Of a stretch of 64,000 nt of DNA, positions 1 to 64,000 are shown in pieces. Position numbers and translations under genes: made by a program. Source of the DNA: Acidobacteriota bacterium (GTDB taxonomy: Bacteria; Acidobacteriota; Terriglobia; Terriglobales; Acidobacteriaceae); NCBI GenBank assembly GCA_003225555.1, contig QIAM01000065.1, positions 62,001 to 126,000 of the forward strand. The letters run 5' to 3'. The notes beneath the pieces are model-generated. The model was not told where the DNA came from. It did no database searches and saw nothing but the letters and a program-made list of their open reading frames with translations. Each line of letters begins with the position of its first letter. Positions within the stretch are counted from its first letter, which is position 1.

Positions 1-744
1 GCCGCCACTGTGGCTGAGGGGCACGGTGAACTTGAGCGGGCCCTTTCCTACTGGATGAAAGCGAAGAAGCTTGAGCCGGAGAATCCTGAGATCCTTTTGG
101 GCTTTGGCCGGGTCTGCCTGAAAATGGATCTACTGGATGACGCAGAAACCGCCCTGACGAGAGCGGCCGGTCTGCGGCCCGATGATCCGTCGTACCAATA
201 CACGCTGGCTTCTGCCAAGGTGGGGAAGAAGCAGTTCGAAGTGGCCCAATCCATTCTGGAAGGGCTCATTACGAAACAGCCGCAGGATGCGCATCTTCAC
301 TATGCCTTGGGCTCGGTCTTGTATCTGGAAGGGCATCTTAACGAGGCGGCAACCCATCTGCGCGAGAGTGTCCGCTTGCAGCCCGATCAACAGGCGGCCT
401 ACTATTACTCGGCTCTGGTGGCTCGAGATCAGGGAAGAGAGGCGGAAGCGATTCGACTCCTCGAGGAGTTGCTGCGACGGTACCCTGACCACGCTCTCTC
501 CTGCGAGGTCTTGGGTGGGATGCTGATGAGTGCCCACCGGTATTCCGAGGCGCAGAAGAGCCTGCAAAAAGCTATAAGCCTGAATCCCCAATCCGTCAAG
601 GCCAATTACCAGCTCGGATTGTTGCTCGCGCGCATGGGAGAGAAGGACGAATCAGACAAACAGCTTCGCCTTGCGCATTCGCTTCGTGTAGAGGACGAAA
701 CTAATTCTCGGTTGCAACTTCGACTATTAGATCCCGATCGATGA
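1..744 (+). CDS. TPR-repeat protein, 5' end cut by the window
   Basis: The reading frame is open from base 1, so the true start lies upstream; a GTG at 10 is only the first possible start inside the window. The visible 247 residues are almost entirely 34-residue tetratricopeptide repeats, with the usual A/L/Y-G-P spacing (for example around LHYALGSVLYLEGHLNEA). TPRs are protein-binding scaffolds; no catalytic domain is visible in this part. It ends 7 bases before the next TPR gene and probably forms an operon with it and the CRTAC1 gene that follows. The partner and exact role cannot be read from sequence. Confidence 0.85.
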   Translation, partial: AATVAEGHGELERALSYWMKAKKLEPENPEILLGFGRVCLKMDLLDDAETALTRAAGLRPDDPSYQYTLASAKVGKKQFEVAQSILEGLITKQPQDAHLHYALGSVLYLEGHLNEAATHLRESVRLQPDQQAAYYYSALVARDQGREAEAIRLLEELLRRYPDHALSCEVLGGMLMSAHRYSEAQKSLQKAISLNPQSVKANYQLGLLLARMGEKDESDKQLRLAHSLRVEDETNSRLQLRLLDPDR

Positions 745-751
745 GCGTTGA

Positions 752-3700
752 ATGACTTCTCGATGTTGGGCTATTTCGGTTCTGACGCTGGCTTTGATCG
801 CTCCCGTCCTTGGGCAGAAGCAGAGCAGTTCCATCCCTTCCTTGAACGACATCGAGAGCGCGATCAAGCGCGATCCCGGAAATCCCACACTTTACGTGAA
901 GCTAGGGCTGGCGTATTGGGACCGCAACGACTATGCGCACGCCCTTACCGCATTTCAACATGCGGTGAAGGTCGGACCGAGATCCGCCGAGGCGCACAAC
1001 TGGCTCGGAGTCGCCATCCTGGAGAAGGCGGACTTACCGGGTGCGATCGCAGAATTCAGAAAGGCGGTGGAACTCGATCCGAAAAGCACGCGAGCTCAGA
1101 CCAATCTCGGCTCAGCTCTTGCCAAAAGTGGAGAAACCAACGAAGCCGTTGAAGTGTTTAAAAAAGCGCTTGCGCTTGAACCAAACAGCTTGCCCGCGCA
1201 TATGAATCTGGGAGTGGCTCTGCGTGAGAAGGGAGATGCAGATGCCGCGCTGGCGCATATTCGCCTCGTAGCCAATTCAGAGCCCAACAACCCAAACGTG
1301 CAATACCAACTCGCACAGACGCTCCGTCAAAACGGGGACAACCGTGGAGCGGTTGAAGCCTTTGAAAAGGCAGTACAAATCGATCCTGAGTTGAGGGAAG
1401 GCTATTACGGCCTCGGCTTAGCTTTGAAGAAGGAGAGCGCATTACTACCCAAAGCTGCTGCGTCTTCTGAGAGCCAGGCAGATGCCCTGTTCAAACAAGC
1501 CCAAGAATCCGCTGCGCGCGGTGACCTGGACTCCGCGAAGGAGAAAGTCAAGCAGGCGCTTCAACTGGATGATCGACACGCGGAGGCACATAACCTGCTG
1601 GGCTTCATCCTGGGGCAACAACGAGAGTTAGCGCCCGCCTTAGTTCATCTGGAGAAGTCTGTGGCTTTGCGACCGGAATCCGCGGATGCACACTACAACT
1701 TGGGAGTCGCGCTCTGGTACAGCGGTTCGATGGAACGAGCGCTCTCGGAATTACGCAGAAGTGTTCAACTCGAGCCCGCTTCCGGAACGACCGATGCATT
1801 CCTCGGCATGGCTCTTCGTGAAACGGGCGACCTGGGTGGCGCGCAACTCAGCTTGCAACGCGCTGTGGCACTCCTGCCTCCAGTCACGGCAGTGTATGTG
1901 GACCTTGCAGTTGTCTTCCTGCGTAAGGGTGAACTCGATCACGCGCTGGCGCAGCTACAGACTGGATTGAGTGCTTCTGCGGTTGGAGTTCCTCTGCCGG
2001 ACTGGGATTCCGCCATTGCCGGCCTCCGCGAACTGCTGGCCAAGAGTCCCAACCGAGTTGATGCCCACAATATTCTTGGCCTGCTGCTTGGTCGAAAAGG
2101 AGCAAGCACGGACTCAGTTCTTGCGGAGTTTCGTGAAGCGGTGCGGCTGCGTCCCGATTTTGCCGAAGCCTATAACAATATTGGCTTAGTGCTTACGCAA
2201 ATCGATGATGACGCTGCTGCAATAAAAGCGTTCCACGAAGCGCTCCGCCTCAGGCCGGATTTCGCGGATGCGCATGCAAATCTCGGCGCCGCGCTCATTT
2301 TGACCGATAGTGAACAGGCAATCGCGGAGCTTGAGAAGGCAGTGTCGCTCGCTCCGGACATGGTGAAAGCCCGTTTCAATCTTGCGGCGGCCTACGAGGC
2401 GAGCCCAAGCCACGGCTCGGCCAAGCAGATCGAGCAATTGCAGATCGTGATTGCAACTGCTCCAGATTTTCCAGGGGCACACTTGGCGCTGGGAAAATCG
2501 CTGCTCAAAGAGGGCAAGTTGACTGAGGCAATCACGCAACTCAGGAAAGCGACACGTCTGAACCCGCAAAGCGGTGAGGGTCATTATCAACTTGGTTTGG
2601 CCCTCGTACGAACGGGTCAGAAGGACGAGGCCGCTATCGAAGTAAACAAGGGAAGGGAACTCGCTGCCCTCGATGAACGCAATCAGACTGTAGCACTCGA
2701 CATCGCCGAGGGTCGGGCCGCGCTCGACAAGGGAGAGAGAGAACAGGCCGCGGCAAAGTTCCAGCATGCGATCAAGATCAATCCCGAATCTCCGGACGCG
2801 CACCGCTATCTGGGGACGGTTCTCGAAAAACAAGGAGACTTGAAGGGCGCCTCCGGAGCGTATGAGAAAGCGCTGGAACTTGATCCGAGTGACACGGAGG
2901 CGAGAAAGAGTTTCGATCGGTTGATGCAAAGTCAGTCGGGAGAGGACGATCCAGCTCGAGTTGCAGAGGTTGAAACCTACATGCGGGAGAGCAAATACCA
3001 GGAGGTCGAGCCCGTGCTTGCTGACTATCTGAGGCTGCATCCCAAGTCGGCGTGGGCTTGGTATTCTCTTGGCTATAGCCAATTCGCCCAGAAGAAGGTG
3101 GGGGAATCTATTCAGTCCCTCGCTAAGTCCCTCCAACTTGATATCAAGAACGCCGAGGCTCACAAGATGCTCGGTCGCGACCTGATGCTGATCGGCAGGT
3201 TTGACGCCGCGCAAACAGAATTTGAGGAGGGAATCCGTTACAACCCTCAGGCAGCCGAGATTCGCTACAATTTGGGGAAGCTGTTTTCCATCCAGGACAA
3301 CTGGCCGGCGGCACGAAAGGAGTTCGAGGAGGCTCTCCGTGTCGATCCTTCCTATGTTGAGGATCTGGATGCTCTCGGTCTGGCCCAAGAAGCGTTGGGC
3401 GACGACGTGGGGGCCGTGGCCAGTTATCAAAAGGCGATCGCGCTTAACGACCAGCGTAAGGGAAACTTCGCTGGGGCCCACGTAAACCTGAGTGCTTACT
3501 ACAACCGGCTCGGCGATGAGCAGAAAGCGCAGGAGCACGCGCAGAGGGCGCTCGAGCTTGATCCCGGTTCCGATCGAGCCTGGTTTCAAAAGGCACGAGC
3601 GGATGAGCGAGGGGGCCATCTGGGAGATGCGGTGGAATCGATGAACCGCGCGATTGCCATCAACTCGCATGCGTCTTCTTATTACTACGTGCTGGCTGGG

Positions 3701-3856
3701 CTGTATCGCCGGCTTGGAAGGAAGGAGGAGACCCGAGAGGCGTTGGATGCGTTCACACGCCTCGATCGGGAGACGAGCGAACTCGAGAAGAGGCGGCGCG
3801 GGACTGATAGTCGGGCCAAGGGTGTCGCACCTCGAGCCGGAGAAGAGCATGAATAG
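752..3856 (+). CDS. Secreted large TPR-repeat protein (1034 aa)
   Basis: Residues 1-22 form a signal peptide (short basic start, hydrophobic core, cleavage near VLGQ), so the protein is exported. The rest is a long solenoid of TPR units, well over twenty by eye, with a less regular stretch near residues 400-430 and again around 720-740. The C-terminus is charged and low in complexity. No enzyme domain is seen. The ATG at 752 lies 7 bases after the preceding TPR gene, and the stop overlaps the start of the CRTAC1 gene by 8 bases, so the three are probably co-translated. A role as an envelope scaffold for the CRTAC1 beta-propeller is an inference from this arrangement. Confidence 0.88.
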   Translation: MTSRCWAISVLTLALIAPVLGQKQSSSIPSLNDIESAIKRDPGNPTLYVKLGLAYWDRNDYAHALTAFQHAVKVGPRSAEAHNWLGVAILEKADLPGAIAEFRKAVELDPKSTRAQTNLGSALAKSGETNEAVEVFKKALALEPNSLPAHMNLGVALREKGDADAALAHIRLVANSEPNNPNVQYQLAQTLRQNGDNRGAVEAFEKAVQIDPELREGYYGLGLALKKESALLPKAAASSESQADALFKQAQESAARGDLDSAKEKVKQALQLDDRHAEAHNLLGFILGQQRELAPALVHLEKSVALRPESADAHYNLGVALWYSGSMERALSELRRSVQLEPASGTTDAFLGMALRETGDLGGAQLSLQRAVALLPPVTAVYVDLAVVFLRKGELDHALAQLQTGLSASAVGVPLPDWDSAIAGLRELLAKSPNRVDAHNILGLLLGRKGASTDSVLAEFREAVRLRPDFAEAYNNIGLVLTQIDDDAAAIKAFHEALRLRPDFADAHANLGAALILTDSEQAIAELEKAVSLAPDMVKARFNLAAAYEASPSHGSAKQIEQLQIVIATAPDFPGAHLALGKSLLKEGKLTEAITQLRKATRLNPQSGEGHYQLGLALVRTGQKDEAAIEVNKGRELAALDERNQTVALDIAEGRAALDKGEREQAAAKFQHAIKINPESPDAHRYLGTVLEKQGDLKGASGAYEKALELDPSDTEARKSFDRLMQSQSGEDDPARVAEVETYMRESKYQEVEPVLADYLRLHPKSAWAWYSLGYSQFAQKKVGESIQSLAKSLQLDIKNAEAHKMLGRDLMLIGRFDAAQTEFEEGIRYNPQAAEIRYNLGKLFSIQDNWPAARKEFEEALRVDPSYVEDLDALGLAQEALGDDVGAVASYQKAIALNDQRKGNFAGAHVNLSAYYNRLGDEQKAQEHAQRALELDPGSDRAWFQKARADERGGHLGDAVESMNRAIAINSHASSYYYVLAGLYRRLGRKEETREALDAFTRLDRETSELEKRRRGTDSRAKGVAPRAGEEHE

Positions 3857-5633
3857 CGGCTTCGGCCGTACTCGCCGCGATTTTCTGCAAACATTGGGCC
3901 GGGCAGGGATTACGCTACCTTTCGGCTTCCGATTGGCGATTGCGGTAGCCCCGAGCGCGCCTGTCGTATTCACCGACGTCACCGCAACTGCAGGTCTATC
4001 ATTCGCCAAGAACGTGTCGGGCGCCGTAAGTAATAAACAGTTCTTGCTCGAGGAGATGGGCTGTGGGGCCGCTTGGTTCGACTACGACAGCGATGGTTGG
4101 CTGGACATATTTCTCGTAAACGGCACCAGTCTCGATCCAGTGGTGCGTGATCGTCCGACGAGTTTTCTATTCCACAACAATCGCGATGGCACCTTCAGCG
4201 ATGTAACAAAGAAGTCTAGATTGACACACAGCGGCTGGGGCCAGGGTTGTTGTGTCGGGGACTACGACAATGACGGCTTCGACGATCTCTTTGTCAGCTA
4301 TTGGGGACACAACGTTCTCTACCACAACAATGGAGACGGCACCTTCACTGATATCTCTGAGAAGGCCGGAGTAGCGGGCTCGGGCAGCGCCTGGGGCGCC
4401 GGTTGCTGCTTTCTCGACTATGATCGCGATGGTCATCTCGACCTGTTTGTCACGAACTACGTAAATTTCGAGCTTGAGCGGGCGCCGCGCCCCGGCCAGG
4501 CGCGATCCTGCAACTACAACCATATTCCCGTGCCTTGCGGTCCGGAAGGATATGCGGGCGGCACAAACATCCTCTACCACAATCTCGGAAATGGGACCTT
4601 TGCCGACGTGTCCGAGCAATCCGGCATTGCTCGTCCCCGCGGCCCCTCCAGCATGGTGTTCGTCAACCAGAATTGGCGTCCCACGGGCTCGTACGGGATG
4701 GGAGCGGCCTCTGCCGACTTCGACAATGACGGATGGCCTGACATCTACGTCGCTTGCGACACGGCCCCCAGCCTTCTCTACCGCAACAACCACGATGGAA
4801 CATTCCGGGAAATTGCGGTCCCGGCCGGTTGTGCCTTTGATGAGAACGGCGTTGCTTTGGGCGGAATGGGAGTCGCTGTCGGTGATTACGACGGCGATGG
4901 TTGGCTGGACATTGTGCGAACGAACTATTCCGAGCAACTAACCACCCTCTACCACAACTACGGAACAGGGCAATTCGAAGACTCCAGCATTCGCGCGGGG
5001 TTTGGGGCAAACCGCAAGTATCTCGGTTTCGGCGTGGGTTTCCTCGACTACGACAATGACGGTTGGAAAGATATCTTTATCGCCAACGGTCATGTGTATT
5101 CTCAAATAGAAAACCGAAAACTCCACGTAACTTATCGACAGCCAAAGACCCTGTACCGAAACCTGCGCAACGGTCGTTTTGAGGACGTCAGCGCTCAATC
5201 CGGGGCGGCGATCCTGGCGCAGAATCTAGGGCGCGGCTGTGCCTGCGGCGATTTCGACAATGATGGGGATGTGGACGTCCTTGTGAATAACCTCGATGCT
5301 CCACCTACGTTGCTGCGTAATGATGGAGGAAACATGAACAATTGGATCATGTTCAAGTGCGTGGGCACTCGATCGAATCGCTCGGCCATCGGGACCCGTG
5401 TGATCGTTACGAGTGGTGAGCATAAGCAGATGGATGAGGTGATGAGCGGATCAAGTTACTACTCGCAAAATGACTTCCGCTTGCATTTCGGGTTAGGCCG
5501 CGCGAACAAAGCGGACAGTGTCGATGTTTCATGGCCTTCCGGTTTGAAGGAGACCTTCAAAGACCTTCCGGCGAACCACCTGTTCCTCCTGCAAGAGACT
5601 AAGGGTGTTCTCGAGAAGCGGAAATTCGGATAG
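3849..5633 (+). CDS. CRTAC1-like FG-GAP/VCBS beta-propeller with ASPIC/UnbV domain
   Basis: The 594-residue protein begins with a Tat-type signal (RRDFLQ followed by a hydrophobic stretch). It then carries about seven FG-GAP/VCBS blades with calcium-loop motifs of the form D-[YF]-D-x-D-G-x-x-D (for example DYDNDGWKDIFIAN and DFDNDGDVDVLVNN). The last 100 residues match the ASPIC/UnbV type: an N-R-S-A-I-G-T-R core and a final LHFGLG-type strand. The family is common in Acidobacteria, Planctomycetes and related groups and is thought to bind ligands at the cell surface. The ATG at 3849 was chosen because it follows a purine-rich RBS, overlaps the upstream stop and directly precedes the Tat motif; the frame is open further upstream. 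Confidence 0.88.
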   Translation: MNSGFGRTRRDFLQTLGRAGITLPFGFRLAIAVAPSAPVVFTDVTATAGLSFAKNVSGAVSNKQFLLEEMGCGAAWFDYDSDGWLDIFLVNGTSLDPVVRDRPTSFLFHNNRDGTFSDVTKKSRLTHSGWGQGCCVGDYDNDGFDDLFVSYWGHNVLYHNNGDGTFTDISEKAGVAGSGSAWGAGCCFLDYDRDGHLDLFVTNYVNFELERAPRPGQARSCNYNHIPVPCGPEGYAGGTNILYHNLGNGTFADVSEQSGIARPRGPSSMVFVNQNWRPTGSYGMGAASADFDNDGWPDIYVACDTAPSLLYRNNHDGTFREIAVPAGCAFDENGVALGGMGVAVGDYDGDGWLDIVRTNYSEQLTTLYHNYGTGQFEDSSIRAGFGANRKYLGFGVGFLDYDNDGWKDIFIANGHVYSQIENRKLHVTYRQPKTLYRNLRNGRFEDVSAQSGAAILAQNLGRGCACGDFDNDGDVDVLVNNLDAPPTLLRNDGGNMNNWIMFKCVGTRSNRSAIGTRVIVTSGEHKQMDEVMSGSSYYSQNDFRLHFGLGRANKADSVDVSWPSGLKETFKDLPANHLFLLQETKGVLEKRKFG

Positions 5634-5641
5634 CCAGCACG

Positions 5642-5842
5642 ATGCGTAGAAGCTCCCGAGCAGGCCGTTGGTTGATCTTGTTTTTTCTTTTATTCTTGAG
5701 CGCGGGTGTCGCTGCGGCGCCCGACGTGACGTTCACCGACATCACGCAGGCCATCGCAGGAATCGCGGCTGCCGCCGGCGCCCTTGCGGCAGGAGCACTC
5801 CCGGCGCAGCCGAGTAAACGATTACTACACATCGCGATATAA
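5642..5842 (+). CDS. Short exported ORF, possibly a remnant of a second CRTAC1-like gene
   Basis: This 66-codon frame starts 8 bases after the CRTAC1 stop. Residues 1-26 look like a signal peptide. The next residues (PDVTFTDIT) resemble the start of mature CRTAC1 proteins (compare PVVFTDVTATAG in the upstream gene), after which the sequence becomes an Ala/Gly-rich run with no family likeness. Its 3' end contains the predicted LacI-type operator and most of the -10 box of the GH127 promoter. It could be a small secreted protein, a truncated paralog, or a chance frame; I favour a remnant but cannot prove it. Confidence 0.3.
   Translation: MRRSSRAGRWLILFFLLFLSAGVAAAPDVTFTDITQAIAGIAAAAGALAAGALPAQPSKRLLHIAI
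5814..5825. promoter_or_regulatory. Predicted LacI-family operator upstream of GH127
   Basis: GTAAACGATTAC differs at one base from the perfect palindrome GTAAACGTTTAC found before the GH51 operon. It lies 44 bases upstream of the GH127 start codon and covers the position expected for the -35 box of the TATAAT promoter at 5838-5843. LacI-family proteins bind palindromes with a central CG such as this one. The regulator is probably the LacI-type gene at 13251-14255. Confidence 0.6.
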
Positions 5843-5843
5843 T
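5838..5843 (+). promoter_or_regulatory. -10 box of the GH127 promoter
   Basis: A perfect TATAAT lies 26 bases before the GH127 ATG. No good -35 hexamer is visible at 16-18 bases spacing; that position is taken by the palindrome at 5814-5825. This fits a repressed or factor-dependent promoter. Expected transcription start is about 5850. Confidence 0.5.
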
Positions 5844-5869
5844 CGCGTGGGCACTGCGAGGAGGAAACT

Positions 5870-7954
5870 ATGACCGGGAAAAACAAAATATCACGCCGGC
5901 AGTTTGTGACTTCTGCTGCGGCCGTGGCTGCCATTTCATCGTTTCCGGCCCGGAGCGCTTTTGCGGTCGAGGTAGGAAAAGCGGCGACAAGCACGAGTTC
6001 GCCACAGACGTCCGTCACTCTGACCGACAATCCCGCCGGGAGAGACCAAGGCGTTGAAAATCTGAACAAATCGCCTCACGCCAAGCTCCGAAATGTCCCT
6101 GTACGCGCGGTGACGATCCAGAACGGATTCTGGGGGCAACGCCGTGAGATCAACGCCAGCAAGAGCATCCCCACAATGCATGATCTGCTCGAAGCCAATG
6201 GGCGCATGAACAACTTTCGCCGGCTTGTGGGCAAGAGCGACGCAGCGCAGCAAGGTCCCGTGTATTCGGACTCTGACGTCTACAAGTGGACCGAGGCCGT
6301 TGGCTTTGTGCTGCAATCGGGCGATCGTCCCGAGCTTCGCGCCAGTGCGGAGAAGGTAATTGGCGAGGTCGTGGCCGTTCAGGAGCCGAGTGGTTACCTG
6401 AACACCTACTACGTGGACGATCACAAATCGCTGCGGATGTCGCCGCAAACGCAGACCACCGGCCATGAGCTCTACAACATCGGGCACATGCTGCAGGGAG
6501 CGATCGCTTATTATCGGGCGACCGGGGACCGCAAGCTTCTCGATGCGGGCATCCGGTTCGTTGACGACTTTCTTCTTCCGAACTACGGTCCGGCTCCCAA
6601 AAAGCCAATCGTCTCCGGCCATCCCGAGATTGAGATGGGCTTAATCGAGCTCTACCGAATCACGGGCGATAAGCGGCAACTCGATCTCGCGGGCTACATC
6701 CTGCAGGGAGACAAACGGATCGAACTTCCCGAGCACCGAACCATCTACATGTTCAGCGGGACTCCGTTTACTGAGCGCACCAAACTTGAGGGCCATGCGG
6801 TTCGGGCCATGTATGCGTGCTGTGGGGCCACAGACTATTACATGGAGACCGGCGAGGACTCCTATTGGAAGTCTCTGAACACGCTCTGGAACGACATGAC
6901 CACCACAAAGATGTACGTTACTGGGGGAGTAGGCTCACGGTCCGATGGGGAGGCCTTCGGTGATGCCTACGAACTGCCGAATTTCCGCGCTTATGGAGAG
7001 AGCTGTGCCGCCATCGGCAACATGATGTGGAGCTGGCGGATGCTGGCGGCGACTGGAGACGGTAAGTTCACCGATGTTATCGAGAGGGCGCTCTACAACG
7101 GCATAAACTCTGGGATGTCGCTCGATGGAACGACGTACTGCTATCGCAACCCGCTGGCGTTTGATCCGTCGACGGGAGATAAGATCCGTAATCCATGGTA
7201 CGACACGACCTGCTGTCCGCCGAACTTGGAGCGCATCTTTGGGTCGCTGCCTGGATATTTCTACAGCACCCGCAACGACGGAATTTATGTGCATCTCTAT
7301 GACAACTCGGAACTGGACTGGCATTTGGAAAATGGCACACGCCTGAAGGTCACGCAGAAGACAGACTATCCCTGGGATGGCAACGTGGAGATCGCGGTAA
7401 CTCCAGCTCAGCCTGCGGATTTTGTCTTCTACCTGCGAATTCCGGGATGGGCCGAGAAGGCGCAAGTGGCGGTAAACGGCAAGAGTTTTCCCGGAGCGAA
7501 ACCGGGCGAATATCTGGCGATACGGCGCCGTTGGTCGGCGGGAGATCGCATCCACCTGCTAGCTGAGATGACGCCTCAGGTGCTCGAGGCGAACCCACGA
7601 GTGGCTGATGACACAGGGCGGGTCGCTGTCCAGCGCGGTCCCCTCGTCTACTGTTTGGAGGAACTAGATCAGCCGAGCGGGGTGGACCTCAGCAATGTGG
7701 CGATAGAAGTGGGGAAGCAGCCTGAGTCCGAGTTTCAGAGCGAGATGAAAACAGACCTGCTCGGCGGAGTTCTCTTGCTCCGCCACCCAGGCGTGTCCTA
7801 CGAGCGAAATGCGTCCGCGAGCACTCTGTATCCAAGGTATACGGGAGCTACCGCCAGGACTGCGAGAGTCCCACTCAGCTTCATTCCGTACTACGCATGG
7901 GCGAACCGGCAGGCAACCGCAATGCAGGTTTGGACTCCTCTGCTGAAGTCCTGA
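5870..7954 (+). CDS. GH127 beta-L-arabinofuranosidase (DUF1680), Tat-exported
   Basis: The 694-residue protein starts with a Tat signal (SRRQFV plus hydrophobic stretch to about residue 32). The body matches family GH127, which releases beta-L-arabinofuranose by a cysteine nucleophile held by zinc. The four metal and catalytic residues known from Bifidobacterium HypBA1 (Glu338, Cys340, Cys417, Cys418) have clear counterparts: Glu377 and Cys379 in GESCA, and Cys448 and Cys449 in CCPPN. The start has a strong RBS (GAGGAGG, 6 bases upstream). A TATAAT and a LacI-type operator precede it, linking it to the convergent GH39/GH51 operon. Substrate is probably plant arabinan, arabinoxylan or arabinogalactan side chains. 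Confidence 0.92.
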   Translation: MTGKNKISRRQFVTSAAAVAAISSFPARSAFAVEVGKAATSTSSPQTSVTLTDNPAGRDQGVENLNKSPHAKLRNVPVRAVTIQNGFWGQRREINASKSIPTMHDLLEANGRMNNFRRLVGKSDAAQQGPVYSDSDVYKWTEAVGFVLQSGDRPELRASAEKVIGEVVAVQEPSGYLNTYYVDDHKSLRMSPQTQTTGHELYNIGHMLQGAIAYYRATGDRKLLDAGIRFVDDFLLPNYGPAPKKPIVSGHPEIEMGLIELYRITGDKRQLDLAGYILQGDKRIELPEHRTIYMFSGTPFTERTKLEGHAVRAMYACCGATDYYMETGEDSYWKSLNTLWNDMTTTKMYVTGGVGSRSDGEAFGDAYELPNFRAYGESCAAIGNMMWSWRMLAATGDGKFTDVIERALYNGINSGMSLDGTTYCYRNPLAFDPSTGDKIRNPWYDTTCCPPNLERIFGSLPGYFYSTRNDGIYVHLYDNSELDWHLENGTRLKVTQKTDYPWDGNVEIAVTPAQPADFVFYLRIPGWAEKAQVAVNGKSFPGAKPGEYLAIRRRWSAGDRIHLLAEMTPQVLEANPRVADDTGRVAVQRGPLVYCLEELDQPSGVDLSNVAIEVGKQPESEFQSEMKTDLLGGVLLLRHPGVSYERNASASTLYPRYTGATARTARVPLSFIPYYAWANRQATAMQVWTPLLKS

Positions 7955-7988
7955 CGTAAAGGACGAGTGGGCAAGAGATCGCTGGCGC

Positions 7989-9740
7989 TTACCACGCGAG
8001 ACGCAGAAGTGACAGTCCATGCCGAGGCATAGGAAACTGCAGGTGTGCCACGCCCTTTTCGACCGATATCCATTCGGGAGAACCCAGGAGTTGTAGCTGT
8101 CCCGCTTGTTGCAGATGTTCATACTGGGCGGGGGAAAGCGACTGGGGCGATCCCAGTTCCTTCCATGCGGCAAACGCATTGCTGTGGTTGGAATCCACGC
8201 GAAAGTGCTCGATCACGCCCCGCGTGGTTCCTGCGGGAATGCCATCGATCTTGAGATCAATGGATGCAGCTGCTGCGCTAATGTCATCGTCATGATAATT
8301 CCAGATCAATGCCTCGACCTCGTGATCCTTCCGGGTGGCGATCACGTTGATGTCGGGCTGCCCCCGCACCCCGTTGCGCACAATGTCTTCCGCGGCCAAA
8401 GCGCCCGAACTCGTTGCTTTCACGCGCTCAGTTCCCAATAAGCCAAACATCCGGAATGCATTCAGCACAGGCTTGTCGATGCCGTTGGTGGCCAACTCGC
8501 GGAAGCCTTCAAATGGCGGTTGATTCTCAAATTCAAACGCCCAAGTCACCGCGCCAAGAAAGTCGCTGTGCTGCTCCTTGGCCAGCACGTAAATCTTGTC
8601 CAGCACTTCGGCCGTGTAAGCCGAATATAAGGGCCCGTTTCGATAAGAGTTCTGAGGATTGCTTTTGGCGGAGCACGCCGCGCAGCCTTCGGGGTCGGAC
8701 TCGCCCAGCACGACCGGTGTGTGACGCCACTCCGGAAAGGATGCGACGACCTTGAACCCTTCTTCAATGGAAGCCAGTTGCCGACCAATTCCCATCTGCA
8801 CGTGATCGCCCTGCCACGTGGGGGCACCTTTGGGATGGAAAGCGATGAAGTCCAGATGCGAACCAGTCCTCCCGTTCACATAGTTTTTCTGGTGAGCGCA
8901 ATGGTCGAGGAACAGGCGCAGGAATTCGGTGGCCTTGGGAGAGGCGGGACCGGTGCTGTCTGGACCGCCAATACGTGCCTCTGGCAACGCCCGCAAAGTT
9001 GCATCAACCGAAAAGTCGTAGAGCTTGAAATATTCCTCTGGCGTTCCTTGCCAATATCCGATGTCCGGCTCGTTCCATACTTCCCAAAGCCAGGTCTTAA
9101 CCTCGGCATCGCCATAGCGATCGCGTAAATGGCGGACGAATTGGAACACAAGGTCCGCCCACTTCTTGTAGTCCTTGGGGGGATATGCCCATCCCGTATA
9201 GATGCCGCCAACCGATTCGTGAGGAAAATTATGGCGATAAGGTTGGGGATGAGTCGGGAGCGCTTCCGGCATGAAACCGATTTCCACGAGCGGCTTGATG
9301 CCCGCGACGTGAAATGTGTCGAATATCTGATCGAGGATGGTCCAGCTGTAGACGGGCTTCCCGACTGCATCTTCCGTATAGACATTCGTCGAGCCCCACT
9401 TCAAAGAAGCAGATCCGTCGCCGGAAGTCAGCAGATTGTGTACGCGAACATGAACGGGCACCGGGCTGAGGGCTGACAGTTCACCAAGAAGCTTTCTTCC
9501 ATTCGGAGCGTAGGTGTAGTTGGGTTCGTCATATCCGAAGAAGCTCCAGACCGGCGCGATTGTCCCGTCGGATTGATCGGCATGAATGCTAATGTTCACT
9601 TTCTCAGGAGGTTGCTGAGACCACGACAGGGCGCCACCGAGGAAGAGGAAGAGGAAGAGGAAGAGGAAGAGCAGCAGACCCACCAGAGCAGAAAATTGTG
9701 GCGTTGAGGTCGGTAAATCCGGGAAGATTCTGCGAATCAT
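7989..9740 (-). CDS. GH39-type glycoside hydrolase (beta-xylosidase-like)
   Basis: The product is 583 residues from the ATG at 9740; a GTG at 9761 would add seven. A signal peptide has a core of repeated Leu-Phe pairs encoded by a hexanucleotide repeat at 9641-9670. The fold is a clan GH-A TIM barrel: WEVWNEPD holds the predicted acid/base Glu224 and VVLGESDPEG the predicted nucleophile Glu347. GH39 enzymes act on beta-xylosides and alpha-L-iduronides; beside GH51 and GH127, a xyloside or arabinoxylan substrate is the best guess. It is the last gene of a three-gene minus-strand operon, and follows GH51 by about 30 bases. Confidence 0.82.
   Translation of the reverse strand: MIRRIFPDLPTSTPQFSALVGLLLFLFLFLFLFLGGALSWSQQPPEKVNISIHADQSDGTIAPVWSFFGYDEPNYTYAPNGRKLLGELSALSPVPVHVRVHNLLTSGDGSASLKWGSTNVYTEDAVGKPVYSWTILDQIFDTFHVAGIKPLVEIGFMPEALPTHPQPYRHNFPHESVGGIYTGWAYPPKDYKKWADLVFQFVRHLRDRYGDAEVKTWLWEVWNEPDIGYWQGTPEEYFKLYDFSVDATLRALPEARIGGPDSTGPASPKATEFLRLFLDHCAHQKNYVNGRTGSHLDFIAFHPKGAPTWQGDHVQMGIGRQLASIEEGFKVVASFPEWRHTPVVLGESDPEGCAACSAKSNPQNSYRNGPLYSAYTAEVLDKIYVLAKEQHSDFLGAVTWAFEFENQPPFEGFRELATNGIDKPVLNAFRMFGLLGTERVKATSSGALAAEDIVRNGVRGQPDINVIATRKDHEVEALIWNYHDDDISAAAASIDLKIDGIPAGTTRGVIEHFRVDSNHSNAFAAWKELGSPQSLSPAQYEHLQQAGQLQLLGSPEWISVEKGVAHLQFPMPRHGLSLLRLAW
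9641..9670. repeat. Hexanucleotide tandem repeat (GGAAGA)5 inside the GH39 signal peptide
   Basis: Five exact copies of GGAAGA lie in the GH39 gene. Read on the minus strand they give five Phe-Leu pairs in the hydrophobic core of the signal peptide. Because the unit is six bases, gain or loss of copies keeps the frame and changes only the core length. Confidence 0.9.
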
Positions 9741-9771
9741 AGGATGCGTCAGCACGGTCACGGAATCTGTG

Positions 9772-11433
9772 TCACTGCAAGGTCAGCGTGAGCTTGGTCA
9801 CTGATGCAGGCGGAAAGTGATAGTTAAGAACCTGCCCCTTGGTCTCGACCCCCCTGCTCTGCGGCACAATAGCCTCTCTCTGCTCAAACGTGTTATGGGC
9901 GTGGATGTCGGTCGAGGTGAGCGTGCTGGCTGTTCCTGACTTTATGGTTGCTCCGGGGATTCCGATCTCAGTTTCACAGGCTTGGCTCACATGCGGATTC
10001 ACTGCCGTGAGCACCAGCACTTTGTCGTGAAGAGAGGCCGAGCCCTTGAGGCCGGCAAACGAAGCCGGGTTCGCGTCGCGCTGGTAGTGCACGCTGGGCG
10101 CGGAGAATACCGTGCGTAGAGACTGACCGCCCTGGTGTGCGGCGTACATATCGAACACATGGCCGACCGGTGTCACACAGAACTTGTCTTCATGCGCCAG
10201 GTAGAGGCTATTCAGGCAGTTGATCAACTGGGCACAATTTGCCATCGCGATCTTTTCCGGATGCTGGTTGAAGATGTCCAGCGTCATCCCGCTGAAGACC
10301 GCATCGCGCAGGGTCGGCGTCTGCTCCAGAATGTCGCCCGGCGTCATCTCGCTGCCCGGCCGGTACCACGGACCCCACTCGTCCACCACGAGCTTGATTT
10401 GGTGTTCACGGTCGATTTCGCCCATGATCTGCCAGTGTCCCGTGATCAGCGATTCCATCACTTCGCCCTGCCGAAGTAATTCGTACCAGTCGACCACATC
10501 AAACTTCAGCGCGTCTCCCTTACCCGCGTTCCAGTCGCGGGTGCTTCCACGGCTCAGATTCCACGCGTAATAGTGAAGGGCCAGGCCGTAAATCGAACGC
10601 AACTGGCCCGGTCCCTTGCGGACGATCTCCTCGAGAAAGCCGCGCGTCCAGTCCCAGCTATCGTCATTCGGTCCCGAGGCGATGAATGCCAATTCCTGTC
10701 CAAAGCTCGGAACCCAGGTGGTGAAGCGGCGGAATTCGACGGCGTACTCCTGGGCTGTGAAATTACCGCCGCATCCCCAGGATTCGTTCCCCACGCCCCA
10801 GAAGCGCACCTGAAAGGGCTCCGTGTTCCCCGACGCAGCCCGCATCTCGGCCAGGGTTGTGCTACCTGCGGGCGAGTTGCAGTACTCCACCCAGCGATAG
10901 AACTCCTCGGCGGGAAGGCTGCGAAGATTTGCTGCAAGATACGGTTGGCTGCCAACTAATTTGCAGAAGTGGACGAATTCATTGGTTCCGAAGTGATTGG
11001 GATCGTACTTGTGATTGGGGGGAGAATTCGGCGGTTCCACTTGTTCCCAAAAGTTCGTGCGCCGCGGACGCTTGTCAGCGGGGCCGATGCCGTCGCGCCA
11101 ATCGTAACTGTCGGCAAAGCATCCCCCGGGGAAGCGAATGACCGGAGCCTTGATCTTTCGCATCTGGTCGACTAGTTCTTTGCGTATGCCGTTCACGTTG
11201 GGAATGCTGGACTTTTCGCCCACCCAAATGCCGTCATAAATCACGGCTCCTAAATTCTCGGTGAAGTGCCCGTAGATGTTCGGGGAAATAGCTCCCAACG
11301 GTTCGTCCAGCAAAACTTCCACTCTGCAATTGCGTGCGGAAGATCCGCTCGCAGCGAAAGAAGAGTACTTGGGAACCAGCAGTAGTCCTGCCGTCAGAAG
11401 GCCATTTCGCAGAAACTCTCGACGTTCAATCAT
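9772..11433 (-). CDS. GH51 alpha-L-arabinofuranosidase, exported
   Basis: The 553-residue protein has an N-terminal export signal of Tat type (ERREFLRNG followed by a hydrophobic stretch). It matches GH51 retaining alpha-L-arabinofuranosidases: GVGNESWGCG places the acid/base at Glu217 and VVDEWGPWY the nucleophile at Glu352. Length and the C-terminal beta-sandwich agree with the family. It removes terminal arabinofuranosyl groups from arabinan or arabinoxylan. It lies 21 bases downstream of a second GH51 gene. The two are distant paralogs with different active-site surroundings, so their substrates probably differ. Confidence 0.92.
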   Translation of the reverse strand: MIERREFLRNGLLTAGLLLVPKYSSFAASGSSARNCRVEVLLDEPLGAISPNIYGHFTENLGAVIYDGIWVGEKSSIPNVNGIRKELVDQMRKIKAPVIRFPGGCFADSYDWRDGIGPADKRPRRTNFWEQVEPPNSPPNHKYDPNHFGTNEFVHFCKLVGSQPYLAANLRSLPAEEFYRWVEYCNSPAGSTTLAEMRAASGNTEPFQVRFWGVGNESWGCGGNFTAQEYAVEFRRFTTWVPSFGQELAFIASGPNDDSWDWTRGFLEEIVRKGPGQLRSIYGLALHYYAWNLSRGSTRDWNAGKGDALKFDVVDWYELLRQGEVMESLITGHWQIMGEIDREHQIKLVVDEWGPWYRPGSEMTPGDILEQTPTLRDAVFSGMTLDIFNQHPEKIAMANCAQLINCLNSLYLAHEDKFCVTPVGHVFDMYAAHQGGQSLRTVFSAPSVHYQRDANPASFAGLKGSASLHDKVLVLTAVNPHVSQACETEIGIPGATIKSGTASTLTSTDIHAHNTFEQREAIVPQSRGVETKGQVLNYHFPPASVTKLTLTLQ

Positions 11434-11454
11434 GCTTCACCCGGTTTTCAGCTG

Positions 11455-13083
11455 TTAACTCGACCATTGCAGCACGGTGTACGACCGGGCCGGAACCTCG
11501 AACTTCGTACGGCCTGAACCCGTTGAAGGTTTATCCAGTGGTTGTGGCTGCACGCGTTGAGGAGCGTCGAAGCTGTTGACAGCCTTCAGATCGTTCCCGG
11601 TTAGCACCCATGAAGCGAGCACTTGCTTGCCGGGATTATCTTCCCAGACGACTTCGACTTCACGCGCTTTAGACAGATCGCGATTGAGAATGAAAAGGGA
11701 AGTCTGACCGTTCTCCGGATTAAGAGTTCCCGCCGCATCCAGGTAGGAAACAGGATCCACGTGTGAGACTTCGTAGGTCGGCGATTGCACCAAAACATTC
11801 AGCACATTCCCACGTGCGAACTGCAAAGCCCAACTATAGGGATAATAGATGGTCTGCCGAAACAGGCCCGTCGGGTTGGTCATGATGGGCGCGATTACGT
11901 TAATCAATTGTGCCAGGCAAGCGAGCTTCACCCGGTCGGCATTTCGCAGCAGCGTATTAATCAGCCCGCCCACAAGCAGCGCGTCCTCCAGGTTGTAAAT
12001 CTCTTCCAGCAGATGGGGTGCTTCCTGGCGATTGCCGTTCACCGCTGCCCCACTGCGTTCGCGATACCACACGTTCCATTCATCGAAGGAGAGCCAAAGT
12101 TTCTTGGACGATCGTTTGTGTCCCCGAACCAGGTCGCACACCGCCAGGGTTTCCGCGATTTGACGATCCATTGTGAGATTCAAGGCGAGGTACTTTTCGC
12201 TGCTGCCGCCGGTCTCATCCGGCGTATTTCCGAAGTAGCGGTGCAAGGAAAGGCCATCCACGTAGTCGTAGCATTGTTCCAGCACTTCGCGGTCCCACTC
12301 GAGATAGGTGGGCATGAAGGGGCCACTTGATCCGCACGCGATCAGCTGCACCGAGGAGTCCACGTAGCGCATCTGGCGGGCCGCGTCCTGGGCTTTCAAT
12401 CCATACTCAGTGGCGGTCATGTGCCCAATCTGCCAAGGACCATCCATCTCATTGCCAAGGCACCAGCGGCGGACGTTGTAGGGCGCGGCGAATCCATGCT
12501 TGCGCCGCAGGTCGCTCCACTGCGTGCCTTTCTCCACGTTGCAGTATTCCACCAGCGCCGCGGCACGTTCCGGCGTGCCGGTCCCTAGGTTCAGACCCAT
12601 CAGAGGCTCCGTACCCGCGGCCTTGCACCACGTCATGAACTCGTTCGTACCGAACTGGTTCGATTCCAGCGAATTCCATGCCTTGTCGAGCACGCGCGGG
12701 CGATCCTGCTTGGGCCCTACACCGTCGAGCCAGTTGTACCCGGACACAAAATTGCCTCCGGGATAACGAATGATAGGAACGCCGAGTTTCTTGATCTCAT
12801 CGATCACATCCTTGCGGAAGCCATTCGAGTCCGACAACTTCGACGCCGGATCATAGATCCCTTCGTGAATTGCGCGGCCGAGATGTTCGAGAAATGAACC
12901 AAAGAGATTGCGATCAAGCGGAGCGATCATGCGCCGGGAATCGAGAAAGATGCGACTCGGCTCGCCGGGATTCGACGATCGCGTCTGGGCAGACAGGAAA
13001 CGTCCGAACAGAAGATCTGCGGAGCATGCGAGACCAGTTGCCCCTGCTTGTTGCAGGAAGGAACGTCTGTCGGGGGAAAACAT
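11455..13083 (-). CDS. GH51 alpha-L-arabinofuranosidase, Tat-exported, first gene of the operon
   Basis: The 542-residue protein opens with a Tat signal (RRSFLQQAG). CLGNEMDGPW carries the predicted acid/base Glu212 and SFDEWNVWY the predicted nucleophile Glu335, as in GH51. The C-terminal part is the usual beta-sandwich. It is the promoter-proximal gene of the GH51-GH51-GH39 operon. The start codon has a GGGAGG RBS 8 bases upstream, and a sigma-70-like promoter with two palindromes lies 40-85 bases upstream. Expression is therefore probably controlled by the LacI-type regulator encoded next door. Confidence 0.93.
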   Translation of the reverse strand: MFSPDRRSFLQQAGATGLACSADLLFGRFLSAQTRSSNPGEPSRIFLDSRRMIAPLDRNLFGSFLEHLGRAIHEGIYDPASKLSDSNGFRKDVIDEIKKLGVPIIRYPGGNFVSGYNWLDGVGPKQDRPRVLDKAWNSLESNQFGTNEFMTWCKAAGTEPLMGLNLGTGTPERAAALVEYCNVEKGTQWSDLRRKHGFAAPYNVRRWCLGNEMDGPWQIGHMTATEYGLKAQDAARQMRYVDSSVQLIACGSSGPFMPTYLEWDREVLEQCYDYVDGLSLHRYFGNTPDETGGSSEKYLALNLTMDRQIAETLAVCDLVRGHKRSSKKLWLSFDEWNVWYRERSGAAVNGNRQEAPHLLEEIYNLEDALLVGGLINTLLRNADRVKLACLAQLINVIAPIMTNPTGLFRQTIYYPYSWALQFARGNVLNVLVQSPTYEVSHVDPVSYLDAAGTLNPENGQTSLFILNRDLSKAREVEVVWEDNPGKQVLASWVLTGNDLKAVNSFDAPQRVQPQPLDKPSTGSGRTKFEVPARSYTVLQWSS

Positions 13084-13125
13084 AGTTCCAGCCTCCCGAT
13101 CGAAAGAAAATTCAGGCGATTCGAG

Positions 13126-13154
13126 AAGATACCAAATTGGTAGGAAGATGCCAA
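13126..13154 (-). promoter_or_regulatory. Sigma-70-like promoter of the GH51-GH51-GH39 operon
   Basis: Read on the minus strand, TTGGCA (13154-13149) and TATCTT (13131-13126) are separated by exactly 17 bases. The -35 box matches the consensus at 5 of 6 positions and the -10 box at 4 of 6. The leader to the ATG at 13083 is about 36 bases. A 13-base inverted repeat (13130-13142, arms TACCAA and TTGGTA) sits between and over the boxes. Confidence 0.55.
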
Positions 13155-13156
13155 TA

Positions 13157-13168
13157 GTAAACGTTTAC
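13157..13168. promoter_or_regulatory. LacI-family operator of the GH51 operon
   Basis: GTAAACGTTTAC is a perfect 12-base palindrome of the LacI-family type. It lies two bases upstream of the -35 box of the GH51 operon. Close copies occur before GH127 (11 of 12 bases) and over the -10 box of the lacI-type gene (10 of 12 bases). Confidence 0.7.
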
Positions 13169-13250
13169 GCCGGCGCCCTGACCGCCCAACCGGCTTCGCA
13201 TGGGCCGTTAGACAGCTTCCGTACGGCCTGAATTGCGTACTGTTCTGGCT

Positions 13251-14255
13251 TCAGCCAGAGGCTAAGGCTGTGGAACGCCTTAACACGAGGTTGGTCACAA
13301 GCGCGTACTCACTCCCGCGATGTGCTGGAGCTACTTGTTCCGCTTCGTTGATCAAAGCGCGAAAAGCAAGCCTGGCAAGTTCTGACTGCGACATCTGCAC
13401 CGTGGTCAGGGGCGGCGTTGTAAATTGGGCGAGTCGAATATCGTCAAAACCTACCACCGAGAGGTCGGTTGGTATCTTGATGTCGCTATCGTAGGCTTGT
13501 CGAATCACTCCAATCGCAGTCATGTCATTGGAGCACAAAACGGCTGTCGGTCGCTTGCGGCGGGAGTTCACCAGTTCAGTCAGGGCGCGCATACCCCCTT
13601 CCAACGTGTGGTCCCCTTCCATGATCAGATCCGGAGGTAGGCCGATCTCGGTCATGGCCTGCTGAAATGCACTTCTCCTTGCCAGTGCCGATTTGAGGTT
13701 AGCCGGGCCGGCAATAAATGCAATCCGCGTGTGCCTCAACGCCGCCAGATGCTGGACAGCTTGCCGGATTCCATGCTGATAGTCGATGCGAATATTGGCT
13801 ATCCGCGGTGCGTCCGGCCCTACATCGACGAAGACCAACGGCACTTTCCGGAAACGCAGGTGCTCAAGCAGCGACTCTTCCATGCCAAACGTCAGGATCG
13901 CGACACCATCAACCCTCCGCTCAATCATCCGCCGCACCGACGATTCCATCCGCTTGGGATCGTGCACGGTAGAAGTCAAGAGGATCTCGTAGTTGTTTTC
14001 TACGGCAAGATTTTCGAAAGTCTGAACGATTTCCGGGAAAAACGGATTTGTAATTTCGGAGACGATCAAACCAAAGATGCGACTTCGCCCTGAGACCAGG
14101 GCCCGCGCTTGCGTATTGGGAAAATATCCTAGCTCGTCCACCACCTTCCAAACGCGACGAGAAAGCTGAGGATCTACGGTTGGAAGGCGGTTAATTGCGC
14201 GCGAAACCGTGGCAGTGGAAACCTTCGCCCGGCGTGCAATCTCTCGGATGTCCAT
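13251..14255 (-). CDS. LacI-family transcriptional regulator
   Basis: The 334-residue protein has the LacI plan: an N-terminal helix-turn-helix (MDIREIARRAKVSTATVSRA), a hinge region, then a periplasmic-binding-protein-like sugar-sensing domain from about residue 60 with typical segments such as GLIVSEITNPFF and AVLCSNDMTAIG. The frame is open to 14321, but the ATG at 14255 is preferred because it starts at the family N-terminus and because the promoter lies at 14291-14320. The three operator-like palindromes in the locus suggest it controls GH127, the GH51 operon and itself. An arabinose-type sugar is the likely signal; this is inferred from the neighbours only. Confidence 0.93.
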   Translation of the reverse strand: MDIREIARRAKVSTATVSRAINRLPTVDPQLSRRVWKVVDELGYFPNTQARALVSGRSRIFGLIVSEITNPFFPEIVQTFENLAVENNYEILLTSTVHDPKRMESSVRRMIERRVDGVAILTFGMEESLLEHLRFRKVPLVFVDVGPDAPRIANIRIDYQHGIRQAVQHLAALRHTRIAFIAGPANLKSALARRSAFQQAMTEIGLPPDLIMEGDHTLEGGMRALTELVNSRRKRPTAVLCSNDMTAIGVIRQAYDSDIKIPTDLSVVGFDDIRLAQFTTPPLTTVQMSQSELARLAFRALINEAEQVAPAHRGSEYALVTNLVLRRSTALASG

Positions 14256-14290
14256 TAGAAATCTCTGGAGTTTCTGGGGGGGGCATTTCA

Positions 14291-14320
14291 AGTATACGTT
14301 TGCGCAGCCCGTAATGTCCA
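14291..14320 (-). promoter_or_regulatory. lacI-type gene promoter with overlapping operator
   Basis: On the minus strand TGGACA (14320-14315) and TATACT (14296-14291) are 18 bases apart and each match the sigma-70 consensus at 5 of 6 positions. GTATACGTTTGC at 14292-14303 matches the regulon palindrome at 10 of 12 bases and covers the -10 box, which suggests negative autoregulation. The leader also holds a run of eight G on the plus strand (14276-14283). Confidence 0.5.
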
Positions 14321-14517
14321 CACTTGGAAAGGATCCGACGTAAAAAGGGACGAGCCAGACCTCGGCCGACTGCCGTCAGCCGGTGCCCGCCTTGCCGCAG
14401 TGAGTCTTGCACACTTTTGGCGCACCACCAAGCCTTTAGTCCTTTCGTGGCAAGACAATAATGGCAGACAAAAGCCCTAACGAGAGACTATCGTTGCAGA
14501 GGTCGGTTAGAGACACA

Positions 14518-15882
14518 ATGTCGGAGGATAAGCGCGTGTTGAATCGTCGGAGTTTTTTGAGGGTGGCTGGCACCGCTACGGCAGGAACCTTTGTTGGAGG
14601 AAAGGTGTATGCCCTGGCCGCGGGGCAGACTGGCCCCGCCGCGCCACTTACAGCCAACGATCATATTCAGATCGCGCTGCTTGGCGCTGGTATTCAGGGC
14701 CAGGGAGACACCAAGGTTGCTGTGCAGGTTCCGGGCGTAAAGCTCGTAGCCGTCGCGGACTGTTACGACGGGCGGCTCGAGCACAGCAAGGAACTTTGGG
14801 GCAACGACATCTTTACCACCCGTGACTACAAGGAGATTCTGGCGCGTAAGGATATCGACGCCGTCATTATCGGCACGCCCGACCATTGGCATAAACAGGC
14901 CTCCGTCGATGCGATGAAGGCGGGCAAAGACGTCTATTGCGAGAAGCCGATGATCCATCTGTATTCCGACGGGCCGGAGATGATCGAGACCGCTCGGGCG
15001 ACGAATCGGATCATCCAGATCGGAAGCCAGCGCGTGAGCTCGATCATTTACGCAAAGGCCAAAGAACTGCTCGCTTCGGGAGCCATCGGACAGCTCAATA
15101 TGGTGAGCGCTCACTGGGACCGCAACTCCTCCATGGGCGCGTGGAATTACACGGTCCCCCTGGATGCCTCGACCGAGACCTGCGACTGGCCACGCTTTCT
15201 GGGGAGTGCCCCGAAGATTCTCTTCAACGCGGAACACTTTTTTCAGTGGCGCAAGTGGAGAGCTTATGGAACCGGCGTGGCGGGAGACCTTTTCGTGCAC
15301 CTGTTCAGCGGAACTCATTTCATTACCGGTACAAGTGGTCCGACGCGGGCCATGGCAACCGGGGGATTACGCTTCTGGAAAGACGGGCGAGATGCTGCCG
15401 ACGTAATGCTGGGCCTATTTGACTATCGGGAGGGGTTCAACCTCAGTCTGCGCGTGAACTTTGTGGATGGAGGCGAGGAGAGCGAAGGGCTTATCTTCAC
15501 CGGCTCGGAAGGCACGATGGAAATTGCCGGTAACTCGGTCAGCATCAGCCGAGCGCCACTCCAAAAGGAACCAGGCTACATGATTAGTACCTACAGCGAA
15601 GCGATGCAAAAGCAGATTCTTGAAAGCTACCGGCAGAAGTTTCCGCTCCCTCACCCGTCGGGACCACCGCTAGCTGCATTCGAGAAATATGTGGCTCCCG
15701 ATGGCTACCGCGACAGTTATGACCACTTCAAGAATTTCTTTGCGGCCGTTCGCTCGCGCCAGCCCGTCGTGGAAGATGCGGTGTTCGGCTTCCGCGCCGC
15801 AGGAGCCGCACTGCTCAGCAATCTTAGCCTCGAGCGGGGAGCGGTGGTGAAGTGGGATCCAGATTCAATGAAACTGGGATAA
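14518..15882 (+). CDS. Tat-exported Gfo/Idh/MocA-family oxidoreductase
   Basis: The 454-residue protein has a Tat signal (NRRSFLRVAG), then a Rossmann domain (IALLGAGIQGQG, residues about 50-170) with the family motif CEKPM, and a C-terminal substrate-binding alpha/beta domain. These enzymes use tightly bound NAD(P) to oxidise or reduce sugars, or, in GH109-like members, to cleave glycosides through a redox step. Export with bound cofactor explains the Tat signal. The ATG at 14518 gives a usual Tat N-region; an in-frame ATG at 14461 would add 19 residues. It diverges from the lacI-type gene and converges on another Gfo/Idh/MocA gene. Confidence 0.88.
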   Translation: MSEDKRVLNRRSFLRVAGTATAGTFVGGKVYALAAGQTGPAAPLTANDHIQIALLGAGIQGQGDTKVAVQVPGVKLVAVADCYDGRLEHSKELWGNDIFTTRDYKEILARKDIDAVIIGTPDHWHKQASVDAMKAGKDVYCEKPMIHLYSDGPEMIETARATNRIIQIGSQRVSSIIYAKAKELLASGAIGQLNMVSAHWDRNSSMGAWNYTVPLDASTETCDWPRFLGSAPKILFNAEHFFQWRKWRAYGTGVAGDLFVHLFSGTHFITGTSGPTRAMATGGLRFWKDGRDAADVMLGLFDYREGFNLSLRVNFVDGGEESEGLIFTGSEGTMEIAGNSVSISRAPLQKEPGYMISTYSEAMQKQILESYRQKFPLPHPSGPPLAAFEKYVAPDGYRDSYDHFKNFFAAVRSRQPVVEDAVFGFRAAGAALLSNLSLERGAVVKWDPDSMKLG

Positions 15883-15922
15883 AACCAACAACTGCATGAA
15901 AGGTGTCCTGTCATCGAGATCC

Positions 15923-15954
15923 GCGGGGAAGGTGAAATCAACGGTCCTCCCCGC
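15923..15954 (+). terminator. Possible terminator between convergent Gfo/Idh genes
   Basis: GCGGGGAAGG and CCTCCCCGC pair into a nine-base stem with one bulged A and a 13-base loop. A T-rich stretch (tttcttttattt) starts 8 bases later. It lies 40 bases after the stop of the plus-strand gene. Confidence 0.35.
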
Positions 15955-15967
15955 CGGTAACTTTCTT

Positions 15968-17131
15968 TTATTTACTGGTTTCAAATGCTGGAACGTCGAC
16001 CCAAGCGTGCGTCCGATGGCTCTGCAGGACAGCGTTGAGGATCTTGAGTTGCCGCAGTCCATCGACGAACTGCGGATACTCAGGCGCCGCGCCTGGTGTG
16101 CCGATCGAAGCGTAGAAGCGCCGAAACACTTGCTTGAATGTATCGTCGTAACCTTCGCTGTGGCCGCCGGGCAGATCGGCATAGCTGCGTGCTGCGGGCT
16201 TGAGTAGTGACGGGTCCTTGACGAATACCTGATTGCCGTCATCGCGGTGGCCTGCCCAGAGTTCGTCGGGCCGCTGCTGATCCCATGCGACAGAAGATCT
16301 TGTGCCATAAATCTCAATACTGAGACGGTTTTTGCGTCCGGCGGAGACCTGGCTGGCAGTGACGCAGCCGCGCGTGCGCGCTCCCATGCGGAAGACCACA
16401 GCGCCGAAGTCTTCGGTATCCACAGGCGTTTCGATATAGTCTTCCGGCCCCAGCAACTTATTGGCAAAGGTCTCGACGGAGTGTTTTGGCTGCTTGCGCG
16501 TTGCGTGAAACGTCTGGAGGTCGGCACAGAGAGTAGTCATACGTAATCCGGTGATATGTTCCGCCATGTCAAACCAATGCGATCCAATGTCGGCCATACA
16601 ACGCGAAGGACCACCGGCGGTGGAGTCGACGCGCCAATTCCAATCCGTGTCATACAGCAGCCAGTCCTGGGAATAAGTACCCTGCACGACGAGAATCTCT
16701 CCCAAATCCCCCGCCTCGCGCAGGCGACGCATCTGCTGCACCATGGGGTAGTAGCGCAGATTGTGACAAACGCAGTTGCGTACGCCCTGCCGGGCGGCAA
16801 TCGAGGTCAATTCTTCTGCTTCCGCCACGGTTGTGGTCAGAGGCTTCTCGCAGATCACGTGCTTACCCGCCAGGAGAGCGTCTTTGGACATAGAGAAATG
16901 CTGGGCATTGGGCGTACAGATGTGGACCGCATCGATCGTGGGGTCGCGAAGCACATCGCGATAGTCGTTCGTCAGTAGAGGGACAGCGAAGCCAGCGCCC
17001 AATCGTCGCGTAGCCTCTGCGTTTCTCCCTGCAATCGCAGCTGCGTCTACCGATTCCACTCGTCGCACTGCTTCGAGATGGACGCGGCCCATAAAGCCAG
17101 TGCCGAAGATTGCTGTTCTGATCGGTTTCAT
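15968..17131 (-). CDS. Cytoplasmic Gfo/Idh/MocA-family oxidoreductase
   Basis: This 387-residue protein has no export signal. The Rossmann start (AIFGTGFMGRVH) and the ICEKPL motif place it in the Gfo/Idh/MocA family; the C-terminal half carries the usual D-I-G-S-H-W-F-D segment, where a catalytic histidine is expected. Members oxidise inositols or hexoses, often at C3. It lies 23 bases after an AP-endonuclease-2-type isomerase gene on the same strand. The pair resembles two-gene modules for oxidation and isomerisation of a sugar or cyclitol. The precise substrate is unknown. Confidence 0.88.
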   Translation of the reverse strand: MKPIRTAIFGTGFMGRVHLEAVRRVESVDAAAIAGRNAEATRRLGAGFAVPLLTNDYRDVLRDPTIDAVHICTPNAQHFSMSKDALLAGKHVICEKPLTTTVAEAEELTSIAARQGVRNCVCHNLRYYPMVQQMRRLREAGDLGEILVVQGTYSQDWLLYDTDWNWRVDSTAGGPSRCMADIGSHWFDMAEHITGLRMTTLCADLQTFHATRKQPKHSVETFANKLLGPEDYIETPVDTEDFGAVVFRMGARTRGCVTASQVSAGRKNRLSIEIYGTRSSVAWDQQRPDELWAGHRDDGNQVFVKDPSLLKPAARSYADLPGGHSEGYDDTFKQVFRRFYASIGTPGAAPEYPQFVDGLRQLKILNAVLQSHRTHAWVDVPAFETSK

Positions 17132-17154
17132 TTTCAGTGGTTATCCTTTTCGCG

Positions 17155-18114
17155 CTAAGACCACCATGCAGCCCCAGGCTGCTCGCGGATCACGATGCTG
17201 TTGAGAAAGTTCGCCGCTTTCGTCAAACCCTCTCCCGCCGAGAGCAAGCTGTCTTCGTGCTCGATGGAGAGCACGAAATCGTAGCCGAACATACGCAGGG
17301 TGGAGACCAGCTCGTTCCACCACTCGGCCCCGTGGCCATAGCCGCAGGTGCGAAAGATCCAGCTGCGATCCCGTTCTTCCGTGTATGGCTTGGTATCGAG
17401 GACGCCCGTGCGCATCAAGTTCACGGGATAAAGCTGTGTGTCTTTCGCATGGACATGGAAGATGCAGCCCGCGAGCACGCGCACCGCAGCAATTGGATCA
17501 ATTTGCTGCCAGAAAAGATGGCTGGGATCGAAGTTGCAGCCTACGTTGTTTCCTGCGATCGAGCGCAACCGGAGCATCGTCTCGGGGTTATAGACAACAA
17601 ACCCGGGATGCATCTCGACCGCGATCTTTACGCCGTGGTCGCGGGCGAACTTCGCGTGCCCGACCCAATAAGGTGCGACCACCTCGTTCCATTGCCAATC
17701 GAGAACCTTCCGGTAGTCCGGAGGCCAGGGGCACGTGACCCAGTTGGGCGCGGTGGCGTTCGGCGAATCCCCGGGACACCCTGAAAAGTCCACCATCACG
17801 GAGATACCGAGCTTTTCAGCAAGCAGGATCGTCCTGCGGCTCACATCGCGGTGTTGCTGTCCTTGGGCCGCATCGGGATGCAGCGCGTTGCCGTGACAAC
17901 TTAAGGCGCTGATGGTGACACCGTGATCAGACAACACCTTCTGAAATTCGGCGAGCGCGGTGGCATCTTCAAGCATCGAGAGTTTGCAATGCGCGTCGCC
18001 AGGGTAGTTTCCGGTGGCGAGTTCGACGGTATTGATTTGCAGCGCCTTGAGTTCCTTGAGAACCGCCGCCAGCGGAAGTCGCGACAACAGGGGAGTAAAG
18101 ACTCCAACGCGCAT
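17155..18114 (-). CDS. Sugar phosphate isomerase/epimerase (AP-endonuclease-2-type TIM barrel)
   Basis: The 319-residue protein matches the xylose-isomerase-like TIM barrel family. Expected metal-binding elements are visible: VEMHPGF (Glu and His), NFDPSHLFW (Asp and His), IFHVHAKDTQ (His) and a C-terminal LSIEHEDS (Glu). Members isomerise or epimerise keto-sugars and inositols. It has no signal peptide. It is upstream of, and probably co-transcribed with, the Gfo/Idh/MocA gene at 15968-17131. ThuA and PQQ genes diverge from it, so the region looks like a sugar-oxidation locus. Confidence 0.88.
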   Translation of the reverse strand: MRVGVFTPLLSRLPLAAVLKELKALQINTVELATGNYPGDAHCKLSMLEDATALAEFQKVLSDHGVTISALSCHGNALHPDAAQGQQHRDVSRRTILLAEKLGISVMVDFSGCPGDSPNATAPNWVTCPWPPDYRKVLDWQWNEVVAPYWVGHAKFARDHGVKIAVEMHPGFVVYNPETMLRLRSIAGNNVGCNFDPSHLFWQQIDPIAAVRVLAGCIFHVHAKDTQLYPVNLMRTGVLDTKPYTEERDRSWIFRTCGYGHGAEWWNELVSTLRMFGYDFVLSIEHEDSLLSAGEGLTKAANFLNSIVIREQPGAAWWS

Positions 18115-18320
18115 ATGCTTTCTATCTCCTCAAATCGAACGGGTCATTTTATCGCAGGGCCGGGAGAAACATCGGTCAAGCCCTCTCCGCCAGCCGTCGG
18201 ACGCGAGGGTAGGGTGAAACGTACAGATTAGCAAACCAGTGCTGCGTGGTGGGCTAAACCGCCGGGGCGCGCCCTGTGTTAACTTAGACGACATCGCAGG
18301 ACATGCGGGCGGAGCGCTTC

Positions 18321-19244
18321 ATGCCAGACAATGTCAGAACCAATGTTGTTGAGGGACATTTGCACCGAGTTCGAATAGCTTTATCCCTCGTTCTGTTGCC
18401 GGCATTTGCAGTTCTCATGGCCGCCCAGAATCAGCCAGCCATGGATCCTTCCCTTCCACTCCCGCCGCACGAGAAGCAGGTGCGTCTCAAGCACATTCTA
18501 GTGATCGGGCAGACCAAGGGATTTGAGCACGATTCCATCTCGGATGGAATGGTCGCGATCTATAACATGGGCCGCGATAGCGGTCTCTGGGATGCGGTGC
18601 TGCGTTCCGATGTCGAGCTCATCACGAAGAAGGACCTGGGAAGAAACGCGAAGAACCTTGGCTACTTCGACGCCATGATCTTCGTGAGTACGACGGGCGA
18701 GCTCGACCTGGACGACAGCCAGAAGAAAGATATGATGTCGTTCATCAAGGACGATGGAAAGGGCTTTGTGGGCGTGCACGCTGCCCTCGATACCAACTAC
18801 AAATGGCCCGAATACGGTGAGATGATCGGTGGATGGTTCGACGAGCACCCGTGGTCGACGTTCAGCGCGCCGATCGTCAACGAAGACCCTAGCTTCCCCG
18901 CGGTTCGTCACCTTCCAGGAGCGTTCGTTAAATACGACGAAATCTATCAGGCCAAAGAGTGGTCACGCGAAAAGGTCAACGTTCTGCTCAGTCTCGATCC
19001 CGCAAGACTCAACTACGTGAACAACCCGCGTGTCCACAGGGCGGACCACGATTTCGCCGTAGCTTGGGACAAAATGTACGGCAAAGGGCGCGTTTTCTAT
19101 TCGACCCTCGGTCATACACAGGAAGCCTGGAATGATCCCGACGTTCGCAAGATGTATTTTGAGGCGATCCGGTGGGTGCTAGGCATGACAGAAGGAAGTA
19201 CGGCTTCACATCCGCGGCCGCAAGTGCGCAGCGATGCGCGATGA
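18321..19244 (+). CDS. ThuA-like protein, exported
   Basis: The 307-residue protein has a long basic N-region, a hydrophobic segment (VLLPAFAVLMAAQ) and a ThuA domain over most of its length (start KHILVIGQTKGFEHDS, later GKGFVGVHAALDTNY and YGKGRVFYSTLGHT). ThuA belongs to the class-I glutamine amidotransferase-like fold and in rhizobia acts with ThuB on trehalose and related disaccharides. In Acidobacteria and Planctomycetes ThuA-like proteins accompany Gfo/Idh and cytochrome c genes. The ATG at 18321 was chosen over 18303 because a GGCGGAG RBS lies 7 bases upstream of it. It heads a likely operon with cytochrome c and PQQ dehydrogenase genes. Confidence 0.85.
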   Translation: MPDNVRTNVVEGHLHRVRIALSLVLLPAFAVLMAAQNQPAMDPSLPLPPHEKQVRLKHILVIGQTKGFEHDSISDGMVAIYNMGRDSGLWDAVLRSDVELITKKDLGRNAKNLGYFDAMIFVSTTGELDLDDSQKKDMMSFIKDDGKGFVGVHAALDTNYKWPEYGEMIGGWFDEHPWSTFSAPIVNEDPSFPAVRHLPGAFVKYDEIYQAKEWSREKVNVLLSLDPARLNYVNNPRVHRADHDFAVAWDKMYGKGRVFYSTLGHTQEAWNDPDVRKMYFEAIRWVLGMTEGSTASHPRPQVRSDAR

Positions 19245-19267
19245 AGTGGGGAGGAATATTCTACGGG

Positions 19268-20104
19268 ATGAAATCTCTTGGCCTGTTCTTGCGTTGGAAC
19301 GTACTGCAACTGATTCCTCTCTTCATGGTTCTCGCCGTTTCCGCAGCACAAACACCAACTCCTAGCGCGCCAGCGCGAAGCGCAGTCAAGAAGAGCGGCA
19401 CAGTTGCTCGCAAGTCATATCCGCCGGCTCGGGTCCAGAGCGGGGCCACGCTCTTCCGGCGCGATTGCTCTTTTTGTCATGGCCGCGATGCTGGCGGCGG
19501 AGAGACCGGGCCGGACCTTACGAGGTCCAAACTGGTAGCCGCGGATGTCGGTGGTAACAAGATCGGCGCACTCGTGCGCAACGGGCGCCCTGAGAAGGGA
19601 ATGCCCCGCTTTGAATTTTCAGACCAGCAGATTGCCAGCCTCGTGGCCTTCATCCATACCCAAAAGAACAAAGCGCCCACGAAAAAGGGCGGTCGCAAGG
19701 GGGTGGATGTCGCCGATCTCCAAACCGGGAACGTCGAAGCCGGCAAGCAGTACTTCGAGGGTGCGGGCGGATGCGCATCCTGCCACTCGCCCACTGGGGA
19801 CCTTGCCGGGATCGCATCGCGTTACCAGGGCCTTGAGCTCGAACAGCAGATGCTGTATCCCAAACACGAAAAATCCAAAGTCACGGTAACAACAGGTTCC
19901 GATCAAACGATTACCGGCACTCTGGATTACCTCGATGAGTTTACGGTTGGACTGATTGACGCAACGGGTGCATATCGATCCTGGCGAACCCGCGATGTGC
20001 ATTACAAGGTCGACGCGCCGGTGAATGCCCACGTCGAGCAGTTCCCTAAATACACAGACGATGACATCCACAATCTGATGGCATATTTACAAACTTTGCG
20101 ATAG
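19268..20104 (+). CDS. Secreted dihaem c-type cytochrome
   Basis: The 278-residue protein has a signal peptide (residues 1-27) and two haem-c sites, Cys67-Cys70-His71 (CSFCH) and Cys169-Cys172-His173 (CASCH). Met112 in KGMPRF is a likely axial ligand for the first haem. After the second haem comes a beta-rich stretch (about 200-255), then a short helical end as in cytochrome c domains. It sits 23 bases after the ThuA gene and 48 bases before a PQQ dehydrogenase, so it is the probable electron acceptor of that enzyme. The frame is open upstream to 19172, but the ATG at 19268 directly precedes the signal peptide. Confidence 0.85.
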   Translation: MKSLGLFLRWNVLQLIPLFMVLAVSAAQTPTPSAPARSAVKKSGTVARKSYPPARVQSGATLFRRDCSFCHGRDAGGGETGPDLTRSKLVAADVGGNKIGALVRNGRPEKGMPRFEFSDQQIASLVAFIHTQKNKAPTKKGGRKGVDVADLQTGNVEAGKQYFEGAGGCASCHSPTGDLAGIASRYQGLELEQQMLYPKHEKSKVTVTTGSDQTITGTLDYLDEFTVGLIDATGAYRSWRTRDVHYKVDAPVNAHVEQFPKYTDDDIHNLMAYLQTLR

Positions 20105-20152
20105 ACGGTAAGTCCTATCGCGGCAATTTCGTGTGAGACGGGCCCAATCCAT

Positions 20153-21709
20153 ATGGATGTTCTGAAAACTGCATTTCTTCTTTCTGTGATCGCGCTGTTC
20201 GTGGTTGCAACGCCCCGCGTTGCGCCGGCGCAAGGGGTAGACGCCCAAATGCTTCTGCATCCGCCGGCCGACAGTTGGCCAGGGTATCACGGTGATTATT
20301 CCGGAAGACGTCACAGCGCTCTCACGCAGATCACGCCGCAGAACGTGAAAAATCTGACTCTGGCCTGGGCCTTTCAGACAGACCAGCGGGCTGAAATCAA
20401 GTCCTCACCGCTGCTGGTAGACGGCATTTTGTACTTCACTGTTCCGGACAACATTTGGGCTGTCGATGCACGCTCCGGCCACCAGATCTGGCATTACACC
20501 AATCCCAAAGACAAGGGAGATCACATCGGGCATCGTGGCGTGGCCATGTACAAGGGATATCTCTTCTTCTTGTCTCCCGATGCACACCTTGTATCGCTCA
20601 ACAGCAAAGATGCGACCGTGCGCTGGGACATAACGGTGGCAGACGTCTCGAAGGGATATTGGACCACCATGGCTCCGCTCGTCGTCGGAAATCATGTGAT
20701 TGTTGGTGTTTCCGGGGACTTGGATAATTTGCCCGGCTACATCCGTGCGATTGATCCCGAGACAGGCGAAACGCAGTGGCAGTGGAATGCCACTCCCCCG
20801 GCGGGAACCCCTAATCAAACGACCGGCGGAATGACCTGGATGACTGGAACCTACGATCCGGATCTCAATCTGGTTTACTGGGGAACGGGGAACCCGACTC
20901 CTGTCCTGAACGGTAAGACGCGGCCTGGCGATAATCTCTATACCTGTGCGATCGTCGCGTTAAATCCGGATACGGGAAAGCTAGCATGGGCCTTCCAAGT
21001 CTCTCCGCACGACACTCACGATTGGGATGCCGTCCAGATTCCTGTGCTGGTCGATGGAGACTTTCACGGCGAGCCGAAGAAAATGCTGATGCAGGCCTCG
21101 CGCAACGGCTACTTCGTTGTTCTCGACCGCACCAACGGGACGAATCTCTTGACTGTTCCGTACGGCCCAGTGAATTGGTCCCTTGGAGTCGATAAGCAGG
21201 GCCGCCCGATTCCAAATCCCGCCAAAGAGCCCGCCCCCGATGGACGCCTGATTGCGCCTGACGAGGGTGGTCTGACCAATTATCGCTCCCCCAGCTTCGA
21301 CACCAAGAATGGTTTGCTTATCGTGGATGCCCATCCTAGTTGGAGCATTTACTTTACCAAGCCCGCCGATGGAGCCTACGGATGGGCGGGCGCAGATTAC
21401 GACGTTTGGGGCAAGGGCGTGATCGAGGCCATCGATTATCAGACCGGAAAGATCCGCTGGAGCCATGAACTCGGGCCCAGAGGATCAGGCGCAGGCGTGC
21501 TGACCACGGATACGGGGATCACCTTCACCGGCGACGCGATGGGCAATTTCCTGGCCTTGGATTCGAGCGATGGCAAAACGCTTTGGCACGCGGGCTCAGG
21601 CGCCCGCACCCAGAGTTCTCCAATCACGTACCAACTTGACGGTCAGCAGTATGTGCTGACCAGCAGCGGCGGCGTTATGTTTGCATGGACACTTCCGGAA
21701 GGGCTATGA
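20153..21709 (+). CDS. PQQ-dependent dehydrogenase (eight-bladed quinoprotein)
   Basis: The 518-residue protein has a signal peptide (residues 1-25) and W-motif beta-propeller blades of the methanol/ethanol/glucose dehydrogenase type. Recognisable parts are WPGYHGDYSGRRHSALTQI at the start, YWGTGNPTP and RPGDNLYT near the expected catalytic Asp, then HDTHDWDAVQIPVL. The adjacent Cys-Cys disulphide of methanol dehydrogenase is not present, and there is no fused cytochrome domain. It therefore needs a separate electron acceptor, probably the dihaem cytochrome encoded upstream. The substrate, an alcohol or sugar, is not determined. Confidence 0.87.
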   Translation: MDVLKTAFLLSVIALFVVATPRVAPAQGVDAQMLLHPPADSWPGYHGDYSGRRHSALTQITPQNVKNLTLAWAFQTDQRAEIKSSPLLVDGILYFTVPDNIWAVDARSGHQIWHYTNPKDKGDHIGHRGVAMYKGYLFFLSPDAHLVSLNSKDATVRWDITVADVSKGYWTTMAPLVVGNHVIVGVSGDLDNLPGYIRAIDPETGETQWQWNATPPAGTPNQTTGGMTWMTGTYDPDLNLVYWGTGNPTPVLNGKTRPGDNLYTCAIVALNPDTGKLAWAFQVSPHDTHDWDAVQIPVLVDGDFHGEPKKMLMQASRNGYFVVLDRTNGTNLLTVPYGPVNWSLGVDKQGRPIPNPAKEPAPDGRLIAPDEGGLTNYRSPSFDTKNGLLIVDAHPSWSIYFTKPADGAYGWAGADYDVWGKGVIEAIDYQTGKIRWSHELGPRGSGAGVLTTDTGITFTGDAMGNFLALDSSDGKTLWHAGSGARTQSSPITYQLDGQQYVLTSSGGVMFAWTLPEGL

Positions 21710-21738
21710 GCCAGGGGACGCACCGCATTGCACCGCAA

Positions 21739-23562
21739 TCAGCGGGGAGGCAAACTGCCGGCTTTCTCTTCAAGTTCGGTCCAGCGTGCGTAAAGCGAAT
21801 CCAAATCTCTTTGCGCCGCCTCCATCTCAGCCTGAGCAGCCACCAGTCTGGGTCCGTCGCTGGCAATCGCCGGGTTTTCCAGCTCAGCCCGTTTCGTTTG
21901 TAGCACCTGCTCAGCCTCAGTAATGCGTTGCTCAATGCCGGCATATTCCCGTGCTTCCAGGTACGACAGCTTCTTTGGGGTTTGCACGGGCGGTTCGCAG
22001 AAACCCGGAAAGAATCGTGTCGAGATTGCCATCTGGCTCGCGGCCCGCTTGCGTTCGGCCTGCCAGGATTGCCATTGCGCGTAGTCTGCAAAACTCTCTG
22101 CGGTGCCTTGGCCATCCAGACCCAGCACGATATTGGAGACGCGATCAAGCAGGTAGCGGTCATGCGTGACCAGTACAAGAGAACCGCGAAATTCGAGCAG
22201 GCTCTCTTCCAGAATTTCTAGAGTGGGGATGTCGAGGTCGTTGGTGGGCTCATCCAGCAGAAGAATGTCGGTGGGCTGCAGCATAAGCTGAGCAATAAGA
22301 ACGCGGGCCCGTTCGCCTCCGGAAAGCCGTTCGACCGGTTGGCCGAGCTGTTCGCCGGTGAAGAGGAATTTCGCAGCCCAAGATGCAACGTGAATGACGT
22401 GATCTTGATAGAGGACTGAATCTCCCTCCGGAGCCAGCGCGCGGCGCAGGGGCATGTTCAAATCGAGAGAGCGGCTCTGATCGAAATACACGGTGCGTAG
22501 CCAGTCGGCCCGGCGAATTTCGCCGCGCGTGGGACCTACTTCCCCACGCAGCGCGCGCAGCAGGGTTGTCTTGCCGCTGCCGTTCGGCCCGACCAACCCG
22601 ACCCGCATCCCCGCCGTGATCACGAAGTTCAACCGCTCGAAGAGTGTACGACCTCCAATTTCGCAGGTCACGTCCTGGAGTTCGATCAGGCGCTTGGTCT
22701 TCCGGTCGGTCGCGGAGAAGTCGATTTGTACGGTGGCGCTCCGGGTTCTGGCATTCAAGTCGGCAAGTTCACCCATCAGTTCGCCGGCCTTATCGATGCG
22801 GGCCTTGGACTTTCGCGTACGCGCTTTCGCTCCTCGCCGAAGCCACTCGATCTCGGAGTGAACCAGATTTTCCAGAGCCTCCTGACGCTTCGATTGGGCG
22901 TGGAGGAATTCCTCTTTCTTTTCCAGGAACGTGCTGTAATTCCCGTGCACCCGCAGCAACCCATCGGGATACACCCGGTTGAGTTCCGCCATGTCAGTGG
23001 CCACATTCTCCAGAAAGTAGCGGTCATGACTTACCACGACGCAGGCAAATGCCGCTTGCTCCAGCAGATCTTCAAGCCACTCGATTCCGGCGAGGTCCAG
23101 ATGATTCGTAGGTTCATCAAGCAACAAGACGTCGGGCGCCTGAACCAGTGCCTCCACAATGGCGAGTCGCTTCTGCCAGCCCCCGGATAATGCCGCCGCT
23201 TCCACATCGAGATCCTCGAAGCCCGCCCGACCCAGCGTCTCAGCAAAGTGGGCGGCGCCCTCCGTGTTACTCGTTGTCGAACGTTGCAGTGCCCTTTCGA
23301 CGACGGATCGAATGCTGGCTCCCGCGACGAACGTCGAGTCCTGTTCCACATAATTAAGCCGCAATCGCTTGCGTACCGCCAGGTTCCCACCATCTGGCTC
23401 TTCAGTCCCCGCCAGGATCCGCAGCAGGGTAGATTTTCCCGACCCGTTCGGCCCGATCAGGCCAATGCGGTCTGCCTCCGAAACAGTAAAGGAGATGTTT
23501 TCGAAGAGGGGCTTCGCTCCGAACGCTTTCGAGATTCCCTGTGCATTGATGATCGGCGGCAA
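21739..23562 (-). CDS. ABC-F family ATPase (Uup-like)
   Basis: The 607-residue protein has two ABC ATPase domains and no membrane segments. Each has a Walker A (GPNGSGKST and GPNGSGKTT), a signature (LSGGWQKR and LSGGERAR) and a Walker B (DEPTNHLD and DEPTNDLD). A basic linker lies between them and a C-terminal coiled coil after about residue 530, as in Uup. ABC-F proteins act on the ribosome, and Uup also affects DNA stability. It converges on the PQQ gene with a gap of about 30 bases and diverges from GH92. It is probably a housekeeping gene. Confidence 0.92.
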   Translation of the reverse strand: MPPIINAQGISKAFGAKPLFENISFTVSEADRIGLIGPNGSGKSTLLRILAGTEEPDGGNLAVRKRLRLNYVEQDSTFVAGASIRSVVERALQRSTTSNTEGAAHFAETLGRAGFEDLDVEAAALSGGWQKRLAIVEALVQAPDVLLLDEPTNHLDLAGIEWLEDLLEQAAFACVVVSHDRYFLENVATDMAELNRVYPDGLLRVHGNYSTFLEKKEEFLHAQSKRQEALENLVHSEIEWLRRGAKARTRKSKARIDKAGELMGELADLNARTRSATVQIDFSATDRKTKRLIELQDVTCEIGGRTLFERLNFVITAGMRVGLVGPNGSGKTTLLRALRGEVGPTRGEIRRADWLRTVYFDQSRSLDLNMPLRRALAPEGDSVLYQDHVIHVASWAAKFLFTGEQLGQPVERLSGGERARVLIAQLMLQPTDILLLDEPTNDLDIPTLEILEESLLEFRGSLVLVTHDRYLLDRVSNIVLGLDGQGTAESFADYAQWQSWQAERKRAASQMAISTRFFPGFCEPPVQTPKKLSYLEAREYAGIEQRITEAEQVLQTKRAELENPAIASDGPRLVAAQAEMEAAQRDLDSLYARWTELEEKAGSLPPR

Positions 23563-23688
23563 CGGCTGTAGTCTCCCGGCAATTTCGAGACTATCAAGAA
23601 ACCTGCCTATGCGCTGAGGCAGCGCACAATTATCCCCACCGGATCCTGAAGTGCGATTTGTCGTACTCGGGTATCATGAGAGCCTCCA

Positions 23689-26019
23689 ATGATTACGAGA
23701 AGAGGATTCTTTGGTTCGATGCTGGCCCTGCCCGGGCTGTTGGGGTTGCGCCGCGAAATCGGTGGTCTACGATCTGTGCTAGCGATTCCAACAGATGTCT
23801 CTGACCAAGATCTAACGCAGTTCGTGAAGATCAGAATCGGCACCGGAGGACATGGGCACACGTATCCGGGCGCGACCGTACCCTTCGGCATGGTGCAACT
23901 CAGTCCTGATACTTACAACGTCGGCTGGGACTGGTGCTCGGGCTACCACTATTCCGACAGTTCGATCATGGGTTTCAGCCATACTCACCTCAGTGGAACT
24001 GGCGTCGGAGACATGCTTGACGTATTGCTAATGCCGGGCACGGGACCGGTCAAGCTAGTTCCGGGCGCGCGCGAGAAGCCGGAGGAGGGATATCGCTCAC
24101 GCTTCGATCATGCCGACGAAATTGCCGAGCCCGGATATTATTCTCTCATTCTTCGCGATTACGACGTCCGCGCTGAACTCTCCGCGACCGAACGAGCAGG
24201 AATTCACAAGTACACCTTTCCACGAAGCACCGACAGCCACTTCGTTCTGGATCTCACTCACGCGTACGGCGATTCTTCCGATGCGATCGTGTGGTCCCAA
24301 TTGAGGGTCCTAAACAACGACACGATTCTGGGCGGACGCAGCATGGCCGGATGGGCACCCGGAAGGCAAATTTACTTCGCCATGAAGTTCTCGAAGTCGT
24401 TTAGAGAATTTCAAATCGTTTCCGGGGAGGTGCCGCTACAATCAGGGATCCACGAGGCCAAGAGCAAGCGCATTAAATGCTTGATTCGTTACCATACCTC
24501 CGCGGGTGAGGTGATCCACGTCAAGACCGGCATCTCTGGCGTAAGTGCCGAAGGAGCTCTCAAGAACTTAGAGACGGAGATTCCAGCGTGGGACTTTGCC
24601 AAAGTCCGCCAGGCAGCACGTCAATCATGGCAACGTGAACTCTCCCGAATCCGCATCGAGAGCTCGGACCAGAAGAAAAAAGAAATCTTCTACACCGGGC
24701 TGTACCACATGATGCTGGCGCCGACACTGTTCGACGATGTCGACGGCCGGTATCGGGGCATGGATGGCGAGGTTCATCATCTCCCGCCACAGTTGCATAA
24801 CTACAGCACATTCTCGTTGTGGGATACCTATCGCGCCACGCATCCGCTGTACACGCTCGTTCAAAGCCATCGCGTCCCCGATTTCGTGAATTGCCTGATC
24901 CGCATGGCGGAAGAGAGTCCGGCAGGAGCACCGGTCTGGCCCTTGCAGGGAAGAGAAACAGGATGCATGACGGGCTATCACTCGGCGGCCGTAATTGCCG
25001 AAGCTTGCGTCAAGAAGTTCCCGAGTCTTGACTTAGCGAAAGCCTATCCGCTGATGAGAAAGCGCGCCATGATGGACGATTATCGTGGCCTAGGTTATTA
25101 CCGAAAACTCGGCTACATTCCCGCCGACAAGGAAGAAGAGTCTGTCAGCAAGACGCTCGAGTATGTTTACGACGATTGGGCCGTCGCGCATCTAGCGGAT
25201 GCGGTGGGAGCGACGGAAGACAGGAAACTCCTGCTCGAACGCTCCAAAAACTATCGCAATGTTTTCGATGCCAAGTCGCGCTTCATACGTTCGCGCCTGG
25301 AAAACGGCGAATGGGCTGAGCCCTTCGACCCGAGCGGAATGGGACACTCTAAACAGTGGCACGATTACACCGAATCCAATTCCTGGGAGACCACGTTCGG
25401 TATCCAACACGACCCGAAGGGGTACATCGAGCTGTTTGGCGGTCGAGAGGCGTTTCTTCAAAAGCTGGATGAGCTGTTCAACCAAAGGTCCAAACTTCCC
25501 GAGGACGCGCCTCCTGACATTGCGGGCCTGGTCGGCCAATATGCGCATGGCAACGAACCCTGTCATCACATCGCGTATCTCTATGCTTATGCTGGAGCTC
25601 CGTACAAGACGCAAGAGCGAGTGCGTTATCTGCTCGAGGCCATGTATGACAATCAGCCGGATGGCTTGGCTGGGAATGAAGATTGTGGCCAGATGTCCGC
25701 GTGGTACATCATTAGTGCGCTGGGCTTTTACCCAGTTGATCCAGTGAGCGGAAACTACGTCTTCGGCGCTCCGTTATTTGATCGCGCGGTCGTAGAGCTG
25801 GGTAACGGGAAGAATCTGGTCGTCGAAACAAAGCGGCAATCACCAAAAGACAAGTACGTTCAATCAATCACTTTCGATGGTAAGACGTATTCGAAGGCAT
25901 GGTTCCGTCACGCGGACGTCGCGAATGGCGCAACCATTGTGTTCCAACTGGGCAACCACCCCAATAAGCAGTTCGGTGCGGAAGAGAGTTCAGCACCGTC
26001 ATCGTTGAGCTCGCTGTAA
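23689..26019 (+). CDS. GH92 alpha-mannosidase, Tat-exported
   Basis: The 776-residue protein begins with a Tat signal (TRRGFFGSML). The body matches GH92, calcium-dependent inverting exo-alpha-mannosidases: the N-terminal sandwich carries GTGGHGHTYPGATVPFGMVQ and GFSHTHLSGTG, and the (alpha/alpha)6 domain carries YAHGNEPCHHIAYLYAYAG and AGNEDCGQMSAWY, where the catalytic acid and base regions lie in the family. The likely substrates are alpha-mannosides of fungal walls or glycoproteins. No operator of the arabinose regulon is visible upstream. It appears to be a single-gene unit. Confidence 0.93.
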   Translation: MITRRGFFGSMLALPGLLGLRREIGGLRSVLAIPTDVSDQDLTQFVKIRIGTGGHGHTYPGATVPFGMVQLSPDTYNVGWDWCSGYHYSDSSIMGFSHTHLSGTGVGDMLDVLLMPGTGPVKLVPGAREKPEEGYRSRFDHADEIAEPGYYSLILRDYDVRAELSATERAGIHKYTFPRSTDSHFVLDLTHAYGDSSDAIVWSQLRVLNNDTILGGRSMAGWAPGRQIYFAMKFSKSFREFQIVSGEVPLQSGIHEAKSKRIKCLIRYHTSAGEVIHVKTGISGVSAEGALKNLETEIPAWDFAKVRQAARQSWQRELSRIRIESSDQKKKEIFYTGLYHMMLAPTLFDDVDGRYRGMDGEVHHLPPQLHNYSTFSLWDTYRATHPLYTLVQSHRVPDFVNCLIRMAEESPAGAPVWPLQGRETGCMTGYHSAAVIAEACVKKFPSLDLAKAYPLMRKRAMMDDYRGLGYYRKLGYIPADKEEESVSKTLEYVYDDWAVAHLADAVGATEDRKLLLERSKNYRNVFDAKSRFIRSRLENGEWAEPFDPSGMGHSKQWHDYTESNSWETTFGIQHDPKGYIELFGGREAFLQKLDELFNQRSKLPEDAPPDIAGLVGQYAHGNEPCHHIAYLYAYAGAPYKTQERVRYLLEAMYDNQPDGLAGNEDCGQMSAWYIISALGFYPVDPVSGNYVFGAPLFDRAVVELGNGKNLVVETKRQSPKDKYVQSITFDGKTYSKAWFRHADVANGATIVFQLGNHPNKQFGAEESSAPSSLSSL

Positions 26020-26043
26020 GCCATGATCAGTGTTCAAATTCTG

Positions 26044-27051
26044 TCACGCGGCTAGATCGATTTTCGTAATCGGCGGAGGTTCGTGCTTTTCTTCGATCCT
26101 ACCCTCCTTGCTGATCTTGGCCAGTTCGGCATTAAGCTCCGCTCCCAGCAGCATGGCGAATCCTGTCCAGTAGAGCCAGATCATGAGCGCAACCGCCGCA
26201 CCCAGGGTTCCATAGGTTTTGTTGAAGTTTGCGAAATGCCGGAAATAAACGCCCAGCACGTAGGAAAGCAGCAGCCAGCAACCTACGGCAAGAACCGTAC
26301 CTGGCAGGGTCGCCAGGAAACGCTGCTTAACATTGGGAGCAAGAAAGTACAGGGTTTCCACCGCCAGCAGCGTGAATCCAATCACAACCGACCAATGAAT
26401 GTATGGCCACAGAAAGACGAATAAGCCCGCGAGATGGACTCTGCCGGCCAGCCATTCTCCGAATCTGGGTCCCACGATCATCACGGAGAGCGCAACCAGC
26501 AGCAGAGCTCCGGTGACGAAGGCTAATCCTATGGCCAGAGGTCGTGTCTTCCAAAAAGGCCGATCGTCTTCGACATCATAGGCAATATTTAAGGCCTCAA
26601 TAGCAGCTGAGAACCCGCCCGATGCCGCCCAGAGCGTGCCCAGAACACCTACAGAAAGAAACGCCCCCCGATTCGGGGTTATCACGTCAGCTAAGACTTT
26701 GCGGACCAAGCCCATGCTTTCAGCGGGTAAGAAACGCGCCATCATACTTAGCGCCTGATTGAAAAGATTGGGAACGGGCAAGTAAGCCACAATGGCTGAC
26801 AAGAAAATAAGAGCTGGGAAGAACGACAGAACGAAATAGTAAGACAGCGCTGCAGCCATTTGAAGAGTATGGTTTCGAAGCACGTCGCTGTAGGTTCGCG
26901 TCAGGGCCGTCTTGATCCGGTGCAGCACGAACACTTGGATGCCATCTCGTGCTTTTTGGCATATCAGGAGGAATCTACGGATGGAGACAATGGAACCAGA
27001 AAGCGCGGATTTGGTAGGAATTGGCGATTCGCACTCACCGCGCAGTAACAA
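26044..27051 (-). CDS. YihY/BrkB-family inner-membrane protein
   Basis: The 335-residue protein has about six hydrophobic segments between residues 65 and 310 and the YihY start motif MAAALSYYFVLSFFPALIFL. The family was once called RNase BN, but that activity belongs to another protein; its role is unknown. The N-terminal 60 residues before the first membrane segment are less typical, and the true start may lie further in. The C-terminus is charged and cytoplasmic. It stands alone, converging on GH92 with a gap of 24 bases. Confidence 0.85.
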   Translation of the reverse strand: MLLRGECESPIPTKSALSGSIVSIRRFLLICQKARDGIQVFVLHRIKTALTRTYSDVLRNHTLQMAAALSYYFVLSFFPALIFLSAIVAYLPVPNLFNQALSMMARFLPAESMGLVRKVLADVITPNRGAFLSVGVLGTLWAASGGFSAAIEALNIAYDVEDDRPFWKTRPLAIGLAFVTGALLLVALSVMIVGPRFGEWLAGRVHLAGLFVFLWPYIHWSVVIGFTLLAVETLYFLAPNVKQRFLATLPGTVLAVGCWLLLSYVLGVYFRHFANFNKTYGTLGAAVALMIWLYWTGFAMLLGAELNAELAKISKEGRIEEKHEPPPITKIDLAA

Positions 27052-27137
27052 GATACGAGGTCGAGCTTTCGGCTCCTCAGTAGTGGTCAGGGATGCAGGC
27101 TGTTCCCGACTACGCTCGTCAAGAAAATTCGTCTCAA

Positions 27138-28445
27138 CTACTGGCTGCCGGACAAACTCGCCGAACCAAAGGTCTCGGGAGGATCAAAAAAAGATTGATG
27201 CCACAGAGCGGCGTCTGACCACTTACCTGCCTTCCATTGCGTGAGAACAGCGACCGGAACCGCGATCATCCCTCCATCCGCGGAGTCGAAGATCAGCACA
27301 ATCCCGGCTAACTCTTGAGCTCTCTTCTCTAAGTCCGCGTAGTTTTTTTCGAGCAGAGACTTTGCGAATTCGAGCTTCAGCTTCGGGCCCTCGTCCTTCG
27401 CAGATTCATCAGTCCTCTGCACCGAAATGAGTTTCACGCTCTTACCGCGAAGAGGCGCCCAATCGCCGGGAAAGGGAGCCGTCTCCTCCCGAGTCACATG
27501 GAAGAGTTCGTCGGCCGCAGGTCTCGGGGCGGACACGGCGTGGGCGTCGACGACGTCCGGGATGCCGTCGGGCATCTCGAGGCTGTTGCGCCATATCCAT
27601 CCTCGCGACAGGCCCGATATCCGCACATGAACCCAATTTGCATTGAAGTTGAGCATTTCAAACTCATCGTGCGCACTGGCGAGAAAGAGAGCCTTGGCGG
27701 TCAGGCTGGGCGTCGCGACCACAGGAGTACCCGACTTTTTGACTGCCACCAGGTTCTTCGGATGTGCCTGGTTCTTGAGAATCTCCTCAAGATTCTTTGC
27801 CTCAGCTTGCAGGTCTTTGTCTGTTTCGATGACTTGCTTCTGTAGTGGAAGTTGCTCTCTTGCCGAAAGACTTTGGCGCAACGACGAAGAAAAGGTGCCC
27901 CCGGTTTCGGGCAATTTCGGTGCTGGAGCAGAGGCCCCGGTTTTCTCCGCGGTCGTGGCCGGTGCGGCTGTCGCAGCCGTCTGATTCCTTGCGGGGGCGC
28001 TCACTACCTTTGGCGTGAGCTCATCAGATAGCTGATCCAACAGATCAGTTTCCAGGCGACCGTTGGAGGTCAGCAAGCGATATCCGGAATGAGAAACCAC
28101 AGGATCTGCGTACCAGGCTGTGATCTTGGTACTGACCCGTACTACCGACCCGCCCGAGGGACTCGAGCTCACCTGCACGGTGGACTGGTAATAGGCGCGC
28201 TGGTAGCGCTCCAATGAGTGGCCTGCGGGATCAACAAAGCCCTCCAGCGCGGGAAGCCGTCCGGCGATGGATGCCTGCACTTTTCTGAGAATTTGCTCGA
28301 CCGCATTCTTGGATTGGGGGAATGTGCGTTCCGAAGCGTTAGAAGTCTGCGATCGGCTGGACGCGGCGAAGCAGAGAAAGAGAATCAGCACAAAGGCAAT
28401 CAGGAAGCGCCCTGGACATCGCCCGGAGAGCCTGGATAGCCTCAT
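27138..28445 (-). CDS. Exported SH3-like domain protein of unknown function
   Basis: The 435-residue protein has a signal peptide (IAFVLILFLCFAASSRSQ). Residues about 40-140 form a domain I do not recognise, followed by an Ala/Pro/Thr-rich linker and a helical stretch. A bacterial SH3-like domain follows (about 235-290, AKALFLASAHDEFEMLNFNANW with GWIWRNSLE), then a C-terminal domain of unknown type. SH3-like domains of exported proteins often bind peptidoglycan or peptides. Its start overlaps the stop of the upstream gene in an ATGA, so the two are translationally coupled; both carry SH3-like domains and may work together in the envelope. Confidence 0.7.
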   Translation of the reverse strand: MRLSRLSGRCPGRFLIAFVLILFLCFAASSRSQTSNASERTFPQSKNAVEQILRKVQASIAGRLPALEGFVDPAGHSLERYQRAYYQSTVQVSSSPSGGSVVRVSTKITAWYADPVVSHSGYRLLTSNGRLETDLLDQLSDELTPKVVSAPARNQTAATAAPATTAEKTGASAPAPKLPETGGTFSSSLRQSLSAREQLPLQKQVIETDKDLQAEAKNLEEILKNQAHPKNLVAVKKSGTPVVATPSLTAKALFLASAHDEFEMLNFNANWVHVRISGLSRGWIWRNSLEMPDGIPDVVDAHAVSAPRPAADELFHVTREETAPFPGDWAPLRGKSVKLISVQRTDESAKDEGPKLKLEFAKSLLEKNYADLEKRAQELAGIVLIFDSADGGMIAVPVAVLTQWKAGKWSDAALWHQSFFDPPETFGSASLSGSQ

Positions 28446-29365
28446 GGTAACTGCTCCAACTGGTCGCGGGAAATCCAGCCGTGCTGTCCGTCGTGAGTTT
28501 CGATTCCGTACCAGTAGGGCGTAGAAATCAGAATCAGCACCTCGGTCCCCGGCGGAAGAGAACGGAGTGTGCTCGCCGTGCTGAATGGCGAGGCCTTGAG
28601 CGGTGCGCCCGGTGACTTCACTAACCGTTCGACCTGTCGGCGAAGATTCTGCAGGTGCTGCTCTGGAGATTCTTCAGCCTTTGGAGCGACAGGAGGTTGC
28701 TGAGAGTCCTCGGGCGAACGCTCTTCGCCACGCACAGGAGGTTGAAGCACCGTAGGGAGTGAAGGGTCGTCTTTGCTGAGCAGTTTCCGGCTGACAAGTT
28801 GCTGGCGCGATTGAGCCGCCTCCGCCGCCTCCTGCTTGATCAATTCCATCGCTTCCAGATGATCGTGGATGTCTTTGTATTCGGCGCCCTCGACAGAGCC
28901 ATTCGAAGCGTGCACGGTGTGGCGAAACTCCTCGACGAAAACAGCGTCAATGCGCAGGACTGAATTTTTTTCGCCCTGACCCTGCACTACGTAACGTACG
29001 GCCAGTGTTCCGAGATCGCCACCATCTTTGAAGTTGCGGGGATCCAGCGCGTGGGTCCGTATCTTATAGAAAACTTTGCCGCCTTCGGTCCATGCGGGAA
29101 ACGCTCGGGTGGAGGTAGCCTCGTTAGCTCCCGCGACGTATTCGTCCTTGTTGTATTCCTTGGTACCTCGAATGATGGTGTTCTTAACTACTTCATCCAC
29201 GGCTTGGGCGACTTCGGCTTCAGGCATCGGTACATTCACGCTCAGTCCTGCGCCGTAATGCATGCCGTCCTTTTCTCGGCCTTCTGCGGGCAGGTGTCCG
29301 AACCCGAGGGCAACAACTCCCGCCAACAGGAATAAGGAAACGGCATGGTTTCGGACGCCGAGCAA
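28442..29365 (-). CDS. Exported protein with C-terminal SH3-like domain
   Basis: From the TTG at 29365 the product is 307 residues with a signal peptide (SLFLLAGVVALGFGHLPAEG). The frame is open to 29485, and the start is uncertain because no clear RBS is seen at either place. The mature N-terminal domain (starting MHYGAGLSVNVPMPEAEVAQ) is not one I know. A helical, Gln/Glu-rich linker follows. The last 60 residues form an SH3-like domain ending in GWISRDQLEQLP, similar in plan to the domain in the next gene. It is translationally coupled to that gene by an ATGA overlap. Confidence 0.65.
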   Translation of the reverse strand: MLGVRNHAVSLFLLAGVVALGFGHLPAEGREKDGMHYGAGLSVNVPMPEAEVAQAVDEVVKNTIIRGTKEYNKDEYVAGANEATSTRAFPAWTEGGKVFYKIRTHALDPRNFKDGGDLGTLAVRYVVQGQGEKNSVLRIDAVFVEEFRHTVHASNGSVEGAEYKDIHDHLEAMELIKQEAAEAAQSRQQLVSRKLLSKDDPSLPTVLQPPVRGEERSPEDSQQPPVAPKAEESPEQHLQNLRRQVERLVKSPGAPLKASPFSTASTLRSLPPGTEVLILISTPYWYGIETHDGQHGWISRDQLEQLP

Positions 29366-29485
29366 GGGCCGATGTCCCGCCGTCCGGTGCCGTATTGAGC
29401 TATGTCGGTGAAGGGCCGTATGCCCGATCAATCGCGATCTCCCGCCGCAGAGATTCTCATACTCCGCCGCTAGCGACCCTGTCAA

Positions 29486-29810
29486 CCTCGACGAGGGGGC
29501 GTGTATCTGTGGAAAATGGGCGAAATACCGGGGAAAAGAGCAGAAATACGCAGAGGGACAAGCAAGAATGTAAAAACATTGTCAATAATTTGTCTTAAAC
29601 CTCTTGAATTCGGTTTGCAGCCCATAGTACGATTCGTCCCCGGTAAGGTGGTCGGACCTGATGCTGGATTGTAAAGCTACGTTTCAGGTTCTTGACTCGG
29701 GGGAGCAGTCTTCTCGCTCGGGCGCTTCCGGCTTACCCGATTCTCGCCGTTTGTAGCTGTGGGAACATCCTTAAGTCCGACAAAACACGTTGAGTTGGAA
29801 GGAGTGCGGC
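29486..29810 (+). promoter_or_regulatory. Gene-free leader with candidate promoter of the cytochrome-oxidase operon
   Basis: This stretch lies between divergent units and holds no convincing gene. The best promoter candidate is TTGAAT at 29604-29609 and TACGAT at 29628-29633, 18 bases apart, each matching the sigma-70 consensus at 4 of 6 positions. That would leave a leader of about 170 bases before the Cyc2-like gene. I see no riboswitch fold that I can name. Confidence 0.3.
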
Positions 29811-31217
29811 ATGCGTATGGGTACGCGATCTCGCCTTTGCCAGCAGTTGTCGTTTGCAGCGTCTCTCCTGACTTTTGCTCTGATAACGGTTTTCCTGGTC
29901 CTCAGTACGAGTCAGCCCGCCAATGCCCTACCTCCCTTCGCCCGAAAATATGGCTTGCGTTGTTCAGCCTGTCATGAGTCGTGGCCGATGCTCAATTATT
30001 TCGGCCAGAAGTTCAAAGACAACGGCTACCAGCTGATGAACGATAGGGATGCGCCGATCTGGCAGAATCCATCGTACTGGCCTATTACTCTGCGCATGAC
30101 TCCGTCATGGAGGCGGGAGAGCGCAAACAAAGTGGCGGTAGACAGCGCTCCGACCGGCGAACAGCGACTAACCACCAGCGGCTTCAACCTTAGCGGATTG
30201 GACATTCTCACCGGCGGCACACTGGAGAAGAACATTACCTTCCTTCTGGTTCCATCCGCCGATGAGTTTGGTGCCTTCCACTTCGAGTCGGCCAATGTAC
30301 GGTTCGACAACCTATTCCACAGTCCTTGGCTGAACCTTAAGATGGGAAAATTCGAGCTGGACAGCTTCATTTCTGAGAAGCGGACCCTGACACTTTCGAG
30401 CAGCGGCGGCGGCTATCAGCTCTTCCACTTTATCCCGGTAGGTGACGGAAACATTTTCGGACAACTCGGCGATAACCAACTCGGCGTCGAATGGATGGGG
30501 CACTCCGACAACGATCGGACCCGCCTTTCCGCAGCGCTGATCAGTTCTACCGACGGCAATGTTGACGTGCCTTACGGCCAGAACTCGTACAGCGTGTTCT
30601 TTGCCGGCAGTCAGGCCTTTGGCGCGGGCAAGCTTGGAGTCCAGCGCATCGGTGGATACGCCATGTTCGGACAGGCCCCGACAACTTACCTGACCAGCGC
30701 TGGAATACCCATTCCAGGCTCCGGACTGGGTAACAAGACTTATAGCCGCGTGGGCTTCGAAGGGCTGTTCTACCTCGGCAGCCACCTCGACTTTCAAGTC
30801 TTTACGCAACACGGTTCCGATAGCGCCTGGTTCGGCGCATGTTTTGGAGACATCATCACAGGGACCTGCGACCCCGCCAACAACAACACTACGGGAGTAC
30901 TGCCTCCTGGAACTCGCAACCCCACCTGGAACGGCGCTTTCGTGGAGACTCACTTCGTCTGGAACCCACAATTCACGATCTTCCAACGCTCTGAGTGGGT
31001 CCGAATGTCACAACAAGCTATTCCCGGCACTCCATCTAACCTTGGCAACATTGACAACTACGTCTTCGGCTACCGTTACAACCCGTTCATGACGAGCAGG
31101 GCGGGCTTCGCGCTCCACAATGAGTATTCCTGGATCCGACAGCGTGGCACTTCACCCGTGACCTTCACAGACCTGAGCACCAACAGCCTGATGCTTGGAT
31201 TTGACTTTGACTTCTAG
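29811..31217 (+). CDS. Cyc2-like fused monohaem cytochrome-porin
   Basis: The 468-residue protein has a signal peptide (cleavage near residue 39, PANA). One haem-c site follows at once, Cys51-Cys54-His55 (CSACH), in the context FARKYGLRCSACHESWP then LNYFGQKFKDNGYQL. This matches the pattern of Cyc2 cytochromes (FAR-x-G-x-x-C-x-x-C-H, P-x-L-N/T-x-F-G-x-x-F-K-x-x-G-Y). The remaining 380 residues are Gly/aromatic-rich alternating strands ending in Phe (LMLGFDFDF), as in an outer-membrane beta-barrel. Cyc2 carries electrons from Fe(II) across the outer membrane in iron oxidisers. Here the donor is unknown. The ATG at 29811 has an AAGGAG RBS 7 bases upstream. It is the first gene of a cox operon. 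Confidence 0.75.
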   Translation: MRMGTRSRLCQQLSFAASLLTFALITVFLVLSTSQPANALPPFARKYGLRCSACHESWPMLNYFGQKFKDNGYQLMNDRDAPIWQNPSYWPITLRMTPSWRRESANKVAVDSAPTGEQRLTTSGFNLSGLDILTGGTLEKNITFLLVPSADEFGAFHFESANVRFDNLFHSPWLNLKMGKFELDSFISEKRTLTLSSSGGGYQLFHFIPVGDGNIFGQLGDNQLGVEWMGHSDNDRTRLSAALISSTDGNVDVPYGQNSYSVFFAGSQAFGAGKLGVQRIGGYAMFGQAPTTYLTSAGIPIPGSGLGNKTYSRVGFEGLFYLGSHLDFQVFTQHGSDSAWFGACFGDIITGTCDPANNNTTGVLPPGTRNPTWNGAFVETHFVWNPQFTIFQRSEWVRMSQQAIPGTPSNLGNIDNYVFGYRYNPFMTSRAGFALHNEYSWIRQRGTSPVTFTDLSTNSLMLGFDFDF

Positions 31218-31229
31218 AGAGGGATAGAG

Positions 31230-32096
31230 ATGCGGACGAGATTGCAGAAGTGGTCGCTCTTACTGGGCGCAGCTGCGGTTTTGGCGCTCCCACCGGCTTC
31301 CTGCGCACAACTCACCCAGTACGACCTGGAGTCGCGCATCGGCATGGAAAGCCACATCGGAAGTATTACCGGTCACGCCAAGGATGCCAAGACCGCCTAT
31401 CGCCGCTACTGCACCGGTTGTCATGGTGACTTAGGCGACGGAAATGGCGAAAACTTTCCCTGGGTTGACCCCAAGCCCCGGGACTTCCAATTGGGCATAT
31501 TTAAGTGCCGCTCCACACCCACGGGAACTTTGCCGACCGACCAGGATCTCTTCGACACCATCGCTCGCGGCCTCGACCGTTCCAACATGCCGCAATGGAG
31601 TACCTTCACAAAAGAGGAACGCGCAGACCTTGTAGCCTGGGTTAAGCACTTTTCTCCGCGCTGGGTAAACGAAAAACCGGGAACGCCGATTGAGATTCCG
31701 CCCGAGCCAGAGATCACACCCGAGCGCATCAAAGCCGGGCGCGATGTCTACGCCCGGGTGCAATGCTGGAAGTGCCACGGCGTGCTGGGTCAGGCCAACG
31801 GGCCGTCAGCCGCGACCCTCACGGATGATCTCAGCCGTCCGATCGCGGCCTACAACTTCACCGAGGGATCCCGGCCAAAATGCGGCGACACCGATCGCGA
31901 TATTTACAGGGTTTTCATGACCGGCCTGGATGGTACTCCGATGCCGTCGTTTGCCGACAACATCAAGCCCGATGAGGCATGGGATCTCGTTTTCTATCTG
32001 CGAACCCTTATGTCTCAGCCCAGCAAAGCAAAAACGATGGCAAAACAACTTGGCCTGAAGCCGGTTGATCCCAATGCCCCAGCCGGGCAACAGTAA
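31230..32096 (+). CDS. Periplasmic dihaem cytochrome c
   Basis: The 288-residue protein has a signal peptide (residues 1-26) and two cytochrome c domains. The haem sites are Cys61-Cys64-His65 (CTGCH) and Cys179-Cys182-His183 (CWKCH). Likely axial Met ligands lie in NMPQW (Met120) and in TPMPSF near residue 235. Starting 12 bases after the Cyc2-like gene, it holds the place of cyc1 in the rus operon of Acidithiobacillus ferrooxidans, where a dihaem cytochrome passes electrons to the oxidase. A periplasmic carrier between outer-membrane cytochrome and CoxB is the natural inference. Confidence 0.9.
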   Translation: MRTRLQKWSLLLGAAAVLALPPASCAQLTQYDLESRIGMESHIGSITGHAKDAKTAYRRYCTGCHGDLGDGNGENFPWVDPKPRDFQLGIFKCRSTPTGTLPTDQDLFDTIARGLDRSNMPQWSTFTKEERADLVAWVKHFSPRWVNEKPGTPIEIPPEPEITPERIKAGRDVYARVQCWKCHGVLGQANGPSAATLTDDLSRPIAAYNFTEGSRPKCGDTDRDIYRVFMTGLDGTPMPSFADNIKPDEAWDLVFYLRTLMSQPSKAKTMAKQLGLKPVDPNAPAGQQ

Positions 32097-32114
32097 CATT
32101 TCAAGGAGATTTCG

Positions 32115-32858
32115 ATGAGGAAGGAATCCAGTTTCGCGGCCGTGCTGTCGGCCGTCGTTCTAGTGTGCAGTGGCGCCTTGATCCTGAACCAAAAGGTCAG
32201 CGCCGCTGGAGAAGGAAAGATTAGCGGTACGGTCAGGCTTGACGGCCCGGCTCCCCACATGAAGGGCATCGAGATGTCAAAGGATCCCTACTGCGCCAAG
32301 GCCCATGCCAACGAGCCCGCCCACCTGGAACAAGTGGTAGTTGGTTCGAACGGTGGATTACAGAATGTCGTTCTCTACATCACTGAAGGCTTGCCAGCCA
32401 GCGCGCTCGCCGAGGCGCCGAAGGAAGTCCTGGTATTCGATCAAAAGAACTGTATGTATACGCCCCATGTGTTGGCAATGGATGCGGGTCAGACATTCAA
32501 GGTGACGAGCAGTGATCAAACCACCCACAACATTCATCCGCTGCCCAATCCGATGACCGGCAATATTCCCTGGAATCAGTCCCAGCCACCGGGAGCGGCG
32601 CCGATCGAGAAGAGCTGGAAAGCTCCGGAAGTGATCCCCGTAAAGTGCAACATCCATCCCTGGATGAATGGCTGGCACGTCGTGGTCAAGGGGCCGTACG
32701 CAGTGACCGACGGGAGTGGCAATTACAGCATCAACAACGTGCCTCCCGGAAACTATGCGGTGACCGCCTGGCAAGAACTCTACGGTACTCAAACGCAAAA
32801 GGTGACGGTCGCGGCGGGTAAGGCGGGAACGGCCGACTTCACCTTTAAGGCGAAGTAA
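32115..32858 (+). CDS. Exported cupredoxin-like protein with C-terminal carboxypeptidase-regulatory-like domain
   Basis: The 247-residue protein has a signal peptide (about 1-30). Residues 35-190 resemble a plastocyanin-like domain: THNIH supplies a candidate His138, and KCNIHPWM supplies Cys178, His181 and Met184, the set of a type-1 copper site. The Cys-x2-His-x2-Met spacing is shorter than in plastocyanin. Residues 192-247 look like a carboxypeptidase-regulatory-like beta-sandwich (YSINNVPPGNYAVTAW). An AAGGAG RBS lies before the ATG. It sits between a dihaem cytochrome and coxB, so an electron-transfer or CuA-related role is likely but unproven. Confidence 0.75.
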   Translation: MRKESSFAAVLSAVVLVCSGALILNQKVSAAGEGKISGTVRLDGPAPHMKGIEMSKDPYCAKAHANEPAHLEQVVVGSNGGLQNVVLYITEGLPASALAEAPKEVLVFDQKNCMYTPHVLAMDAGQTFKVTSSDQTTHNIHPLPNPMTGNIPWNQSQPPGAAPIEKSWKAPEVIPVKCNIHPWMNGWHVVVKGPYAVTDGSGNYSINNVPPGNYAVTAWQELYGTQTQKVTVAAGKAGTADFTFKAK

Positions 32859-32946
32859 GAAATGGAATCGGTCGGAGAGCGCCGCGTGACACCAGCCTGC
32901 GGCGCCCTTTTCTCAGTAATCTGACGGAGCCGGAGGGCGAAGCACC

Positions 32947-33750
32947 ATGGCGAAGTTCTTTGCGATCACCATCCTCGTAATCGCGATCCTCTCCGCGATT
33001 CCCATCCTGCGGCACACGTGGTGGATGGCAGAAGATATCTCGACCCACGGTGCGCCGATTGACGAGCAGATGTCAGAAACGATGGCGGAGGCAGGAATTT
33101 CGTTCCTGGCTTCCCAATTCATCCTCGCGTTTTTTATCTGGAAGTTTTCCAATCCGCGCCCCGGTGAGAAGATCAAGAATTTCCCCGGAGGCGCCAAAGC
33201 TATGGTCTGGGCCGCTGTTCTGTTGGTGGGAACGGAAGTTCTGGCACTGGGTGTTTTCGGGGCAAAGGCCTGGGCGAACGTCTATTTCACTCCACCCTCA
33301 TCGAGCGCCATGCCGGTCCAGGTTCAATCGGGACAATTCGCCTTTTACTTCCGCTATCCCGGCCCGGATGGAAAGTTTGCCCCCATCCATCCGGAACTCA
33401 TCAGCGAATCGACCCAGAACTTCTATGGGTTGGACACGAACAACGATCCGGACGCGAAAGACGACATCGTTACTGCGGAAATGGCGATCCCGGTGAACCG
33501 GGAGATCCATTTGCTCATGCACTCAAAAGATGTGGGACACTCATTCTTTGTTCCGGAGCTAAGGGTGCAGCAGGATTTCGTCCCCGGCTTGGACCTGTCT
33601 TTGCATTTCACGGCCACCAAGGTTGGCAGGTACGAGATCGTATGCACTCAGCTTTGCGGTCTCGGCCATTACAACATGAAGGCCTACCTTTCGGTGTTGT
33701 CCCAGCAGGACTTTGACGATTGGATGAAGAAGGAAGCGGCAATGCAGTAA
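32947..33750 (+). CDS. coxB: Cytochrome c oxidase subunit II
   Basis: The 267-residue protein has three hydrophobic segments (about 3-21, 50-66 and 84-108), then a periplasmic CuA domain. CuA ligands are visible: His198 in DVGHSF, then Cys233, Cys237, His241 and Met244 in CTQLCGLGHYNM. The position usually taken by Glu between the cysteines is Gln235; its ligand is a backbone carbonyl, so the site should still form. There is no fused cytochrome c, unlike caa3 subunit II. The domain accepts electrons from the cytochromes or cupredoxin encoded just upstream. Confidence 0.92.
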   Translation: MAKFFAITILVIAILSAIPILRHTWWMAEDISTHGAPIDEQMSETMAEAGISFLASQFILAFFIWKFSNPRPGEKIKNFPGGAKAMVWAAVLLVGTEVLALGVFGAKAWANVYFTPPSSSAMPVQVQSGQFAFYFRYPGPDGKFAPIHPELISESTQNFYGLDTNNDPDAKDDIVTAEMAIPVNREIHLLMHSKDVGHSFFVPELRVQQDFVPGLDLSLHFTATKVGRYEIVCTQLCGLGHYNMKAYLSVLSQQDFDDWMKKEAAMQ

Positions 33751-33800
33751 GGAAATGCCGGTCGCCAAGGTGGCGGCGGAAAGATCTCTTGAGGTGACCA

Positions 33801-35591
33801 ATGCACGATGCGTCAGCGCACAATCAGGTAGCACACCATGCGCCGCCGACCAGTTTCATCCGGAAGCACGTTTTCAGCCTGGACCACAAAGTCATCGGGA
33901 AGCAGTATTACGGGTTGGCTCTGGTGGCTGTGTTGGTTGGCATGGCTCTGTCGTGGTTGATGCGCATCCACCTGGGATGGACGAACTTTGCGATTCCGGG
34001 GTTGCATTTGCTTTCAAAAAATGGCGCTCCCGGAAACGTGATGACGCCGGAATTCTATCTGCAATTGATGACCATGCACGCCACGATCATGGTCTTTTTT
34101 GTGCTTACGACGGCGCCGTTCGCGGCCTTCGGCAACTACTTTTTGCCGATCCAGGTCGGGGCCGAGGACATGCCGTTTCCGCACTTCAACATGATGTCAT
34201 TCTGGGTCACGTTCGTGGCGTTCCTGGTGCTAGTGTCTTCGTTCTTCGTTGGCCAGGGACCCACCCTTGGCGGTTGGACACAGTACGCGCCGCTGAGCGC
34301 ACTGGGAGAAGTTACCGGCCCCGGCCAGGGGTCGGGAGTGGTCCTCTGGGCGATATCCATTGCGATGTTCTGCGTGGGCCAGTTGCTGGGCTCCTTGAAC
34401 TTCATCACCACTACGCTGGATATGCGGACCAGGGGCATGAGCCTGTGGCGGTTGCCGCTCAGCAGTTGGAGTTGGTTCATTACTTCCTGCATGGGCCTGA
34501 CGGCTTTCGCCGTGCTGATGCCAGCCTGCATCCTCCTCATTCTGGACCACGTTGCGGGCACCAGCTTTTTCGCGCCAGGCGGTAGCGTCATCAACGATCA
34601 AGTGCAACCGCACTCCGGCGGATCGACTCTTCTATGGCAGCACCTCTTCTGGTTTTTCGGACATCCTGAGGTCTATATCGCGATCGTGCCTGGGATGGGC
34701 ATTGTCTCGCATGTTCTGGTTACCAACATGCGCAAGCCGATGCTCAGCCACAGAGTGTTGGTCTACTCCTTCGGCGCTCTGGCTGTCCTTAGTTACATGG
34801 TTTATGGGCATCACATGTTCGTGAGTGGGATGAATCCGGTTTCGTCGCTGGCATTCTCTTTTCCCACTTTGATCATCACCATTCCCTCCACGGTTATCGT
34901 GCTGATCTGGCTGGGAAGTCTTTACGGGGCAAAGTTGCGCATCAATGCGGCCTCGCTCTTCTCTCTGGGGTTTATCTCGATGTTCATCGCCGGAGGGGTG
35001 AGCGGCTTCTTCCTGGCGCAGCCTTCGACCGACATCATGCTGCACGCGACTTACTTTGTGGTGGGGCACTTCCACATGGTCATGGGTGTGGCGGCGATGT
35101 TCGGGATTTTTGCCGGAACCTACTTCTGGTTCCCGAAGATGTTTGGCCGCATGATGAACGAAACCCTGGGCAGGATTCACTTCTGGTTCAGCTTCGTCGG
35201 TGCCTATGCGATTTTCATGCCATTCCACTACCTGGGCATGGCGGGAAATGTGCGCCGCTACCAGGCATTCACGCCGGACTACATGCAACCACTCGTTCCC
35301 TTACACCAGTTCATCACCATCGCTGCATTAGTCACCGGCGTAGCGCAGCTCGTCTTCCTGTACAACCTGTTCCACAGCCGATTCTGGGGTAAACCCGCTT
35401 CGGACAACCCGTGGCAAGCTACCTCCCTGGAATGGAGCACGCCGACCACGCCGCCGCCGCACAACAACTTTGGCGACAAGCTGCCAGAGGTTTACCACGA
35501 TCCGTATCAGTACGGCGTGGAGAGCTCGCTCGGGGACTATGTGATGCAAGCCTCTCCGGAACAAGTGAAGACCGTCCACGACGAGGCGTAA
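33801..35591 (+). CDS. coxA: Cytochrome c oxidase subunit I
   Basis: The 596-residue membrane protein has the 12-helix core of haem-copper oxidases. The metal ligands are present: His93 (low-spin haem, TMHAT), His288, His337 and His338 (CuB; FFGHPEVY and YGHHMF), and His423 and His425 (haem a3 and low-spin haem, VGHFHM). Tyr292 of HPEVY is the expected cross-linked tyrosine and Glu290 the end of the D-channel, which indicates an A-type enzyme. It reduces O2 to water while pumping protons. It starts 50 bases after coxB and is followed by two subunit-III-like genes. Confidence 0.95.
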   Translation: MHDASAHNQVAHHAPPTSFIRKHVFSLDHKVIGKQYYGLALVAVLVGMALSWLMRIHLGWTNFAIPGLHLLSKNGAPGNVMTPEFYLQLMTMHATIMVFFVLTTAPFAAFGNYFLPIQVGAEDMPFPHFNMMSFWVTFVAFLVLVSSFFVGQGPTLGGWTQYAPLSALGEVTGPGQGSGVVLWAISIAMFCVGQLLGSLNFITTTLDMRTRGMSLWRLPLSSWSWFITSCMGLTAFAVLMPACILLILDHVAGTSFFAPGGSVINDQVQPHSGGSTLLWQHLFWFFGHPEVYIAIVPGMGIVSHVLVTNMRKPMLSHRVLVYSFGALAVLSYMVYGHHMFVSGMNPVSSLAFSFPTLIITIPSTVIVLIWLGSLYGAKLRINAASLFSLGFISMFIAGGVSGFFLAQPSTDIMLHATYFVVGHFHMVMGVAAMFGIFAGTYFWFPKMFGRMMNETLGRIHFWFSFVGAYAIFMPFHYLGMAGNVRRYQAFTPDYMQPLVPLHQFITIAALVTGVAQLVFLYNLFHSRFWGKPASDNPWQATSLEWSTPTTPPPHNNFGDKLPEVYHDPYQYGVESSLGDYVMQASPEQVKTVHDEA

Positions 35592-35622
35592 TGATCGACC
35601 GGTGATTGGAGTTTGTGGTCTT

Positions 35623-36294
35623 ATGGCGACAACTGTTCACGAACCACCAAAAATCGACGCAGGCCGGGATTCGACGCGGCTGCCAGGTAACGGCAACTCG
35701 CGGAACCTGGTTCCCGCGGATGGCAAGTTGCCTGCCGTGAGGGACTATTCTCCGCCGCCAGCTTCGACCGGCATCTGGGTCGTGCTCGCATCCATCGGGA
35801 TGAGCTTTCTCGCGTTTACCAGCGCCCTGGTCGTTCGGAAGGCAGCGCTGGATTGGCAGCATTTGACTCTTCCTCCAATTCTTTACCTGAACACGCTTGT
35901 GCTCATTGCCAGCAGCTTTGCACTCGAGGTAGCGCGCCGCCGGATTGGCGCCTTCATGCGCCGACGGGAAAGTCAGGTCGCCAGCCCAACTCGCTGGTTG
36001 TACATGGCTCTGTTCCTGGGGTTGCTTTTTGTTGCCGGCCAGTATGGGGCCTGGCTGCAATTGCGTTCCCAGGGCCTCTATCTGAGCACGAATCCCAACA
36101 GTTCTTTTTTCTACGTGCTGACGGCGATTCACGCTCTGCATGTGCTGGGCGGCCTGACCGGCCTGGCCCGAGTGGTTTACCGGCTGAATAAGTCGATCCT
36201 GCGGAAAAGCACTCTGGACGCCACTGCCTACTACTGGCACTTTATGGACGGGCTTTGGCTGTATCTACTCGTGTTGCTGTGGATGAAGCTTTAG
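35623..36294 (+). CDS. Cytochrome c oxidase subunit III-like protein, first copy
   Basis: The 223-residue protein has a hydrophilic N-terminus of about 45 residues and then five hydrophobic segments. The end (YYWHFMDGLWLYLLVLLWMKL) matches the last helix of subunit III, where HF-x-D-x-x-W is conserved. The ATG at 35623 was preferred to the GTG at 35602 because a GGAG lies about 11 bases upstream; neither is certain. A second subunit-III-like gene follows directly, so the two may be a split or duplicated subunit. Confidence 0.85.
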   Translation: MATTVHEPPKIDAGRDSTRLPGNGNSRNLVPADGKLPAVRDYSPPPASTGIWVVLASIGMSFLAFTSALVVRKAALDWQHLTLPPILYLNTLVLIASSFALEVARRRIGAFMRRRESQVASPTRWLYMALFLGLLFVAGQYGAWLQLRSQGLYLSTNPNSSFFYVLTAIHALHVLGGLTGLARVVYRLNKSILRKSTLDATAYYWHFMDGLWLYLLVLLWMKL

Positions 36295-36318
36295 CATGCG
36301 AAATCGAGAGGAGGCACC

Positions 36319-36936
36319 TTGAGCCAAGCGGGAATGACGGCGGGAGGACACGCAGGCCTGATGGAAAGGCCGATGTTTTCAGTTCCCGCGAAAAAAATGG
36401 CGATGTGGCTGTTCATTATCGCCGACACCACGACCTTTGCCGCCTGCCTGGTGGCCTATGGATTTATCCGCAATGCCAATCCAAACTGGCCCAGACCGTT
36501 CCACAGCATCACCAACCTGGCGCTGATGACGTTTATCCTCCTCACCAGTAGCTTAACCATGCTCATGGGAGTCCGGGCGGCGAAGGCAGGCGACAAATCT
36601 GGTGCTCTGCGCTGGACTCTGGCAACCGCTGCCTTGGGCATCATGTTTGCCTTGCTGCATCTCCGTGAGTGGATGACGCTAATCCATGAGGGCATGAGGC
36701 TCTTCAAAAATCCCTGGGGCACCGGGCAGTTTGGTGCGGCATTCTACAGCATTACCGGCCTGCATCTCACGCATGTCACGGGCGGAGTAATCGCGCTGGT
36801 TGCCGTGGGATTACGCTACAAAGCTGGCCGTTACAACGCCGATGACCTTGAAATCCTAGGTCTCTACTGGCACTTCGTGGATCTGGTTTGGATGTTCGTC
36901 GTGCCCTTGGTGTACCTGTTGAATCTAGCGCACTGA
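36319..36936 (+). CDS. coxC: Cytochrome c oxidase subunit III-like protein, second copy
   Basis: The 205-residue protein has five hydrophobic segments and the subunit III motifs GLHLTHVTGG and LYWHFVDLVWMFVVPLVYL. A GAGGAGG RBS ends 4 bases before a TTG at 36319, which is taken as the start; an ATG at 36334 is the alternative. It is closer to standard subunit III than the preceding gene. Subunit III stabilises subunit I and helps keep the proton path active. Confidence 0.88.
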   Translation: MSQAGMTAGGHAGLMERPMFSVPAKKMAMWLFIIADTTTFAACLVAYGFIRNANPNWPRPFHSITNLALMTFILLTSSLTMLMGVRAAKAGDKSGALRWTLATAALGIMFALLHLREWMTLIHEGMRLFKNPWGTGQFGAAFYSITGLHLTHVTGGVIALVAVGLRYKAGRYNADDLEILGLYWHFVDLVWMFVVPLVYLLNLAH

Positions 36937-36957
36937 CGAGAGGCGGAGCAATTCACT

Positions 36958-37266
36958 ATGACAACGGAAACGCAAAAGAGCGGTGGAATGAAGAAGGACC
37001 TGGTCGTCTACCTCTGCTTACTGGCTCTGGCAGCGATACAGTTCGTCATTGCCTACCAGAGCATCGACGCCTCGCAAATGTTAGTACGCATGCTGATCGT
37101 TGCTATCGTCGAAGCCGCTTTGGCGCTATTGTTCTTCATGCATCTGGCGGAAAATCGCGGGCTGTTATGGTTTGTTGTGGTCTTTACAGTTTCTGTGTTA
37201 CTGACAATGCAGTATGGGTGGACGGATGCCTTCCGGTTATCCGCAGGTGCGCCTTGGGCAAAGTAG
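36958..37266 (+). CDS. coxD: Cytochrome c oxidase subunit IV (prokaryotic type)
   Basis: The 102-residue protein has three hydrophobic segments and matches prokaryotic COX4 proteins: a charged start, then LVVYLCLLALAAIQF, a middle segment with ALLFFMHLAENRG, and a last helix. It is a small accessory subunit of the oxidase. A purine-rich RBS (GAGGCGGAG) lies about 10 bases before the ATG. It closes the cox series and is followed by a small Cys-containing membrane protein. Confidence 0.87.
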   Translation: MTTETQKSGGMKKDLVVYLCLLALAAIQFVIAYQSIDASQMLVRMLIVAIVEAALALLFFMHLAENRGLLWFVVVFTVSVLLTMQYGWTDAFRLSAGAPWAK

Positions 37267-37295
37267 AGTCGGAAGGTGTAGCCCTGAGGAGAGAG

Positions 37296-37565
37296 ATGAG
37301 GAAGGTAATCGGACCTATCGGCGTCGTGATCGTTGCCCTGATCATCTTGGTCACCGCGGCGCCGGCTTGCGCCCAAAGCTGCGCGCTCTGTTACACGCAG
37401 GCGGCTTCTTCCGGCTCTCGAATGATTCAGGCATTGAAAAGCGGGATTCTGATCCTCATCGTTCCCCCCACCCTTGGATCCATTGGCATGATTTTCGTGG
37501 TATATCGCAAACGCAATCAGGTCAGACGGGGGGACAACGCGCCTGACTCTGATCGCGATTGGTAA
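37296..37565 (+). CDS. Small Cys-containing membrane protein after the cox genes
   Basis: The 89-residue protein has a signal-like first hydrophobic segment (VVIVALIILVTAAPACAQ), then CALCYTQAASSG, and a second hydrophobic segment (ILILIVPPTLGSIGMIFVVY) with a basic tail. The Cys-x-x-Cys next to the membrane faces the periplasm in the likely topology. I cannot name a family. The place directly after coxD, 29 bases away with a strong RBS (GAGGAGAGAG), suggests a role in oxidase assembly or copper handling, which is an inference. Confidence 0.7.
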   Translation: MRKVIGPIGVVIVALIILVTAAPACAQSCALCYTQAASSGSRMIQALKSGILILIVPPTLGSIGMIFVVYRKRNQVRRGDNAPDSDRDW

Positions 37566-37776
37566 CCGGAAGGAAACAAACACGCCGCGGTGAATTCTTC
37601 TAGCGAGCTCTTTCGCCCATAGTCCTTTTCTGTTATTGCCTTGAAGTCCTGTTCGCGATTCAATCTTCCACCAACATTATCGAGAAGCTTTGCGCAATGC
37701 TGCTGTTCTGGCGCGCATAAGCTTCTGCCTGTTCTTCTTTTTGGGGACAGAATACAGATCTCTGCGGGGGTGGGGC

Positions 37777-40700
37777 TTGAGTAAATTGCTATTCGTTCCT
37801 CTACTGATTTGTCTGTCCGCGTTTGGCCAAAGCAATTATGCCAGACTGGGCGGCACTGTAACCGATCCGCAGGGCAAGCCGTTCGTCGGGGCCGATCTGC
37901 AACTCACCGCATCCAGCACGCAAGCCGTACGCCGCTCTTCCAGCAACGACCAGGGAATTTTCGAGATCACCAGCCTGCTCCCCGGTGACTATGAGCTCAA
38001 CGTGCAAGCCCCAGGGTTTGCGCCTCTAACCCAAAGCCTCCGCCTTGAGGTAGGCCAGCGCATGGCACTGAATCTTACCCTCAAGGTTGCCGTAGTGAAG
38101 GACGTCGTCGAAGTCGGCGACGTCGCGCCTGCCCTCCATTCCACCGACGCTTCCGTGGGAGAAGTCATCGAGCCTGTCGCAGTTCACGACTTGCCCCTCA
38201 ACGGCCGCATGCTCGTTGACCTGATGCTGATGGTACCCGGGGCACACGCGGGCCACGGCGCCCAAACCGGAAACATGAATCCTCTTTACTGGCGCCCTGG
38301 GCAACGCTCGGCCGTGAGCATTGGCGGCAATCGTCCCAATGCAAATTACTTCCTGCTGGATGGAACCACCGATACCGATCCGACTTTCAACACGCTGAAC
38401 CTGAGTCCGTCTCCTGACGCCGTGCAGGAGTTCAAGGTGCAAACCGGAAGCTACTCTGCGGAAATGGGAGGCGCAGGCGGCGGCCAGGTCAACATCGTCA
38501 CGCGGTCCGGCTCCAACCAATTCCACGGAACGGTCTATGAGTTCCTGCGCAACGGCGCAATGGACGCCACTTCCTTCCAGTCCATGGGCAACAACCACAT
38601 GGTGCAGAACAATTTTGGCGCCTCGCTCGGCGGCCCGATCATCCATAATCGGACTTTCTTCTTCGCTAACTACGAAGGCTTCCGTCACGCCATGACCCAT
38701 AGCATGATCGACACGGTTCCGACCCCGGAGGAAGTAGCTGGAGACTTCAGCATGAGCGGCGTGAATATTTATGACCCTACCAACAATCGCGCACAATTCC
38801 AGTACAACGGCATGATGAATGTGATTCCCCCTACGCAGATCAATCCTGCCGCCCAGGCCTTCCTGCACAAGTACGTGCCCCAGCCCAACGTGACGATGGG
38901 GATGACGATGCCTTGCGGCGCTGCCATGATGGGGAACCCAGGAGTGGTCGGCGCCGGAATGGACTGCAATAACTACATGGACCAGCGCAATGCACTCGAA
39001 GTAAACAACCAGGGCACGGTCCGTGTCGATCAGATGTTCGCGAAAGGCGACACGCTCGCCGCCCGCTATTCGCTCAGCGGCGAGACCGGCTTCACGCCCG
39101 GTGAAATGCCTCCTGGCGGTGTAGGCAGTCTGTTACCCGGCTTTGGCTCTTACAACGATAACTTTTCCCAGCAGGGCGCTGTTTCCTGGACAAAGATTCT
39201 CAGCCCCACCCTGGTGAACACGGCGGCAATCACGGTCTCGCGTTTGGCCATGCACCGTTACGACCAGAACGCGTATACCAAAGACATCGTCACTGAACTT
39301 GGCATTCAGGGTGCGGGCTTTGGGGGGGCGGGAGCCTTTGGCGCGCCATTTTTCAACGTGCAGGGATACTCGCCGATGGGCGATAACTACTCGGCAACGC
39401 CAATGAAGGCTTGGGACACAATTCTCGAAGGCCGTGACGAACTCAGCTGGCGGCACGGCCGCCACAACCTGCAATTCGGCGGCAGCTATCGTCGCTACAT
39501 CTGGCCCATGTGGGGATTCTTCCAGAACCGCGGCTACTACCAATTCACCAACGGCTTCACCACCGACAACGGCACCAACGACGGCACCGGGTCGGCGCTC
39601 GCCAGTTTCCTACTCGGCCTTCCCGCCGTGAAGCAGCGCCAGGCGGGCATTCCGCAGATGCAGCTTCGACAGTGGTATGTCGATGGATTCGTCCAGGACA
39701 GCTTTCGCGTGACTCCCACGCTTGTGATTCAGATGGGACTGCGTTACGAATTCATGGAGCCGCTGCTCGACATCAGCTACACCAATTCAAATCTCACGTT
39801 TAGTAGTGGTGCTCCGTCGGCTTTCATCGGTGGACAGAACGGCTTCCCCAAAGGCCTGAAGTATTCCAACCCGCACAACTTCGCTCCGCGTTTCGGAATT
39901 TCCAAGGCCTTCAGCGACCAGGGAATCGTCTTGCATGCTGCCTACGGCATCTTCTTCACGCCGGTCGATATGAACACGTGGTGCAACCAGCGCCACAATG
40001 TTCCGTACGTTTTCCCGGAGACCCAGCAGAGCGACAACTTCACACCGTCGGCATCGATCCTCGCCAACCACCTGAACTTTGGTCAGGCCGTACTAGGTCA
40101 AACGACGGTAAGTTTCACTGCCATGGATCCCCACGCACCCTCGCAATACATCGAGCAGTGGAGCGGTTCGGTGGAGAAAAGTCTGGGCCATCAGACGACA
40201 CTCGAAATTGGCTATCTCGGATCGCACGGCGTTCATCTGCAGCGGGCGCACCTTATCAACAACGCGCCTCCAGGGCCTGGAGCCATTGGCCCACGACGAC
40301 CGTTGCCAAAGATCAGCTTCGTCGCCGGCACCGTTCTGCCCGCGAACGTAACCTACACCCCGCCCACCACGGGTTGCCCTAATAACCAGATATGCTTTCC
40401 CGTCAGCACCATCAACCTGCTGGAGAACACCGCGCAGAGTTACTACGATGCTGGCTACGTTAACATCCGCCGCCGCTACTCGCGCGGTCTGACCTTCCTC
40501 GCGAATTACACCTGGGCAAAGGATCTCAGCGACGCGCCCGATTTCCGCTCGCCCATGTTTGAACCCTCGATTCCCCAGAACAACAGTGACCTCGCCGGCG
40601 AGCGAGGTCCGGCATGCGACATCCGCCACCGTTTCGCTCTCAGTGCCGTCTACGATCTCCCCGCCTGGGACCATTCCGGCACCGTGCGGGCCGTCACGAA

Positions 40701-41154
40701 AGATTGGCACCTCTCCACCGTTTACCAGGTGCAGACTGGATTTCCCTTCACCATCTCCGTCTTTGGTGACACCGCGAATTCCGGCACCGTGCTCGGCGAA
40801 AATCCGATTCGCGCCAACACGACCGGACAGCCCATCTTCGGCCCGGGGACCCGCACCGCTGATCGCTGGTTCAACACCGCCGCCTTCGCCGCGCCTCCCG
40901 CCTACACCTTCGGAAACGTCGGACGCAATTCCATCTACGGCCCCGGCCTGCAAACGCTAGACCTGGCAATCGTTCGCGACTTCAACGTGACGGAGCGCGC
41001 GAAGTTCCAGTTCCGTGGCGAATTCTTCAACGCCCTCAATCACACCAACCTGGGCACTCCGGACCGCTTCGTGAACACGCCGCAATTCGGCACCATCACG
41101 CAAAGCACAACGCCAGGCAGGGAAATCCAATTAAGTGCACGACTATCGTTCTAG
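37777..41154 (+). CDS. Oar-like TonB-dependent receptor with carboxypeptidase-regulatory N-terminus
   Basis: From a TTG at 37777 the product is 1125 residues: signal peptide (ending near SAFG), a carboxypeptidase-regulatory-like domain (LGGTVTDPQGKPFVGADLQL, about 20-100), a plug domain and a large beta-barrel ending in REIQLSARLSF. This is the common acidobacterial Oar-type plan. The frame is open to 37690 and has no ATG, so the start is uncertain. One loop near 38890-38990 is rich in Met and has two Cys-x-x-x-Met motifs (CGAAM and CNNYM). It lies about 210 bases after the cox operon. A copper or other metal ligand is possible; most Oar-like receptors have no known ligand. Confidence 0.85.
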   Translation: MSKLLFVPLLICLSAFGQSNYARLGGTVTDPQGKPFVGADLQLTASSTQAVRRSSSNDQGIFEITSLLPGDYELNVQAPGFAPLTQSLRLEVGQRMALNLTLKVAVVKDVVEVGDVAPALHSTDASVGEVIEPVAVHDLPLNGRMLVDLMLMVPGAHAGHGAQTGNMNPLYWRPGQRSAVSIGGNRPNANYFLLDGTTDTDPTFNTLNLSPSPDAVQEFKVQTGSYSAEMGGAGGGQVNIVTRSGSNQFHGTVYEFLRNGAMDATSFQSMGNNHMVQNNFGASLGGPIIHNRTFFFANYEGFRHAMTHSMIDTVPTPEEVAGDFSMSGVNIYDPTNNRAQFQYNGMMNVIPPTQINPAAQAFLHKYVPQPNVTMGMTMPCGAAMMGNPGVVGAGMDCNNYMDQRNALEVNNQGTVRVDQMFAKGDTLAARYSLSGETGFTPGEMPPGGVGSLLPGFGSYNDNFSQQGAVSWTKILSPTLVNTAAITVSRLAMHRYDQNAYTKDIVTELGIQGAGFGGAGAFGAPFFNVQGYSPMGDNYSATPMKAWDTILEGRDELSWRHGRHNLQFGGSYRRYIWPMWGFFQNRGYYQFTNGFTTDNGTNDGTGSALASFLLGLPAVKQRQAGIPQMQLRQWYVDGFVQDSFRVTPTLVIQMGLRYEFMEPLLDISYTNSNLTFSSGAPSAFIGGQNGFPKGLKYSNPHNFAPRFGISKAFSDQGIVLHAAYGIFFTPVDMNTWCNQRHNVPYVFPETQQSDNFTPSASILANHLNFGQAVLGQTTVSFTAMDPHAPSQYIEQWSGSVEKSLGHQTTLEIGYLGSHGVHLQRAHLINNAPPGPGAIGPRRPLPKISFVAGTVLPANVTYTPPTTGCPNNQICFPVSTINLLENTAQSYYDAGYVNIRRRYSRGLTFLANYTWAKDLSDAPDFRSPMFEPSIPQNNSDLAGERGPACDIRHRFALSAVYDLPAWDHSGTVRAVTKDWHLSTVYQVQTGFPFTISVFGDTANSGTVLGENPIRANTTGQPIFGPGTRTADRWFNTAAFAAPPAYTFGNVGRNSIYGPGLQTLDLAIVRDFNVTERAKFQFRGEFFNALNHTNLGTPDRFVNTPQFGTITQSTTPGREIQLSARLSF

Positions 41155-41176
41155 CAGCGCAAACGACACACGTAGA

Positions 41177-41195
41177 GACAGCCGCCTCGGCTGTC
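41177..41195. repeat. Short palindrome (REP-like) after the TonB receptor gene
   Basis: GACAGCCG and CGGCTGTC form a perfect eight-base stem with a three-base loop, 22 bases after the receptor stop. There is no T-run, so it is not a classical terminator. The following bases (cagggcgaagcccggc) can also fold. It resembles the intergenic palindrome at 62127-62220 in using GGCTGTC/GACAGCC arms. Confidence 0.5.
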
Positions 41196-41289
41196 CAAGC
41201 CAGGGCGAAGCCCGGCGCCCAAGGCACAGGCCTCTGAACACCCTTTTCCGAATTCCGAGACGAATGCCGGTGAGGTAGAGAGACACCTT

Positions 41290-42318
41290 CTAACTTCCCG
41301 CCAGCGCCTGTAATCGCTCCGCCGCAATCTCCGGCGTAATGTCACGCTGTGGCGTGCCCAGCATTTCAAATCCCACCATGTGTTTGCGAATCGTCGCCGA
41401 CCGCAGCAACGGCGGATAGAAGTGCGCATGGAAGTGCCATTCCGGATGGGCGACACCATCAGTCGGACACTGGTGAAATCCCATGGAATAAGGGAAGGGA
41501 ACATCGAAGACTTTGTCGTAGGTGGAAGTCACCCGCTTTAAGAGTTCGCCCAAGGCAGTGACATCATTCGCCGTGAACTCGAGCATGCTTCCCAAGTGCC
41601 GCCGACTGCACACCAGCACTTCAAAAGGCCAAACAGCCCAGAAGGGAACCACAGCCACGAAGCCCTCGTTCTGACAAACGAGGCGCACTTTTTCGCGCGA
41701 TTCGATCGCCAGGTAATCGCACAGCAGGCAACTGCCGCGTGACTTTAGATAGGACTGCTGGCACGCCAACTCTTTAGCCGGAGCTTCAGGTATGGAGGAA
41801 GTCGCCCAGATCTGGCAATGGGGATGCGGATTACTAGCGCCCATCATCGATCCGCGATTCTCGAAAATCTGCACGTGATTCATGTCATCGCGAGCCCCGA
41901 GTTCACGGAACTGATCGGACCAAGTACGCACCACAAGTTCGATCTCATTCACCGACATGGTCGAAAGGGTAAGGTTATGGTGCGGAGAAAAGCACATCAC
42001 GCGGCAATTCCCAGTCTCAGATTCAGCAACCATAACACCTGTGTTATCAATGTCTAGCCTGCTCTTTATGACACTTGGCTTTAATGCTGCAAAATCATTG
42101 TCGAAGACGAAGGTCCCTGAGTAGGCCGGATTGCGAACACCGCCAGCGCGCGCATTTCCCGGACAGAGATAGCAGGCAGGATCGTAGTCCGGTTCGGTGT
42201 TGGTCGTGAGCTTCGCCACCTCTCCCTGCCAGGGACGCGTAGCACGATGAGGCGAAACCAACACCCATTCATTGGTCAGTGGATTGAGCCTTCTGTGCGG
42301 ATCTTCGTTAAGCTTCAA
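41290..42318 (-). CDS. galT: Galactose-1-phosphate uridylyltransferase
   Basis: The 342-residue protein matches GalT of the Leloir pathway, which swaps UMP between UDP-glucose and galactose-1-phosphate. The active-site motif NPHPHCQIWA holds the nucleophilic His, and CYLCPGN holds an expected zinc-binding Cys pair. Length fits the family. A TTG at 42318 is used as start, with a GAGG RBS 7 bases upstream. No galK or galE is adjacent; gluconokinase and a sugar-acid-type transporter are encoded nearby. Confidence 0.93.
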   Translation of the reverse strand: MKLNEDPHRRLNPLTNEWVLVSPHRATRPWQGEVAKLTTNTEPDYDPACYLCPGNARAGGVRNPAYSGTFVFDNDFAALKPSVIKSRLDIDNTGVMVAESETGNCRVMCFSPHHNLTLSTMSVNEIELVVRTWSDQFRELGARDDMNHVQIFENRGSMMGASNPHPHCQIWATSSIPEAPAKELACQQSYLKSRGSCLLCDYLAIESREKVRLVCQNEGFVAVVPFWAVWPFEVLVCSRRHLGSMLEFTANDVTALGELLKRVTSTYDKVFDVPFPYSMGFHQCPTDGVAHPEWHFHAHFYPPLLRSATIRKHMVGFEMLGTPQRDITPEIAAERLQALAGS

Positions 42319-42406
42319 CTTGCAGCCTCGTCCGTTACGCTATGAATGCTCTGCGCTTCGACAAACTCAAGCTGGCATGATAGCCGATTTGCGAGATGAA
42401 GCAGAA

Positions 42407-42428
42407 AGAGCCGCCCGGAGGCGGCTCT
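42407..42428 (-). terminator. Rho-independent-type hairpin after the frameshifted small gene
   Basis: AGAGCCGCC and GGCGGCTCT form a perfect nine-base stem with a four-base loop (UCCG on the minus-strand RNA). On the minus strand it is followed by TTTCTGCTT, a weak T-tract. It lies 18 bases after the shifted-frame stop of the small gene at 42447-42642. Confidence 0.55.
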
Positions 42429-42446
42429 AAAAGGAATCACAACCAA

Positions 42447-42642
42447 TCAGATGGACAGTAGGCGGTGGAAGAAAGCCTGATACCGCTGCAAAGCAACGCG
42501 CAGATCCTCGTGGAGACTTTGCCCCCCCGATCCACTGCTGCTCTGGCTTGGTTCGCTCTTGCGCAAAGACTTCCGAGAGCCTCTTCATCGTCAACGCCAC
42601 CAGTCCGTCGGCCTGCTCGACTGCCTTGCGGTGCACATCCAC
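42447..42642 (-). pseudogene. Frameshifted small helical protein gene
   Basis: On the minus strand the frame from GTG 42642 reads a clear amphipathic helix (HRKAVEQADGLVALTMKRLS) up to a run of seven G (plus-strand C at 42522-42528). After the run this frame turns into Pro/Gly-rich sequence. The next frame continues with helix-like sequence (SLHEDLRVALQRYQAFFHRL) and stops at 42447, just before a hairpin. One extra G explains the break. The joined product is helical and may be phasin-like, but I cannot name a family. The frame is also open upstream of the GTG to about 42710 with no ATG. A sequencing error or a slippage tract are alternatives to a true pseudogene. Confidence 0.5.
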
Positions 42643-42780
42643 GAAACTTGCCTGAATGGAATTACAGCGAATACGGAATTCGCGGTGGGCTCCTTCTGTG
42701 GATATTTCCTGTAAACTGACGGCTCATACAACGCGCATCGCGCGTGTGGAAAACGCGGAAGTCAATCGAACATTTCACTG

Positions 42781-43266
42781 ATGATTGTGATCGTAATGGG
42801 GGTAGTCGGCGCCGGTAAGACGACCGTCGGCCAACTGCTGGCGCAGGAACTCGGCTGGCAGTTTGCGGATGCCGATGATTTTCATCCACTGGCGAATATC
42901 GAGAAGATTCGCCGAGGCATCCCACTTACCGACGATGACCGCAGTCCTTGGCTTGATCGCCTTCGCGAATTCCTTCTCGATTGCGTGACTCGTCAATGCA
43001 ACCTGGTTCTGGCGTGCTCAGCCTTGAAACGCAGCTATCGTCAGGAACTGCAGGTCGGGCCGGAACTGCAGTTTGTGTACCTGAAAGGAAACGGGGACCT
43101 CATCGCCGAACGTTTACGCTCTCGCCACGACCACTTTGCTGACGTGCAGATTCTGGCCAGCCAGTTGGCAGATCTGGAAGAGCCAGAGGACGCGATCCCC
43201 GTAGATATTGCCAGGCCGCCCGAGGAGATTGTGAAGGAGATTCGAAAGCAGCTCCGCGTGGCGTAG
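42781..43266 (+). CDS. gntK: Gluconokinase
   Basis: The 161-residue protein matches the GntK family, which phosphorylates D-gluconate to 6-phosphogluconate. The P-loop is GVVGAGKTT at residues 6-14, followed by the family segment FADADDFHP and by LACSALKRSYRQEL. Size is typical. The gene sits 35 bases before an MFS transporter of the anion:cation symporter type, which may import the sugar acid. No clear RBS is visible before the ATG. Confidence 0.92.
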   Translation: MIVIVMGVVGAGKTTVGQLLAQELGWQFADADDFHPLANIEKIRRGIPLTDDDRSPWLDRLREFLLDCVTRQCNLVLACSALKRSYRQELQVGPELQFVYLKGNGDLIAERLRSRHDHFADVQILASQLADLEEPEDAIPVDIARPPEEIVKEIRKQLRVA

Positions 43267-43301
43267 AATCCTTCCTCATCCAAATTACGCCCGGGAATTC
43301 A

Positions 43302-44597
43302 TTGCAAAGTTTTTCCAAAGGCAGTCTCGAATCCGCTGTCGTATCTCGACTGATGGGGCGGCTGATGCCGTTTCTCTTCCTGCTGTATATCGTTGCCTAC
43401 CTGGACCGCATCAACGTGAGCTTTGCCGTCCTTCAGATGCGAGAGCAACTTCACTTGACCGACCGCGTCTACGGACGCGCCGCCGGAATGTTCTTTGCGG
43501 GCTACTTCTTTTTCCAGGTGCCCAGCAATCTGGTGCTCGAAAGAGTAGGAGTGCGCCGCTGGATAGCCGGACTGATGTTGGTGTGGGGCGTGGTCTCGTG
43601 CTCGATGATCTTCATTCGCGGCCCCATCAGCTTCTATGTGCTGCGCTTCCTGCTGGGAGCCGCCGAAGCCGGGTTCTTCCCGGGCATGATCCTCTACCTG
43701 AAGCGTTGGTTCCCGGTCAGCGCACGGGCGCGGGCCGTGGCCTGGTTCATGACCGCCAATCCCTTGGCAGGCGTTATCGGCAGCCCGATTTCAGGCGCGT
43801 TGCTGGGAATGCGCGGCGGCGGGCTGTCGGGATGGCAATGGCTATTCCTCATGGAAGGTCTGCCCGCGATCTTGCTGGGAACCGCTGTGTATTGGGTGCT
43901 GGCCGATAGCCCGGCAAACGCAAAGTGGTTATCCGAAGAGCAGCGAAGTTGGCTCATCGACGAATTGGAGAGTGAGCGCCGCGCTAGTTCTGGAGAAGAG
44001 AAAGGAGCAGTCTGGCGCGTTCTCGGCAGTCCGCGAGTGTGGTTGCTGTCGCTCGTCTATTTCGGCATTCCTGCCTGCATGTACGGCATCACACTATGGC
44101 TGCCGACTGCGATCCACGCTCTGTCTGGCCTCAGCAATTCTCACATTGGCCTGGTGGCCGCGATCCCGTACCTGCTCACGGCCATCGCCATGGTGCTGAT
44201 GGGGACGCATTCCGACCGTTCCGGCGAACGCCGCTGGCATAACGCCCTGGCGGGCTTCAGCGCAGCCCTGGCATTAGTGTTGGCGGCTTACAGTCACGCT
44301 CCGCTCGGTGTGATCGCTGGAATGAGCGTCGCCATGCTGAGTGCACAGTCCATGGTCGGGCCCTTCTGGGCTATGGCGACCTCGCGAATGAGCGGCCTGG
44401 CCGCTGCAACGAGCATTGCGGTAATCAACTCTATTGGAAACCTGGGAGGGTATTTTGGTCCTTACATCATCGGGCTGGCGCGGTCTGCAAGCGGCGGATT
44501 TCGCGGAGGCTTACTGGCGATCGGAGCGGTTATGGCTCTAAGTGCCTGCTTGGCGCTGGTGGTCGGGACCAACCGTGATGCTCAGAGGGCGCCCTGA
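43302..44597 (+). CDS. MFS transporter, anion:cation symporter (sugar-acid type)
   Basis: The 431-residue protein has 12 hydrophobic segments and the ACS-family signature in the first helix and loop (LMPFLFLLYIVAYLDRINVSFA). Members import tartrate, hexuronates, phthalate and similar organic anions. A TTG at 43302 gives the usual N-terminal tail of about 20 residues; the first ATG (43353) would start almost inside the first helix. It follows gntK by 35 bases, so gluconate or a related aldonate is a reasonable guess for the substrate. Confidence 0.87.
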   Translation: MQSFSKGSLESAVVSRLMGRLMPFLFLLYIVAYLDRINVSFAVLQMREQLHLTDRVYGRAAGMFFAGYFFFQVPSNLVLERVGVRRWIAGLMLVWGVVSCSMIFIRGPISFYVLRFLLGAAEAGFFPGMILYLKRWFPVSARARAVAWFMTANPLAGVIGSPISGALLGMRGGGLSGWQWLFLMEGLPAILLGTAVYWVLADSPANAKWLSEEQRSWLIDELESERRASSGEEKGAVWRVLGSPRVWLLSLVYFGIPACMYGITLWLPTAIHALSGLSNSHIGLVAAIPYLLTAIAMVLMGTHSDRSGERRWHNALAGFSAALALVLAAYSHAPLGVIAGMSVAMLSAQSMVGPFWAMATSRMSGLAAATSIAVINSIGNLGGYFGPYIIGLARSASGGFRGGLLAIGAVMALSACLALVVGTNRDAQRAP

Positions 44598-44654
44598 CCG
44601 TGCCTTGCGTTTAGAACCCCAAGACCACGCATCCGACTTCGCTCAATCGGTTCA

Positions 44655-44666
44655 ATTGTTTACAAT
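44655..44666. promoter_or_regulatory. Palindrome over a -10-like box before the acyl-CoA reductase gene
   Basis: ATTGTTTACAAT is a perfect inverted repeat (arms ATTGT and ACAAT). Its right half contains TACAAT (44661-44666), a 5-of-6 match to the -10 consensus, about 40-60 bases before the acyl-CoA reductase start. No good -35 box is seen at the right distance. Confidence 0.3.
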
Positions 44667-44701
44667 AAGAACTTCGTCCGCCCGGCAACCCGATTAGCCC
44701 T

Positions 44702-47062
44702 TTGTTAGGACGAACGTCAATTTTGGAACAGCCAAACCACAATTCCGGCGCGTCTCCATGTGTGTACTGGCGGGTGGAGGGTAGCCTCCTCGACCTGACC
44801 GTAGTCCAGCCGGTGGCATTCTTCACCTGGAATGCCCAGACGTTCATCGAACGCTTCCAGAGACGCGGGCTCATCCTTCTGATGGCGCTGTTGCGGCCAT
44901 TTCTATATTCGACCAACCGAAAGTTTGCCACTCGAGTCGTGCATACCGGCCTGCGGGGCGTCACTCGCGACCGCCTCGATCTGCTGGGCGAAGAATATTT
45001 TAAGTACAAGCTCTTGCCACTCCTGAAAACGCGCGGCGTGCAGAAGGTGCAGGAGCTTCTACTGGCGGGCGCAGACGTGGTGCTGGTGAGCCAGGGACTC
45101 GATCACATTATGCGTCCTCTGGCCAAGCATCTGGGGGTGAAACATATCGTAGCCAACCGGTTGGAGTTTCGCGATGGCGTAGCTACGGGCCGCTTGTTGG
45201 AGCCGGTCATCCGGCCGCGTGGAGCACTCGCGCTGATCCGGGAACAGACTCCGGACGGGCGGCGCGCTCCGAAGACGCTGGCGCGGCATCTCGACATCTC
45301 CGTTGATGCTCTGCGTGCGGCCGTGATCCCCGCCGGGCGGCAGGCAGCAGCTCCGGCGCGACCGATTGTCTACTTTGACGGGCAGCGCCAAGCCAGTAAT
45401 TTCTCGGTGCGGCGTGCATTCGCCGGCAAGCACGTAATGCTGATCGGCGTCACAGGTTTTATCGGTAAAGTCTGGCTGGCAAATACGCTTCTCGATCTGC
45501 CGGAGCTAGGGCGGATCTACCTGCTGATCCGCCGGCAGAAATCGAATCCAGCGGAGCGACGCTTCGAAAAGATGGTGGAAGAGTCGCCAGTTTTCGATCC
45601 ATTGTTTGAACGTTACGGATCGGAGTTCCCCGACTTCCTGCGCGAGAAGGTTGAGATCATAGAAGGCGATGTCACTCAGCCGGGACTCGGGCTTACCGCG
45701 GATACATCCCGTCGCCTGCAGAAGAATCTGGATCTGATCATCAATAGCTCAGGCCTCACTGATTTCAATCCTGACCTGCGCGACGCGCTGGCTGCCAATA
45801 CAGACGCCCCTCTCAACCTTCTGGAGTTTGTGCGCACTTCGGTTCATGCCGGCTTGCTACATCTTTCCACCTGTTACGTGGCCGGTGAACATGACGGGCG
45901 AGTCTCCGAGAGGCTGACCCCGAACTACAATCCGCGCCGCCTGCCCGGATTCGACGCTGAAAAAGAGTGGCAGGATTTGCACGAATTGGTGAAGCAAGCC
46001 GAAGAACGAGCCGAGTCGCATGAAATTAATGTGGAACTCAGAAAGCAGGCACTGGCTAAAGAGCACGCGGCCAAAGACTTGCAAGGAGCTGCTCTCGAGA
46101 ACCAGGTTCGCAAGAACAAGATCCGCTGGCTCAAAACCTACCTTACGGACGCTGGAACCAAGCGAGCACACGAACTCGGCTGGCCCAACACCTACACCTT
46201 GACCAAAAGCCTGGCCGAATCCTTGATCGCCAAGCGCGGCACTGGTTTGCCGATAGCGATCGTGCGCCCTGCGATCGTCGAGACCTCTGTGGCCAAGCCG
46301 TTTCCGGCGTGGAATGAAGGCATCAACACCTCTGCCTCGCTGTCTTATCTCCTGGGAACATACTTCCGCCAACTGCCCTCGAATGAAAGCAAGCGGCTCG
46401 ATATCATCCCGGTGGATGCGGTGTGCGCAGGAATGACATTGATCGCCGCCGTTGTCATCGAGCGCCGACATGAGCTTGTCTATCAGCTGGCAACCTCAGT
46501 CACGAATCCGTGCGACATGGGGCGCTCCATTGAACTGACGTCGCTGGCGCATCGCAAGCACTACCGCGCGCAGGAGGGGCTGGAATCCTGGCTGCGGCTG
46601 CGGTTTGACGCCATTCCGGTGTCAAAGACCCGTTACAACCGCATGTCGGCGCCGGCGCAGAAAGCCATAGTAAAGTCGATTCAGCGCATCATGGCGCCTT
46701 TGCCGCTTAAGAAGACACCACTGGTGAAAGCCGAGCGCAACCTGCAACGAGTTGAGAAGCTGATCGAACTGTTCGAACCTTTCATTCTCTTGAATGAGCA
46801 TGACTTTGCCGCGGACAATGTGGAGAAGCTTTCCCATGCGCTTCTGCCCGAAGAACACAACGAGTTCGCGTACGACACACGGTCTCTTGACTGGTGGGAC
46901 TATTGGATCAATATCCACATCCCGGCCCTGCGCAAATGGACCTATCCGCTGATCGAAGGCCGTCCCCTCGAAGCCCGGCCGCCTCGCAATTTTCAACTAG
47001 CACCGGCAAACGGCGAAGCTGTTAAGACCGGCACCAACGGAGCCACGTGGCGATATTCCTGA
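44702..47062 (+). CDS. Fatty acyl-CoA reductase with a decayed N-terminal HAD domain
   Basis: The 786-residue protein has two parts. Residues 20-180 resemble an HAD-IB phosphatase (compare [16 protein letters not shown] and [21 protein letters not shown]), but the nucleophile motif DxDGT is replaced by RVEGS (24-28) and the final Asp motif is absent, so it should be inactive. Residues 240-780 form a fatty-acyl reductase of the male-sterility type: Rossmann motif GVTGFIGK (249-256), YTLTK (Tyr498, Lys502) and a C-terminal sterile-like domain. A charged helical insert lies at about 420-475. It would reduce acyl-CoA or acyl-ACP to a fatty alcohol or aldehyde. Start is a TTG; TTG 44723 is an alternative. 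It overlaps the next gene by 16 bases. Confidence 0.82.
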
Positions 47063-48180
47063 CCGGCTCGACCGGATACATCGGGGCGCACGTCGCCGCC
47101 AACCTGCTGCAAGGCCACGGTGCCGCGCTGAACCTGCTGGTGCGGGCTCGCGACGCGCGCGATGCCGAATTGCGCCTCTGGCAGGCGTTGCAGTTGCACC
47201 TGGAGTTTCCGCGCTTCTACGAGTTTCTTCAGACTCGAGTACGCGTTTTCCGCGGAGACTTGACTTCGCCCGGTTTCGGCCTGGGTCGCGACGAGTACGA
47301 CCGCCTGGTGCACACCACGGATTCGATTATTCATTGCGCCGCCTCGCTGAACCGTAAGTCGGAGAAAAGCTGCCTGAATGTGAACCTGAGAGGGACGCTC
47401 GAAGTCCTTACGCTAGCTCGGCACGTCGAGCACTATCACGGGTTGCGTCGCTTCAGCCAGGTGAGCACGGTCGCGGTGGCAGGGAAGCGCAGTAACGAGG
47501 TTGTAACCGAGGACCGTGCCATCGAGTGGGACCGGTCGGACTACGATCCATACGCTCGCACCAAAAAGTTCTGCGAGCACATGATGCGCGTCCTGCTCCC
47601 CGACACGCCGAAGACAGTCTTCCGCCCCAGCATCGTCCTGGGCGACAGCCGCTATCCCGAGACAACGCAGTTCGACATGGTGAAGGCGTTCGTTTTCCTG
47701 GCAGGCTTACCGGTGCTTCCGTTCCGGTCCACGGACAAGATTGACATCGTCAACGTCGACTTCGTGGCTGAAGCTATTTCCACTCTGCACCAGAAGGACC
47801 AACCGCTCTACGACACCTACCATCTTTCCTCGGGCACAGACTCGCAGACCTTCCGCCAGCTGACCACCGCGCTCGCCGCCGCGCAGAACAAACGAGCGCC
47901 CATGTTCATGCCTTTTGCGGAAAAACCATTCAGCGGTTCCGTGAATTTTCTCTCGAACCGAAAAGGATCGCTGGGCTACGGCTCGTCGCTAATGAAAGTG
48001 TTCATGCCCTACCTGACGTGGAACACCGTCTTCGACAACAGCAGGGTCACGTCTGAGCTGGGACGCAAACCAATTCCATTTTCGCAGTACAGCTTCCCAC
48101 TCCTGAAGTTCAGCCGCGACAACCAGTTTCACTACCGCTACCAACCGTGGCCGACAGCGGCGGGAGGAAGCGCCGCATGA
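47047..48180 (+). CDS. NAD(P)-dependent SDR, thioester-reductase-like
   Basis: The 377-residue protein is an extended SDR: glycine motif GSTGYIGAH (residues 7-15), HCAASLNRK, and catalytic YARTK. It resembles thioester reductase domains and male-sterility-type proteins, but is shorter than full acyl reductases and lacks the sterile C-terminus. The GTG start lies inside the end of the acyl-CoA reductase gene, and its stop overlaps the start of the next gene in an ATGA, so three proteins are translationally coupled. It may reduce an acyl chain held on the ACP encoded downstream, or act on a sugar. Confidence 0.8.
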
Positions 48181-49586
48181 TGGACTTCATTCTGGAAGCG
48201 TGGGTCAGCACCTCCATCGAGCGAGCCAAAGCAAGCTGGATGCTGGGCGGCGGAAAGCGCTGGGAACCAGGCGAGAAATTGAAACTGCTTTTTGCCGGCT
48301 ACAACGGCACCCGCAATATGGGGTCGGATGTCCGGGTCAATGAAATGCTGCGCCAGATCCGTCACATCCTGGGCGCAGAGCGAGTCGAGTTCAGCGTCAT
48401 GAGTCAGAACTTCGAGTTTTCCAAGGGATATTTCGAGGGCACGAAGCAGGTGCATCTGCCCGACATCTTCCCGCCATTCTTGTCCGACGAGGTGCCGAAA
48501 CATCATGGCGTAGTGGCTTGCGAAGGCTCCATGTTCAAGAGCAAGTTCGCCAACGCCCTGACCACGATGATGATCGGCTCGTTGGGGCTGGCCGCCGCGC
48601 AGAATAAGCTTTCCGTCGGGTATGGAGCCGAAGCTGGGCACATGGATCCGCTGGTCGCTAAGATGTGCGGACGATACTGCAGGAATTCGCTGGTGGTCAC
48701 TCGCAATGAGGAATCGCGCACACTGTTGCGCGAACTCGGAGTGCCCACAGAACTAGGCACCGACACGGCATGGACCTTCGAGCCGCGGCCGCTGGAATAC
48801 GGGCAGAGCATCTTGCGGCAAGTTGGTTGGGACGGGCACACTCCCGTGCTTGTGGTCTGCCCCATCAATCCGTTTGAGTGGCCGGTGAAGGCCTCCGTCG
48901 CCAAATACGCCGTGCACACCTTGACCGGCGCCTACAAAGACAGCCACTACCGCACGGTGTACTTTCACAATTCGGGGCCAGCGGCTGCGCGCGCCTATCA
49001 GCAGTATTGTGCGGCAATCGCCAATGCCGTCGATGCCTTCCGCAAACGGCGAAATGTCTTCGTGATCATTGCGGCCACCGAACGTCTCGACGCGCGTCCC
49101 GCCAATCGCATCGCGGAAAAACTGGGCGGCGTGCCGGTACTGACCTCCGACCAGTACACCATGTACGAACTGGTGAGCATTCTGCGGGCGTGCCACATGA
49201 TGGCGTCTTCGCGCTATCACGGCATCGTGACGTCAATGCCGGGTCTAGTACCCTCAGCCGGAATCACCATGGACGAGCGCATTCGCAATCTCATGCGCGA
49301 GCGCGGACATCAGGACTTGTTGATGAACGTCGATGATCCCGACCTCGAAGAGAAGTTGCTGGCCGCGCTCGAGAAGCTGTCCACGGACGGCGAACGGATC
49401 GCCGATGGCATTGCACGCACCGTGGTGAAGAATTTAAAGGTCATGGCGCGCATGGGCGTCTACTTCGAGGAAGAATTGCAGCGCCGTTATCCCGAGTTTC
49501 CCACCCGTAAGGGGGAGTGGATCTGGGATGATTACCTGCCGCCGATGAATGCGTCGTTGCGACAGCTGGTTGCCGCTTACAACTGA
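48177..49586 (+). CDS. Polysaccharide pyruvyl transferase-family protein
   Basis: The 469-residue protein resembles the WcaK/CsaB-type polysaccharide pyruvyltransferase family, which adds ketal pyruvate from PEP to sugars. Family-like elements are [19 protein letters not shown] near the start and the C-terminal [18 protein letters not shown]. It is longer than typical members. There is no signal peptide or membrane segment. Its ATG overlaps the SDR stop, so it belongs to the lipid-type operon. A link between a pyruvylated or otherwise modified glycan and fatty alcohol chains is possible but not shown. Confidence 0.75.
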
Positions 49587-49599
49587 CTGTTTGTCATCC

Positions 49600-49642
49600 A
49601 GAGTCTTCATCCCGAGCGTGCCGAGGGATCTGGGTTCTGCTT
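49600..49642. repeat. Degenerate intergenic repeat of the TCATCCCGAGCG type
   Basis: The stretch holds CATCCAGAG and then TCATCCCGAGCGTGCCGAGG followed by GATCTGGG. Intergenic copies of a TCATCC-GAGCG...GAGGGATCTGGG element are familiar from acidobacterial genomes. Only this copy is in the window, so the call rests on recall of the pattern. Confidence 0.35.
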
Positions 49643-49682
49643 GCAGTACTGAACCGTTTACGTTTCCAACACAACGAGAACA

Positions 49683-51329
49683 ATGCCTTTCGTCGGAGAA
49701 ATATTCTCGCAGTTGAGGGCCGCTGGGACCGCAATGGTCCTGCAGGAGATCCGCGACGGCCAGATCACTGGCGTTACTGGCGATGAACTCCTGGAGATGA
49801 TCGGCAAGGCGCGGACGTTTCTTGCGGGCCGCGGCTTGAACAAGGGAGACCGCTGCGCTTTGTTAGCCGCCAACAGCATCCGCTGGGTCGCGATGGATCT
49901 GGCAATCATGGCGGAGGGCCTGATCGTCGTCCCTCTCTATTTTCGACAGGCACCGTCAGAACTTGTCGCGATGATGAAGAATTCCACTCCTGCGCTCGTC
50001 TGCTGCGGAGGCGCGGCGTTGCGGGATGCAATTCGGCAGACTTGGGCTGAGGCTCCGCCGCAATTTCTGTTTGATGAAGTTTTCCAGGGAGTCGAGGACG
50101 TTACGATCGATCGGCTCCAGGTAGGTACCGACTCGCCTATTACGATCATTTATACCTCCGGGACGTCTGGCGAAGCGAAAGGTGTGGTCCTAACCGCGGC
50201 AAACGTTGGCTTCATGCTGGAATGCACCTCCGCCCGACTTGAGCTCCTGATGAAAGGCCGAATGGGACAAGACCAGGTCTTCCACTATCTGCCCTTCAGC
50301 TTCGGCGCCTCGTGGATCGCGATGATGACGTTTCTGAGGCGGCAAAGCCTGGTCACGCTGAACACGGATTTGACGAAGATTGCTAGCGAGATGCCAACGG
50401 TCGCTCCCGATTACTTTCTAAACGTTCCGCAGCTACTCGAGCGCATGCGGCGTGCAGTCGACGAGCAACTCTCACAGAAGGGAGGCTTGGCACAAACCAT
50501 CTATTCCCGCGCCAAGTCCGCCTGGACACGCCAACAGGAGAAACAACCGAAGTCCGGCGATGGGTTCTGGCTCTGGGTCGCCAATACGCTAGTTTTCCCG
50601 GCTATACGCAAAAAGATAGTTGGCCCCAACCTCAAGGCATTGATCTCCGGATCGGCCCCGCTTGCCCCCGAAACACAGACCTATTTCCAAATGCTCGGCA
50701 TTCCCGTATTGCAGGTCTACGGCTTGACGGAAACGACCGCGATCTGCACCATGGATGATCCGCGTCATGTTGTGCCCGGCCGCGTGGGACCTGCGATTCC
50801 GGGCACGGAGATGCGACTGGCAGAAAACGATGAGATCGTCGTGAGCGGGCCGCATATATTCCCCGGCTACTGGAATCGTCCCCAGCAGACCGCCGAAGCC
50901 TTGCGGGATGGATGGTTTCACACCGGCGATCAAGGCGAGATCGACAGCGCCGGAAACTGGCGTATTGTTGGACGAATCAAGAATCTGATTGTCCTCGGCT
51001 CCGGCCACAAGATTCCCCCGGAATCTATCGAAGAAGAGATCGCGCAGCACTTGCCTGGAGCACAGGTGGTGGTTCTCGGTAATGGCCGCGGATATCTGTC
51101 GGCGATTGTGACGGGCAACGTTACGCGCGAGCAGGCGCAGCAAGCTCTAGATGCGGCAAATGCGCAATTTCCACACTATAAGCAAGTGCGGGCGTTTGTC
51201 CTGCGTCTGGATCCGTTTTCGATCGAGAACGGAATGCTCACAGTGAACGGGAAGCTGAAGCGCGATGTGATTGCAGCGCGCATGAAAAATGAAATTGACG
51301 AGATGTATCAAGTAAAGCAGGCAGTTTAG
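49683..51329 (+). CDS. AMP-dependent acyl-CoA/acyl-ACP synthetase
   Basis: The 548-residue protein has the adenylate-forming enzyme motifs: IYTSGTSGEAKGV (P-loop, about residue 155), VYGLTETT (about 345), and WFHTGDQGEID with the hinge GRIKNLIVLGSGHKIPPESIE. It has no signal peptide. Long-chain acyl-CoA synthetases share this plan. It is separated from the pyruvyltransferase-like gene by about 95 bases holding a repeat, and followed 22 bases later by a crotonase. A second ligase is encoded at 52593; the two could load different acyl chains or different carriers. Confidence 0.88.
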   Translation: MPFVGEIFSQLRAAGTAMVLQEIRDGQITGVTGDELLEMIGKARTFLAGRGLNKGDRCALLAANSIRWVAMDLAIMAEGLIVVPLYFRQAPSELVAMMKNSTPALVCCGGAALRDAIRQTWAEAPPQFLFDEVFQGVEDVTIDRLQVGTDSPITIIYTSGTSGEAKGVVLTAANVGFMLECTSARLELLMKGRMGQDQVFHYLPFSFGASWIAMMTFLRRQSLVTLNTDLTKIASEMPTVAPDYFLNVPQLLERMRRAVDEQLSQKGGLAQTIYSRAKSAWTRQQEKQPKSGDGFWLWVANTLVFPAIRKKIVGPNLKALISGSAPLAPETQTYFQMLGIPVLQVYGLTETTAICTMDDPRHVVPGRVGPAIPGTEMRLAENDEIVVSGPHIFPGYWNRPQQTAEALRDGWFHTGDQGEIDSAGNWRIVGRIKNLIVLGSGHKIPPESIEEEIAQHLPGAQVVVLGNGRGYLSAIVTGNVTREQAQQALDAANAQFPHYKQVRAFVLRLDPFSIENGMLTVNGKLKRDVIAARMKNEIDEMYQVKQAV

Positions 51330-51351
51330 GAACAATCGCTACCACACACGA

Positions 51352-52155
51352 ATGAAATCATTCCGGGGTCAAGCGCTCTCATGGGAGCTTAAAAGCGGGG
51401 TGATCGAACTGGCGCTGCACCGCGCGCCCTGCAACGAATTGGGCTCCCTCTCGCTCGAGGAGCTTGAGAAATTCGTGCCTGCACTTGCGAACCTGCAACT
51501 CGAGGCGCATGCGCTCATCATTTATAGTGAGGTGCAGTCAGGCTTTTCCGCGGGCGCCGATCTCCGCGAGTTGTACCAGCGCTCGCAGGCTTTGGAAAAG
51601 CTGGAAGCAATCAAGGGCGTTCGCGATTTTCTGGAGCGCATGCACCGAGTGCTGAATCTGATTGACGCTGCGCCCCTGACCACGATTGCGGCGGTCCATG
51701 GCGTCACTTTTGGCGGAGGTTTTGAACTGGCTCTTGCCTGTGATTTGATCATCGCAGACAAGATGGCGCGGTTTTGTTTTCCCGAACTGCGGCTGGGCCT
51801 GATTCCCGGCTTCGGCGGAATCCCGCGCCTGAACCGGGATTTGGGGAACGCTGTCGTGCGCGATCTTTTGCTTACGGGACGCAGCTTCAACGCGACTAAG
51901 GCGCAGCAGATTGGGCTAGTGAGCCAGGTCGTTGCGGAAGGTGAGGCCGTGCGAGCGGCGAGGGCGACCGCGGCGCAGATCAGCAAGTTCGATCGCAACA
52001 CCGCAATCACGGCGAAGAAATTCATCAAGCCGATTCCGTATCCGGAGTTGCAACGGGAAATCGATGTCTTCTGCGAGCTGTTTGCGCAGCCTGCAGTCGA
52101 GGCCGGCCTAAAGAAGTTTGTGGAGAGTAAAGACGCCCAGCCGTATTTGCCCTGA
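51352..52155 (+). CDS. Enoyl-CoA hydratase/isomerase family protein
   Basis: The 267-residue protein is a crotonase: oxyanion-hole segments FSAGADLREL and VHGVTFGGGFELALACD, then FPELRLGLIPGFGG. Both catalytic glutamates of true hydratases have counterparts, Glu125 and Glu145, so hydratase activity is likely. It lies between an acyl ligase and an ACP gene. A role in tailoring the acyl chain is inferred from this place; it could also serve beta-oxidation. Confidence 0.87.
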   Translation: MKSFRGQALSWELKSGVIELALHRAPCNELGSLSLEELEKFVPALANLQLEAHALIIYSEVQSGFSAGADLRELYQRSQALEKLEAIKGVRDFLERMHRVLNLIDAAPLTTIAAVHGVTFGGGFELALACDLIIADKMARFCFPELRLGLIPGFGGIPRLNRDLGNAVVRDLLLTGRSFNATKAQQIGLVSQVVAEGEAVRAARATAAQISKFDRNTAITAKKFIKPIPYPELQREIDVFCELFAQPAVEAGLKKFVESKDAQPYLP

Positions 52156-52214
52156 CCTTGACGCGGCGACGACCGCTAGCGGACAGGTAAACTATTTCCG
52201 TGAGGTCAATGACT

Positions 52215-52457
52215 ATGCCGACGGCTAATCAGACACTCGATGAAATTCTGAACCTCGCGGCTGCCCACTTCAAAGTGCCGCGGGAAAAGCTAAATGCCGA
52301 CGACGACTTTTTCAAGGCCCTGGGTGTGGACAGTCTACAGACGCTCGATCTGCTAACGCGCCTGGAGCACCATTTTCACGTCGAACTGCCCGACTACGAG
52401 TTGCAGGGAGTGACCGACTTCCGAACCCTGGCGGGGAGAATTCAGGCGCGGCTGTGA
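52215..52457 (+). CDS. Acyl carrier protein
   Basis: The 80-residue protein has the ACP fold and the phosphopantetheine site GVDSLQTLDLL, with Ser40 as the attachment residue. Size matches stand-alone ACPs. The ATG at 52215 was chosen because GAGG lies 9 bases upstream; earlier starts at 52200 (GTG) and 52209 (ATG) are in frame. It is not next to other fatty-acid synthase genes, so it is a pathway-specific carrier, probably loaded by one of the two flanking acyl ligases. Confidence 0.88.
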   Translation: MPTANQTLDEILNLAAAHFKVPREKLNADDDFFKALGVDSLQTLDLLTRLEHHFHVELPDYELQGVTDFRTLAGRIQARL

Positions 52458-52592
52458 CCGAACGCGTCACTCGGCAGAAACAGACATACGTCCGACGCAG
52501 CATTCGACTATATCTTGACCTCGGCAAGGTAATTGATTGAGCAACACCGTTTTCCCTGCGGCTTGTGGCGGCTGTGGTGAAATAAGTCTTTA

Positions 52593-54302
52593 ATGCTTGA
52601 TCTCCGACAATATACCTGTCTCGGCGCAGCTCTGCGCGATGCGCTTGACCGCTTTGCCAGCGAGATTTGCTTGATTGAGGCCGACCGCGATCGCGAAAAA
52701 GTGCGCCTCACCTATTCCGACTTCAAAGAGACTGCGCTGCCGCTGACCCGTGCCCTGGAGGACGCCGACTTCGATCCCGGAGATCGCGCCGCCATCATCA
52801 TGACAAATCAGTCGAAGTGGCTGATCTCGGCCTACTCCATTTTTTACTGCGGCGGAATACTCGTTCCGCTGGACTACAAGCTCACGGCCCATGAGCACTT
52901 GCAACTCCTGGCCCACTCGAAAGCCAAAGTTCTTTTCGTCGAGTACCACCTGTGGCGTGCCATCACGCAGGCTCCGGACTTCCACGCCATCAAAACGAAA
53001 ATCGTGCTGGTAACGGAAGTTCCGCTGGGCGCCGATCTTGCGGGCGCCTTCCGGTGGGAAGACTTCAAGCGTAAAGGCGCGCCAGACTTCGTCATGCGTC
53101 AGAAGGACGACGTAGCGTGCATCGTGTATTCGTCTGGCACCGCCGGACGGCCGAAAGGCTGCGTGCTGACGCATGAGAATTATCTGGAGCAGTGCCGGTC
53201 GCTGACCGCGTGGTATCCCTTCTGGCCGGGCGTGCGCTATCTCAGCATCCTGCCGACCAACCATGCCATCGATTTCATGGTCGGCTTCATCGGACCTTTC
53301 GTATGTGGAGCCTGCGTCGTTCATCTGCGCACGCTGCGTCCCGACTTTGTTCGAGACGCCTTTGTTCGCTATCGAATTACCTATGTCTCTCTGGTTCCGA
53401 TGATCCTGAAGAATCTGGAACGCGGATTGCGTGCCAAGTTCGATGAACTGCCGGCGTGGAAGCGATTCTTCCTGAATCGTATGATCGCAATCAACAAACT
53501 GCTGACGCGTCGCAGGCCGAAGGTCAGGTTAAGCCGCACGCTGCTGGGGGGCGTCCATCGCGGCTTCGGCGGAGAATTGCTCGCGCTCATCACCGGAGGA
53601 GCGTTCATGGAACCCTCGACCATGCAGTTCTTCTACGACCTCGGCATTCCGGTCGTGAATGGATATGGCCTGACCGAGGCCGGGACCGCACTCACGTTGA
53701 ACGACTTGAAGCCTTTTCGTGCCGATACTGTGGGCAAGCCCTTGCCGGGAGTCGAGCTGCGTATTTTGAATCCGGATGGGGAGGGCATCGGCGAGGTGGC
53801 GGCGCGCAGCAAGACGATCATGTCCCATTACCTCGATGATGCCGAACTCACCCTCGAAACCATCGTCGACGGATGGCTTCTCACCGGGGACCTTGGTCGC
53901 TTCGACGGTCGCGGACATCTTCAACTCTTCGGGCGCAAGAAGAACATGATCGTCACCGAAGGCGGAAAGAATATTTATCCCGAGGACATTGAAACCGCCT
54001 TCGACGGCTTGCCGGTGAAGGAGTATTGCATCTTTGCCGCGAATTATGTCTGGCCGCAAAAGGAGTTAGCGCACGAGATGCTGCTGCTAGTGCTTCGTCT
54101 GGACCAGAATCAGCAATTCGACAGCAAATTACTGGCGGAGATTGATTCGCGCAATCGCACGCTGCCGGATTTCAAGCGAGTCGGCGCGTACTTGATCTGG
54201 GGCCGTGACTTTCCGCGAACCGCGTCAATGAAGATCAAACGGCAAATTCTGGCGGAAGAGATCGGTAAGACTGGGGAGCGGAAAGCCGCCGTCACACTGT
54301 AA
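52593..54302 (+). CDS. AMP-dependent acyl-CoA/acyl-ACP ligase, second copy
   Basis: The 569-residue protein has adenylation motifs [28 protein letters not shown] and [14 protein letters not shown], then [21 protein letters not shown]. It differs clearly from the ligase at 49683, so it is not a recent duplicate. It follows the ACP gene by 135 bases and precedes a lipid kinase by 70 bases. Activation of a long-chain acid for transfer to the ACP or CoA is the likely reaction. Confidence 0.87.
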
Positions 54303-54372
54303 TCGCGGTGACCGCGAGTCGGGCCGGTTTGAAATCTCCGGCACAGCCAGTCCGACACAAGGATTCGGAATC

Positions 54373-55275
54373 GTGAGGCAAAGTTATCTGGCCATTGTGA
54401 ATCCGGCAGCGGGAGGCGGCAAGAGCCGCAAGCTGCTTGGCCCAGCCCTCGAGCGCCTGCGAGCCGGGGGGATTGAAGTTGAACTCGCCGAGACGCGTGC
54501 CGCGGCCGACGCAACACGAATTGCACGCGACGCCTACGCCCGCGGCCAGCGAAAATTCATCGCTGTAGGCGGAGACGGCACATCCTACGAAGTCGTCAAC
54601 GGCCTTTATCCCTTGGCGTTGGGACGTGAGCGGCCTACCCTGGCATTTCTGCCGCTGGGCACCGGCAACTCCTTTCTCCGAGATTTCAGTGAGCGCGGCG
54701 TCGAGCACGCGATCGAAGCTCTACTCGCCTCACGCATGCAGCCGTGCGACGTACTCCGGCTCAAGCACCGCGCTGGTGTCATCCACTACATCAACCTGCT
54801 GAGCATGGGATTCACCGCAGATGTCGCCACATTGCGCGCGCGCCGCTTCAGTGGCTGGGGCGAATTGGGTTACGTAATTTCAATCTTTCTCACCCTGGCG
54901 CGCTTCAGGCGACGTCCATTTCCAGTGCGTCTTGCAGGCGAACCGAACTTTGACCAGCGCCGCTGCCTCTTTCTGACATTTAACAACAGCAAGTTTACGG
55001 GGGGCACGATGATGATCGCTCCCAGAGCGCAGGTCAATAGCGGTCTGATCGAGTACGTCCGCTGGGGCCCCATCGGGCGACTGGGGCTGATCCGCAACCT
55101 GCCAGGACTCTACGACGGCACGCACATCGAGCATCCCTTGGCGGAGCACAAGGCAGTGCCGCGAGTGGAATTTGCCCTGGAACAATCAGTCGACGTAATG
55201 GTCGACGGAGAAGTCATCACCCTGCATTGCGAGGAACTCGACGTCTTGTCCGGAGCTCTCAACGTCGTTGTCTGA
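54373..55275 (+). CDS. Diacylglycerol/sphingosine-kinase-type lipid kinase
   Basis: The 300-residue protein has the DAGK catalytic motifs: NPAAGGGKSRK near the start, VGGDGTSYEVVNGL, and LPLGTGNSFLRDF. The C-terminal beta-sandwich ends with VDGEVITL, also typical. Members phosphorylate diacylglycerol, sphingoid bases or undecaprenol-like lipids. The start is a GTG at 54373. It closes the lipid-type cluster, so the substrate could be a lipid made by it. Confidence 0.9.
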   Translation: MRQSYLAIVNPAAGGGKSRKLLGPALERLRAGGIEVELAETRAAADATRIARDAYARGQRKFIAVGGDGTSYEVVNGLYPLALGRERPTLAFLPLGTGNSFLRDFSERGVEHAIEALLASRMQPCDVLRLKHRAGVIHYINLLSMGFTADVATLRARRFSGWGELGYVISIFLTLARFRRRPFPVRLAGEPNFDQRRCLFLTFNNSKFTGGTMMIAPRAQVNSGLIEYVRWGPIGRLGLIRNLPGLYDGTHIEHPLAEHKAVPRVEFALEQSVDVMVDGEVITLHCEELDVLSGALNVVV

Positions 55276-55298
55276 GAGCGTGATATAAAAAGTGAGTC

Positions 55299-55724
55299 AT
55301 GTCTGAAGAACGAAGAAAACGCCAGCAGGAGCGCGAAAGCAAGGAGCAGCCCAAGCCGATCCCGCGAAAGTACTTCCTCTGGGCCGGAATCGTTGTTCTT
55401 TTTGCAGCGGCATACTATGGCGGGTGGCATTACCGCAACCATCGGTATGACGTTTTTGCACGGTGTCTTGCTTCGAAACACGCCAGGATGTACGGGCTCT
55501 ACTGGTGCCCACACTGCCTTGATCAGAAAGAAATGTTCGGCAAGTCGTTTCAGTATGTGCCGTATCAAGAGTGCGCGATCAAGGGCTCGCGCGAGATGGC
55601 CCCGGAATGCAAGGCAGCAGGGGCCAAGAACTTTCCCAGTTGGCAGTTCGAAGGTGCTCCGATCCACGAAGGCGTGCTGCCGCTCGAGGACTTGAGTCAA
55701 CGCACCGGGTGCAGCCTCCCGTGA
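55299..55724 (+). CDS. Membrane-anchored thioredoxin-like protein (VKOR partner)
   Basis: The 141-residue protein has a charged cytoplasmic start, one membrane segment (about 26-42), and a short periplasmic thioredoxin-like domain. The redox site is Cys70-Pro-His-Cys73 (YWCPHC), a second Cys pair is at 92 and 104, and FPSW supplies the cis-Pro loop. The domain resembles the thioredoxin part fused to many bacterial VKOR proteins. The stop overlaps the VKOR start by one base, so the pair is a split version: the VKOR reoxidises this protein, which forms disulphides in exported proteins. Confidence 0.85.
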   Translation: MSEERRKRQQERESKEQPKPIPRKYFLWAGIVVLFAAAYYGGWHYRNHRYDVFARCLASKHARMYGLYWCPHCLDQKEMFGKSFQYVPYQECAIKGSREMAPECKAAGAKNFPSWQFEGAPIHEGVLPLEDLSQRTGCSLP

Positions 55725-56206
55725 TGAATTCATCAATCACTTCGCCGGCTCATGCGGAACCAGTCAGTGACAAGATCAGCCGCAGTTTGTTTTGGGCGAT
55801 CGCAGTGTTGTCGGTGGTAGGAATCATTGTCTCCGCCATCTCGCTCGAACGTCACTATGCCAAATCCACGACGTCATTTTGCGAGTTTGGCCAAGAATTC
55901 AATTGCGACATCGTGAACCGCAGCGAGTATTCGAGCATCATGGGGATTCCCGTTGCGGGGATCGGTATGTTGGGATATGGGCTGCTCCTCGCGCTGTCCA
56001 CCGCGTACCGCCAGCGCGCGGACACACCAACACGTTTGGTGCTGGCAGCCGCCGTGGGTCTGGCCTTTGCGATCTACCTGACCTACGTCGAGGCCTACGT
56101 ACTTGAAACGTGGTGCATCCTCTGCCTCAGCTCTTTAGCCTTGATCACGATGATTACGCTGTTCGCTGTTCTGCTGAAATTCAAGGCCGCGAGAGCCTCA
56201 TCGTGA
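55724..56206 (+). CDS. Vitamin K epoxide reductase (VKOR) family protein
   Basis: The 160-residue protein has four membrane segments and the VKOR residues: loop Cys53 and Cys61 (SFCEFG and FNCDIVNRSEYS), conserved Ser near 69, and the quinone-side Cys131-x-x-Cys134 (WCILC). In bacteria it replaces DsbB: electrons from a thioredoxin-like partner go to quinone. The start overlaps the thioredoxin-like gene by one base. An ATG at 55724 is used; GTG 55721 in the same frame is possible. Confidence 0.92.
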   Translation: MNSSITSPAHAEPVSDKISRSLFWAIAVLSVVGIIVSAISLERHYAKSTTSFCEFGQEFNCDIVNRSEYSSIMGIPVAGIGMLGYGLLLALSTAYRQRADTPTRLVLAAAVGLAFAIYLTYVEAYVLETWCILCLSSLALITMITLFAVLLKFKAARASS

Positions 56207-56238
56207 GGATGTAGCTGTCCCGTTGCTCTACCCAACGA

Positions 56239-57123
56239 ATGGAACAACCTCAGACAACAGAGACCCGGCCAGCCGAAGGCGCCCGCGTGATCCGCGTCGA
56301 ATCCACGACCGGCGATTTGCGACTGCACGAATTTGCCAGCCGAATCTTTCACAACACGCGTTTCTTGCGGGTATGGCTGCCTCCCGGATACGACGCGGTC
56401 GAGAACCAGGCCCGCCGCTACCCCGCCCTGTACCTCAATGACGGCCAGAATCTTTTTGAAGATTCGACCTCCTTCACCGGCGTGGAGTGGCAGGTGGATG
56501 AAACCGCCGATCGCCTGATCCGCGAGGGTGTCGTTCCGCCGCTAATCATCGTCGGCATCGACAACACCGCCAAAGATCGAATTCGCGAATATATGCCGCA
56601 CCGCTCTCTGCATCCGATGATGCTGCGGGTGCAAGGTAGTCGATACCCAAGCTTCCTGAGCGATGAAGTCATGCCGTACATTGCTGAGCACTACCGGGTC
56701 GCGACCGGGCCGGGGAACACTGGGCTCGGGGGTTCGTCCCTTGGCGCTTTGATCGCGCTCTACACTGCGCAGGTTCGCCCAGGTCTGATCGGCCGCTTGC
56801 TCTTGGAAAGCCCTTCACTGTGGGCATCGAATCGTCAGTTGGTACGCCACAGCCGTAACGTAAAGCGCTGGCCGGAGCGAGTCTTCCTTGCGATCGGAAC
56901 CGCCGAGGCGGGAAGGGCAGACAGGAATCAAAGTGCAGTCGATGATGTTTCTGAGCTTGCGGGCATTCTGCGCCGCGCCGGCGTGGACGAGAAACGCTTG
57001 TGTCTGGTGATTGACGCCGATGCGTCACACCACGAATCCGAGTGGGCTCGCCGCTTTCCCGAAGCGCTGGCTTTCCTGTTCGGCCAGCAAGCGTTATCCG
57101 CTCGATCTTCTTCTATCCGGTGA
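56239..57123 (+). CDS. Alpha/beta-hydrolase esterase (Fes/esterase D-like)
   Basis: The 294-residue protein matches the putative esterase family of Fes and esterase D: RVWLPPGYD, YPALYLNDGQNLFED, then the nucleophile elbow GGSSLG with Ser167. A His in DASHHESEW near the end completes a likely triad. There is no signal peptide, so it is probably cytoplasmic. The 3' end overlaps the convergent glycosyltransferase gene by 11 bases. Substrates of the family include siderophore esters, feruloyl esters and S-formylglutathione; none is favoured here. Confidence 0.87.
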   Translation: MEQPQTTETRPAEGARVIRVESTTGDLRLHEFASRIFHNTRFLRVWLPPGYDAVENQARRYPALYLNDGQNLFEDSTSFTGVEWQVDETADRLIREGVVPPLIIVGIDNTAKDRIREYMPHRSLHPMMLRVQGSRYPSFLSDEVMPYIAEHYRVATGPGNTGLGGSSLGALIALYTAQVRPGLIGRLLLESPSLWASNRQLVRHSRNVKRWPERVFLAIGTAEAGRADRNQSAVDDVSELAGILRRAGVDEKRLCLVIDADASHHESEWARRFPEALAFLFGQQALSARSSSIR

Positions 57124-58399
57124 CCGCGTCCTCGTCGACCCGCACTCCGGCTATTTGTCGCCTGCTGAATAACAGCAGGGGCAAGAGGAGTGGCACAAAA
57201 GAGGCCAGGAACGCCGGAAGGAGCGCAACCTGACTCGCCGGATTCAGCGGAGGCCGCAACAGCAACAAGCCGGCTGACGTGATCCAAGGCCAGGTCACGA
57301 TGGCGATAAACGTCAGCCGCGAAAGTCTGGGAAGTGTCGCCCACTCGCTCACGAGCAGCAGCGCAGGCAGAATCAACAATGCTTGGTTGAAGGGCGTGAA
57401 TAGCGGGAAGGTCAGCAGCGTTGCCATCAGAAACGTCGCGACCACCAGAGTAAACCGCCGCGAATCTCCCGCGACTTTTCGATTGCGCCACCCAAATGCC
57501 AAAAGGCAAATGACAATAGAGGTTGACACGGCAATTCCAAGCCTGTCGCCAAGCAGCAGCCGAAGGTGGGAAGTCGTAGGAAAATATCTCCGGTATGCCG
57601 CCAAGCCGGCGAAGAAATAGCTCAGCCATCCCGGAAGAAGCAACTCTCCGGCTCCGACCAGAGCGGCCATCGTAACTCCAAACCCGGCCAGCAGTCGCCA
57701 TCGAGTCCTCCACTCACACGCCGCCCAAAGAATGAACCAAGCCAGCGGCAGAAGGGACATCTGCGGTTTGATGGTGGAGAAGGCCAGCAACACCCCGGCA
57801 GCCACCAGATGGCCTTTCTTCACGCACCACAAGCCGGCCGCTAGCAGGCAGCCCACCACCAGCGCCAACTGCTCAAGGCGCAAGCCCTGCACAATCTGCG
57901 GGCTGCTGAGCGTAAATAAAACAGATGCTATGGCCATTTTCCACGATAGCAGGTGCAAAATGTCCAAACCGAGGAGCACACCTATGGCTGTTAACAACGC
58001 TAGAGCAAACGGAGCCCAGCTTTGCACCTGCGCAAAGTCCGCGAACACCGTGGGAGCCAGGAGGAACACGGCGTAAACGGGATAAGCAAAGCGCTGTTCG
58101 TTAACTACATCGACGCCCGGCTCTCCATAGGTCTGTTGGATGGCACGCCCGTAGAAAACCCTCTGGATTTCATGGCTCACTTCCTGCCCATACGGGTTGC
58201 GACGGTGAAGCAGAAGTTCGCGCGTGCCCACCCAAGGGGAATACAGATCGCCCATCTGAACCTTGAGGTCGCCCCCTTGCAAAGCCCTGGCGTCCGCCCA
58301 CGGAATCAGGATTTGGTGTACGTAAAGCCACGTGGTTGCGCCGACGCACAAACTCAGCAGAAACCACAGCGGGATTCGTTTTTGCGCTGGTGACGTCAC
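57113..58399 (-). CDS. GT87-like (DUF2029) membrane glycosyltransferase
   Basis: The 428-residue membrane protein has about ten hydrophobic segments and the first-loop pattern of polyprenol-phosphate-mannose-dependent GT87 proteins: GDLYSPWVGTRELLLHRRNPYGQEV, where an acidic residue near the membrane face is expected for catalysis. Such enzymes add alpha-mannose outside the cytoplasmic membrane to lipids or glycans. It stands alone on its strand. The acceptor is unknown. Confidence 0.82.
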   Translation of the reverse strand: MTSPAQKRIPLWFLLSLCVGATTWLYVHQILIPWADARALQGGDLKVQMGDLYSPWVGTRELLLHRRNPYGQEVSHEIQRVFYGRAIQQTYGEPGVDVVNEQRFAYPVYAVFLLAPTVFADFAQVQSWAPFALALLTAIGVLLGLDILHLLSWKMAIASVLFTLSSPQIVQGLRLEQLALVVGCLLAAGLWCVKKGHLVAAGVLLAFSTIKPQMSLLPLAWFILWAACEWRTRWRLLAGFGVTMAALVGAGELLLPGWLSYFFAGLAAYRRYFPTTSHLRLLLGDRLGIAVSTSIVICLLAFGWRNRKVAGDSRRFTLVVATFLMATLLTFPLFTPFNQALLILPALLLVSEWATLPRLSRLTFIAIVTWPWITSAGLLLLRPPLNPASQVALLPAFLASFVPLLLPLLLFSRRQIAGVRVDEDAVTG

Positions 58400-58574
58400 C
58401 GGATTCGCAGCGGATGCCCGAAGCAGTGTAGCAAGGCGAATCCCTCGAAAGAGCCCGGCCTTTAGAATCTGATCGGTCAGCTGACGTTGATTTCGCTATT
58501 GGATTGTTTGAGCGCTACGCGACTCGCTCCCCACCACGATTCCAATCACACTGCGGGTAGTGTCGCGCTCCGGT

Positions 58575-59639
58575 TCAGGCTGGTTCTTTGTCGGCGACTT
58601 CCTCAAACAAGCCGTCCACCATCTCGATCATTTCCTGATCGACGGTGCGGTTCTTGGCGATGGCCTCCTTCAGCGGAATGGAGACGATCTTGTTGGAGCG
58701 CAACGCTGCCATGCGGCCGAATTCCTGGCGATGAATCATGTCAATGGCGCCTAATCCGTAGCGCGTTGCCAATACCCGGTCAAAGGCGCTGGGCGAGCCT
58801 CCGCGTTGAATGTGTCCCAGGACGACGGCCCGTGTCTCGAATCCGGTGCGCGTTTCGATTTCGCGGGCCAGAATGTTGGCGATCCCTCCCAGCTTGGCGT
58901 GACCGAATTCGTCCTTGCCCATGTCTTGCGGCACCGGGGATCCGCCGCCCGCCTGCGGAGAGAACTTTGCGCCCTCGGCCACCACGACAATCGAGAAATA
59001 GCGCCCGCGCTCGTGACGCTGCCGAATGGATTCGGCGACTTTGTCCAGGTCGAAGGGCCGCTCGGGAATTAAGATCGCATCCGCTCCACCGGCAATACCG
59101 CTGTACAGAGCGATCCAGCCCGCGTCGCGTCCCATGACCTCAACGACCATTACGCGGTTGTGGGCCTCGGCGGTCGTATGCAGCCGGTCAATGGATTCGC
59201 AGACCACATTGCATGCAGTATCGAAGCCGAAGGTGAAATCGGTACCGCTCAGATCGTTGTCAATGGTCTTGGGCACACCCACGACCCGGATGCCCTGTTC
59301 ATGCAGCTTCTGTGCGACGGAGAGCGTGTCATCGCCTCCAATTGCGATAAGCGCCTCGATCTGATGTTTTTGTAATGTGGCGGCGCACTGCTCGATCCCA
59401 CCGGGATGCTTGGAAGGATTGGTGCGCGAAGTTCGGAGGATGGTTCCGCCGCGAGGCAGAATTCCGCCTACGGTGCTCAGGTCCAACACCATCGTCTTGT
59501 TCTCAAGCAATCCCCGCCACCCCTCGAGAAACCCGACGAACTGATCCTTGTAGTGAAACACTCCCTTGCGCACCACCGCGCGGATGACGGCATTCAGGCC
59601 CGGACAATCGCCACCGCCGGTCAACATACCAATCTTCAT
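58575..59639 (-). CDS. 6-phosphofructokinase, probably PPi-dependent
   Basis: The 354-residue protein matches the PfkA superfamily: GGGDCPGLNAVIR at the start, GGDDTLSVA at 101-109 and PKTIDND at 123-129. In ATP-dependent enzymes the positions read GGDGS and PGTIDND; the Asp at the second and the Lys at the third motif here are the marks of pyrophosphate-dependent enzymes. The substrate-binding part MGRDAGWIALYSG is normal. A PPi-dependent enzyme can run in both directions and save ATP in glycolysis. Confidence 0.88.
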   Translation of the reverse strand: MKIGMLTGGGDCPGLNAVIRAVVRKGVFHYKDQFVGFLEGWRGLLENKTMVLDLSTVGGILPRGGTILRTSRTNPSKHPGGIEQCAATLQKHQIEALIAIGGDDTLSVAQKLHEQGIRVVGVPKTIDNDLSGTDFTFGFDTACNVVCESIDRLHTTAEAHNRVMVVEVMGRDAGWIALYSGIAGGADAILIPERPFDLDKVAESIRQRHERGRYFSIVVVAEGAKFSPQAGGGSPVPQDMGKDEFGHAKLGGIANILAREIETRTGFETRAVVLGHIQRGGSPSAFDRVLATRYGLGAIDMIHRQEFGRMAALRSNKIVSIPLKEAIAKNRTVDQEMIEMVDGLFEEVADKEPA

Positions 59640-59863
59640 GGTCGCTCCTGTATGGGGTCGCCCTGTAAAGTTTTAGTTCTGTTGCAGGATGAATCGCGTA
59701 CGGCGTCCTTGGAATGCAGCCCGGGCTTCAGGGCAAGCGACGAAGAGGCCCCAAATGCAGGGTTGGCAGTCGTTCGGAACGACTAGATTATCATCAAATT
59801 AAAAGATGTCGAAATCAGAGTCATTGCGCCTGGACGCAAGATTCGCCACAATGCTCGACGGAC

Positions 59864-61909
59864 ATGAATAAGACTTTGATGTTCTTGATCTGGACCGCCG
59901 TAGCCATCACCGGCACGCTGGCCATCGGTATAGTGGCGGTCCACCGCGGCGAGCCCATCAATGCTCTCTGGCTTGTCGTAGCGGCGACCTGCTGCTACGC
60001 CTTGGGATACCGCTTCTACAGCAGCTTCATCGCCGCGAAGATTCTCGCTGTCGATGCTCTTCGCGCTACCCCAGCCGAGCGGCTGGAAAATGGCCGCGAC
60101 TTCCTTGTCACGAATAAATGGGTAGTCTTCGGCCATCATTTCGCGGCGATCGCCGGTCCCGGCCCGCTCGTCGGCCCGGTGCTCGCCGCGCAGTTTGGCT
60201 ATCTCCCGGGCACTCTGTGGATTGTGGCCGGTGCCGTCCTCGCTGGCTGTGTGCAGGACTTCGTGATCCTCCTCTTCTCCGTACGTCGCGACGGCAAGTC
60301 GCTGACCGAAATGGCCAAGGAAGAAACCGGCCGCGTTGGCGGCTTCGTGGCCTATGCCGCCGTCATCGTGATTCTGGTGATCCTGCTGGCTGTAGTCGCT
60401 TTGGTCGTGGTGAACGCCTTGAAGTCCAGCCCCTGGGGCACGTTCACCATTGCGATGACGATTCCTATTGCCTTGCTGATGGGCGTCTACCTGCGGCGCA
60501 TTCGTCCCGGCAGGGTTCTGGAGGCGTCGGCGCTCGGCTTCGTCCTGGTAATGCTGGCAATCTGGGGAGGCCAGTGGGTCTCGCAGGATCCTGCCATGGC
60601 GCACGTGTTCACTCTGAGTGCCGCGGCGTTGGCCGGCCTGATCATTCTCTATGGTTTCGCCGCATCGGCGCTTCCCGTGTGGCTGCTGCTCGCCCCGCGC
60701 GATTACCTGAGCACATTCGTGAAGCTGGGGACCATCGCACTTCTTGGATTGGGAATCGTCGTCTTTCGGCCGGTGCTGCACATGCCCGCACTGACCCGTT
60801 TCGTCGATGGCACCGGCCCCGTCTTTGCTGGAAAAATCTTTCCGTTCGCATTCATCACCATTGCCTGCGGAGCCGTCAGCGGCTTCCATTCGCTGATCTC
60901 AAGCGGGACTACTCCCAAGCTAATCGCCCGCGAGACGCAGACACGCATGGTCGGATACGGCGCCATGTTGGCGGAATCCGCCGTGGCAGTGATGGCTGTA
61001 ATCGCTGCCTGCGTGCTGCAGCCGGGAGTCTATTTCGCCATCAACAGCCCGGCAGGAATCGTCGGCCAAGCACCCGAAGCAGCCGCCGCAACCATTTCGG
61101 CTTGGGGATTTCCCGTAACTGCGCCCGAGATGCAAGCGCTGGCTCGCGCTGTCGGGGAGCAGACGCTTTTCAACCGCACCGGCGGAGCCCCGGCCTTCGC
61201 CGTCGGCATGGCCCACATTTTCTCGAACAGCCTGGGAGGTCAGGCCCTGATGGCCATCTGGTACCACTTCGCCATCATGTTCGAGGCACTCTTCATACTG
61301 ACGGTGCTCGATGCCGGTACGCGCGTGGCCCGCTTCATGATTCAGGACGCTCTCGCCCATGTCTATCCGCCCCTCGGTCGGACAAGTTGGTATCCATCAA
61401 TTCTGGCAACCAGCGGCCTAGTCGTCGCAGCTTGGGGATATTTCCTGTGGCAGGGTGTGAAAGATCCGCTAGGCGGAATCAACTCGCTATGGCCGCTCTT
61501 CGGCATCGCAAATCAATTATTGGCGACAGTCGCACTGTGCGTCGCGACCACGATCATCATCAAAATGCATCGAGCCAAGTACGCACTCTTCACGCTGGCC
61601 CCGCTGGCGTGGCTGGTGGCCGTCACCTTCACCGCATCGTGGCATAAGATTCTTGATCCCGACCTGCGAGTCGGCTTCCTCGCCCAAGCGAAAGCCCTGG
61701 CCATGGGCCCCTCAACACACGCAACTGCCCGGCTGATTTTCAACAACCGCCTGGATGCCGCGGTCACCGCTGCTTTGGTGGTGATGGTGAGTCTTGTAGT
61801 AATAGAATCGGCGCGTGTGTGGATCGGCGTGCTGACTGGAAAGAGGGAAGCGCGAGTACGAGAAGCTCCATTCGTGATGAGCCGCCTAGCCGCGGAGGAA
61901 CACGCATGA
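59864..61909 (+). CDS. cstA: Carbon starvation protein CstA, pyruvate/peptide transporter
   Basis: The 681-residue membrane protein matches CstA: RFYSSFIAAKILAVDALRATPAERLENGRDFLVTN-type start (the family pattern of Pro-rich then GHHFAAIAGPGPLVGPVLAAQ), VTEMAKEE-type loop, and FHSLISSGTTPK. About 16 hydrophobic segments are present. Members import pyruvate or peptides under carbon limitation. The ATG at 59864 was chosen from homology; the frame is open to 59714. The stop overlaps the YbdD-like gene in an ATGA, the usual partner. Confidence 0.93.
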   Translation: MNKTLMFLIWTAVAITGTLAIGIVAVHRGEPINALWLVVAATCCYALGYRFYSSFIAAKILAVDALRATPAERLENGRDFLVTNKWVVFGHHFAAIAGPGPLVGPVLAAQFGYLPGTLWIVAGAVLAGCVQDFVILLFSVRRDGKSLTEMAKEETGRVGGFVAYAAVIVILVILLAVVALVVVNALKSSPWGTFTIAMTIPIALLMGVYLRRIRPGRVLEASALGFVLVMLAIWGGQWVSQDPAMAHVFTLSAAALAGLIILYGFAASALPVWLLLAPRDYLSTFVKLGTIALLGLGIVVFRPVLHMPALTRFVDGTGPVFAGKIFPFAFITIACGAVSGFHSLISSGTTPKLIARETQTRMVGYGAMLAESAVAVMAVIAACVLQPGVYFAINSPAGIVGQAPEAAAATISAWGFPVTAPEMQALARAVGEQTLFNRTGGAPAFAVGMAHIFSNSLGGQALMAIWYHFAIMFEALFILTVLDAGTRVARFMIQDALAHVYPPLGRTSWYPSILATSGLVVAAWGYFLWQGVKDPLGGINSLWPLFGIANQLLATVALCVATTIIIKMHRAKYALFTLAPLAWLVAVTFTASWHKILDPDLRVGFLAQAKALAMGPSTHATARLIFNNRLDAAVTAALVVMVSLVVIESARVWIGVLTGKREARVREAPFVMSRLAAEEHA

Positions 61910-62082
61910 AATCGTTCCTCAATGCCGGACGAATCCTGCTGGCGGCATTGCGGGAGATTTTCGACGAGGCTTCCTATTCTCGTTTTCTGCGCCGCGAACG
62001 GACGGAATCATCGCCTCAGGCCTACGCCGCTTTTTGGCGGGAGCGCGAAGCCGGACACACTCGCCGTCCACGATGCTGCTGA
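61906..62082 (+). CDS. YbdD/YjiX-family small protein, CstA partner
   Basis: The 58-residue protein starts in the CstA stop codon overlap and matches DUF466 (YbdD): a helical start, YSRFLRRERTE, a short segment PQAYAAFWREREA and a basic tail ending in Cys-Cys. In Escherichia coli the matching protein forms the partner of CstA-type transporters. The close coupling supports the same pairing here. Confidence 0.88.
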   Translation: MKSFLNAGRILLAALREIFDEASYSRFLRRERTESSPQAYAAFWREREAGHTRRPRCC

Positions 62083-62126
62083 ACTTGACGTCGCGGCGGC
62101 AGCGCGTAATCATCGTGAGCTGCCTT

Positions 62127-62220
62127 GTAGCGCCGGCAACCTGCCGGCTGTCCCGAGGGCGTCTCGCCCTCGGAGCCGCGGGCGAGGACGCCCGCCGGAC
62201 AGCCGCCGGGACGGCGCTAC
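62127..62220. repeat. 94-base palindromic intergenic element with inverted ends
   Basis: GTAGCGCCG at 62127-62135 is the exact reverse complement of CGGCGCTAC at 62212-62220. Inside, CCGGCTGTCC and GGACAGCC are also inverted, and CGAGGGCG/CGCCCTCG form a hairpin. The result is one long, GC-rich folded unit. It has no coding capacity. It looks like a REP- or MITE-like repeat and lies between ybdD and the GGT gene. Confidence 0.65.
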
Positions 62221-62264
62221 TCTGCGACACGGCAACGTACTGATACTTCGAGTAGAGGTCTTCG

Positions 62265-64000
62265 ATGATTAAGGCGCGCAACGTACAGCGAGTGATCGGC
62301 GCTTCTATAGCGCTGATGGTTCTATTGCTGGCGTCCGATTCCTTGTGCCAGAGCGATGAACCGGGCCAAACCATGCGACCGGTGATCCGCGGAACCCACG
62401 CCGCCATCTCCTCCATGAAACCGCAGGCCACCGATGCGGGCCGCCAGATTCTGCAGGCAGGGGGCAATGCATTCGATGCTGCCGTCGCAGGCCAGGCCGC
62501 GCTGGGCATCACCGATTTCCCCATGAACGGTATGGGCAGCGACGCTGTAGTGCTCGTCTACAACGCGCGCGAAAAAAAGGTGTACTCGGTGAACGCCGAA
62601 CCCCGCGCGCCCAAGCTCGCGACCATTGAATGGTACGAGAAGAACAACGGCGGCAAATTGCCGGATAGTGACGGCCTGCTTGCGGGCGGTCTGCCGGGCG
62701 TCGTGGACGCCTGGTACATCTTGCTAGATCGCTGGGGCACGATGAGTTTCGCGCAGGTTCTTCAGCCCGCCATGGACCTGGCAGAGAACGGCTTTCCGCT
62801 CAGCGAAGCCGCGGCCTCCCAGATCGCCGACGAGAACAAAATCCTGAAGTACCCGACCACCGTCAAAATCTATCTGCCGGACGGCCACGTGCCAGAAGCT
62901 GGCGACATTCTGCGGAACCCCGATCTGGCCCGCACGCTGAGAAAGTTAGTCGAAGCCGAAAAGGCGAACGCATCGAAAGGGCGCCACGAAGCCCTGAAAG
63001 CCGCACGCGACCGCTTCTACAAGGGCGACATCGCTCGTGAACTCGCCGCCTTCTCCGAAGTCAACGGCGGCCTGTTCCGTTACAACGATTTCGCCGAATA
63101 TACTGCCGAAGTTGAGACGCCTGTCTCCATCAGCTACCGCGGCTATCAGGTCTACAAGAATCCCTCGGCGAGCCAAGGCCCCGCAGAACTGATCGCGCTC
63201 AACTTGATTGAGGGATACGACCTGAAAGCTCTCGGCCACAACAGCGCCGACTTTCTTCATGTCAGTGTCGAGGCCTTAAAACTCGCGATGGCCGACCGCG
63301 AGAAATTCCTCGGCGACATGAACTTCATCAAAATTCCCTACGATGGCCTGCTCTCCAAGGACTATGCCCGCGAGCGCCGCAAGCTCATCGATTCCAGCAA
63401 AGCATCGCTTGAGCTGCGACCGGGCTCTCCGGAGAAGTTCGCGGGCAATTCATCTCTGCTCGACCGTCCCGTTCACGCCGTTCTCGACGGCGATGCCAGC
63501 CACAACGGCGACACCAGCTACATCGCAGTGGTCGACAAAGACCGCAACATGGTGAGCTTCGAGCCCAGCCTGCATAGCGAATTCGGCACGGGCGTCGTGA
63601 TGGGGAACACTGGCCTGATCTTCAACTGCCGAGGTGACTACTACTCGCTGGTCCGCGGCGAAGCCAACGCTCTCGAGCCCGGCAAACGCCCGCGCAGCAC
63701 GCTGCAGAGCACGCTGGTGATGAAAGATGGCGAGCCTTACGCGATCCTGGGCAGCCCCGGCGGCGACGATCAGGTAATGCGCACCATGCAGACGCTCATC
63801 AACGTCGTAGACTTCGGCATGAACATTCAGCAGGCGATTGAAGCCCCACGCTGGTCCTCGCGCAGCTTTCCTGCATCGCCGTTCCCGCACACCATGTATC
63901 CCGGAGACATGTCGGTCGAGGCGCGAATCCCAGAAGCCACGCAGAAAGCGCTGGCCGCGCGCGGCCATGAATTGCGCGTAGCCCCCGCGTGGTCCATCGG
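62265..64000 (+). CDS. Gamma-glutamyltransferase, 3' end cut by the window
   Basis: The frame runs to the window end without a stop (578 codons). It starts at an ATG with an AGAGG RBS about 7 bases upstream and a signal peptide (VIGASIALMVLLLASDSLCQ). The GGT plan is clear: AGGNAFDAAVAGQAALGI, LAGGLPGVVDAW, and GDTSYIAVVDKDRNMVSF, where Thr417 is the nucleophile that self-processing would free. The residue after it is Ser rather than the usual Thr. GGTs cleave glutathione or gamma-glutamyl compounds in the periplasm. Confidence 0.9.
   Translation, partial: MIKARNVQRVIGASIALMVLLLASDSLCQSDEPGQTMRPVIRGTHAAISSMKPQATDAGRQILQAGGNAFDAAVAGQAALGITDFPMNGMGSDAVVLVYNAREKKVYSVNAEPRAPKLATIEWYEKNNGGKLPDSDGLLAGGLPGVVDAWYILLDRWGTMSFAQVLQPAMDLAENGFPLSEAAASQIADENKILKYPTTVKIYLPDGHVPEAGDILRNPDLARTLRKLVEAEKANASKGRHEALKAARDRFYKGDIARELAAFSEVNGGLFRYNDFAEYTAEVETPVSISYRGYQVYKNPSASQGPAELIALNLIEGYDLKALGHNSADFLHVSVEALKLAMADREKFLGDMNFIKIPYDGLLSKDYARERRKLIDSSKASLELRPGSPEKFAGNSSLLDRPVHAVLDGDASHNGDTSYIAVVDKDRNMVSFEPSLHSEFGTGVVMGNTGLIFNCRGDYYSLVRGEANALEPGKRPRSTLQSTLVMKDGEPYAILGSPGGDDQVMRTMQTLINVVDFGMNIQQAIEAPRWSSRSFPASPFPHTMYPGDMSVEARIPEATQKALAARGHELRVAPAWSI

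Follow-up and report, generated by a model that had tools for sequence, protein, structure and literature searches.

A conserved set of eleven genes in a soil Acidobacteria genome that seems designed for the uptake of outside electrons to its own oxygen-consuming enzyme

The window, meaning the whole 64,000-nucleotide stretch of DNA that was analysed, carries between positions 29811 and 37565 a run of genes on one strand separated by intergenic gaps of only 10-88 bases. All the genes that the original prediction described here are present, and their content, single strand and close spacing are borne out by open reading frames and by Pfam and NCBIfam matches. The first gene, cyc2L (29811..31217, + strand), encodes a protein of 468 aa in which a monohaem cytochrome is joined to a barrel with 16 predicted strands, and is followed on the same strand by genes for a dihaem cytochrome c of 288 aa (31230..32096) and a type-1-copper-like protein of 247 aa with a C-terminal CarboxypepD_reg domain (32115..32858), and then by coxB for the CuA subunit (32947..33750) and coxA for an A-type haem-copper oxidase subunit I (33801..35591). 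Two genes of the COX3 family come next, coxC1 (35602..36294, +; PF00510 at 3.1e-11) and coxC2 (36319..36936, +; PF00510 at 1.4e-12), then coxD, a COX4_pro protein of 102 aa (36958..37266, +; PF03626 at 5e-8), and lastly a small protein of about 86 aa, its start being unsure, with the motif CALCYTQ (37305..37565, +). The small protein has no Pfam family and a single sub-threshold match in NCBIfam; its position is conserved, C[AS]LCYTQ is found in 14 of the 15 homologues passing E 1e-30, and a weaker relative adjoins the other cox operon of the host.

Divergent from these genes lie two for SH3-domain proteins, sh3a (435 aa, 27138..28445, - strand) and sh3b (about 332 aa, 28442..29440, - strand, with a possible open reading frame start at 29485), which were recognised by neighbourhood comparison. 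For that comparison 80 relative loci were taken, all from acidobacterial metagenome genomes, and in 57 of the 63 with at least 3.6 kb upstream both genes stand divergent beside cyc2L, while in L126, L124 and L119 they share the strand of the operon and lie within it or after it. The SH3_3 family was matched by 11 of 18 sh3a homologues, though it is absent from the sh3a of the window, and by 13 of 19 sh3b homologues. The pair at 27138-29440 belongs to the set, which comprises 11 genes. Promoters are presumed to lie in the divergent intergenic region of 370 bases (29441..29810); a promoter and terminator scan gave background level, with no promoter-like site on the + strand in 29300-37800.

The head protein starts at the ATG at 29811, preceded by GGAAGGAG, stops at 31217, ends in F and has its haem motif CSACH inside ALPPFARKYGLRCSACHESWPML. 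Published marks of Cyc2, as given in an extract of PMC8406198, are AXPXFAR[QK][TY] before the haem motif and PXL after it, and the window copy reads ALPPFARKY and CSACHESWPML. When 3 of the 80 loci are set aside (two truncated at contig ends and one with a frame problem) the first mark is found in 75 of 77 homologues, CXXCH...PXL in 77 of 77 and a C-terminal F or Y in 75 of 77. A Cyc2 protein is expected to have at least 365 aa and a single CXXCH near its N-terminus, and cyc2L has 468 aa, with one CXXCH in 79 of the 80 homologues. An AlphaFold2 model built on 73 sequences (mean pLDDT 86.2, pTM 0.81) has 16 strands, counted after merging two pairs of pieces that were unbroken in the first model and omitting a 3-residue piece in the cytochrome part; that first model, from 10 sequences, was poor (pLDDT 65.3) and has been superseded. 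The top Foldseek matches of the model are porins, including PorB, OprP and OprO. A porin barrel behind the cytochrome is therefore predicted, and the earlier claim of a Cyc2-like monohaem N-terminus fused to a beta-barrel is matched by the sequence marks and by the modelled fold.

The cyc2L protein has no Pfam or NCBIfam match up to E 0.1, a sequence search of the PDB returned nothing and a profile search of the PDB one chance-level match (E 0.42). Across 73 aligned homologues the sole Pfam match is the BBP2 porin, in 5 of them. Direct BLASTP against an Acidiphilium plasmid protein gave a single meaningful stretch of 39 residues, so profiles were used for the comparison with Cyc2. The cyc2L profile matched six Cyc2-like proteins of proteobacterial plasmids, references whose activity is unproven and some of which are without the full motif, at a probability of 98.4 and E 4.8e-15 over 132 N-terminal columns. 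No match was reported over the remaining barrel, the likeness being one of cytochrome domain and first strands. Judged by this profile match, the cytochrome part of cyc2L is homologous to the proteobacterial Cyc2-like proteins. Among 72,556 plasmids, tblastn with cyc2L found a single, partial match, in Methylocystis.

The dihaem protein contains two Cytochrome_CBB3 stretches, and two CXXCH motifs are found in 74 of 76 homologues. Its profile, built from 18 homologues, matched 6h5l_B in the PDB at 1.6e-68, and 1h1o, which we take to be the structure of A. ferrooxidans Cyc1, at E 2.1 across 16 residues; the second gene does not appear to encode a c4-type Cyc1. The copper protein carries the motifs THNIH...CNIHPWM, both found in 63 of 69 homologues, and has a weak PDB match to the blue copper protein 5fc9 (E 0.0025), which together support the cupredoxin-like gene that had been proposed. 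The Pfam match is mainly to the CarboxypepD_reg domain at its C-terminus, and no rusticyanin was matched up to E 10.

CoxB is a COX2 protein with the CuA motif CTQLCGLGHYNM, and CoxA matches COX1 at 7.5e-124. In all 54 CoxA proteins of the clade (53 beside cyc2L, plus L146) the D-pathway residues N113, D124, N131 and E278 and the HPEVY motif are kept, and in the same 54 the K-channel lysine K354 is replaced by I, L, V or M. The entry glutamate of CoxB, E78, has become V, I or L in 59 of 60 proteins, one being unreadable. The CoxB proteins of the clade share a new glutamate later in the same membrane helix, and from six columns before the E78 site up to this residue none of the 60 has an acidic residue. 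The loss of both the lysine and the entry glutamate in this clade, as far as aligned sequences can tell, is new here. Among paralogues K354 is present in 5 of 6 CoxA and E78 in 4 of 5 CoxB, the exception in both being L143, which groups inside the cyc2L-linked clade. L143 (from genome G343, in which no cyc2L was found at E 1e-40) is an oxidase of the clade that lacks K, and L146 is another such oxidase without an adjoining cyc2L; loss of K is therefore not strictly tied to Cyc2. The host genome has two COX1 genes, and for that reason the idea that the window oxidase is its sole oxidase was rejected. The window CoxA is 61% identical to the second CoxA, whose oxidase bears K and is at hand for ordinary respiration.

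The order of genes is conserved: at least 8 kb downstream is available in 51 of the 80 loci, and in 49 of these cyc2L is followed by the dihaem cytochrome, the copper protein, coxB and coxA. Within 200 sampled genomes of the host family cyc2L was found in 49 at E up to 1e-40, and a coxA counted as orthologous in 44, all of these at 71% identity or more and the next one below at 63%. The two go together, as cyc2L is present in 40 of the 44 coxA-bearing genomes vs 9 of the 156 others, and in 37 of the 40 genomes with both the two lie no more than 12 kb apart on the same contig (Fisher p 1e-28, with genomes that are not independent). Four genomes carry the orthologous coxA but no cyc2L; in two of these a contig end truncates the coxA. 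That the outer-membrane protein and the cox operon are neighbours by chance can hardly be entertained, being already contradicted by the 49 of 51 loci and 40 of 44 genomes. The set as a rarity or an accident of assembly was likewise rejected, since dozens of genomes show the same order. Pairwise distances over 45 loci correlate at 0.84-0.87 within the dihaem-copper protein and coxB-coxA blocks, vs 0.29-0.45 between blocks; it would seem that blocks have been exchanged though the order was kept.

In L034, which belongs to another acidobacterial family, the trio of cyc2L, dihaem cytochrome and copper protein is found beside a cbb3-type oxidase (COX1 at 4.3e-75, FixO at 2.4e-38), and it therefore accompanies more than one kind of O2 reductase. 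This different reductase, and the tight co-occurrence with an O2 reductase in general, argue against an outward flow in which the porin-cytochrome sheds electrons for Fe(III) reduction with the cox operon as a mere neighbour. Such a flow is very unlikely here, even if an extract of PMC10715153 ascribes Fe(III) reduction in acidithiobacilli to a Cyc2 isoform, and even if some loci (L094 and L123) have cyc2L without cox nearby. Across the phylum, 75 of 297 genomes have matches to cyc2L at E up to 1e-5, mostly confined to its N-terminal part, and many of those examined have other neighbours, so the motif alone does not imply Fe(II).

The host looks organotrophic, as had been supposed, with genes in the window that include GH127, an arabinofuranosidase and a PQQ-dehydrogenase-like protein, and with RuBisCO, the sole route of CO2 fixation searched for, absent from 20 of 20 oxidase-bearing genomes. 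The original prediction held that such a set would be unusual in a heterotroph; this has not stood, the head protein being carried by 49 of the 200 family genomes. The isolate names of 25 of the 80 relatives contain palsa, bog or fen. These habitats, together with the acidobacterial metagenome hosts and the absence of RuBisCO, are consistent with the same chain fed by a donor other than Fe(II), such as Mn(II), reduced humics or phenolics, or a shuttle from another microbe, since the barrel would admit a small reduced molecule, no feature of the sequence fixes the haem potential and the anatomy does not tell one donor from another. Against this, one Cyc2 protein from each of three clusters has been tested for function and found to oxidise Fe(II), according to extracts of PMC8406198 and PMC7029218, and another donor is possible but on the whole doubtful.

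Acid soils are metal-rich and the set includes a copper-protein-like member, both of which would suit a housekeeping or detoxifying role in which surface Fe(II) or Cu(I) is oxidised for protection or metal uptake and any gain of energy is incidental. This is unlikely, as the D-pathway of the A-type oxidase is intact, which suggests energy conservation.

A dedicated respiratory chain from an extracellular donor to O2, with Fe(II) as the most likely donor, is to us the probable reading (about 0.6); the proposal that an outside donor feeds a terminal oxidase thus keeps its place as the best account, and Fe(II) as the best guess for the donor. From the computed gene anatomy, predicted fold, conservation, co-occurrence and residue changes we infer a localisation, electron order, donor, proton path and SH3 role as follows. 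The Cyc2-like protein would form an outer-membrane barrel holding one haem, to which a small reductant in solution, Fe(II) being the likeliest, would donate an electron. The dihaem cytochrome c, the copper protein or both may then ferry it through the periplasm to the CuA of CoxB, with CoxA reducing O2. CoxA and CoxB would be a specialised paralogue of the host's other aa3-type oxidase in which the D-pathway is retained, and the new membrane glutamate of CoxB may contribute to a replacement route for protons. The probable task of the SH3 proteins is to tether the chain to the cell wall or to help build it there, and the host would run the chain alongside organic carbon. It is a more tentative suggestion, which we hold at somewhat less than even odds, that uncultured soil and peat Acidobacteria independently built a donor-to-O2 module on the logic of the rus operon, in which the K-channel of a duplicated aa3-type oxidase was lost at both ends and the CoxB glutamate delivers protons.

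If true, a common uncultured soil lineage would be able to pass electrons from Fe(II) or another outside reductant to O2 by way of a head protein for which Pfam and NCBIfam have no model. This would be a lithoheterotrophic trait, probably Fe(II)-burning, that is widespread among organotrophs, and these bacteria would be an extra mixotrophic player in the cycling of iron and carbon in peat and in permafrost that is thawing. It would also mean that layouts of the rus type have evolved on more than one occasion out of parts that are not orthologous, and that a natural K-channel-free A-type oxidase exists; a K-less CoxA/CoxB together with a K-bearing paralogue in one genome would be a natural experiment on proton routes to the O2 site.

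Cyc2 in Acidobacteriota is already published. A cluster 3 Cyc2 is reported in one Acidobacteriota hot-spring MAG (extract of PMC9671151), two Acidobacteriota MAGs are tabulated with iron-oxidation gene families (extract of PMC12501874) and Acidobacteria are named among homologues of the Leptospirillum cytochrome Cyc572 (extract of PMC10654088). Candidatus Acidiferrum is also the name of a genus of Ferrovaceae (extract of PMC13390463), which is distinct from the source of L110. Among the matches listed in the open-licence PMC literature on Acidobacteriota and Cyc2, no title or abstract describes the operon.

The likeness to the rus operon of A. ferrooxidans that was originally claimed holds for the order of functions and fails for the orthology of the parts. 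The rus order, as excerpted from PMC10654088, is cyc2, dihaem cytochrome, copper protein, coxB, coxA, coxC and coxD, and the window has the same succession from its fused cytochrome-porin onwards. It differs in the CarboxypepD_reg tail of its copper protein, its two coxC genes and its SH3 proteins, and neither rusticyanin nor ctaA/ctaB is among the proteins scanned at 27138-37565, a scan that ends before the open reading frame at 37690. The rus CoxA of iron oxidisers is of a basal type with two extra N-terminal transmembrane helices (extract of PMC8239418). The window CoxA would not be of that type: it is of the acidobacterial kind, without the K-channel lysine and without an N-terminal extension, because the alignment of its residues 14-564 to solved oxidases already begins at about residue 13-22 of the latter. 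The operon was rejected as a rus orthologue, having no c4-type Cyc1 and no rusticyanin, and a CoxA that is a paralogue of the host's own oxidase.

With the fused cytochrome-porins of the Cyc2 family (extracts of PMC8406198 and PMC7029218) cyc2L shares its length, single CXXCH, flanking motifs and predicted barrel, and with the Cyc2-like references its N-terminal homology, while its barrel is not alignable to the references used. The proteobacterial plasmid loci L131-L137 also have a Cyc2-like gene and then, close by, a c-type cytochrome gene in 6 of 7 (not L136), but a cox gene is annotated in 0 of 7, with flanks of 3-12 kb and an incomplete gene table. With the A-type (aa3) cytochrome c oxidases the window enzyme has in common the COX1 profile, HPEVY, the D-pathway residues and the CuA motif; it departs from them in the uncharged positions of K354 and CoxB E78 and in the new glutamate in the membrane helix of CoxB.

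The gene set at 29811-37565 consists of nine genes on the + strand separated by gaps of 10-88 bases. With Pfam/NCBIfam as a guide, it reads from the head gene, cyc2L (29811-31217), through genes for a dihaem cytochrome c and for a copper-protein-like product with a CarboxypepD_reg tail to coxB, coxA, a pair of COX3 genes, coxD and finally a gene whose small product bears a CxxCY motif. All members of the original prediction, from the monohaem-barrel protein through the dihaem cytochrome, copper protein, coxB, coxA, two coxC genes and coxD to the Cys protein, were found on one strand with short gaps. The ATG of cyc2L at 29811 has a ribosome-binding sequence ahead of it, the next gene after the cox set is a 1154-residue ORF at 37690, and upstream lie two divergent SH3-domain genes (27138-29440) that overlap by 4 bases. 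The source assembly comprises 114 contigs and 4.42 Mb, with a completeness of 86%.

The cyc2L protein has a hydrophobic N-terminal start, a single CXXCH and a phenylalanine at its C-terminus. The Cyc2-specific marks described in PMC8406198 are present in it and in nearly all of its homologues, and its profile matched six Cyc2-like proteins from proteobacterial plasmids (probability 98.4, E 4.8e-15) over 132 N-terminal columns only; the same paper describes the porin part of Cyc2 as poorly conserved. Because of these marks and the N-terminal match, the protein is Cyc2-like by the sequence marks tested. The AlphaFold2 model (73-sequence alignment, pLDDT 86.2, pTM 0.81) has 16 strands by our own count, in line with the 16-strand barrel that had been proposed, and its best solved Foldseek matches are porins, including PorB, OprP and OprO, with TM-scores by query length of about 0.4-0.5; the cytochrome part is less certain, with block means of 47-78 over residues 31-90.

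A scan of 84,980 species genomes gave 284 relatives, the best 80 of which were kept, and by title all 80 are metagenome-assembled Acidobacteriota, with hosts that include Candidatus Sulfotelmatobacter, Terriglobia, Acidobacteriales and others, one Candidatus Acidiferrum typicum and one Acidipila. By our own count of these best 80, palsa, bog or fen occurs in the isolate names of 25 and a sampling depth in cm in the titles of 19 more. Where at least 8 kb was available downstream, the dihaem cytochrome, copper protein, coxB and coxA follow on the cyc2L strand in 49 of 51 loci, with coxC1, coxC2, coxD and the small protein in addition in 47; the exceptions are L094 and L123 without cox genes, L119 without a coxC1 match and L130 without a coxD match. 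The divergent SH3 pair was found in 57 of the 63 loci having at least 3.6 kb upstream, and as SH3 genes sit within the operon in L126 (11381-13674), immediately 3' of cyc2L in L124 (4615-5550) and at the operon end in L119 (17259-19495), the two SH3-domain proteins travel with the operon and are real parts of the set.

In a sample of 200 genomes from the host's family, 49 have cyc2L (E up to 1e-40) and 44 a coxA orthologue with 71% identity or more (the next lower value being 63%), four of these orthologues being partial. Both genes are found in 40, on one contig and within 12 kb in 37 of these, with coxA alone in four and cyc2L alone in nine (Fisher p 1e-28, the genomes being mutually related). 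Across 45 loci pairwise distances correlate well for the dihaem cytochrome and copper protein (r 0.84) and for coxB and coxA (0.87), and agree weakly between cyc2L, the dihaem-copper pair and the cox pair (0.29-0.45). This suggests that blocks of the operon have been exchanged with gene order retained, which would argue that selection acts on the entire set. In an acidobacterium of a different family (L034, G278:C59:87000-106000) the dihaem cytochrome and copper protein accompany a Cyc2-like porin-cytochrome at 4800-11055 and adjoin a cbb3-type oxidase, represented by a COX1 that resembles CcoN and by a fusion of FixO with a cytochrome. Elsewhere, L146 (G147:C38:4000-22000) has the cox set of this clade and the copper protein at 7426-12687 without adjoining cyc2L or dihaem genes, preceded by other secreted-looking proteins.

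Besides the COX1 gene of the window, the host assembly contains one other, on contig 44; it lies in its own cox operon and encodes a CoxA with 61% identity to that of the window. CoxA alignment and tree covered 60 sequences, 54 rows of the clade besides L143 and six other copies. In all 54 (53 beside cyc2L, plus L146 without it) the K-channel lysine site, K354 in Paracoccus numbering, is I, L, V or M, and N113, D124, N131 and E278 of the D-pathway, along with Y280, are unchanged. The lysine is kept by five of the six other copies, and D124 is replaced in some (E in L143, Q in L144, S in L147). The CoxA of L143 (G343:C53:8000-24000), with T at the K354 site, is placed inside the clade; the CoxB at this locus, likewise of the clade, lacks E78, and its genome shows no cyc2L at 1e-40. 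Of 60 CoxB linked to cyc2L, 59 carry V, I or L in place of the entry glutamate, E78, and the last is unreadable at this site; four of five paralogues retain the glutamate. All 60 have a glutamate ten residues further on, found among paralogues in L143 alone, and none has an acidic residue from six columns before the E78 site up to this new glutamate, so the loss of E78 is independent of the exact alignment. As both ends of the K-channel are lost and a new acid appears in a CoxB membrane helix (assigned by eye), the alignments suggest that proton supply has been re-routed in the cyc2L-linked oxidase. Model oxidases with K-channel mutations are nearly inactive. K-channel variants are described for archaeal family A oxidases in PMC8239418, where one of two hypotheses implies seven losses, and K-channel loss as such is therefore already known; its loss in this acidobacterial lineage is unreported among the literature matches listed.

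The likeliest electron course would run from an outside donor to the haem of the Cyc2-like protein, presumably seated in the predicted barrel, then to the dihaem cytochrome and/or the copper protein, and finally via CuA to O2. Fe(II) is favoured by analogy as the donor of this putative chain, since the function-tested Cyc2 proteins of the cited papers oxidise Fe(II); with lower probability, reduced organic matter or Mn(II) may be the donor in its place. Head-protein matches in 75 of 297 phylum genomes cover mostly the N-terminal part only, a caution that the haem motif does not equal iron oxidation. A similar haem motif near the N-terminus also occurs in less closely related acidobacterial proteins (L040 to L047, L049 and L050), which have a copper/CarboxypepD_reg-like protein nearby, that of L042 also being near a protein with 8 CXXCH; these proteins form a larger family of putative monohaem barrels. 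Since a search for the RuBisCO large subunit gave no match in 20 of 20 oxidase-bearing genomes (5 of 14 control genomes matched), electrons from the putative chain would supply extra energy to an organotroph and not power the Calvin cycle. The window also has genes for a GH127 beta-L-arabinofuranosidase and an alpha-L-arabinofuranosidase (5870-7954, 9772-11433), which fit a plant-polymer-degrading organotroph, and a PQQ-dependent dehydrogenase-like protein (20153-21709; PF01011, 9.4e-74) that is a possible additional periplasmic electron source.

Cyc2 homologues in Acidobacteriota have been reported before, in PMC10654088 and PMC9671151; a cox-linked cyc2L set with a K-less oxidase was not found in print among the literature matches listed. 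The likeness to the rus operon of A. ferrooxidans that had been claimed holds for order, the order of functions agreeing with that given in PMC10654088. The components differ, as the dihaem cytochrome profile groups with 6h5l_B (1.6e-68) and reaches 1h1o only at E 2.1, and the copper protein, with conserved His, Cys, His and Met ligand candidates, resembles 5fc9 (0.0025) and then amicyanins (0.15), with no rusticyanin among its profile matches up to E 10. CoxA also shows no N-terminal extension of the sort that iron-oxidiser CoxA bears according to PMC8239418. Membership of the rus operon was rejected, as the operon would work alike but its dihaem cytochrome, copper protein and CoxA do not match, and the two operons are read as a parallel assembly.
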